Assembly (NCBI GenBank): GCA_036925085.1
Contig: JAUPFP010000143.1
Location: forward strand, 93,779 to 157,778
Source: Brachycybe producta
Lineage: Eukaryota > Arthropoda > Diplopoda > Playtdesmida > Andrognathidae
Direction: 5' to 3'
DNA length: 64,000 nt
Shown: positions 1 to 64,000 of the stretch, in pieces
Layout: every line of letters starts with the position of its first letter
How positions within the stretch are numbered: the first letter of the stretch is position 1
Translations under genes and position numbers: made by a program
Notes under the pieces: generated by a model
Told to the model about the DNA's origin: nothing
Seen by the model: the letters and a program-made list of their open reading frames with translations, nothing else
The model's database searches: none

Positions 1-2059
1 TAGTTTTAAGTAAGGGTTGAATCACATATGCAGAAAAAAAAAATTCAACCGAAAAGGGAAAGTATCTAATTTGAATAATCCTATTCAATTTATCTGGTTA
101 AATGTACGCAGAAAAAATGGTGAAATTGTTATCAGCCAATAGGACTGCGTTCTTCTGTAGCATTATTCTTTATGGCTCCTCCTTCTATTCTTTCTTTTAA
201 TTTCTTTAAACTCAACAATGTCTTTGAAATTTTTTTTTGTAATATGTGAGAACCCGTAAATTTAAAGAAACAGAAGAGAAATTTAGCTGAAACTATTTTC
301 TGCTTTTTTTAAATAAAAAAAAATTTGAATTGCAAGCAGCCTAGAGGACCTGTTTCAGAGGGAATACTTAGTCCAAAAGTAGCATAAAAATGCATTGTCC
401 AAATAAACTTTACCATTTGCAAATACAGTATTTAGTTGAATGGCAGCATTAGTAATATATGCGTTGTTCAAGCATGTTACATGCTGTTTTTCATAGGCCT
501 TCAATCCATCGGTCTTTCATCGAGCTTTTCAACTCTCACTTTGAAACGTAAATCATTCAGATTGGTCGGGCATTGCAAGGCGTCTAGGCTCACGTGGAGC
601 ACACATGTTTTTTTTTTTCAGCATGTGTGAACCATCCCTTAGTCTCAAGTTGAAATTTTTGCAAGGCAAACCCCACTTGTGTCATAATTATGTTTCATTT
701 GTAATTTAGAAACTCTACTGTGAGAACCTCGTGTTTAGTAAGACAGATGTACGGAGCTCGTATATGTCACACATCCATTTCGCGTTTTTCATCAGACCAA
801 TTTATGTTCATTTCGCAAAATGGACATACATTTCGTGTAATAGACAACTTACGCCAAATGGATGTGAGATGCTACTCATGTCTTTTACACTACGAAATTG
901 CAACTTTGAGAAAGCTCAGTGTGTTTCTGTGTGTGCATTACTATATAGGGGCCTACTTTTAAAGATCCATTATGGGATTCAATTCAAACCGCTTTTTCAT
1001 CAGTTTCTCTATATAAAGTACCTCAGACAAGTGCAAAAAAAAAATACAAGTCTAGTAGTTAGATTGAAGTTAATGATGTGTTGCACTTGAGAGTATAAAC
1101 TCGTATTTATATTCTAAGCATCATCAAAACTTTGATAATATAGAGAGAAAAAAAGGGTCTCTCTTACCCAGCGCATTTTGCAATTACTTTCAGGCTAAAA
1201 GATAAATATCTAAATCGAAATTCTATTCAAAAGTTTTAGAATATTGGTTATAGGTGTACAATAGTTAATTACTTAGTTGTACTAGTTTAGAGAAGAAGAA
1301 AAAAACACCTGAATTGAAGTTGGATTGCAAAAAAAAAAAAATAACCAATCTGAAATGTAACTGACGTCACTTGCAACAATTTTCTTGATTAAACTCTTAG
1401 CAAATGTGCTCTTAAAAACGTACTTTTAAAGATTTTGTCTCTCGCTCACTATTTATCTTTCCATCTCTTTCTCTCACTCTCTCTCTCTCAACCTGTCTCT
1501 CCATCTCTCTGTCTGATTTCTCGGTCTATCTCTCTTTCTCTCTATCATAATGTCTACATTGTTGTCTTGCATCCATTTGCCAATTGACACTTAATGCAAT
1601 AGTTGCTTTTATCTTAATAACATCATGATACTAAAAAAAAAAATTCCTGACAAAAAATGTGAGTTTAATAAAGTTTCTTTATCGTTCAGTGCCTTAAATT
1701 TAATCATTTTTTTTCTGAACAAGAACACTGAACAGAAAAAAGTGACACGATTTTCATCAAAATCTTCCATTTTTTTTGTTATTGATAAAATGATTACTCC
1801 TATAAGAAAAAGATGTAAAAAAAACCTACTCGTATTTTGTACTTCATTACAATATTATTGTATAGATTGTATTATTAGATTTATAGTCAATACATTAATT
1901 TTTTTTTAAAAAAAATTCTCATGGAGTCAGAAGAAAATAAAATAAAGAAAAACACTGACAATTTTCATTACGATTGTTATTCATTGATGCGGATTTTTTT
2001 GGATTGTGTGTATTTGATGTATTTTTTTTTTCTTCCTGTATCTTAATTGTAATCGACAG
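1..2059. other. Non-coding flank, probably intron of the glutamate receptor gene
   Basis: No conserved coding sequence is visible on either strand. The short open frames here have no family motif and no paired splice sites. The stretch is AT-rich, has many A and T runs, and holds a CT-rich tract near 1438-1540. It ends in a clean acceptor (AG at 2058-2059) for the first receptor exon, so at least its right part should be intron of that gene. Confidence 0.5.
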
Positions 2060-18395
<16,336 letters not shown>

Positions 18396-18659
18396 ATCCC
18401 CACCCCCACTCTCTTCAGCTCTACCTTTTTTTTTATTTAGATCTTATTAATCTCAAATTCTCAATGTTTAGAAAGTGGGTGTAGTTTATTACACACTTTT
18501 TTATGAATCACAAACAAAAGCGCCCGTAAAAACCATGAAGTCTTTATTTGTTTCAATATCACCTATGAGAAACCAACAAATATTGACATAACTTTGTACT
18601 ATTAATACAAAATCACACCCGATCCATAATCATATTCCCAAACCCTTAAAACTATTATC

Positions 18660-19045
18660 CAAGACCCCAATCAAGGTGCAAAACCTCCAATCAGTTCCAA
18701 ATCCCCCAAAATCATGACGCAAAACAACAAATCCTCAAAACCTCAAGTCACAGCCTCAAAACCTTCGAAACCACGAGCCAAAACTCCAAACATGGGCCAA
18801 AATCCCCAAATCATAGTCACAAACCCTAAAACCCAAAACTCTAAACAATGCCCAAAACCCTCAAAACCACAACCCAAAAACCCCAAATCTCAACCCTCAA
18901 ATCCACAACCCAAAACTCTACACAAGACCCAAAACCCTCAAATCCAAGCATCAAACCCATAACTCCAAACATGACCCAAAGCCCCCAAATTGTAGTTCCA
19001 AACCTTCAAACCCACAATCTAACCACGAAAATCATGGTCCAACCT
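18660..19045 (+). repeat. Low-complexity C/A-rich tandem array (CAAAACCC-like)
   Basis: Degenerate repeats of words such as CCAAAACCCTCAAAACCAC and CCCCAAATC with a period of roughly 28-32 bp. The strand holds almost no G. It lies just downstream of the receptor stop and is probably in the 3' UTR or beyond. The open frames in it are artefacts of composition. Confidence 0.75.
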
Positions 19046-19489
19046 CCACTCTTTTAATAAATTAACAGTGAGAACTTTTTATATGAAAAAAAAAACGCAA
19101 CAAACTTTTTACAACAACCACCTCTCCCCTCCCAAAAAAAAGTCATGCACTTTTCCAATTAATCTGTTAATTTGAAATCTGATTGCAATTTTTTTTAAAT
19201 TGATTATATGAATATTATTTGAAATTTGTTATATATATTTTTTTTAATTTTCCCAATTTTTGCAGTCATTTCCGGTTAAAACCTACACGAAATTGATTTT
19301 ATAATAGCCTAAAGCTGTTTAATCAATTTTTTAATTAAAACATATCTCTTTAAAATGTTTTTTTTTTTGTTGCAATTAAATGAAAAATATTTCCCTTTTT
19401 TTGTTTGTTTTTCTTCTTTGCTTGTTGGGATTTTATGAAACAATATAATTTCAATTTATAAATGGCGATAAAATTCATTAAATTGTGTA

Positions 19490-19495
19490 AATAAA
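19490..19495 (+). terminator. Possible polyadenylation signal of the receptor gene
   Basis: AATAAA 1.1 kb after the receptor stop codon. Other AATAAA words exist nearer (for example about 19055), so the site used cannot be decided from sequence. Confidence 0.25.
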
Positions 19496-19645
19496 AGACG
19501 TTTTTACTGAATTTGTATTTCTAGAGGTCATTTAAAAGACATTTAGGCTGTGTCATTTTACAAAAAGAATGTTTGGTATCGGTAAGTTGCATGCACATGC
19601 GATTAAGTGGCCTCATTGCTTATTTACGTTTAATACCAGCATAAA

Positions 19646-19719
19646 TGACGTGAAAATGACGTCACACCAAGCAATGCATTGAGTTCTACGGCGTCAGATG
19701 TGACGTCATTCTGACGTCA
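19646..19719. promoter_or_regulatory. Cluster of cAMP-response-element palindromes
   Basis: Three perfect TGACGTCA octamers (19657-19664, 19701-19708, 19712-19719) plus one near-match TGACGTGA at about 19645 lie within 75 bp. TGACGTCA is the CREB/ATF consensus. No gene starts nearby, so an enhancer role is only a possibility. The cluster might instead belong to an unrecognised repeat. Confidence 0.4.
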
Positions 19720-20859
19720 CTATTCAGTAAGGTCATATGCTGGCCTTAAGGCCTTTATATTATGGCAAACATTACCTTAAACGCAACTGTTTGCATCCCA
19801 TTCGACATACGTCATCTATGAATAAACCGAGATAGAAAAACTAACTGAAAACTTTACTTTAACAATATTTAAAGTAGTTAAAACACTTCGCGAACTAGTT
19901 AACTATTTCTTCCACACTTAAAAATATGCTTTTTGGCACAAAAAAGGTTATTTTTGACGAGATTAATCGCGAATAAACAAACACTGAGAATAAATCTAAA
20001 AGACCGCCATAACGTTACACAATGGTATCGGCGTATCGTTTAAAGGCCTTAGAAGCCCAATATCTAGACAGACTTGTCCACATACTGTAGGTTTCATATG
20101 AAGCCGCCATTTTCGGACCGATGTGAAGTGGCTGGGCTATTAAATTTACATTAACAGCACTGACATAATTTAAATTTTTCACGTTAACTCTTTTCAGGGC
20201 AACATAAAGAAAAAATGCATAGTGTTTTAGAGACTAGAATAGTAGGTGATAAATTGATAATATAAAAAAATGTATGATGATAGCTTGAAAAATAAAATTT
20301 TTTTGACTGTTCTTTGACTCAAAACATTAAAACTACATCACGTTCACCACAAGAATGTGTAGATTATTTTACGTCTGATGATATTTTATTGTATTTTAAC
20401 TCATTCTTCAGTTATTTTACTTTTTACGAAACAACAATAACCTAAACATACAATACTATAAATATGGATGCAAAGATGAGACTGGTCAGAAAATGTCACT
20501 CGCCAGCGCATATAGATCAAGGGGCCATATTATTGGTAGAGGCGACGGTGGCCGCCGCCGTTAAAACGCAAGAATCAGAAAATTATGCTTAAAAAGTTCA
20601 ATTTTAGATATTTTAAGCATAAAAATTTGAAAATATTAACAATTAATGTTGTTCATTACTAAAAAGAATATGGTTTTAATTATATAAAAAAAATATTTCT
20701 TAAAAGAAATTTCAACGACTGAATACGGCCACTTTAAATTTCAGTGGCGGCTACCTCTCAGTTTTAATATCGATTAGTTTTTTTTTTTTTTCTTTCAAAT
20801 TATCGATTAGATTTAGCGCCAAATTCAAAATTATCTAGAAGAAAAATATAGCACAAATT

Positions 20860-21035
20860 CGCATTAAAATGGTTTATGAAGAGCTGATTTTCGAACTCTG
20901 ATTAGTCTTTTTTTCAGCAGAGCTAAATTAAGACAAAACTAGAAAATGTTTTTGAAACTAGAATTGTAGCTCATTCACTTAGGGTATTTTTATGTTGGCT
21001 TTCAAAATAAACTTTTTTATAAACAAAAATTCTCA
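20860..21035. repeat. Partial copy of the palindromic GGTGGTTT/ctagaa MITE family
   Basis: Shares AAAATGGTTTATGAAGAGCTG, the GATTTTCGA word, the aaactagaa core and the TGTTGGCTTTCAAAATAAAC arm with the complete copy at 31438-31751. Only one half is present. Confidence 0.55.
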
Positions 21036-21140
21036 GAAATTTAATACATAAAGGCCACACACATACATACCTGCACATACAGTTGTAAATTGAAATTGGA
21101 CATAATTTCCAAGAGCTACACTCATTGGTATTTGCACTTG

Positions 21141-21439
21141 TTAGAAAGAATTTGCAAAAAATTGAGATGAATATTGTTGGGTTTGCGGTTGATATCCACC
21201 ATATCCAGGTCCAGCACCACCACCATATCCAGTACCAGCATTACCATATCCAGTATAACCCGTTCTACCCAATGTTTGTGGAAATTCTACAATCAAATAA
21301 ACAATTTTTGATAATAAAAAATATGAGTAAAATTAATATAAATAGAAACATCAAATAAATTATTGATAAACTTATGAAATGGCACCAACTGAGCGCCAGC
21401 ATCCAAAATACAGCATAATAATACCGATAATGCTTTCAT
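21141..21439 (-). CDS. Possible small Gly/Tyr-rich secreted protein (model incomplete)
   Basis: I do not recognise a family. A candidate first exon starting at 21439 encodes a signal-peptide-like N-terminus, MKALSVLLCCILDAGAQ. A candidate last exon at 21141-21286 follows a good acceptor and encodes 47 residues rich in Gly and Tyr (GYTGYGNAGTGYGGG, GYGGYQPQTQQ), ending in a stop. The visible donor after the first piece (near 21374) does not keep the frame open into the second. A small exon may be missing, or the pieces may not belong together. Gly/Tyr repeats are common in structural extracellular proteins, but this is inference. Confidence 0.3.
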
Positions 21440-22012
21440 GTTACACTAAATGTAAAATCCCAAAAATTCAAACAGAATTTTGTTTGCACAGTTAGCAACA
21501 ATTTTTTTCTACTTTCTGTACGCTTCGAGTTCCAGTTTTTAACTGCTGGCATAAAATAAAAACTGTTGCCTCAAAAAGCATGGAACTTCGAAGTTGGCAC
21601 TCATACACATTTATGCAATACTATAATAACAAACACACAGGTAAAACTTCCTCCTCCACCTAACATATGAAAGTAAGTCCTACATATTCAGTCCTTCATA
21701 TTACAGCTACAATCATTTTCCATATATAACTATGTTGACCGGCAGTGCCGGATTAAGGTGGGTGCTATTGATGCTGCAGCATTAGGCCGATTCCTGAAAT
21801 AGGCCCAGTTGAAAACAGACGACGACGTTAAACAGTTTACTTAGGTGGCTGGTGGCATTATTGTTAAAGAAATCGCGAGTAAAAGTCTGTTTTTTTTGTG
21901 TGGTTCAACGTTGATTGATGTGACGTCAGAGTACATAACCAATCAATTAGAAGTTGCGTTCGTCATAAAAAGGGCGGAGCCAACTTCTGTTCGTCCCTCC
22001 CGATTTCTAATT

Positions 22013-22065
22013 GCCTGTGTCATAGCCTCCTATAGATAGTATCTATAGGAGGCTATGCCTGTGTA
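22013..22065. repeat. Perfect 18 bp hairpin flanked by direct repeats
   Basis: CATAGCCTCCTATAGATA (22021-22038) is followed after one base by its exact reverse complement (22040-22057). The word GCCTGTGT lies immediately on either side, as if a 37 bp snap-back had inserted and duplicated its target. Confidence 0.7.
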
Positions 22066-23192
22066 GTTCTTCATTGGCCATACTTTTTATACTAATATAT
22101 AAAATACACCCTACATAGCTACAAAATGAACTCGTCCAAAACTTGACTTTTACTATTAAAGTTCATATACCATAGTCCCGCTAGAGGCGCCACTTGGAAA
22201 ACGACGATTCATAACTGTCAAACACAAAATTTCGGGAGTTGCCAGTCCAGTAAAGTAATAGCCTAAGATTTAACTGCATTTTTTGCAATATCTTGGGGAT
22301 TCTTGACGATAATACGTCGTTATTATTATTCATGAATCATGTTCAATAAAGGCTGACTGGTTGCATCGCAAGCAATTAAGGCTCCTTGGTCAGTCTGAGT
22401 GCGCATGTATGGACAGTACGGTGAGTGTAGAATGCACATGCACCAATGCTGAAAATAAATAGGCCTTTTTTGCACTGCAGCATCAGGCCCAATTTCGTCT
22501 TAATCCGTGATAGTGTGATATGTGATAGTGTTTTCTGCAAGGTTGGTTTTTTGTCAACACTTTTCATGATAAGATTGTAGGTCACAAGTTAAAGCATTCA
22601 TAGAGCTTTTTGCTCCATACAATGCAAGTGTATTATGGTACAATAATATTTTTTTAATTTATTTGTTTAAAAATACTAAAATAGAAATAGAAGTTCAAAG
22701 TGAACAATTCAGGTTTTTTTTTTGTATTTTCAAGTTTACTTATTTTTTAATGATTCGATATTACAGTTACACACATTTACAAATATTTTATGTTGCAATC
22801 TATAGTTAGATATTCTACAGAAAATAAGTCAACAAAAGTGCATTTAGATTGAACAGAAATATTCTACTTGAATGTCACAACTAATATTTTTTTTTAAAAA
22901 AATTGGAAACTAGAAAGGGGAAAAAAAAAAATGATAGCTGACTTGTGGACCTTTTTGTTTTCTCTTCATACCAAACTACAAAGGAAATAAATAATAAAAC
23001 TACATTTTAATAAATTATTATTAATATAGTCTGATTTTTTATTGATAGTTAATGATTGATAAAATATTTTTATATAAATCACATGGTTTAATCTTATCAA
23101 ATTGTTAATTGTGTATTTAGTAAGAATGTGATGTAACCACACAAGAAAAAAATAACTATTGTGCGAAAGAAGTATCTAAGATGTAAATAGTA

Positions 23193-26100
23193 TCAGAAAA
23201 TTATCTTGTTAAAAACTAGAGAAAGAAAAGTAAAGACACATAAAAAGATGGTTGTGTTAAGTTTGATTGCAGAGCCATAGGCACTGTATTTACTACACGG
23301 TGAATGTCGAATAGTATCTCGATAATAATTTTCCCAAAGACGTTTCAGATGTTCATTCTTGCAACCACTAATGGCTTCCAAATTACATTCAAATGAATAA
23401 TCCAAAGTACTATAGAAAAGGAAGGGGGAAAAATACGAAAATAAAAATTAATTATCAAACCTTGAAACATACCTTAAGATTAAATTAATTGGTTTTCATA
23501 AAGAGATGGTGATACACCACCCCCACCCAGAGGGAAAAGAAAGGGGTACACTTAAACTTATATGTAGTTGAATCATCAAAACTACATCATAACTAGGGCT
23601 CGGATTTTGATGCAATATCAACCGGAATGTTTCTCAATTTGTGGCCCAAGTGCCAATTGTGAAGTAATCGTCAACATCATTAGAGCAACTGCAATTATGC
23701 TTTTTTCTAATCAGAAAAGGGTGGTTAGAGAGGCTAGATGTCTGGTTACTATCAGTTGTCAACTAGAGTTCTAGCCTCTAACTATTTTTTTAAGTTAGAA
23801 AGAACAATTTTTTTTATCTAAACGCGATTGTTACTTCACAATTGGCACTTGGGCCACATATTGAGAAACATTCTGGTAGATATTGCATCAAAATCCGAGC
23901 CCTAATCATAACATTGAAAGAAGTTGTTTATGCCTTCATCTTAATTTTTTAAAGCATATACTTCATAGCAAGTAGTCTTTATAGTATTAGTAGTAATGTA
24001 TGCATATGACATAAGTTTGTGCAATATTAAATGATAGGAAAATGAAATAAACAAAAATCTTTGAAGGTCTTGGACAATTTTCTTTACTAACTGTGACCTT
24101 CTATAAATAAGCACGCAGCATACATAATATAAAAATTGAATAAGGCCCCCTACCTACAAAATATTTTAGCAGTATTTCAATTTGTAGAGAATATACCTGG
24201 AGCAACGATTCTCAAAAGGTGTGTCGTGGCACACTAGTGTGTCGTGAGTTTTGCTAGGTGTGCCACGAAAGGTTTAGATGTTCTATTGAATGTTATATGA
24301 TTTAATATTTTTAAGTAAATTTGAACTTCATTGGAAAGAACAAAATAAAGGAAAACGTCCTATAACACTTATGCACTTAAACCAATGGTTTTCAAAAGGT
24401 AGCCCATGGCACACTAGTTTGCGAGTGAGTTCCGCTTGGTGTGCTGAGATTTCTTCAGGCAAAAAAAATATTGTGCAGTGAGTAAAAAAAAGTTTGGGAA
24501 TCACTGACCTAGAGAAACACTTTTATTGAACAAAGTAATTTTAAAACGCTGACATGAGTTGCGTCAAGACCTCCTATAGATAAAAGGGAATGTAGAAGAC
24601 CTTGATTTTGAGCAAATTCAAATTAGAATAATATTCAAAAAGAAAATCAATGAATTTCAAACATTTTGAATAGAAACTTGTAAAAAAAAATTGTTAAGCA
24701 AATTACACTTGCATTATTTGCTACAAGGCTATCGAACAATTTTAGACGAGCTCTTCATTACAATAAAATACTAAATTAAATTTAAAATTATGCAAAATAA
24801 TATAGTAAATGGTCATTTTTTATGACAAAACATACAAAAGAAATTTTATGTGATGAATGCAAAATTGTGCAAAATGCAAATTATAATTGTCAAAATAAAT
24901 ATGAAATTTGACATCCATTTAACCATAAAAAAATTCAATTGAAATGGAACAAAAACCAACAGGAAATCTATTTTTTTATAAATGAACTAGTGGGGTAACC
25001 CGTCATAAATAACGGGAGCAAAATTCACAGGCCCAGCATTAGAATTTCTTTTCCTCTGCCCTTTTATGATGTTAGACCAAGTAACAAACTAATTAGAAAT
25101 TGATGACGTTCATAAAAGGGCTGATCAAAAAAAATTCTAATGCTGGGCACAGTTGCCCGTGATAAATTCTAGTTTAATTTTGCTACTATTATCCCCTCCC
25201 CGTTTTATATTTGAAAGAGAAAATGAGCTTTTCATTTGCTCTGGTGTGCGCATAATCGTCGTTTGTTCCTTTTTTTACTCCTTTCATTTCAATTTCAGTT
25301 TCCCCCTCCCCCTTTTCCCCCTCTATGTTTCACTCTCTCCCCCTCCCTACCCTTTCCAACCTTTTCCCCTCTCCAATTTAATAGCATGGGGTTCTTGGAT
25401 GGGGAGAGCACAACGTAATCTTGACCTTGAGAAAAAAAAGCGGTTCATTTATTTATTTAATTTTAAATAAATTCCGACGTGCTTCAAGGTTTTTGTCCTT
25501 AATTGTTTGTACAGCGTTACTCAAAGAAAGAGAGAAATAAGGAAACACCGATAGACGTGGCTCAATATATATATATAGGCCTATAATGTTTGTTATAAAT
25601 ATAGGAACTGAGGCAACCATGAATATTACAATTTAGTTGAGTAATGAGCTTGACATAGGCCTATTAAGAAGTTGGAGTGGAACCGAGGACTAAGGTTACA
25701 AATATTATTATTGCTAAATGATCTTAGCATGGCTCAATGATGAAAAAATGAACAAATATAGCACCAATAAAATAACTGTTACCTGAGAAAAAAATATATA
25801 TATATTATATTACTTACTAACAAACTGATTCAACAGGTGTTTCCTGTTCAAATTTAATTTGGCTGATGTAAGCACAATATCTTAACGGAATCATATTTTC
25901 GATAATACAGTCTCTGCCTCCCATTCGCATTACGGCTGTCATATTAATAAAACAAAAACCAAATCGCAAACTTCAATTAAAATAAATTCATTTGAATGAT
26001 TTAAATGTTAAAACATACAATCGATTTCCAGCTGAGAATCACGACATGTATGTTTGGGTCCATATTCAACTAGAGTGTCCAATAGTCCGATAATAAAATC

Positions 26101-27161
26101 TCTACCTTCATCAGTGTAAATCAGTTTAAATACATAATTCAAAATTGTTCTGCATCTGCTAAAAAATTCAGGACTGAAATGAAATAAAAAAGTAATTAAA
26201 TGATTAAACGAAAAATGCAAAATTTACTTATATTTTTAATGAAAAATGTTTTTAATTCTGTTTACTTGCACATGTATTGTATATCAACGTCATATCCTGT
26301 GAGTGCTTTTGTAGGCATTTGAATGTCTGTCTGACATTCATCTGGAATTTCATTTGGTGTCTGTAACGTTAAACACATAAAAGTTCCATTGTTTCCATTA
26401 TCATCTGCAGCTGTTACTGTAATTAATATTAGTATTTGCAAGATTAAAAAAATCAAATTTGACATTTTTCTTTTACTTTTGGCAATAAAAATAAAGCAAA
26501 ATAAAATTAATGTAATTGCATATATTTCAGAAGAACTAGACAGTAAAATGAAATTAAACTGTAAATAAAAATTCACGAGACACCCTGTAGATCTGTAAAT
26601 TAATTCCTCTTTGTTAGTAAAAAAAAAATGAGACAAAACATTTTATTACAAATTTAACTGATTGAAAATGAGTAAAAAATAATGCGTTGTTGGTTTTGAA
26701 AATGTGTTTAAATGCAAAACTCAAAAAAATCATTTAATAGAGAACTACTTAATTGAACTAATTTTAAAGTGTTGGCAGCAATATTATGTTTACTACAGTT
26801 TTAATACATGCAGTTTACATAAGACATACATAATTACTAATTAGGCAGACTTGGCAAAAATAGAAGAAACTTAAAATAATAAACATGTTACTTTGGAAAT
26901 ATAAAATCTTAATATTGTTAAGATAAAACCTCGGATTTTGGTTCAAATTAATAGGTAACTAGGTCTATTTTAATGTCTAAATTGTTTGGATGACATAATT
27001 TTAATAGTATACTGATTGGTAATCATGTCATATTTACATAAAATTAATAATGACCTATAAATATTGCAAATATTTGGTACATTACCACCAAATCCATTGA
27101 AATAAAGTAGACACAACACAATGTTGATGGAAGCAAGTTTTAATGTTAACTTCAGTCTCAT
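23193..27161 (-). CDS. Cysteine-rich secreted/anchored protein, cluster member A (238 aa)
   Basis: Unrecognised family. Preferred model has five exons: 27086-27161, 26266-26416, 26019-26173, 25818-25935, 23193-23409. Intron phases are 1-2-1-2, as in B, C and D, and the total is 717 nt. Exon 1 is a signal peptide (MRLKLTLKLASINIVLCLLY). The mature part has cysteines throughout, including GGRDC in exon 4, and exon 5 has the family pattern GC-x6-L then HSPC. The C-terminus is hydrophobic (TTIFLCVFTFLSLVF), suggesting a GPI-anchor signal or a membrane segment. An alternative start is an in-frame ATG at 26465 that reads through the exon 2 acceptor and also gives a signal-like N-terminus (MSNLIFLILQILILI). 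I prefer the spliced form because it restores the shared gene structure. The last intron, 2.4 kb, holds a TA-type MITE and a hAT-like repeat. Confidence 0.75.
23596..23902. mobile_element. MITE with TA target duplication and about 80 bp terminal inverted repeats (copy 1)
   Basis: The ends GGGCTCGGATTTTGATGCAA and its reverse complement are flanked by TA on both sides (23594-23595 and 23903-23904). The arms (about 23596-23675 and 23823-23902) are near-identical inverted copies, both containing GGCCCAAGTGCCAATTGTGA in one orientation or the other. A TA duplication suggests mobilisation by a Tc1/mariner-type transposase. A diverged second copy lies at 40291-40585. Confidence 0.8.
24196..24508. 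mobile_element. hAT-like non-autonomous repeat
   Basis: The right end, read on the minus strand, is CAGTGATTCCCAAACTTTTT, a typical hAT terminus. The left end has GATTCTCAAAAGGTGTGTCG. Internally the phrase GGCACACTAGT occurs twice (near 24229 and 24408), so the element is partly duplicated or nested. There is no transposase frame. Confidence 0.6.
25030..25160. repeat. Fold-back repeat
   Basis: CCCAGCATTAGAATTTC on the left is inverted on the right as AAATTCTAATGCTGGG. The flanking sequence GTGGGGTAACCCGTC / GTTGCCCGTG adds to the palindrome. It lies in the last intron of cluster gene A. Confidence 0.6.
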
Positions 27162-28328
27162 GATTTGTTTGGTCTCCTGATGTCAAATTATGTGAGTCTT
27201 TAAAAAAGTTCACAAGGTTTTTTGGATTATAATCATATTGATGAATTCACATAGTGTAGAGTTAAAAGGTTTGAACTCATGGGAAAAAACTAAATCCTGA
27301 ATACATACAAAAAATCGCTCACTATCATGGTATTTCGTAAGTTTATCAAAATTGAAGTGATTTTTTATATTAATATCATACTTGGAAGAGTCTATGATAA
27401 ATGCTGATAGTTGTTTATAGTGTAGTAGAGACACAATTTGTTTCAATACAATTCGATGAGTCAAAATGAAACATCAACTGGACACATTTACATGTAGACC
27501 TACAAGCTTTGAAGCCATATGTCACTAAAAAACACAGCTGTACAAATCAGCTGAACAATCAGATGGAGGTTAAAACAAATTCGACATTAATGGCTGTTTT
27601 GCAGGAAGCCAGCATTTATATGCATTTCATGCATTTCCGACAATCTTTTGTTATAGCTTTAACATATATCCTATTTCATACAATTTTTAATAATGACATG
27701 TATTGTCATGGCAAAGTTTGTAATTATTTTTACAATATTAATAAAAAGAAATACAAAAAAAAAACTAATCATTTAGAGATTTTTCAGTTGTTTACTTGTT
27801 TTTTTTTTCAATAAAGATTGCAATATTTCCATTAATTGGAAAGTTAATTGTTTATTTTTCCAAAAAAAGAAGTTTTATTAAATCAAGTAAACCTGTTTAT
27901 TGTTATACATGTATAGACATAATTAGTAACATTTCATAATGCAATTAGGATCATTATTCATTAATTAATGAGAAAAATTATAGGTGACTGTTGTTTGATT
28001 GAAATGTATTCATTGATTTTAAATGAAAAGTGATGCTGAATCATTGAGTCATTGCATTTGGTCATCCATATTATCTTTTAGAATTACTACATTTGGTGCA
28101 ATTACACAAACAATTAAAATTTAACATTGAATCATGGTTCTATTATTTAATGTATAAAACTAAAAATCTAAACAATATATAATCAAATAAATTTTGATGG
28201 TAAATAAACCAATTAAGTACTGTATGTGCTAGCTATACTTGAATAAAACTTTCAGAGAATGGTTTTAATTTACTATAAACAATGAATAAAATAGGTTTAG
28301 AATCTGTTTTACATATTTCTTAATGTAA
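27162..28328. other. Spacer between cluster genes A and B
   Basis: AT-rich. One minus-strand open frame (27210-27464) has two cysteines (VCIQDLVF, STLCEF) but no family motif and no matched splice sites. It could be a decayed exon of a lost paralogue. Nothing else is supported. Confidence 0.4.
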
Positions 28329-29367
28329 TCATACTGAATAAATTATATTGTTGGAAATCCATACAATGATTTTTACAAGTAGAAATAATAATGCACTAGA
28401 CTGAATAAATGAACCTCCACCTTGATACAGATTAATGTCATTAACACATGGTGAAAGTGATGTGACACCTTGAAAATACTTTGCTAAAATGTTGAAGGGT
28501 TCTTTGTGTGGAGTACCGTTTAATAAATTCAGCAGACAATTAAAAGAAGTGTGCATATCACTGTAGAAATAAAACAAAAATATAAAGCATTTTTCAGTTT
28601 CTAAACAGTTTTTTTTTTCAAATTAAAAACTTTTACAAGATGTACTTACCCGCAAGATACATTATAGTTCGTATATAACTGATGTACTATTCCATATGTA
28701 CAGTTTTTAATATCAGCAGTGTGATTGTTCATAAAGTCAATACTATTATTCATTATACCTAAAAAGAAAAAGATATTTACCAATAAACAGCAAATCAAAA
28801 ACCAATAAACAAAGTTAAACATACCAGTGACATAATTTTCACCCATCCCACATGCTGCATATTTTCCACCTAAAGTAAATGCATCCATCCATTTCAAATA
28901 GGTCACCAATGTGTTGTAGGAACAATTGAAATTGAGACAGTTTTCTTCATATATGTATCTGCAACCAAGCATGTAATTCTGACTCCTTAAAAAATAAAAA
29001 ATTAAAAGCTCAAATGGTTGATAAATAATTTAATTTAATTTAAATTATAACCAGCATAAAAAATCCCAGTCAACATTGTTTGGATCTAACATTGCTGACA
29101 AAGACATGTAATAGTCATTTGTGCAATCCCTTATATGAGCTGGAAATATCTTTTTAAATTTACAATGCTCCTTCTGTTGTTTACTTGATGACAATGTTGA
29201 ACATTGTTTTCTACCTTAATGTTAAACAAAAATAATACATAAAGCACTTTATTAAATGTTGATATAATTAAGTTAAAATTTATAATTAATAAATTGTTTG
29301 AATACCAACCTAGTACAATGTCTGTGCCAAAAAACAAAATAATTGTAAGCAAGATGAATCTCATCAT
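28329..29367 (-). CDS. Cysteine-rich secreted/anchored protein, cluster member B (240 aa)
   Basis: Unrecognised family, five exons: 29310-29367, 29052-29214, 28825-28985, 28650-28758, 28329-28560 (723 nt, phases 1-2-1-2). Exon 1 is a signal peptide (MMRFILLTIILFFGTDIVLG). Exon 2 contains RKQCSTL, EHCKF, RDCTN and ends at DFLC. Exon 3 (YMLGCRYIYEENCLNFNC) aligns with exon 3 of C and D through the YxxGC start. Exon 5 keeps the family end LAKYF-x8-SPC. A Gly-rich stretch (YQGGGSF) is followed by a hydrophobic tail (SALLFLLVKIIVWI), as in a GPI-anchor signal. Several NxS/T sites suggest N-glycosylation. It is the most compact gene of the cluster, with introns of 66-95 bp. Confidence 0.82.
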
Positions 29368-30010
29368 TAATTCAATGCAATCAAATAAGTCGTTTCAAGT
29401 TTAAAAAATAATAAAATAATGTACTCAATATCTAATGCAACCTGTTTTCCATTTCATTTATATCAATAAGTTGTCACTCAAAGTACAAAATATGACAGTT
29501 AAGTTCATATCTTTCAGTTGTAAACATGATACAATATATCACAACAGAACAATGTTTAAGTTCTTTTTAAAAAAAAATAGATATTTAGTCTCTTGAGTAG
29601 GGAATTGGAGCATTATACAATATACACATTCAAATTATCAGGTGATCAGATAGATTCTTTAAACTTAATCAATTACTTTAATGCAGTACAGGTTAAACAA
29701 CATTAGCAAGGGGTTTATTAACAACATTAACACGTTAAACAATTCCCTTTATAGGCATATAGGCATTAAGGAATACACAGATCTTTATCGCAATTCTAGT
29801 AAAACATAAAAAGTGGTGTAGGATGAATGACATTAACATTTGTTATTTTAATTTATTTAGCGGATTTATTTTATATTTTATTATTTGTATTTAATTTGTA
29901 TTCGTCTATTTTGGTTTTGATTTTTGCTCCTAAAACAAATTTTATTATTCTTTAATTTCAAATGAATATTTAAATATTGAAATGACTACCAAACATACAA
30001 AAGCAAACAA
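29368..30010. other. Spacer between cluster genes B and C
   Basis: AT-rich spacer, probably holding the promoter of B (right of 29367) and the 3' UTR of C. No further coding or structural feature is seen. Confidence 0.5.
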
Positions 30011-31846
30011 TCACCAATAATAAGAAGACCCAATAATTAAAGATGCTATCATTGAAAGAATACAAAACAGAAAACTGCCAGTAATATTTGTACTAGAACC
30101 ACTTCCACCTTCTATGATTATTTGATCATGACAGATGGAATTTGCAACACTTTTGTACAAAAACTGAGCTACCAAAGTTCGAAGTCCTTTGTATGAGCAT
30201 TTGTCCAATTCATTCAACACATTATGCATGTATTTATCCATATCTCTGTTAATATAAGAAATTAAAATTAACATAATGTACAACTAAATATTCAACTCAA
30301 CACAGATAAGAAAACAATTGTATTGACCTGCAGTTTATAGTTTGTCCGTAATATACACTATTTACGAGATTGTAAACTTGTGGATCAATGACTATTTTAT
30401 TCAAACAATCACTTCCGCCATTTTTATGAATATCTGTTATTAAAAAAACACAATGCAAAATTAATTTCTCAGCAATATCAAAATATATTTTGAGTTGTCT
30501 TAAAAAGGTTTGACTTAAGGTGGTTTTAAGGTGTAAACGAGCCTCAAATTCTGGTTATTCTGACTTTCAAAGAGAAAAATTCAGCGTAGCTTTTGTTAAA
30601 CTACAATTCTAGTTTCTAAAACAAACTAGAATTGTAGCTTAACAATTACTTATAGATAATTTCATGTTTAAATATTTTTAATACTTTTTATGGCAGTTTG
30701 AAAATGAGCAAACATTAAGCTGACATTTTTTAAAAATTCTGTCTACCCTTCTAGTTTATAAAACACTTTCTAGTTTCTCTAAAATTTTGCTCTTGAAAGA
30801 CAGACTAATCAGTTTGCAAATCAGCTGTTTGTAAACGATCTTAAGTGAAAGTTGAAAGTGTTTCAAAAGCTAGAAGGGTTGGCTTAAAATGATGACAAAA
30901 AAAGCTTATTTCGAAAGTAGAATATTCAGCTACCCTTCTAGTTTCTAACACATTCAATTTCTACTTAGCGTTGATTCTGAAACGGATAATATCCAGAGTT
31001 AGAAAATCACCTGTTTCTAAAAACAACTTACTGTCAATGTCACTGAAAGGATTTCCACAAATAAAATCTTTTGCTGTGTTTGGAAACGTGTCGATCCAAA
31101 AGGGAAGAGTTGATGTGTCACATCTACGTATATAACATTCCGCTAAAAATTGTTGTTTACATCCTATAAAATAATCTGAACTACAAAACAAAACATAAAA
31201 TAAATTATACAGTAAACAAAACAAATAAGCAGACATCAATGTCTCTATATTTGTTTACCTGCACAGGTAACCATAATAGTCTGCATACAACAAAGTGGTC
31301 ATTGGTAATGAAAACAATTGAAAGCATGTAAACTGTTGTGACTGCAACACTTTTCCTTCCGTATTCATGACACGATAAGAATCAGCTTTAGAAAAATGTA
31401 ATATATATTTTAAAAAAAAAATACATTTTTCAGTTTCAACTTAAGATGGTTTATGAAAAGTTGATTTTCGACCTCTTGTCTTTCAGAAGTGCAAAATTAA
31501 TAGAAACCTAAAATTGTTTTAGGAACTAGAAAGGTATCTCAATCACTTCCAAGGAAATTTTCATGTTGATATCTATCCGAGTCATTTTCAAACTCATCTA
31601 AAAAGCTTATTTTAAAAAATATGGACATGAGTGATTGCGCTAGATACCCTTCTAGTTTCTAAATCAATTTCAAGTTTTTTTCTAAGTTTGCTCTTCTGAA
31701 AGACAGAATAATCCGAGTTATAGAGGCGTTTACACTTTTAAACCACCTTAAGTATCATGATGTTAACGTAGGTTTTACTTACTTGAATTATTAAAAATAG
31801 TTGGTAGAAATATTAAAATAATAAGAAACTGAAATATCGTTGCCAT
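30011..31846 (-). CDS. Cysteine-rich secreted/anchored protein, cluster member C (226 aa)
   Basis: Unrecognised family, five exons: 31783-31846, 31259-31385, 31032-31180, 30328-30433, 30011-30245 (681 nt, phases 1-2-1-2). Signal peptide MATIFQFLIILIFLPTIF. Exon 2 has TCFQLFSLPMTTLLY and ends in LC; D has the matching TCLDNFSLPLTSVLY. Exon 3 reads SDYFIGCKQQFLAECYIRRC, clearly like D. Exon 4 has NGGSDC. Exon 5 has DKC-x6-L and NSIC. Then GGSGSSTN, small residues suitable as an anchor site, and the tail GSFLFCILSMIASLIIGS follow. Introns 1 and 3 hold complete palindromic MITEs (31438-31751 and 30514-30845). Confidence 0.85.
30514..30965. mobile_element. Palindromic TTAA-type MITE, copy with a second partial copy
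   Basis: The left end TTAAGGTGGTTTTAAGG and the right arm GTTTGTAAACGATCTTAAG (about 30826-30845) bracket inverted copies of the shared core (ttctagtttctaaaac / gaaactagaa). Inside, ACTACAATTCTAGTTT is followed by its inverted copy. A further half copy runs to 30965. It lies in intron 3 of cluster gene C. Confidence 0.6.
31438..31751. mobile_element. Palindromic MITE with TTAA-type ends (complete copy)
   Basis: The left end CTTAAGATGGTTTATGAAAA and the right end TTTTAAACCACCTTAAG are inverted. The two halves are long imperfect inverted copies, both carrying TTTCAGAAG or its complement and aaactagaaggg or its complement. The ends fit a TTAA target site as used by piggyBac-type transposases, but no transposase is present. 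It lies in intron 1 of cluster gene C. Related copies are at about 20860, 30514, 32255, 37800, 40790, 54300, 59160, 61840 and 63640. Confidence 0.75.
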
Positions 31847-32254
31847 TATAAATACCAAGTAAAATTTCCTTAATAGAAAATAAAAGTCACAAGTAAATTA
31901 AGGTGGACAATCTTACTAGACTTCAAAATTTAAACTGAAAACTTTCAGATGTTGAACAATTTAATGTAGAATATTTTTGTCATAGAACAGTTCCGGGTTG
32001 TCGCTAAAAACAACAATGGATTTTCTAAAATACACAATTTCTCATTATTAAAACAAACGAAAAGGTTTCATAGTAGGTATGATCCAATGAATTACAGTTT
32101 GTATTGGCGTTTCCTTAAATTTGATAAGAAATTGAAAACGATTTAGTGTATAATTTGCACAAACTGTCAACATTGCGACAGAATTTCAGACAATAATGAG
32201 GTAGTATTTGTCTGTAAATAAAATAGGAGTGAGAAAAAAAAATAAATATTGCAC

Positions 32255-32580
32255 AAATTTGCATTCTAGTTGCTCGTTCTGGTGTTTCATGAGAAACTAG
32301 TCGGGGAAATTTTGAAAGTGTGTTAGAAACTAGAACGGTTGCTGAGTCCTTTAATAGTATCTTCATGTTGATATCGTTCAAATTAAACTTTTTATAAACA
32401 AAAATTAAAAAATTTGGGTTATCGTCAAAGTCACACATGTATATTAAATTAAAAAAATACTTTTAAGTGATCGAGCTACCCTTCTAGTTTCTGAAACACT
32501 TTCAAATTTTTCTTAGTTTTTGCGTTTAAAAGAATTCGAAGGGCGTTTACACTTTAAAAACATACTTAAACTAACAAATA
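32255..32580. mobile_element. Palindromic TTAA-type MITE copy
   Basis: The gaaactagaacgg core and its inverted partner cccttctagtttctgaaacac, with the end GGCGTTTACACTTTAAAAACATACTTAA, match the copy at 31438-31751. It lies between cluster genes C and D. Confidence 0.6.
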
Positions 32581-33077
32581 TTGCTTTTTTTATAATGAAC
32601 TGAAATAATACAATTTTGCCAATAATAGGCATCTGGTCGAACTATTATGAAAGGCCATTCATGTCAACAATTCAAATATGGCTATGCATAATTCAAATGT
32701 GGATTGAATCAAAACTGAATTGTGGATATCCACAATTGAATTATGGATAAATAATATTTGGAAATTTTGTTATGAGTGGCCCTCCATAGTGGTTATGAAT
32801 GGTTCGACCAAAAGTGCCAACAAAAAAACACGCCTAAAGTTAGCCACAAAAAATGGCATCTTGTATTGACATTTAATACAAAAATGCAATTTCTAATACC
32901 GTTACTAAGATAATGAAATAAAGATAATATTAATCTTCAAATTTTTTTTTTATTAAAAACATTTTATTTCATATTTATTTGTAAAAAAATGTGTTATTCT
33001 TAACAGAACATTAAAGAAAAATATTATTTTATATGAACAATATAAAATATTGAATACAAAAAACTCAACACACATTT

Positions 33078-35112
33078 TTATTGTCTCTTCAGAGCAATAA
33101 AGACAGAGGCTAAAATTGCTACAACACAAAGAAACAAATTTGTTGGCACATTTGTAGCTGCTCCTGGACTTATGTCACCTTTGCACGGTGTAAGATTCAC
33201 AACTTCATCAAAGTATTTTACGACCACATTTCTAAGATCCTTTTTGTCACAAGAATTCAACTGTTTCGAGACATCATTCATATAGTTACTAACATTCCTA
33301 AAAAGACAATAGAAATACAATTTTATATTATCTAACTCAATTTCAGTTTATAAATTAATATTTCAATTTAAACTGACCTGCAGCTTAGAGACTGACCATT
33401 CCAAATACTTCCATATAAATTAAGAAGTGGCGCTGAAATGTCCAGTCCAACATCAGCCATACAATCTCTGCCACCGTTCGTTTGAATATCTACATAAAAG
33501 AAATTTATTAAAATTATCAAGAAATATATTTTGACTTTGATTCCAAATCTATACCATTGATAGCATTAAATCCAAATACGCAAATATAACTCATGGCAGC
33601 TCTAGGAAAACCTTGTACCCATGGCAGAAGTTTATCATAGTCACAACCACGATCCTTGCAATTGGTAATAAACTGATTTTCACAATCTGAGAAATATGAT
33701 GATCCATCTAGACGTTGGCTTCAAAAATAATTCAAAACATTAAAAAAAACTGTAAAATTATACAATGTATAAGTATTTATATTCCGTGCTGCAGTACGTA
33801 TTTTAGGATATGTTAGGTTGGGTTAAGTTATGGATGACTATAGAGATTTAGCATCGGAACAATAGCAGTGGCGTTGCTAAGAGTAGCATTGAGTTCATAC
33901 TGACACCAGCCTGTTTAATATTAACTTTCGGTGGAGTGAACACGGGGAAATACTCGTATTCACCAAAGGGAGCACGTATCCACAGTCGGAACAACTTACC
34001 ATTGCCTAATGGAGCAGTAGTTCACAATTGTGAACTACTGCTCCATTAGGCAATGGGAAGTTGTTCCAGCCTTAAGGCTGGAAATTTATCCATCCATCAA
34101 TGCTGCCATTAGTTATCTTATCTCCCCCCATTCCTGGTCTAGTAAATACCAACTGTGGGGCCGAAGAAGTCTAGGAATGGGCACGACTTTTTGATAGTTC
34201 ATGTCGCAAAGCGTCGAACCCTTTCCGGCATAAAATTACGAGGCATAACTGGAGTAGTTTGCTCCCGGCGCAAGTTTCCAAAAGGGTGCTTTCAGATTTA
34301 ATTTTTAAATTTTATTTTCTGAAGTTTCCTAATTAATAATTAATAACTTTACATTAATTAGTAGAATAAATTTTCAATAAAAAAAAACTTGATTTGAGAC
34401 TGCAGACTCATGGTGTTCCAGTCTAAATACGGGTGGCTATAGTTTGACCTTTGAATTCTAACCTCTAATTAAGTTCTTTGACTGAAAAACGCATTTTTTG
34501 ATTTAGTTATGAATTCCAAAAACACATTGGAGGTGGGGGAGTTAGATTCTCAAGACTCTGGCTCCCAAAGCCAAAAACCTCGCTAGTCACTGGACAAGGA
34601 CTAGGAAAAATTACTAGCTTTTAACTATATTGTTTCACTAGTTAAACCTAGCTAGTTTTACTGATTTCATATATATCTGCTGTAAAACATGTATTAAAAT
34701 CAATTTAATAGCCATTACATACCCACACACTTGATTGAAAGTATTATTAGAACCATATAAAACAGAAGTTAACGGAAGGGAAAAATTATCCAAACAAGTA
34801 TGACTACTTTGAAGTTGGCTTCTCAGGACCCTTAAGGCCTCATCTGAATTGTAACCTAAAATTAGAAGAAAAAAATACACTTAATTCAGTTTTACACTCA
34901 ACACTAATCAGTTTAAATTTGTATGAAGTTGGTTTATTTAAAGTATTATTCAGTATTCTTAATAATAAATAAATAAAAGTAGAATGAAAACTACATATGA
35001 ATGTATTTATTTAAAAAATAAAATCCGATTTAAATTACTTACTACCGAAAGCAGCAGTTGAAATAACAGCAATAAAACCAGAGAAAATAAGCACTTTGAA
35101 AATAAACTCCAT
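33078..35112 (-). CDS. Cysteine-rich secreted/anchored protein, cluster member D (232 aa)
   Basis: Unrecognised family, five exons: 35043-35112, 34723-34855, 33555-33718, 33378-33489, 33078-33297 (699 nt, phases 1-2-1-2). The signal peptide is MEFIFKVLIFSGFIAVISTA. Exon 2 has TCLDNFSLPLTSVLY and ends VC. Exon 3 has SSYFSDCENQFITNCKDRGC, closely like C. Exon 4 has NGGRDCMADVG, sharing GGRDC with A. Exon 5 has NSCDKKDLRNVVVKYF and LTPC. The tail is NLFLCVVAILASVFIALKRQ; because it ends in basic residues it could be a true membrane segment rather than a cleaved GPI signal. Intron 2 contains an 80 bp near-perfect palindrome. Confidence 0.85.
33988..34067. repeat. 80 bp near-perfect palindrome
   Basis: Two 40-base arms meet with no spacer at CACAATTGTG, and I count one mismatch in the 40 pairs. 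The palindrome sits inside a moderately GC-richer block (about 33780-34300) that looks like an inserted repeat in intron 2 of cluster gene D. Confidence 0.85.
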
Positions 35113-35950
35113 TTTTATGAAAGTAATAACACTTAAAAGTAAAAAAAAATGAATTAAAGATTGTGCTTATAAATTAGTTAGACAGGATTTCCTCTCCTTC
35201 TCTACAGTGAAATTTCAAAGAACAAATGAAATTGGTTGGAAACTGTATTAATATCAGGTAGCACACACCCTAAATTTAATGACGTAATTAATGTTTGTTT
35301 AGCTTTCTCAACGGATTTCATATTGGTGTATAATATTATATAGCATGATGATATCAGCTCCTTTTTATATATATTTGTGATAACAAAAAAAATGATAACC
35401 ACCTAGATAAGTCATGAAACGTAAACATCAAAACTCAACAAACAACCCAAAAGTTTCGATTTTCACACAATAAAAATTACAGTCTACATTCTAAATTTCA
35501 AATTTAGGTCTTAAACATTTTTATTTTATATTAATCAGAGTAAGGTACTGAAAATAATATATTTCTTTTGTAGTTATTTGTATAACCTTAACATTGCATT
35601 TTGCAAATTCTACTATTTGACGTCATCAAATTAGAGATAAATGGTTGATTTCCCTTTTCTCATTATGACACACCTTAAATAAAATTATGAATCATAAAAA
35701 AAATGTTAAGAATTACTCTGTCGAATTACAATTAGGACCTACTGTGGAGACTTTATATTTCAAAACGTATTGAATGTAAAAAATTGAACTTGAATCTTTA
35801 AAAAAAATTAAGAAACAAAAGGGTTTTAATTAAAATTATTTGCGGAATTCTGTTTCAATTTGCATAACAATGACACCCTTCATGGTCACTATACGTTATA
35901 TAAAGAATATTTTGTGACCAAAGGTGTTTATTTGTTTATTTTATTTTGAA
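35113..35950. promoter_or_regulatory. Shared upstream region of divergent cluster genes D and E
   Basis: 838 bp separate the start codons of D (minus) and E (plus), which stand head to head. The region is AT-rich; TTATATAAAG at about 35897 is a candidate TATA-like word for E. A bidirectional promoter is possible but not shown. Confidence 0.4.
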
Positions 35951-37539
35951 ATGGTGGCCATCATAGTTTTCATTATGATGATTTTTGGTAATCATAACAT
36001 ATAATTTAAGAAAGAGATTTGTTTTTTTATAAGTTTGATTTTTCATTTAGATTTCATTATTGGGTCGCCGTTACCAGCTAATAATGAAGTATTTACAAGA
36101 TTTTCAATATTTCATGATTGTATGCATAGAATACCTTTAAAAAATGTTCGCGAAAGTTGCAGGTAAACATGATAAATACTAAATAACCATTGGAAACAAT
36201 CTTGAATGACTTATAATTTGTGTTTAATAGAAATGCTGAAGGATGTTTAGATGATTTATTTGATAGAGTTGGTGATTATTTAAATGCTAAAGCAGAGATA
36301 AAGGCTAAATTGGAAGTGAAACACGAATTGGACCATTTTAAACAGGATTGCAATAATATTTTTGATATGGGTATAGATAATTTTTGTTTTATTTTAACTT
36401 ATTTCCTTAATCTTTGATCGTATTTACGCGTTATAATAATTAAACAATAAAGGTGTGGTTTATATTTTAATAATATTTGGAAATAATTATTTGGGCATAA
36501 TAATTAATATTTGGGGTATTCTTTCGATTCGGAGCTGCTAGTCTCTATGTTAAGGCTGTGGAGTTAAAAGCGAAATAAAGCGAAAAAGCTGTACAATCTC
36601 CTGCAGAGAGGCTAAGTAGCTGCTCATCGAAAAAATTCCAATATTTGGGTCTAAAGTTTGAATATATGACAATATTTTCATTACAGCCAATAGGGAACTT
36701 TTCTGTCAATTAAATGGAATAAAAGTTTGCCTAAATAAAACACACACCATCTATACGAAGGAACCACTTTGCAAGTAACTTCCTTTTTTTTTTTTAAAAA
36801 AAAAAAACTTATTTGCACTGAATAACATTGAATATTGTTTTCATTTTTTTCTTTCAGAAAACTATTTCTTTTAAGAGACTGTTTGGGACCATTTGAACTT
36901 GATTGTTGGAACCGAATTTTTGCAGCTATTTTAAGAACTATTACATTAGGAATTTGGGAATCTAACGGCTGTTCAAATTGTAATTAAAAAATTTTTTATC
37001 TTGAAATTCAAGACGTTTAATCGATTTTTGTTTTTATTAATTAAGCAAATAGCGCCACTGAAGCAATCAATTCGTCTAAAAAGAAAACAACTTCAAGCAT
37101 AAATGGAATTCCTTTTAACAATACATTAGTTTCAACTACAAATAAACCATATACAACAACTACTAGTACTCCTCCTCCTATTGCTCAACACGGGATATTT
37201 AACATGAAGTCACGTAGTTTGAATTTAGTGAAAGATGATGACGTCAGTGTTTTAAATGATGATGATAATATCGATAAAGTTGATAGGTCATTTAATGAGA
37301 CTGTCATGAATCATTCTAAAATAAATTGTACTAGTTTTGAATGTAATGACACTTCATTAAACCAATCTGATTTCAATTATATTAGTCCTGCAAGAGACTT
37401 TATTGATTTTCCTGATTTTACTGATGAAACTATTTTGACCAATAATAACATAAGTAATGTTTCAAACAAAGGGATAAATTCGAAAATATCAAATTTTGTA
37501 TTCATTTTGTCTTTGTTAATTTATATTGTCTATATATGA
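35951..37539 (+). CDS. Cysteine-rich secreted/anchored protein with Ser/Thr stalk, cluster member E (330 aa)
   Basis: Unrecognised family; divergent, longer paralogue. Six exons: 35951-35987, 36051-36162, 36231-36370, 36687-36774, 36858-36979, 37046-37539 (993 nt, phases 1-2-1-2-1). The first five exons repeat the A-D layout: a short signal exon (MVAIIVFIMMIF), then cysteine exons ending in ESC, QDC, PLC and NGC at the same phases as the paralogues. The extra sixth exon adds about 145 residues rich in Ser, Thr and Asn (YTTTTSTPPP), with many NxS/T sites, then the tail NFVFILSLLIYIVYI. This resembles a glycosylated stalk before a GPI-type anchor signal. An open frame continues past the exon 3 donor for a few codons, so an intron-retaining short form could exist. 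Confidence 0.8.
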
Positions 37540-39471
37540 GATTTATTTATTTATCAATATACTTAAATTAATGTTTCATGTTGTTGAAAACTATTTTTTA
37601 CTATTTAAATTCGACTGTGATAAATTTTATATGAACAAATCTTTATTTTAAAATGTTAAAAATAAAAGCAATACTAATTTCTAAATAAATAAAAAAAATT
37701 TAACATTTCGCCAATTGTTTCTGTTCTTATTTATTTCTAATGAAATTTCAGTAATGGATTACGAAGTCAATTTTATGTCAATTATGAAAGATTGTTTTGA
37801 AATATTAACGCCCCCCTCAAATTCTTATTCTGTCTTTCAAAAAGAAATTTACAAGAAACTTGAAAAAGAGTTTCGAGACTAGAAAAAAGCAGCTCATTCA
37901 TTAAATGGAATTCTTCTCATCTTAATATCTTTTAAAATAAGCTTTTTGATCTTTTTGAAAATAATCCAACTTTAAATATAAAATGTTTTTTTTTTTAAAT
38001 TTAGGTCTATAAAAAGTTTAATTTGAAAGATAATATGAATATGAAAGTATTATTTAGTGATCCATCATCTAGGTACTGTTTATAGCTTCTAACACTTTCA
38101 ATTTCTCTTTAGAGACTAGAAGAGCATAGCTAACTCAGTAAATAGTCAGTAAATAGTATTTTTTTCATATCTTTTAAAATAAGCTTTTTATGTCAAGTTT
38201 GAAAATAATCCAACTTTAAGTAAATATTTTTTTTAAATTTTTGTCTATATAAAAAGTTTATTTTGAAAGATACCTAATGATTCAGCTACCGTTCTAGTTT
38301 CTAAACACACTTTCAAATTTCCTACTGCTCCTGAAATGTATAACAAATTCGAAAATTAGTTGTTCATAAAACATTTTAAGAGTTTCTCTAAAATACATCC
38401 AGGTGGAAGCACCAACCAAAGAGCATTTGGTTGAAGACACCGTTTAAAAAACCTCTTATCGATAATTGAGAACAATGGAAATATCAAATACGATATATTC
38501 ATATAATTCACATTAATTCACTTTAAAATATTTTTTAGAAATACATTTTTAGAAATAACGCACCCAATGATATTATTTAAATACAAAGAAATTTTTTTTT
38601 TACTATTTTAATTTTATTTTTAAACTAAACATTTGAAACGATATTTTTTTTTTCTAATCGCGATCTATCGATATATTGAATTTTAAAAAAAAGTTTTCAT
38701 TGTACTATTTCACAAGTTGTCCGTTTCAACAACTTTTATTTGTACAAAAATATATAAACAGTATAATCATATGGTATGTTTTTTTTTAATTATTTAATAA
38801 TTTATTAGAAAATGAAATGCATGTTTTGATGGGTTTCTAATTGGGTTTCATAATTTCGAATTAAAAACTTTCTGCAAAACTTTTTCGCATTGCTGTTTTC
38901 TGGTTAAGAAACTTTTTTCTAGGCCTATTGGAATAGCAATGACCTCTATTCAAATCTGTTACACTTTCTGTAAAAAAAAATATCCACAAAAAATAACTTA
39001 TTTTTTAAATTCATTCTTATACCTTGTACACTAATGAGTTAAATGAATTCAAATTAAATGTGTTTAGGTGAATTATACGGAATCCAGTTAAGGACACATG
39101 AAACAAATAAAAATTGACTTTATTATTAATATTTTAAAATGGAAATACTAAATCAATATTTTTTGAATAGTTTCTATATTATATTTAAGTATTAACTCAA
39201 TATTTTGAGATTATTAACTGAATAAATTGAATTCGATTACATATTGTTTGTTTGCCCTTCCTTCACAGAGGGCTCTGTAGAACACTTTATTTAAATGCAT
39301 TTAAATTATCAGCTGTGTGTACTCGGTATTACTAATTGTTATTACATCTTAAATTATCTGTTTAATAAACTTATGCAATTATTTTGAGTTATTTATTATT
39401 ATTATTATTATTATTAATTTTTCTTTTGTTCTTTCATTTATTTCAGTTTATAGTTATTTAAAGTTTTCATC
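37540..39471. other. Spacer between the cysteine-rich cluster and CCDC66
   Basis: AT-rich with two or more copies of the palindromic ctagaa MITE family (about 37800-38400). A dispersed repeat at 39000-39330, with GAGGGCTCTGTAGAACAC, also occurs near 47950 and 61200. No gene is seen. Confidence 0.5.
37800..38400. repeat. Copies of the palindromic ctagaa MITE family
   Basis: Repeated arms TTTTAAAATAAGCTTTTT, AGTTTAATTTGAAAGATA and TTCTAGTTTCTAA appear twice in both orientations. This indicates two adjacent or duplicated copies of the family seen complete at 31438-31751. Confidence 0.5.
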
Positions 39472-39646
39472 ATGTTTAAATTTGAAACAAAACCTGTGAT
39501 GGGAAAATTGCAAATTTGTGTTTCAAAAGGTAAATAATATTTTTTTTTTAAAAAAAAGTGTAATTAATGTTTTTATTTTTATTTTTGTTGGCACCTTGTA
39601 AATTTTGTTTGTTTCTTATAAATAATAAATGACGAAATAATTAGAA

Positions 39647-39693
<47 letters not shown>

Positions 39694-41809
39694 AGCTTAC
39701 ACTATGGTTTTAGTATTAAAAATAGGTAGAAAAAAAAAGATAGGCTACATACAATATGTGTAGTCTCTAAGTAATATAAATAAATAATCGGATATGATGT
39801 GTTCAGTAATCTGATTATTTTTTAGGTTAAATATTTTTGCGTGACATTTTCTTCAGCATATAAACAAGAAGAGAAGAATAAAATACATATGTTGTGAATT
39901 CAATGTGTTTGTATTTCTATATGAGGTTTAGTAAATATTAGGGTGCATTGTTTTCTGAGAGTATCTCTCTCTCTCTCTCCCTCTCTCTCTGATCTATGTT
40001 GGGAACGTACGTGGTGACTGACTGGTCCAGTTAATATTGACCACGACTAAAAGTGACTTCAGTGACAACAGGACAAACAGACCTCGGAAACGCACTTCAT
40101 TGTCCAGAAATGACTCAAACAACCACTGGCTTCAAATAGAAAACATTCTCAGAAAGATATCTTGTCCTCACCTTACTTTGACTACTCTGAAGAACAATTC
40201 TACCTTTTTAATAAAATTCAGTAAAATACATAAGTTTAATTAAATTTATGTATCACAAAATAATAATCTCCAAGTAATCATAATTATTAAACCTATGATT
40301 TTTATGCAGTATCAAGGAAATGGCCCAAGGAGCCAATAATTGTCAAGTAACAATCCCATTTAGATCAACCAACAATTACGGTTTTTTTTTTTCAACCAAA
40401 AATACTGGTTAGAGGCTAGAACTTTAGTTGACAACTGATAGTAACTACACACCTAGCCTCTAACTAGCCTTTTTCATTAAAAAAAAGCATAATTGCAGTT
40501 TATCTAATGATGATGATTACACAATTGGCACTTGGATTCACACATTGAGAAACATTTGTTTGATATTGCATAAAAATCCGAGGCCTAATTATCTTATATG
40601 AACAATATGCCAAAAGTGTGTTCAGTGATTCACCACCATTTTTGATGAAATCTATAGTAAATTGTAGTTTAGCCTTAATGATTACTAAGTTAAAAGTAGT
40701 GCTAAACTCATTAATTTTAACAGAAAATTTCATGTGAAAAGTTGATGAGTTTAGCACTAGCTTTGACTAGGCAATCATCAGAAATACGACCCTAAAATAT
40801 TCTAGCTGAGTTTCAATTTCTGGTTATTCTGTATTTTAGGAGCAAAATTAAGAAAAAAACTTAAGTTTGTTTTAGAAACTAGAAAAGGACCGTAAATTAA
40901 TAGTATTTTCATGTTGATATATTTCAAAATAACCTTTTTATTGACAAACTTTAAAAAATAATATCGTTTGCTTAAAGTTGGATCATTTTAAACCTGATAT
41001 AAAACCCCTTCTAGTTTCTAAAACATTTTCAAGTTTCCCCTCAATATGCAGAGTTTGAGCGACGTGTGAACAATTTAAAAACTAGCTTAACCCATCAAAC
41101 ACAATTTCTTGCTCACTTGTCTTTCAATTAATGTTCTCTTTAAGTGGTCGTCATGCAATTCTAGTAAATTAATAAAAACCAACGTTATACATTATTATAA
41201 TAACACGCATCCATTTTTAATATTGACCAATCAGAAAATGAGTGAAAATAATAGGGAAAAAAACAAAACAGAATAGTTGGTTTGTTGCGGTCATTGACCT
41301 GGCTTTGGTCCAAGCACCACTGTATCTAGGCTAAGTGTACACATGACCACCCCCGCTTACACACACAGTCAATTTCAGTGTACATTTCGACCATCATTCA
41401 CATCAGAGTTTGGACATAATTTTCTCTCTCTCTCTCTCTTTTTTGTGTGTTCTTCTAATTTTAGAAACAAGGACCACTCAGAAGGAAATACAACAGAGAA
41501 GACCATTAAGTGGCCAGGTAAATATCATCTCTCAATGTTGATCTATTTGTTCATTATTTTGCTTACATTATTAAAAGTAAATACATTTAATTAACACTTT
41601 ATTGAATTATAATTTATATATATTTTAATTATAATATATATATATTTATATACATATATATTTTTAATATTATACAATGTGTGCGCAAGTCTAGAAGTGT
41701 TTTTTGTGTGTGACTACTGGGTTACACTTATGAGTTGTTTTTACATCTTGTGTAAATTTGTAGGACATGTTTATTAAAATTATTATTAGCAGTAGTAGTA
41801 GTAGAATCC

Positions 41810-41886
<77 letters not shown>

Positions 41887-44800
41887 GGTAGTAGTAATAG
41901 TAGGAGTAGTTAGCAAAGAGTAAACTTAAAACATTTTCAGTCATTGGTATTGAATAAATATAAATGTTACGTTTGCCAAAAAATATTAAATTTTTGCCTC
42001 TGATAGATGTAAGCTTACAAACACCTAAATGTTTGATAATTTTGTTCCAATTCAGAGCATTGATCTTTCTGCAAAAAATGAGTCAGTTATATACAAATCA
42101 ATTCTATGAACAGGGAAATTCTAGTGAAATTGTAAAGAGACTAGAGAGAGCTTACAATGTAACTAGTGAAGGAAAGTAGCATCCTTAGAAATCAATACAA
42201 AAAGACTAAATATTAAAAAAAAAACGACCAGGAGAAAATTTATTGATTCATTTTTTTTTTCTCTCAGTCAGATTCATCCAAGTGAATAAACTAAATTAAA
42301 ACATCTAAAACATGAGAAGTTGAATGTACGAAAATTTAATAATTATTCTTTACTCTAATAAATTAACAACACTTAATTATTAATTAAGGGCTATGTTTTT
42401 GAGAAGAAAAATCATTTAGAAACAATTATGAGAATGGTGTCCACGCCTCTTTTTTGTCAGAAATTTTGTTTCAAGTTGGCTACTTCAAAGTATAAAATCT
42501 GGAGAAAAAAAGTACATACAAGCCACATTCATTATATTTGTAGTTTTCAAAATATTCTCAGATATTAAATTTTCAATGAGCAAGAAGAAAAAAAAGTACA
42601 GACACCATTCTAATTGACTGCCACATCAGAGATATCAACTATTGTTCCATCAATCTATTGGAGTACTTCAGACATGCTAATTCAAAATGGCAAAATCAAA
42701 TGTCAACCGAACAAAAAAAAAGATCAATGCACTCATGTACTAATTGTCTTCTTATTTAATTGCTAATTTTGTTTCAGAAGTTAAAGCAACAACCCAATCA
42801 TAGGTGTAGTGATTCGCAGAAATTGCAACTTCGTCCAAGTTCGACACCTCAAGTGTCGAGCATCAACCTCCTCGACAAGAAGAATTTGCATGCTGTCACC
42901 ACAAACACCATCATAATTGACAACAGTGTCATCAGAGAAAACAAAAACAGTATAGAAACAATTGGTCAGTGCCAAAACACTGATGATAAAGTAATTGTTG
43001 GAACCACAATCGAGCAATATCTTTCGAAGAGCATTCACACGAATGATACAAGCACCTCTTCAAATCATATTGGTAAATATCCAAAAGCTGCAATACATTT
43101 TTCAACTATCCATCAACCAACCAATTGTACTTTATTGATATTTTATTCGCACGGAGGCCAATGAATTCTAACTAAATACAATGTTATTTAAAAAATATCA
43201 GTTCTACTATGAACTATTATTGCTTCTTTAAAATTTCCCCCCAAAGAAAACTATAGTTTGCGTCAACAACAATCAAATTTAAACTGAAACGGAAAGTCTA
43301 ATAGCAGAGTTTAAAATCACGACATATCAAAATAACCTCCAGCCATTATTGATTATAATTATAATGAGAGACTTTATGAATTTTTTTATGTATGCTTTTT
43401 ACCTCCACCATCAGCAAACAACTCAAATAATTATTAGTTTCTGTTCCCTTCCACGAAAAGTCCAGTAACTTTTCTATCTATTGGTGTTCTGTTCCCAGCG
43501 AGTGTGTGTGACAAAAAAAATCTGAGTCCCCCACACCCCAACCAAAAAAGTAAATTATTATCCTTGCTATTTAATAATTCATAAACCAAATGGCATTGTT
43601 ATACAAAAGAGGTATACATAATTGGGAGTCCAAGCTCATTAAGTGTAATACTGGCCATTGCATGACCATATATGTGTAATGCAGATTTAAAACAGAATTG
43701 TTTGATAGTGAAAGTTCTTTTGTTTTGTTTTTTGAGATTAGAAAATGCATATTCTAAAAGAAGAATGTAGTCCCAAACAAAGAGTTTGCAATTTTCATAC
43801 TAAGCACAAATTGATCAAAATGAACATTCATCAGAAAGGAAATATTTCTAGAAAGGTTAAGATGAGATCAACTGTTGGTGAGAAATTTGTCATTTTTTTT
43901 TGTAATTAATTCTTAATTATTTCAATATAAAAACCAGAAATACCATTTTCTATTCCATTTATACCAATTTTTTGTGTAAAGTGCAGTAACTAAAATAATC
44001 TTGTTACAATTTTAAGTAATTATTATTAGTTACATTGATCATGAAATAGTACCTAAGTTACATTTGACTAGATTGAAATAAAGAGTGAAGTCTAAAATGA
44101 TGAAAAATTACCTTTTGTTGGTAATTTTGTTTCCTGCTGCGTTAAAAATCACTATTTCCAACCTGAAAAGTGGAGAATAACCTCAAGACCAATTAATTTT
44201 TTTGATCGATTCATTAAAACTAATGAGGTCAGTGTGTTATCAGAATTTTGTTAGATTCACAGATTGTGCCAAAAAAAAGTTATCAGATTATTTTGTAAAC
44301 CCGAATTTGTTTTCAATTCGTGTTCTCGATAGACACTTTTACATAAAATGTATTTTTATTGTTTTCAGCATGTCAAACTTACTCGCCAGGCGAAGAAGCA
44401 GAAAAGACATCAGTTGGCTGCAGCACAGAAGATATAGCTTTCAGCATAGTAGAACCTCAAGAGATTGAAAATGTATCGAAAGATTTTACTACGAACGAAG
44501 GACAATTATTACAACCGGATAAAATAAATCACCTTCTGGAAAGGGACGAAACTTCCAAAATTCCGAAGAAAATGTCTTTGTTAGAGCAGAAACGACTCCA
44601 ATGGGCTGCAGAGAGAGGTCCTTATTACACAGAAAACTTGATGAAAGATTTTTTCGAAGTATAAAGTAAATTAATGAATTATATTGTATATTTGTTCTAT
44701 GATAGAACAAATGCTTGAATGGAATCCTTGGGGTCGCCCTGGAGGTGGAGCACCCCACTTCACTTATACTTGTAGCACGACCAACAAATCCAATCTGTCT

Positions 44801-47800
44801 AATACGGATCGTATATTCAACGATTATTCCAATGATAACGTATCGAAACAGGGAGGTGGCGGTGGTGGACGTCTTCCTCCGTTGCAGCTAAATTCTCCAA
44901 ATTCGAACCCGACATCATTTCGTATTCTTCGAGCAGCCACGTATGAAACAGTGGGATTAATCGATGTGCGTAACTTTGAAAATACGTTTATAAATTTTCA
45001 ATGGACCTTAAAAGTTGAACTTCGACGTTTTTCGTTTAGAACTCAGCTGTCTTACACAATTGTCCAACTTATGATGCTTTAAAAGAGAAGTCTCGAAGAC
45101 AGTGGTTGGAAGATCTCGGTAGGGTTACAGAATTTAATATTTAGTGAGTTCTTGTTTAATTTCGAAATTGTTTTATATGCAGAAAGACAACGGGAAGAAC
45201 AGAGACTTCGCAAAATGCAAGATAAATCTTATTATCATAAAAATCTCAATGACATGAATATTGAAAACACTGCTAATAACCTGGATTCATACTCCAACAA
45301 CCACCAGTTGACAAAAAACAATGAAGCCGACATTATTACGTCTGTATTGTCTCCAACATTGTATAGTGCAGAATCAGATAACTGGAACTGTAATAATTCA
45401 TCGTTACAAAGGTTACACATGAGTTGAAAGTAAAATAATACATGATAATAACATTTGAATATTGAAAAAAGGACATTTTTGAGAGGTGCTAACATTCCGC
45501 TAGATCCTGAAACACAAAAAGAGTTAACGAAGAAGAGAGAAATGGCTTTAGAACATCAGGTGATTTTTAATAAAGAGCTCGTAACTAACATTTTTTTTAA
45601 AACATGAATTTAACAGTGTTGATTCTTTTTTGGGGGGCTAAAATTTAGAAAGCAATTCAGAATCAGCTGGAAGACCGTCTTCGAATGAAACGCGAAGAAA
45701 AAGAACGACAAAGAAAGGAAGAATTGGAAGAAGAGTTGCGATTACGTCTAGAACGAGAACAAATGGAACAACAATTTGTTTTGGACCAGCAACAACAACA
45801 ATTAAAATCGTCACATGTATATGTCAATTATATTAATAAAATTATTAATATATCCATTAATGTGTGTATTATTATTAAAGGCATCGCCCGAACATGCTAA
45901 ATGCGTACAACCTAAGGAAATTCGACAGCCACCTTCAAAACCTCAAACCAAATTAAGTCCTCAGCTACCAGATGTACTAGATGGCACCAAACAGTTGGAA
46001 ATTAAACCAACAAGTTAACAATAATTTTCTGCATTATTTAATGAGCCAACTTAATAATTATAATTGGCATTTTCTTGTTCATTAGAAGTGAATCCGACTG
46101 AACAGGACCTTAACGACTCCCAAGAATATCTGTTACGACCTCCAAGCATCAACCACACACCTTATGTAAATAACAGAGTTCTGACACCAACAAAGTATCG
46201 TGAAAAGCGACTTTTCATGAGGGATTTTTCCACTCAAACTGGTTTGTTTTGCAGCATTTAGTAAGCACACACACAAAAAAAACTTTGTTTGAAATTTGTT
46301 TCTAACAGATTTTATGCCAAAAGGGACTTTTCCATTAAGAAAAAATAAAAGCACGATAACAATGAAAGCCGCTCGAATGGACGATGATAGTGACACAAAT
46401 TCCAATGAGTAAAAAACAATACATCAATATAATCAATGCAAAACGTAATTCTAAAATAATTTAACTTTTCAGAACGTCAAATAATGATCGAGTGAAACAA
46501 AGAATAAAAACCAAGATGTCTAGGAAAAAGTTAAATCGAGAGAAACCTCGGTGGGGAGTGAACCAGCCGACGAGAAACTATAAATCACAATCAGAAAAAT
46601 ATCTAAGCGGAGAGGTTAAATCGAATCAGAGAAAGACCAAAGAACAGCAGCAAGAATACATAAAGACCAAAGTTATTACTGATGATGAAAAGACGAAAAG
46701 TAGACAACGACCTTCGGGAAAAACTCGAAGTAGTGCAGAACACCAACGAAAGCTTCTAGCTCAAGAGGAAGGGGTTACTTTGAATTCGCAGAGGTAAAAA
46801 TCACACCGTAAAACCATAGCTTAAACAAAAATTAATTAAAGCAAACTATCATTTGTATAAAGGATATGTTTAACACCTCTTCCAAGTGTGCGACCAATGG
46901 CGACCGGAAGCTCGGTAACTTACGACGAGAGAAACACGGGTGAAAGTTTGCCGACGCGACGCCAGCGTCGTCAGTGGCAGAGTCCGAGCAGAGATGAAAT
47001 GCCATCATTTTATACCGATTCACCGTTGCTTCCCGACGTTCGGAACGTCCGACGAGGAATAACATCCAACAACGAGCAATCTAAGGACCAACAGAGGCGA
47101 CCAACGTCACAATCCTTGCAATTAGACACTCTTCCAGAACCGTATCGTTCTGGTTCACCTCCAGTACCTGCTTTAAGAAATAAGTCAGATAATCCAAACA
47201 TGGATAGATTATCAATAAAATCACCTGCCATTTCATTGGGAGCAAAATCCAAGGATAAAAATTTAGCTTCGGGTTCAGATTTAACCGAAGTAACAGAAGA
47301 CACAAGGCCACATAATTTGACCGATGAAACAACTTCAATCATTACAGAAAGATTGTCCAGGTAGACCTATACATATCATATGAGTCTAAGAGTGATTTCT
47401 TTATCAAATTGATACATTTTATTATTTTAATAAAGGTTTTCTGTAAATGATGCACATAGAAGTTACACGGCTCCATCTCATTTTTGTTCAGTTTCATCAT
47501 CGCCATCATCATCATTGCCATGGCAAGCACAAAACTATGACGATCGAGTCGACATTCTCAAGAAACTCACACTAGTACGACAGGTATATTATCAATTTTC
47601 TTTTGCATACAGTTGAAACCATGTAACACGAAATGGAAGGGACCGGAATATTTGTTTGTGTTAAAAGAACTTTTATGCATTTCTAATACGTTGTCTACAC
47701 TTGAGCTAAAATGCATTCGAGTTAATTTGTGTTTAGTTGGATTATATGAGGTCCAGTTAATCTTAAAATTGACTTCATTTCTTGATATCTGAACATAATG

Positions 47801-48166
47801 AAATAATAAATCCTTATTTTGTTACATTGACCAATTACATTAAAATCGAAATTTAATATATTTAGTTGTTAACTTACTTTATTGAAATGTTAACTAAATA
47901 TTTTCAATTCGATATACAGTACATGTATATAGGCTATATTTCTAAGTTCTTAACAGGGCTCCGTAGAACATGTTTACCATTTAATTGCATTTAACTTCGT
48001 ATCCGTTTTTGTGTTAAAAGGTTTTCACTATGTTTACTTTTTTGGTATAAAAAAATAGATTAAAAGTTGTAATTTTTTTTTCAAATTACAGGGATTAGTG
48101 TTGAAACAGAAGCAGTTGGAGGATATGGTTGTAACGGAACCGAAACCAAAAGAACCATACTCATGA
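39472..48166 (+). CDS. CCDC66: CCDC66 homologue, complete, 16 exons (969 aa)
   Basis: Coiled-coil protein of centrosome, centriolar satellites and cilium that binds microtubules in vertebrates. Exons: 39472-39529, 41465-41517, 42778-43072, 44369-44617, 44706-44965, 45040-45118, 45183-45411, 45472-45559, 45649-45816, 45881-46013, 46086-46241, 46309-46408, 46473-46793, 46863-47360, 47436-47583, 48092-48166. All phases agree (2910 nt). Family landmarks occur in the expected order: an N-terminal FKFETKPVMGKLQICVSK-like segment, EQKRLQWAAERE, SRRQWLEDL, LDPETQ followed by ALEHQKAIQNQLEDRL, and a charged coiled coil (EEKERQRKEELEEELRLRL). STQTDFMPKGTF, KPRWGVNQPTRNY, SGSPPVPALRN and a C-terminal LTLVRQGLVLKQKQLED follow. 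Length is close to the vertebrate protein (about 950 aa). Introns are mostly under 100 bp except the first three (1.9, 1.3 and 1.3 kb), which hold MITEs and simple repeats. Confidence 0.92.
39648..39688. repeat. (AT)n microsatellite
   Basis: About 40 bp of AT dinucleotide in CCDC66 intron 1. Confidence 0.9.
40291..40585. mobile_element. TA-type MITE, diverged copy 2
   Basis: The right arm ATTGCATAAAAATCCGAGGCC and inner words GGCACTTGG and AACTGATAGTAACTA match the copy at 23596-23902. The left end is more eroded. It lies in CCDC66 intron 1. Confidence 0.7.
40640..41100. repeat. Short gctaaactcat fold-back followed by a ctagaa MITE copy
   Basis: AGTGCTAAACTCATTAATTTTAAC is mirrored by GTTGATGAGTTTAGCACTAG (to about 40760). 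The same word recurs at 54088-54260. From 40790 to 41090 a copy of the palindromic ctagaa family follows. Confidence 0.55.
41811..41886. repeat. (ATT)n microsatellite
   Basis: About 25 uninterrupted ATT units in CCDC66 intron 2. Read on the minus strand it gives a spurious poly-Asn frame. Confidence 0.95.
47610..48015. repeat. Dispersed repeat (GGCTCCGTAGAAC family)
   Basis: Shares ACAGGGCTCCGTAGAACATG and the ATTTAATTGCATTTAA tail with 39270-39330 and 61190-61240. A shorter related piece (TGTGTTAAAAG / CGTGTTAAAAG) is at about 50620. It lies in the last CCDC66 intron. Confidence 0.5.
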
Positions 48167-49054
48167 CAGATGAGCACTGATTTGTTCAAAAATATGTCAA
48201 AATGTTGTACCAAAAAATCTCGATTGAAAGGATTTTTTTGTCTATCTACTCTAGATTGTACCGAGAGGTACACATATTTACTGTATATGATCCATTTGTA
48301 AATTATAATTTCATCTTAACAATTTTTTTTTTCATTTGTAACAATTTCACTTATTTATGTACAGATTCTCAAATCATCATTATATTATAAATTCATCGCA
48401 CTATTTAAAAACATAACATCACAAAATATCAGTACAAAATTAACTTTGGGTAGAATTTAGATGCCTGAGGGTGAAATTTCAGGGTGTCCACCATAAATGA
48501 GGGACCATTGTGACCAACCTTGTGACCTTTATTAGTTTGGAAATGAGGGTAAAGAGAGGGGGAACAGCCTGGGAAGATGGTCAATGAAACAAAATTTGTA
48601 CCCATCGCCACAAACAAAAAGTATTATAATCATATCATAATATGAAAAAAGGAAATCCTGTGAGTGCAATCATAAATATGGTTGAATCAGCCAGCTATAA
48701 TATTAAAAAAGCTAATTTATAACTTTGGATTTTGTCCAATAGCATTTACTGCAAAAAGAAAAATTAAAAACTGAAGAAGTTATTATCATTAAGTTCTTCT
48801 GTATATATTGTATATTACGTTTTTACAGAAACCTTTATCTTCCTGTCTAATGATTTTGAAGTGGGATGTTCCAATAGTTGTTTTTTTCTTTTTCAAAAAA
48901 ACATTTGTAGACAACATTTAAAATTTTAAGTTGGTCCTTAAAACAAGGTACCAGTACCAATCATCCCCTTTTTCTTTCTTTCTTCTTCCTCTTCATTTAT
49001 TAGAAATACCTTTCTGACCTAATCTTGAGTGACTGTACACTACAATATATACAG
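48167..49054. other. CCDC66 3' flank
   Basis: AT-rich, presumably CCDC66 3' UTR and spacer. No start codon or exon is seen that could join the frame beginning at 49055. Confidence 0.4.
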
Positions 49055-49976
49055 TAATATATCTGGGAGCGGTTTAGAAACACCTTTTGTGCTTTTGGTA
49101 GCACCTTTGGGTCATAAGGGAATTCTTTACGTTCGCTCTACTGACCTAGAGGAATTTCTTGTTCTTTTGGTCATTTCAAAAAAACTTCACAAAACGGTAA
49201 AGACTAAAAATGAACAACTCCTTGTAACAAAAAAAAACCCCAAAAGACATGGAATCTTAACCGATCCAATTTTGAAAGGTAAGAAAACAAAATTTTACCA
49301 ATTTTACTTAGAAATTCATATTTATATTTTCAATAATTCTAATTTCAATATTTATTTTAATTGAACATGTACTTTGTGATACATCTGAATCAGATGTATT
49401 GTCATAAGTTCAAAACATTTACCAAAGAAACACATTTAGTTCAAACTTTGTTAAATCAGCAATGCTTCTGATTTATACTGAAAAGTTACAGTAAAAATGT
49501 GTTATATCTTCATCAATTTCAATATGTAGACATTTTATTTTGTGATTTTTTATGTCTTACGTATAATTTCATCAGCATCATTATAAGTATTTGCTTACTG
49601 TTGAGATAAACATTAATTTTAAAAAAAACTTCCAGTGAAAACCGGTTGCCAAAGGAAAAGAAATTTGAAAAAAACAGAAAATGATGTCCAAAAGTTGCAA
49701 GAAAATTACCAAAAAATATTGAAAACGAACATCCGTAATGATATTTTCTCCTCATTATTAAAAGATACCTATGAAACGCCTGTAATTGTAAATAATTTTG
49801 AAAAGAATATTTTATACATTTTTAATAAAAAAAAACAATTGAAGCAAGATACGACCTTGTCTCTCTTTTGTTGCATTTTAAATGCTTTCATATATTTATA
49901 TAATTTTATAGTGATGAAAAATTGCGTCAAATGTTGGATCATTGCCATTAAATGTTGCAGCAAATTGATGATATGA
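49055..49976 (+). CDS. Two exons of an unrecognised gene (start not found)
   Basis: I do not recognise the product. Exon 49055-49278 follows a possible acceptor (TATACAG) and encodes ETPFVLLVAPLGHKGILYV, a hydrophobic LEEFLVLLVISKKL and KNPKRHGILTDPILK. It ends at a good donor (G|GTAAGA). The exon beginning at 49636 follows CCAG and keeps the frame (KTGCQRKRNLKKTE, QKILKTNIRNDIF, ETPVIVNNFEKNILYIFN), then runs on through AT-rich sequence to a stop at 49976. No ATG opens the first piece, so a first exon is missing or the model is wrong. The end overlaps the start codon of the next gene by four bases, which may mean that the true last exon ends earlier. Confidence 0.35.
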
Positions 49977-52759
49977 AGTTCATTGTAATAATTTGGATAT
50001 TAACGCTAACGTCACTATCGCATGTGACAGGTAAGTAAAAAAAATATTACTTTTCTACAGACTACATAGAAAAAAAAATTACTAAAATACGAAGTAATTA
50101 ACAGCAAATCCCCTTACTTTTTCATAATTATAAATATATTACCTTTTCTTATCAATTTTTAATTTGCAAAAAAATATGGCTACTATTTTAAAGTAATTTT
50201 TATTGAGATTTCCTAATTTAAATTAATTGCCTGGACTTTTAGGAACAAACAAAAAAAATTGATTAAAACGCGTAAATCGTTGTTTTAATCAGCTTTGACT
50301 TCGGAATGTAATTCAACATTTCGATATTGCAGATGCTGGAGATTGTTTTACTGACTTTGGAGAAGAATACAGCAAATGTCTGATTGGAGGCCGTTTCAAG
50401 GCAGCAAACTATTCAGAATGTTGTTCGTATCCGAGTGCTTCGGGATACGTCGAATCCACTAGTTGGATTATTTTTCCAGAATATTTGTTCAATAGGAAAA
50501 AAGCACAAACATCATGCCAGTCATGTGCGGATTACATGAATGAAGGAGGTATATACATGTATACTATAACCTTATAAGTACATTTTCAATCCATTTAACC
50601 CGATATGAAAGAAACAGTCCTGAATATTTTTTCGTGTTAAAAGAATGTGTATGCTATTCTAATTGACTGGACGGAAAATATATTTCCTGCTATACGGTTT
50701 CCACTATAATTTTAATTTAATTATACGGTTTTAAATGAATATTGTATCGATAAAGGTTCCAAAAACTGGTGTTTCGGATACCGTAATAACGCCGACAACT
50801 ATTGCGTCCACTCTGCTCCATCTTTCGAAATTCTTAATGCAAATGACGAACTAGACTGCTGTCTTTGGTACAATGCCAGTGGATTCACAGATTCTCCCAA
50901 CTGGAGATGGTCTAAAAGCTACGGAAGATGGACTACCCTATGTAACGAGTGTTACAAAGATGGTAATTAACAATTCCTATCTTTAGCAGAGTTTCAAGTA
51001 TAAAATTAATATCACCACCTTTAGAATTAATTTTGAATTTTGAATTTCCAGATTTAGTTGGCTGTTACGAAGGATTGTCCGAAATAAACTCCGAGCTAGT
51101 GTGCGATTCTCCGCAATCAAGAATGAGCAGAAGTACCAATGAATGTTGCAACCGACGAAATGCCGTGGCGTACGATCTTATGGATCGTTATGGAAATGGC
51201 AAGAGACAGTGTTTTCCTTGTCCAAGTTAGTGATTGCATAAAACTTTCAAAAGAATCTTCAAGACTAAAACGTGAAGTTAATTTATGTTTGTATAAAATC
51301 AGTACATGGAAAATGGTCTCCATGGTCAGTGTGGTCACCTTGCTCAACAACCTGCGGAAGTGGACAGAAAAGAAAAATACGGATTTGTAATAACCCGATT
51401 CCACAATTTGGAGGCAAAGAATGCAACGGTTATGGAGAAGAAATTGCAAATTGTACAAATAATGTTCAATGTGCCGGTAAATTAAACAAAATGATTTCTC
51501 CTTATTTCAAGAATAATCATGTCTGCTATATTTTCCAGATTCAGGAATTCAGAACAGAAACATGATCGACACACAAAATTTATCAAATAACACCGATATG
51601 TTTTGGAGTGACTGGTCGGCATTCTCGCAATGTGGTGTAACGTGTGGAATCGGAACAAAAATGCGTCAACGGATCTGTTTACTCTCACCATTTGAATATA
51701 ACAATTGTAACGGATCTGATCGTGACGTTCAGCCTTGTGAATCTGCACGGTGTCCCAAATCAAACAACACCCATGAGGCTAAAGGTAAACGCATAATTAT
51801 GTTGCATTTAAGTTTGTATGCGATTGTCTCTAAAATAGATTATATTTATCTTTCAGAATTCCGAATAGATGACAGAAATTTCAGTTGGGGTCCTTGGAGT
51901 CCGTGCCCACAGACTTGTGGAGTCGGCATCCGAAAACGCATAACAATGTGCACTGTTCCTAATAACGACGACAATAACAACGGGACAAACGTGACGTCAA
52001 CAACACCGACAAAAAATTTCGACAGTAACGGCGGCTGTGTCGAATCGACCGAAGTCGGTCTCTGTGAACTTCAAGCTTGTGTTTCCGAGGTGTCGATGGA
52101 TCCAGGTTAGTCAATTTGAAACAACTTTTTTTAAATCTCATTAAATTTATCGATTTTTTTTTTCCATTCATTATTTTTATAAGGTGTTCCAATAGCTTGG
52201 ACAGTGGCTGTATTAGCAATGGGAACTCTTATCACTGGTTCAGTTATTTTGTTTTGTCAGAGAAGGAGGTTTGTAATACATTTCGGTATCAGCATTTGTA
52301 AATTAAAATAGTTTTTATCATCTTCATTTAAGATGGGACGAAAAAATGAAGTCATACTTTAAGAGACCTTCATTGGATACTGAACATAAGCCCAGAACTC
52401 CAGCCGAATTGCCACCGGTTCCAGAAGTCACCACCACGGCCAGTAGTTTAACCAGTTTCAGATCCATAGAGGATTTACGAAACCGCTATGCGACAGACAC
52501 AAATCGAAGAAGTTCAAGAGGTGCCGTTTGTCAACAAGACGACGAAGGATACGAAATACCACGACAAGGAGTTAACGAGTCCACTGCCGAAGACAAGGGC
52601 GCAATATCAGGCAGCAGTGGCATACATTCCAAGAATCCTCCCGATAACTGGGGTTCCGATGGTAGTAATTTACACGTCAATCACGTTTACGAACAGCTGG
52701 AATTCAGCGCCGATGGTACAAAAATATCCATTGCCGAACAAGGCGATTCAGTTGTGTAG
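49973..52759 (+). CDS. Membrane protein with three properdin-type N-terminal domains and three thrombospondin type 1 repeats (611 aa)
   Basis: Single-pass type I surface protein. Exons: 49973-50030, 50333-50548, 50756-50962, 51052-51225, 51303-51476, 51539-51784, 51857-52105, 52184-52268, 52333-52759 (1836 nt). Each extracellular domain is one exon with phase 1 borders. Residues 1-19 are a signal peptide. Residues 20-91, 92-160 and 161-218 are three copies of a domain with pattern C-x(n)-C-x(n)-ECC or DCC or ECC-x(n)-C-x2-C (first copy starts CFTDFGEEYSKC). It resembles the TB-like domain at the N-terminus of properdin. Residues 219-276, about 285-358 and 359-441 are TSP1 repeats (WSPWSVWSPCSTTCGSG, WSDWSAFSQCGVTCGIG, WGPWSPCPQTCGVG). 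The TM is about 445-465, followed by a polar 140-residue cytoplasmic tail. The tail has a Pro-rich piece (RTPAELPPVPE) and tyrosines (DEGYEIP, VNHVYEQL) that could bind SH2 or SH3 proteins. Orthology to properdin is not claimed. Confidence 0.87.
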
Positions 52760-54951
52760 TTGTTGTCTTGACCCAATAGTCAGACATCCCCTCATGTCTA
52801 TTGATGATTGGCATTTTGCTAGAGTTTATTTTGCTTGGAAGTAGAATGTATGAAACACATCTCCAAAATTAATGAACCCATTGGTCCAGATTTTTATGGC
52901 GAAAAATGACGCGTTGGTCATCCTTCCATTCGTATAGTTTCTAACTGACATTATTTTGTACGAATAGTTAACAAATTTTAAAAAATTTAAAACTGTTTTA
53001 AAAAAGACTTTTTTTATTGAATTGCCAATATGTTTTAAAGATAGATAAAAAAAGGTACATAAATAAATAAAACAATGTTATTTAAAATAATTTATTTATT
53101 GACTTTTTAAATTGTTTACAAAAAATAACAATTTAATAACTCCGTTTGTTTAATTCTTCTGTACATTTTAGATTTTCTTCCACCGATATATATGAAGTTT
53201 CAATATAATATATATTTTTTTGTTTTCAAAATATATGTCATTTTCTTTTTAAATTTCAGATATTTAAACTATGTTCAAACTCATTAATAAGTAAATTTCT
53301 TCTCAATTATATTTGGAACTGCTGTAGTTAAGCGTTGCAGTGGCATGCATTCATTAAATTACATAAAACTTCAATTTGCATTTTTCTTTTTTTTAGCGAT
53401 TAATAATAATTCATTTATAAATCTCTGTCATGAAAATAAAAATTTCAAAAGTGACCGGCTAATGTAACTCAGTTACCTTTTTTTTTCAATAATAATGACT
53501 AAATGTACAGCTTAAACAGCCATAACTTTCTTTCTTTTTTTTTCCGAAACTACATCCGAATTATTTAAATTCATTCTTATTACTACATACTCATTATATT
53601 TTAGTAAATATAGCAATTAACTTTGCTATTGATTTTGTTATTCAGCTGCAGAAGAAAAGAAAAACTTTTAGAACAATTCATGAAAAACTAACAATAATAT
53701 ATTTATCACATTCCAAAACAAGAGTAACTTTTGACTGTTACCTTGTGTGTGCAGTCAAAACATTCCTAAATTTAATTCATTCCGATACAATAAATGCTAC
53801 TAATTCTTAATTAAATTTTGATTGAATTGTAATTATAATCCTCAATTTATCGAGGTTGAACCGCTGACTAAATTTGATTCAAATTCATTCATTCAATCGG
53901 AAGTTCATAACTAACAATTAAAAAGTTAACGCTGATCTTTCAAATACAAATTTAAATAAACGAAGATATCGCTGATAAAAGTTGATATTCTTTAAACACT
54001 TGAATCACACAAAGAAAGACCATTGTCTATAATTATATAGGTAATAGATGAATGGCCATATTTTTAACGATTTTTAAGTCAAAGCTTGTGCTAAACTCAT
54101 GAACAATTAATAGGAATGACAAACTTAGCCAAAAGCAGTGCTAAACTCATCAACTTTGACGTGAAACATATGACCATAAAGGTCATATTCATAACGATTG
54201 TTAAGTCAAAGCAAGTGCTAAACACATCAACTTTTAATAGGAAGTTTCATGTTGACGAGTTTAGCTATACTTTTGACTTACCAATCATTAAGAATACAAA
54301 GTGTAAACAGGCCTCAAACTCTGATTATTCTGCCTTTCAGGTTCAGGTCCCTTCTAGTTTTAGAAACTAGAAGGGTAGCTCAATCAGTTAAGGATATTTT
54401 AATGTTTGATATCTTTCTAAATAAGCTTTTTATGCGAGTTTAAAAACTTGAAACAGACAATATTTTTTAATTTTTGTCCATAGAAAGTTTATTTTGAAAG
54501 ATATTAACATAAAAATACCCTTTTCTGATTGAGATATCCCTTCTAGTTTCTAAAACACTTTCTTGTTTCCCTTAATTGTTAATCAGAATTCAAAAGTCAG
54601 CTGTTCATAAAACAAGGTTTATGAGCTTAGCACTAGTTTACCTCAAAAATTCATTAAGAATATGAACCTGAAATCTACAACACGACTTGCATCAAATAGA
54701 ACAATCACAAAGTGTTTTAAAAACTCAGCAATCATTACTTGCAATATATATATAACACATTCTTGTCATCATCATCAACATCATCTATCCTTCTGTACAT
54801 ATTCTATACAGAAATAAATTTCTCATTTGAGCTAGTGTAATCAAGCTATAAGACCCTGTTTCTCGGAGGACATATGTGATTTAAAGCAAAAGAAATAAAC
54901 GTAGTTAATTAGTCTTTCAATCAGATATACATGTGATCACGTAACAGTCGA
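52760..54951. other. Spacer between convergent genes
   Basis: Holds the 3' UTRs of the thrombospondin-repeat gene (AATAAA near 53062) and of SFMBT, which converge here. From 54060 to 54640 there are gctaaactcat repeats (54088-54260) and a copy of the palindromic ctagaa MITE (about 54300-54640). No other gene is seen. Confidence 0.5.
54300..54640. mobile_element. Palindromic ctagaa MITE copy
   Basis: AAACAGGCCTCAAACTCTGATTATT and gaaactagaagggtagctcaatc on the left are inverted on the right as gattgagatatcccttctagtttc. It is the same family as 31438-31751. Confidence 0.6.
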
Positions 54952-57900
54952 TTATTCCGCATATTGCGAATAGAAAGCCGTTTTCACACGTTCAACATGA
55001 TGACACAGTTTTATTGCCGGGCCGAGTTTCAGTTCCAAATGTTCCTGAATTGTCGGCAAGGTTAACAGAAGCAGCGCTTGACCGTCAATTTCCTAACCGC
55101 ACCACAAACGATACACACACAATCGTTTTATATTTCAATCGCAAACCGACAACAAAAATCAAGCAAAAACAAAACACAAAAACAAAAAGCAATTTAGAAG
55201 AACAAAAATTTTCTTTTCCTACCTGATCTCTAAGGATTCTCGCGATTTGCGAACAATCCGTACTTTTAAAAAACGAAACCACTTCCTCGACACTCCAATA
55301 AAGTGGATTAGAATCTAATTTCAGCATTTCGGGCAGCGGCTGTTTGAACTAAAGATACCGAGAATGAAAAATATATAACGTCAATCGCATTTATTGACGT
55401 TCGTGTTATTGTTATTTCGGAAAGCAAACCTCGGAACCCGTAGACGAGCCGGCCGAAGAAGAAGAAGGTGTGACGTTTGATACGTGTGAAGAAGCTTTGA
55501 CGTGATCCGCGACAACTCTTGGACAAGACTTCTTCGGTTGTGCAAACCTTTTCGTCTCGACGGCAGTGACAGTAAACGCGTCGACATCCCCGTTTTGCGA
55601 AGACTTGCGCCTCGTAGTGTTTTTTCTGTGATTGTGCCTCAACTCGAGAGCAAAGTTCGGCAGTTTTGCTCCACGTGTGACGATGTCAGACTTTGGGATG
55701 ATGCGATGAACATACTTACGTTTCTCACGAGGTGGAGCTGAAACGATTTCGCGTTCTTCTTTGATTACCACTTTTTCATCCTCGTTATTGATTTCGTCAT
55801 CTTTTGTACAAAAAACAAACAAAAATCAAAATATGAACGTAATCTTTTCCGTAAAATCACTATCAACTAACCAATTGGCGTTTCTTTGCTAATGGCTAAA
55901 CTCTTGTGATATTTTCGTCTTCTTTTAGTTCGTTTGATCACTAAAAAGTAGAAAAATACATTACAAATAAAAGTAGTTGTTGCATTTCATCAGGAAATCA
56001 TTTAAGGTCTTTCATTTTCGGAATCGAGGTGAATTAAAATGAAGAATAAAAAAATTAACAGATATATTATCGTAAAAAATGCCCAGTGTCTTTTTTTCTA
56101 ACCTTTCTAGTTTTTAAGAAATTTTGAAATTCTTTCATAATTTGCTTTGATAAATGTTTTTTGTTTTCTTCTGGACCACGTCTAAAAATGAAACTGATTT
56201 CGGTGTTGCTAAAATAACAATACATTACCAGTTTTGTTTGTTTTTGTTAGAGTGTAACACTTTTCGTCACATTTTTCTCCAACAAACTTTGGACCAATCA
56301 AATTAGGACAACATTGTAGTTTCCGACAAATTTCGCGACAAAATTCGCCGACTTTATCACTGTTTCGAATGATCTCGACCATCGCACGATGCGTCTTGCA
56401 TTTATATCTATTCAAAACATTTCTCTTATATTTTTTTGCAATTGTTTTCAACCGAGTGTGAGAAATTTTTTTTACTTTGCTTTGATGAGTTGATGTTGCA
56501 TTCCAGGACTCGGCTGTCCGGAACTGGCTGCCAACAAACCCAAAACACGACTAGGTTGGTACGACACATTGACCAACAATGAAATAACTTCTCTAAGAAC
56601 GAGTGTGACCGGACCGGGTCCCACGTAACGTGGTAAACCGGCAACACGAGATTTACTCAGAAAAAGACCAGAAAAACACTTGTGATTGACGTAGATCTCG
56701 GGACACCATGCTTTATGAGTTCCTAAAAATGACAAAAGGACAAGTACATTTGTAGAATTGTTTACGACCAAAAGGGTTTGGAACCATCTTTATACGTTTT
56801 ATGCATTTTTTCATTAAAATTATCTTAGTTTACTCTTCTAGTTTCCCATAAATTTTAAAAATATTTGAAATTTTTTGCTTCCTTTTATTTTCAAAATTAT
56901 GTACCCTGGCTTTCACGAGATTCTTTAATGCACTGCGATTCTTCGCTGCCATCTTCTTTGTCGTCGTGTTTTCGTTTTCTACTGAAATCAAAAATAAAGG
57001 TAAGAGGAAAAACTCAAATAGCTAATTAGAAAAAATTACTCAACTGTTTCTTGGGAATGACTATGGCAACTTTCTTCGCCGAACGTTTTGCCTCACGTTG
57101 CCTCAACAGAGGCACTTTCAACGGATAATTGTTACTTTCGCACCACCCGATCGGAAACAGATCGTGTGAACTTACAGGCACAATATAATGCGAATTCAGC
57201 CTTACAAAATAAATAACAAATAAAAAAAAATTAAGAAGTTGCAACCAAAATGTCAAACGAAGAAATTCCTTCACAACTTCTGACCCATGTGCACTGTCAA
57301 ACTGAATCCACAGCAAATGATTGACCACTCTGATAACAGTCGCAACACAAATTTGATTTGGCTGCGAGGGATCCACCACTTCCAGTTTCATTTCGGCCTC
57401 GAACCCGTGATAGTCGTTTTGCTTCGCGAACAATAGATAAGAATAAAATAAGATGAAACTAAAAGATGAAAACCAAAACGAAAAATTCAATTCACGTACA
57501 ATGTTAAATAAGTATTCGGGTGCCCGTAAAACGGAACCGCAATATTTAGAGCACTGCTCCAGATAATCATCCCAATCAAACTCAACGTGACAATCTAAAA
57601 TAAAAACTATATTTGAAACTAGTGTCTTTTTATTTAAAAAATAAATCGTATATTGTTAAAAATTTAAATAATTCATTTTCTTAAGAAACTTCTCACTGCA
57701 AAACAAGATCGACACTGAAATTATTTAAGAACAACAGCAACAACACCTTTTGGATTTGGTATCTTAATACCGCTACTTCTCGCCCATCCGACAGGAAATA
57801 TGTTGGCAGATCGAGCATGACAGCAAAACGGCTGTCGAGGCACAGATGGAACGGCATCATCACCGCAATGAAACGAATCGTCGATCTCGACCAAAAAGTA

Positions 57901-60745
57901 ATACGAATTCAACACTTTCGTAACAGTAGCCGGACAGATATCTTTCGAAAACGAAGGATCGATCGCTTCCAGCTTCATTCCTTCCTGAAAATCGTGCGGC
58001 TCGATCGTTTCCTGACACTTTATAAATAACAAATTTAGCAATTTTTGAAGCAACAATCTTTTGTTATCGTTAACAACGCCCATACTTTAAAGATGACAGC
58101 AGGAACGAGCATTTTTGAAGCTTCCTGTAATGATTCCGTCAAGATCATTTTCCATTCTTTATCGCTTTTATTGGACACGATAGCTATAAGTTTCAAAAGG
58201 TAAGTTTCTTAAGTTCGACAAGTCGAATACGATCCTGTGTCACGAAATCTTATAGTACCGAGGGGTGGTTTGTATTCACAATCATTCTCTTTTGCCCATC
58301 CGATCGGATGAGCCCTCGAAGACGAATAGAATAGCCAAAAATCATTATTACTGGCGAAGGTACCATCGTATCGTAGGAGCAAACGACCGCCGATATTTTC
58401 CAAAACCTTTTCAAAAAACAAATTTTAAGACCTTAAATTACGATCAGAAAACTGAATCGTCGAGTATTGCTCACAGTTGCGATCCAAACATATCTCGGAT
58501 CCAAATGATCTTGTATTTCTAATTTCGTTCCATGTTTAATCTGTTCGATTGCAGTGCAACCGCTCTGAAAAACAAGTATCATTAAGATCATAGGTTTTTC
58601 GGGCCAAAAACTTCTCAATTATACAAATCCGATGACTTACAGCTTCCAAGAGATAGGAAGGAACCGTAGTCGATCCAAAAATGGTTTTCTCTAGGAATTC
58701 CTTCCAGTTATTCTCATATTTGCGTTTAATCTCTGCAGAAAAAAAAAAAAAAAACATCCATAAATACAATGAATAAAAAAAAGAAAATTCAGAAATACTC
58801 AAGTCTACCTAATGGTGGTTCTAAAGTTTTTCCATTTTCAGAACTCCATCCTAAAGGATGAACTTCGCTGGAAGTGATGTCGCACCAGAAATCGGCCGAC
58901 CGATCATTTTCGTAGCCTTCGTAACGTAGCCTAAAATAAAAACCACAAAAAATCTCTCATTTCATAACGGAGTTGTTTCGTTTATATTATGTAGGTTTAT
59001 TAACTCTGGTTAGCCTGCATTTCAGAAAGTGTTTTAGTGTTTTTGGAAATGTTTTGCGACAACCGCAAAATTCCCAATTTTCAATTTTTCACGAATTTAA
59101 AGAAATCATTTGAAAACGCTCAAACTTTTACAATAAGTTTATTTTAAAAGATATCAACATGAAAATTATATTAAGGTGGTCTTTTAGATGCAAAATTAAG
59201 AGAAATAGAAATGTGTTTTTAGAAACTAGAAGGGTAGCTCCATGTTGGTATTTTTCAAAATAAGCTCTTTATGTCAGTTTGAAATAATTTCTCTTAATTT
59301 TGCTCTTCTGAAAGACAAAATCAGAGTTTGAAAATCAGCTGAAGCAATTTTATATTACATATTTTAATAGGACATTGTGACAATACATTTTTTTAAATTA
59401 ATTTTGGGACTAAATTGTCCCTCTGCGCTGCTTGCAGAGTAATTATTCAAATTCATATTTGCTCTTTGAGTTTCCAACTTTAAACTACTTCTTGAAAGTT
59501 TTTTTTTTTTCAAAATGCAAAGTAGCCGAATTCTATAGTAACATTTTTAGGAAAATTGAACTTAATTTGAATATTAAACTTTCTTCTTAGTTCTCTAGTA
59601 GTAATTAGTTGCTTGTTTTTTTAACAATTTTAAAAATTTAGCATTTTTTTAAAAAAAATAGTTTAGGAAAAAAACAATTATGTTTTAAATAAAATTACAA
59701 CACATTTTTAAAAACGTTATTTTTTCCAAGCCAAAGTTTACAAAATGAATTAAAGCCCTACCTGAGAAGAGGTCCGCAAGTCATGACGATGCGAGCGACC
59801 CAATAACTTCCCTCGCACTGTCGATTGCCAACTTCGAGCTTCATTCCTTCGGAATATAAGTTTTGAAGACTGTTCTCGACCTTTTCAAAAAAAAACAGAA
59901 ATAGGCGGGTTCGACGAGAGGTTCTACGACAATTACGACCACACTGCAAGTATTTACGTGAAAGAACGACGTATTAGGAACCGATGTCGATCCCGTCGCT
60001 TCCAGATATTCGTTCCAATCGAATTCTGTTTCTTCTTCTTCTGTTTTATCTATAATTATTATCATTTTTTTATCTTCATAAATTCGATAAGGTCTATTTT
60101 ATCTTAGGGTTGGAACACATACATACAGGTGACTTTCGAAAGACTTTTTCAGCGACAAAAATGAAGTCAAAGGTCGCGGAGTTGTTGTAATTCATTCTCT
60201 ATGGAAGGCCGGCAACCTTAGCCCACAGGTGACTTTTAACTGTATGACAAGGCTGGCGTATTTCCATAGAAAATACATCGCGACGACAGTTCAGCGACCT
60301 TCGACTTCATTTTGTCACCCAAAAGTCTTTCAAAAGTTGCCCGTTTGCTAAGGGCCTCATACTTTCGACATCATTTTCTTCGCCGCCGCCGTTGTTACAG
60401 TTATTATTTGAACTTTCGTCGTTATTGTTGTTGTCGTCGTTTGCCGTTTTGACGTTCCGTTCTTCTTTGACGGCACATTCTACAAACAAGTTGGTTGAAG
60501 AAGACGAAAATTGTTTCGTGTCTCTTGCCATATCGCCTAACTTCACTTTTTTTTTTTAAAGAAAAAGTCAAGAAAATTTACTAAGCGCACTACAGTGAAT
60601 AATAAAAATGCTTACGAGGTGACTTCGAATAAATTCTTAAAGTCGGTTTAACAACTTGCACGGGCGTCGTCGTCGTATGAAGAGACGGAACCATTTCAGA
60701 TGTGTCCATTTTCGATACGAATCCGTCGCCGTCAATTTCTGCCAT
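54952..60745 (-). CDS. Sfmbt: SFMBT (Scm-related, four MBT domains), complete, 20 exons (980 aa)
   Basis: Nuclear Polycomb-group protein whose MBT repeats bind mono- and dimethyl-lysine on histone tails; in flies it acts with Pho in the PhoRC complex. Exons: 60616-60745, 60363-60545, 59958-60049, 59762-59880, 58809-58930, 58641-58732, 58475-58564, 58259-58406, 58086-58183, 57747-58017, 57500-57594, 57285-57421, 57045-57200, 56905-56981, 56476-56722, 56229-56407, 55872-55940, 55430-55800, 55223-55348, 54952-55092 (2943 nt, all phases agree). Residues 1-104 are an acidic leader. MBT1 is about 105-215 ([27 protein letters not shown]), MBT2 216-325 ([10 protein letters not shown]), MBT3 326-448 ([20 protein letters not shown]), MBT4 449-575 ([20 protein letters not shown]). 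A basic RKRKH linker, a SLED domain (604-745, [20 protein letters not shown]), a KRTKRRRK signal and a C-terminal SAM domain (893-980, [23 protein letters not shown]) follow. The second exon's acceptor (A-run then AG) is the weakest junction. Confidence 0.93.
59160..59350. repeat. Palindromic ctagaa MITE copy in an SFMBT intron
   Basis: Contains GTGTTTTTAGAAACTAGAAGG, CAAAATAAGCTCTTTATGTC and TTGCTCTTCTGAAAGACA, all shared with 31438-31751. It lies in the 831 bp intron between the fourth and fifth exons. Confidence 0.6.
60129..60341. repeat. Fold-back MITE in SFMBT intron 2
   Basis: Left arm GGTGACTTTCGAAAGACTTT...AAAATGAAGTCAAAGGTCGC is mirrored by the right arm GCGACCTTCGACTTCATTTT...AAAGTCTTTCAAAAGTTGCC. 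The arms are about 50 bp and imperfect. The core AAAATGAAGT is also seen in the fold-back at 2895-3022, so the two may be related. Confidence 0.65.
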
Positions 60746-61069
60746 TTCTTTTTAATTCAACTCTTTTAAAGGAAAAAAAAAAAGTTCAGCAAAATGAAAT
60801 CCCACGACATTATAATAAAAAAAAGTGAACCGAGTGACGTCAAAACCACATATGGGCGCAAAAAAAAGAGACGCGAAGGACACGCAGCACGTGACGAATT
60901 CGACTGTCATCAATCAATCAATATGTCAGATGTAATGTTGCTAAGGCAAGAACCGAACCCGCACCTAGTCCTATATATAGATATGGGCCTTACCGACACC
61001 GAGCCATGAGATTCACGAATTTCCATTAATGACGTCAAATTTCTATTATTTTAAATAATTAGAAACATG

Positions 61070-61270
61070 ACGTCATTAATGCAAATTAATGCACTTTAAT
61101 GCATTAATTGCAATAAAATCCTTATTCAATAAAATTACAATTAAATTAGTAACTGAATAAATTGAATTCGACGTATTGTCAATTTGTCCTTCACGGGGCT
61201 CTGTAGAACGTGTTTCATATTTAAATGCATTTAATTGTGTATGCGTTGTCGAGGGTATAAGTGACCCATG
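61070..61270. repeat. Dispersed repeat (GGGCTCTGTAGAAC family)
   Basis: CACGGGGCTCTGTAGAACGTG plus ATTTAAATGCATTTAATTGTG matches 39270-39330 and 47955-48000, upstream of the SFMBT start. Confidence 0.5.
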
Positions 61271-61419
61271 CAACTTAGTTACCTGAAAGTGTAGGTCACC
61301 TAGTGACCTACGATGTTTGTCCCAAAATTAAACATCTTTTAAAATAAGCTTTTTATGTCAGTTTGAAATTAAATATCTTTTAAAATAAACATTCGTATAG
61401 ATAGAAATTTTTAAAAAAA

Positions 61420-61800
61420 AACTAGAGTTGGGACATTCGAATCTTCGAAAACCGCGAATCTTGAAAAATATTCGAGATTCAAAAACTTGAATCTTCGCGC
61501 TTTTTTCATCTTTCGAATCCTAACCTTTACAAAAAAAAACCTGTTAAAAACTTTGGTAAAATTAAGTTTTAACTCCATTGACGTCCAATAGAAGCGTTCA
61601 CTAACAAAAAAAAACCGGCGATTGTTGTTGCAATTTCGGTGTTCTAAACGGATCATTGTGGCGACACTTGTTTTTTTATTATTAATAATTTAATATTTAA
61701 TATTATTTCATTTATTTGTATCTTCTTAATGAATAATATTCGATTCTTATAAGAAGGATTCGAGGGATTCGAGAACCTTTTAGGATTCGTCCCACCTTTA
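61420..61800 (-). mobile_element. hAT-like degenerate element, inverted partner 1
   Basis: About 370 bp that reappears inverted at 63019-63440. Both copies carry CATTCGAATC at one end, a GACGTCCAA / TTGGACGTC core, and TCTCGAATCC-type ends. A translated fragment (RNCNN and RRFFF, then WTSMEL) survives in both copies. It is probably a relic of a transposase or of a duplicated exon. Confidence 0.55.
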
Positions 61801-61919
61801 ATAAAAACATATTGTCTGCATAAATTTGAGACACTTTGAAACGAAAGTATAAAAATTGAGCTACTCTTCTACTTTCTAAAAACCAAAATTTCTCTTCATA
61901 ATCCGATTTTGAGAGCCCT

Positions 61920-61936
61920 CCCCCCCCCCCCCCCCC
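61920..61936. repeat. Poly-C run
   Basis: 17 consecutive cytosines, next to a partial ctagaa MITE copy (61840-61975). Confidence 0.9.
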
Positions 61937-62025
61937 GCTCTCCAATTTACACTTTAAAACCACCTTTAATTTTTTTTTTAAACTCAATATCTTTGAAAAT
62001 AAAAGTACAGATGTTCACACAATTC

Positions 62026-62030
<5 letters not shown>

Positions 62031-62071
<41 letters not shown>

Positions 62072-62112
62072 CCTCTCTCTCTCTCTCTCTCTCCCTCCCT
62101 CCCTCCCTCTCT

Positions 62113-62169
<57 letters not shown>

Positions 62170-62193
62170 TCCCTCCCTCCCTCTCTCTCCCTC

Positions 62194-62273
<80 letters not shown>

Positions 62274-62281
62274 TCTCTCTT
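62031..62281. repeat. (CT)n microsatellite with CCCT variants
   Basis: About 250 bp of pure pyrimidine CT repeats broken by CCCTCCCT blocks. Open frames on either strand (Leu/Ser or Arg/Glu runs) are artefacts. Confidence 0.97.
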
Positions 62282-62699
62282 TCCATTTTCCTATTCAGAC
62301 AAAATATTCTAATAAATTACCTGATGATAACTTAAAGCGAAAAAAAAAAAAGATTACCTAAAATGTAGAAAACCCCCCTAATATGATAATACCCATTATG
62401 AATGAGTACCATATGCGCAGCGCAATAATCTTGTTTAATTCAATATAAAATTGCATCAAATGTACAAATATTGCCTCATATGTTGAAAATTTTTATAAAA
62501 TTGTAGAATTTCACTTATTTCTTTAACAAAAAAAAAGATTCTTCTCTTCAAAGCTTATCCGGCAACGTTTTCCCAATTAAGAGTTTTGTGAATTATCACT
62601 TTATTAAGATTTCGCATCTATTTTTTTTTTATCCAAATCAAAATCTAGTTTTTGTCTTACATTTTTCTCACTTCGTAAACGATATTTTATGTTAAAAAA

Positions 62700-62905
62700 A
62701 ATATAATACATTTAATTCGTTCCGAAAAACCGCTTAAGTCGAATCCCATTATGTTCTATGTATTTTTATTGCGTTTACAATAAAGCCAATTGATACATAA
62801 GAGTTACAATGAGCTTCTTCTTATAAGATGCAACCGATTATCTACGAAACCGCGTAAGTCGAATCCGACCGTGTAAGTCTGGGAATTACTGTAGGTCTGT
62901 CTGTC
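62700..62905. mobile_element. Short non-autonomous DNA transposon-like repeat
   Basis: AAACCGCTTAAGTCGAATCC and AAACCGCGTAAGTCGAATCCG occur 110 bp apart. The right end, read inverted, is CTACAGTAATTCCCAGACTTACACGG, which looks like a mariner or pogo-type terminus (CAGTAATTCC). No coding frame. Confidence 0.4.
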
Positions 62906-63018
62906 TGGGGTTTCTTTTTTAATGTTATAAGAAATGATTCCCGTGATTAAATAAAATTATATATCGTTTTGATTGTGAATTTTCTATTATTGCTATTAAA
63001 TGATTGTATTTATTAAAG

Positions 63019-63440
63019 ATGGGACGGAATCCTAAATTTTCTCGAATCAGAATCCGAATCCTAAAAGGTTCTCGAATCCCTCATATCTCACGAATCTCTC
63101 AAATTCTTCACATATGAATCCTATATTATTCATTAAGACAATACAAATAAATGAAATAATATTAAATATTAAATTATTAATAATAAAAAACAAGAGTGGC
63201 GGCACTCAGGGTCGCTGCCACAAGGTGATTCAATTGGTGATCTGGGCACAACACCGAAATTGCAACAATCGCCGGTTTTTTTTTTTGTTCGTGAGCTGCT
63301 TCTTTTGGACGTCAATGGAGTTATAGGCCTAATTAATTTTACCAAAGTTTTTAAGAGTTTTTTTTTTTAATTTTAGGATTCGAAAGACAAAATCTCGAAT
63401 ATTTTCAAGATTCGCAGGATTCGAATGGCCCATCCCTGGT
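63019..63440 (+). mobile_element. hAT-like degenerate element, inverted partner 2
   Basis: Inverted counterpart of 61420-61800. Its right end read inverted is CCAGGGATGGGCCATTCGAATCC, typical of hAT termini. The same WTSMEL-containing translated fragment lies near 63300-63325. Confidence 0.55.
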
Positions 63441-63639
63441 ATTTATGGTAATATTAATGTTAATATTCTGCTTTATTGTGCTATATAAAAATTATTTGCA
63501 TAAAACAAACAATAATTGTAAGAAGGGATGTTGTTTTTGGTATTTTGACAAAAGAAGTTTTAAAAAATTTCGACACAAAAACGTCCACCGAACTTCTTTT
63601 TTCCAAACAACATTACTAAAAAAAAATTCAAATTGTTTT

Positions 63640-63900
63640 CAAAACTAGAATGGCAAAAGAATATGCTAAAAAATAAAAATAAAAAATAAAACATTTATAG
63701 TTCAGTTTGAAATTTAAATTTTTCCATTGACATTTCATGAAAAACTATTTTCGCTTTTTTTAAAAAAACTGTCATAAAAAGTTCATTTGAAATATATCAT
63801 CATGAAGAAAGAAAAAAAAAACTTTTTAACATTATTTTCAACTATTCTAGTTTCTAAAACACTTTGAATTTTTTTTTTTTGTAAATCGTTCACGTTGTGA
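63640..63900. repeat. Partial palindromic ctagaa MITE copy
   Basis: TTTTCAAAACTAGAATGGC and ATTCTAGTTTCTAAAACACTTTGAA in opposite orientations match the family at 31438-31751. Confidence 0.5.
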
Positions 63901-64000
63901 AAAACGGTTCAGCTTGAAAAATATAAATTTTCTCAAAACTTGCAGCAGATGGAAAGAGACAATCCTAAAGAACATAATAGCCGAGCAGGCGCGCGCCATC

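Follow-up and report, generated by a model that had tools for sequence, protein, structure and literature searches.

What family of proteins is encoded by the five neighbouring cysteine-rich genes, A to E, that lie within a 64,000-nucleotide window of the genome of the millipede Brachycybe producta? The COX1 of this genome, at 85% identity to millipede COX1, agrees with that origin. The initial annotation saw in the genes an apparently undescribed family of fast-evolving proteins with a signal peptide and a tail anchor. The evidence assembled here leads to DUF1397 (PF07165), the family to which the 27 kDa haemolymph (glyco)protein of insects belongs. A to D are likely to be divergent, GPI-anchored, two-module DUF1397 relatives, and E is probably one too; the five genes look like a new branch of this known family.

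The cluster of five neighbouring genes is confirmed by gene models in which all introns are GT-AG and internal stops are absent (Table 1). A to D lie on the minus strand (23193–35112) and E on the plus strand (35951–37539), and the start codons of E and D stand head to head, 838 bp apart. The proteins are 229 (A), 240 (B), 226 (C), 232 (D) and 330 (E) residues long. Intron phases had been described as 1-2-1-2 in every gene. This is true of B, C and D and of E, which adds a fifth, phase-1 intron, but A, where one exon covers both the signal and the start of module 1, has three introns of phases 2-1-2, and the pattern is thus limited to B to E. Outside support for an exon chain is available among the five for A only: a 1537-bp Logan contig encodes P0001, the 243-aa orthologue of A (62% identical overall), which is collinear with A across all three A introns.

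Table 1. Exons of genes A to E, with positions in the window and assigned content
Gene	Exon	Positions	Strand	Content
A	1	26266..26465	-	putative signal peptide + module 1 first half; intron 1 absent; ends after Cys66; P0001 collinear
A	2	26019..26173	-	module 1, second half
A	3	25818..25935	-	module 2 first half (MGGRDC); ends after Cys157
A	4	23193..23409	-	module 2 second half (C3-x8-C4-x7-C5-x21-C6; C3 closes exon 3) + GPI-type tail
B	1	29310..29367	-	putative signal peptide
B	2	29052..29214	-	module 1 first half; ends after Cys73
B	3	28825..28985	-	module 1, second half
B	4	28650..28758	-	module 2 first half; ends after Cys163
B	5	28329..28560	-	module 2 second half + GPI-type tail
C	1	31783..31846	-	putative signal peptide
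C	2	31259..31385	-	module 1 first half; ends after Cys63
C	3	31032..31180	-	module 1, second half
C	4	30328..30433	-	module 2 first half (NGGSDC); ends after Cys148
C	5	30011..30245	-	module 2 second half + GPI-type tail
D	1	35043..35112	-	putative signal peptide
D	2	34723..34855	-	module 1 first half; ends after Cys67
D	3	33555..33718	-	module 1, second half
D	4	33378..33489	-	module 2 first half (NGGRDC); ends after Cys159
D	5	33078..33297	-	module 2 second half + hydrophobic tail
E	1	35951..35987	+	putative signal peptide
E	2	36051..36162	+	module 1 first half; ends after Cys49
E	3	36231..36370	+	module 1, second half
E	4	36687..36774	+	module 2 first half; ends after Cys125
E	5	36858..36979	+	module 2 second half (C3-x8-C4-x7-C5-x21-C6; C3 closes exon 4); end = extra phase-1 intron
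E	6	37046..37539	+	Ser/Thr/Asn-rich stalk + hydrophobic C-terminal tail

The modules of A to E share one layout: a phase-1 intron precedes the module, and the third cysteine is immediately followed by a phase-2 intron. The same register is found in X, one canonical DUF1397 gene located elsewhere in the same genome (E=2.6e-61), which encodes 485 residues with 24 cysteines in two two-module units, four modules in all, and on which the intron comparison rests. Every phase-2 intron, 10 in A to E and 4 in X (14/14), directly follows a Cys codon. Intron 1 is absent in both A and X, and X is also without a phase-1 intron between modules 2 and 3. The distance from C3 to C6 is 39 residues in 8/8 modules, namely module 2 of A, B, C, D, E and P0001 and modules 2 and 4 of X; the exact 8-7-21 cysteine spacing is present in A, E and module 4 of X, and in P0001 save for one extra cysteine. 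C2 and C4 are lost together from module 2 of C and D, as are C1 and C5 from module 2 of B. Disulfide pairs 1-5, 2-4 and 3-6 are suggested, and module 1 of A, which retains C1 and has no C5, counts against the 1-5 pairing.

A to D are homologous to one another over their full length. All six pairs among them give Cys-fixed z values of 5.0 to 18.5, with 0/300 shuffles reaching the score, while identity to D is 19–35%. The proposed TC-x3-FSLP motif is indeed present in C and D. Other proposed motifs hold in part: NGG-x-DC, ascribed to A, C and D, is found in C and D but reads MGGRDC in A; the YF-x2-C opening of exon 3 occurs in C and D, whereas A has FF-x2-C and B has YM-x2-C; and the ends given as YF-x8-[ST]PC have the spacing YF-x6-[ST]PC in B and D and YY-x6-SPC in A, C being without the motif.

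For E, similarity to A to D was not detectable in any of the four pairs (Cys-fixed z −0.6 to 0.8), and profile comparison with A to D or X gave no sequence signal (0.4% against X). Together with its opposite strand, its long Ser/Thr/Asn stalk and the failure to find a second copy of it in the genome, this would suit an unrelated signal-peptide gene that stands beside the cluster by chance. E nonetheless carries phases 1-2-1-2 with both phase-2 introns directly after a cysteine, and the exact 8-7-21 spacing in exon 5, an arrangement expected 1 time in 9880 for three cysteines placed randomly, with the pattern chosen post hoc. Chance adjacency is the less likely reading, though one of some weight; E is probably a member, placed by architecture only in the absence of sequence similarity. 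The old tandem duplication with retained gene structure that had been proposed, here of one two-module unit, is supported for A to D by both sequence and structure and for E by architecture only.

Direct evidence for DUF1397 comes from Pfam, where this family tops the matches of four of the six proteins (A to E and P0001): D at 3.2e-5 and 23.8 bits, P0001 at 2e-4 and 21.2 bits, A at 0.0053 and B at 0.012. All four fall below the Pfam curated cut-off of 25.7 bits, which is reached by 0/5 window proteins, and A to E are filed on that account as divergent DUF1397 relatives, not Pfam members. DUF1397 was not matched in the Pfam scan of C, whose sole match was ColG_sub (0.0047), or of E, whose sole match was MSP7_C (0.1).

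Profile comparison with X extends this evidence. A profile of the X halves matches that of A to D plus P0001 at 93.9% (E=1.5e-7); the 132 matched columns start where module 1 closes, span module 2 and reach into the tail, and module 2 alone gives 89% (E=2.2e-6). Pairwise, B and D match both X halves (z 4.2–5.4, 0/300 shuffles); the values for A (2.2, 0.9), C (0.7, 1.8), P0001 (1.3, 1.5) and E (1.2, 2.2) are at best marginal, and a profile of A and P0001 alone reaches 4.4% against X. As a set, A to D are homologous to X. The first modules of A to D were not seen to match those of X by profile (0.3%), nor was shared sequence between modules 1 and 2 detectable by profile. It is therefore introns and cysteines that speak for an internal duplication and for a common origin of the first modules.

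The sub-threshold Pfam scores, the lack of a DUF1397 match in C and E, the non-significant pairwise values of A, C and P0001 against X and the unmatched first modules would also be expected if A to D, or A to E, formed a separate family whose likeness to DUF1397 arose through convergent cysteine spacing. Cysteine-preserving shuffles, however, matched DUF1397 in 0/10 cases, and convergence of spacing is further opposed by the set-level profile match, the Cys-linked position of every phase-2 intron in A to E and X and the constant C3-to-C6 distance. A separate family is unlikely. The claim of an undescribed family is not supported, since A to D are not without relatives and follow the DUF1397 pattern of X in their second module, their cysteine framework and where their introns lie. 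The result that had been set to overturn that claim was an unambiguous Pfam match to a named family of known function; the family can now be named, but the direct scores are below its cut-off and a molecular function was not found.

Neuritin (NRN1, PF15056) has the cysteine spacing C3-x8-C4-x7-C5 and a GPI anchor. Both resemble what is seen or predicted for the proteins described here, which might then consist of neuritin-type six-cysteine GPI-anchored domains and act as surface trophic or adhesion factors like neuritin. A matches NRN1 at 0.012, and its module 2 alone gives the best value (0.0022, 18.6 bits), below the Pfam cut-off of 27 bits. Among A to E, however, only A matches. P0001, the orthologue of A, is unmatched, as are 5/6 whole proteins in all (B to E and P0001) and the other 7/8 scanned module pieces (a set that did not include the second modules of C and D or the first of E); neuritin is also a single module. 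This identification is improbable. Nematode-type DUF19/T20D4.11-like, Ly6/uPAR or saposin-like domains, which the initial annotation named for comparison and which would suit secreted cysteine-rich proteins with tails and a helical model, are least probable of all. Pfam scans gave no match to them, whether with the five whole proteins (E limit of 1) or with eight module pieces (E limit of 10), although HMMER filters drop most weak matches, and the P0001 model, being helical, is unlike Ly6.

The proteins were described as carrying a signal peptide and a tail anchor, and hydrophobic N- and C-termini are present in each, but "tail-anchored" is the wrong term. Membership of the tail-anchored protein class was rejected, since A to E combine hydrophobic, signal-peptide-like N-termini (best 12-residue mean hydropathy 2.59–3.40) with tails of GPI type. 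In 7/7 proteins the last 45 residues hold 15-residue windows with a mean hydropathy of 2.3–3.05, followed by 1–7 residues. These tails, upstream of which small-residue sites were judged by eye, are probably GPI-type attachment signals; that of D ends in LKRQ, which is atypical for such a signal. Sequence comparison with PDB chains gave nothing above chance for A to D or for X. The structure model of P0001 is helical, with a pLDDT of 55.6, and only module 2 reaches about 62–82 per 10-residue block; a helical fold is predicted, at moderate model confidence, for module 2 of P0001 only.

Fast evolution, which had also been proposed, was not borne out. Identity between the genes is low, yet A, the one gene covered by selection tests, is under constraint. 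Two further intact copies of A were found, and its exons differ at 14/690 positions (2.0%), where the non-coding DNA in the alignment differs at 4.6–4.7% (Fisher p about 0.001); dN/dS is 0.34.

The likeness to DUF1397 thus consists of weak but specific direct matches (A, B, D and P0001), the profile match of A to D plus P0001 in module 2 and the tail, and an [ST]PC end motif, cysteine framework and intron positions as in X. A to E differ in having two modules against four in X, and in cysteines that are partly lost in pairs and, in module 1, added. The GPI-type tail of A to E and X also sets them apart from the insect 27 kDa protein, described in PMC4224417 as a haemolymph protein. Myriapods have secreted DUF1397 proteins as well, in centipede venom, compared here by description only: DUF1397 is listed with unknown function in Thereuopoda longicornis (PMC4379518) and as recruited into scutigeromorph venom (PMC6878950). 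Those are venom components, while the window proteins carry membrane-attachment tails.

Each protein would comprise a secreted ectodomain of two modules, each encoded by two exons and built on a framework of at most six cysteines, of which some are lost and others added, with a GPI-attachment signal after the modules. The modules probably form helical bundles that are clamped by disulfides and exposed at the outer face of the cell, and the proteins are most likely surface-bound, GPI-anchored equivalents of the arthropod 27 kDa haemolymph protein, which is soluble. On haemocytes or epithelia they might bind partners outside the cell, perhaps as part of defence, a role that we offer as a tentative guess. 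It is also conceivable, though unlikely, that DUF1397 and A to E were built by tandem repetition of a single symmetric 1-1 exon module, six-cysteine, helical, GPI-anchored and homologous to neuritin; if so, the arthropod haemolymph and venom family and the vertebrate neuronal factor would descend from one surface module.

These results give a Pfam family of "unknown function" an anatomy in which a six-cysteine module, encoded by two exons, is repeated and its introns keep a fixed register with the cysteines; the forms have two or four modules and are apparently GPI-anchored. The fixed register means that distant members which escape sequence comparison, like C and E, may be found through their gene structure, and the proposed disulfide pairs are testable. 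The cluster does not represent a novel type of system but is a lead on a poorly known family of arthropod blood, gut lining and venom.

DUF1397 (PF07165) is the top Pfam match for three of the five neighbouring window genes A-E, which encode cysteine-rich signal-peptide proteins: D is matched at 3.2e-5, A at 0.0053 and B at 0.012, each under Pfam's curated threshold (the cut-off). It also matches P0001, a 243-aa orthologue of A, at 2e-4, and none of ten shuffles with Cys kept in place (four of D, two of A, three of P0001, one of B) matches DUF1397. The sole Pfam matches of C (ColG_sub, 0.0047) and E (MSP7_C, 0.1) were taken as chance. The genome searched is a 295-Mb assembly of 442 contigs, with the window at the end of the 157,778-bp contig C143. 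Searched whole with DUF1397, it yields four exon matches, one above cut-off, all on contig C17 at ~1.905-1.916 Mb and all belonging to a single gene, X. This canonical gene encodes exactly 24 Cys in four six-cysteine modules with a GPI-type tail, and matches DUF1397 at E=2.6e-61, in two stretches.

Genes A-E and other features (window positions unless a contig is named)
Feature	Position	Strand	Description
Gene A	26465-23193	minus	4 exons, splice-signal model
Gene B	29367-28329	minus	5 exons, splice-signal model
Gene C	31846-30011	minus	5 exons, splice-signal model
Gene D	35112-33078	minus	5 exons, splice-signal model
Gene E	35951-37539	plus	6 exons, splice-signal model
Gene X	C17:1904948-1916173		7 exons, 485 aa, splice-signal model
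Copy of A	C1:8802699-8805034		intact
Copy of A	C1:8927918-8933356		intact
Repeats	30580-30960, 31480-31720		gene C introns
Inverted repeat	~23590-23910		long last intron of A
688-bp segments	5736-6423, 15313-16000		100% identical
gag/zinc-knuckle/aspartyl-protease ORF	10493-13012	minus	between the 688-bp segments
Class C GPCR exons	3158-3577, 16854-17675	plus	metabotropic-glutamate-like
Thrombospondin type 1 domains	51517-52110	plus	two domains
MBT repeats and SLED domain	56209-58086	minus	perhaps Sfmbt/L3mbtl-like gene

The models of A-E were built from splice signals and reading frames. P0001, found on a 1537-bp Logan contig, is 62% identical to A and collinear across all three A introns, which supports the gene model of A. 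D and E stand head to head, their start codons 838 bp apart. The repeats in the gene C introns carry the word CTAGTTTCTAAA or close variants by eye; the inverted repeat in A is unrelated to them.

Each protein can be read as modules of up to six framework Cys (C1-C6, numbered within the module), each module spanning two exons, with two modules in A-E, four in X (X1-X4) and extra Cys residues in module 1 of B, C and D. The intron within the module has phase 2 and lies directly behind the third Cys in 10/10 modules of A-E and 4/4 of X. Phase-1 introns mark the module starts, save where lost: the first one in A and X, and that separating module 2 of X from its module 3. The phases run 2-1-2 in A, 1-2-1-2 in B, C and D, and 1-2-1-2-1 in E; the initial annotation, which gave 1-2-1-2 to every gene and one more to E, was right for all but A. 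C3 to C6 measures 39 residues in all eight second-type modules (A, B, C, D, E, P0001, X2, X4). The spacing is exactly 8-7-21 in A, E and X4, likewise in P0001 bar one additional Cys, and 8-8-20 in X2; loss of C4 leaves 16-21 in C and D, and loss of C5 leaves 8-29 in B. First-type modules are less fixed, at 41 to 47 residues, with 44 in A, P0001, X1 and X3.

Kinship was assessed by global alignment of mature regions with 300 shuffles per pair, Cys also being held fixed. For the six pairs among A-D, 0/300 shuffles reach the score even with Cys fixed (z 5.0 to 18.5), and for the four pairs of E with A-D many do (z -0.6 to 0.8). Profile comparison aligns A+P0001 with B+C+D over 220 columns (97% probability, E=7e-11); A+P0001 gives 94% against C+D but only 12% against B alone, and the E profile gives no signal against the A+P0001, B, C and D sets.

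The halves of X match A-D+P0001 at 93.9% (E=1.5e-7) over 132 columns, spanning the end of module 1, module 2 and then into the tail; the X-half profile gives 89% against B-D alone but only 4.4% against A+P0001 alone. Restricted to the second modules, the comparison reaches 89% (E=2.2e-6); restricted to the first modules, it gives no signal. Pairwise, B and D are significant against both X halves (z 4.2-5.4, 0/300 shuffles); A (z 2.2, 0.9), C (0.7, 1.8), P0001 (1.3, 1.5) and E (1.2, 2.2) are marginal or not significant. A and C are therefore placed with DUF1397 through homology to B and D together with architecture, and the non-significant pairwise results of A, C and P0001 slightly reduce the strength of the main reading. 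A-D are DUF1397 relatives outside Pfam's threshold, and the profile match to X, with the intron and Cys framework, speaks against the undescribed family first proposed. E is probably a DUF1397 relative, on architecture alone. Taken together, it is likely that these genes form a two-module cluster, predicted to be GPI-anchored, of divergent DUF1397 relatives, E being the probable member.

The two further copies of A sit in a local segmental duplication on C1 and have identical coding sequences. A copy of the B last exon adjoins each, the B match at the second being split in two frames, and the C1 segments carry a piece matching window 31.3-31.7 kb, including part of C exon 2. A genome search with D and E as queries found no further copy of either. 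Between the window and the C1 copies, 14/690 sites differ in A exons (2.0%) against 169/3673 and 169/3619 in aligned non-coding DNA (4.6-4.7%; Fisher p about 0.001), with dN 0.0148 and dS 0.044. A is constrained; for this gene, dN/dS and exon divergence do not bear out the fast evolution earlier suggested.

Elsewhere in the window, the 688-bp segments look like LTRs of a young LTR retrotransposon between mGluR-like gene exons. In these exons, which would form one gene, 7tm_3 is matched at E=1.5e-69 and a ligand-binding region at E=4.5e-10. Contig C442 is the mitochondrial contig of the millipede (15,359 bp, 18.8% GC), with nad4L, nad4 and nad5 on the cox1 strand and nad1 opposite by reading of ORFs. 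It stood out among 18 sampled contigs by breaking the size order. Its COX1 identifies the organism as a millipede: among the 120 best matches listed, millipedes take the top six places (Antrokoreana and Abacion at 85%, Tropostreptus and Narceus at 83%, Brachycybe at 82%), ahead of two rows from house centipedes, more millipedes and then insects for the most part (79-82%).

In module 2, C and D are without C2 and C4, B is without C1 and C5, and A and E retain all six Cys; module 1 of E is without C1 and C5. With the losses in C and D, close relatives, counted as one event, these joint losses suggest disulfide pairs 1-5, 2-4 and 3-6, but module 1 of A, where C1 is present and C5 absent, counts against 1-5 pairing. 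A hydrophobic stretch lies 1-7 residues from the C-terminus in 7/7 proteins, usually preceded, by eye, by small residues as in GPI signals; D, ending LKRQ, is less typical. Such ends resemble GPI signals instead of the tail anchors originally envisaged. The AlphaFold model of P0001, with window exon translations, has an overall pLDDT of 55.6; module 2 is wholly helical (~62-82 per 10-residue block) and module 1 falls below 50. Comparison with solved structures gave no meaningful match.

DUF1397 is the family of the '27 kDa haemolymph protein'. This protein was reported to be up-regulated in Galleria after fungal challenge, its function unknown (PMC4224417); in Bombyx, one cluster of oenocytoid-like haemocytes has a 27 kDa glycoprotein as its marker (PMC8914287). 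DUF1397 proteins also appear in peritrophic matrix lists of Aedes (PMC5865745) and Hermetia (PMC8035744) and in centipede venom (PMC6878950; PMC4379518), and are named in figure legends of PMC5869384. The accession PF07165 occurs in none of the papers searched, and among those listed for millipede genomes and DUF1397 only PMC6878950 contains the domain name. The literature searched yielded no description of the module anatomy, an absence that is not proof. A-E would be a surface version of the DUF1397 protein, its GPI anchor predicted; the leading reading of their role, itself tentative, is that they may bind extracellular partners at the surface of blood cells or epithelia.
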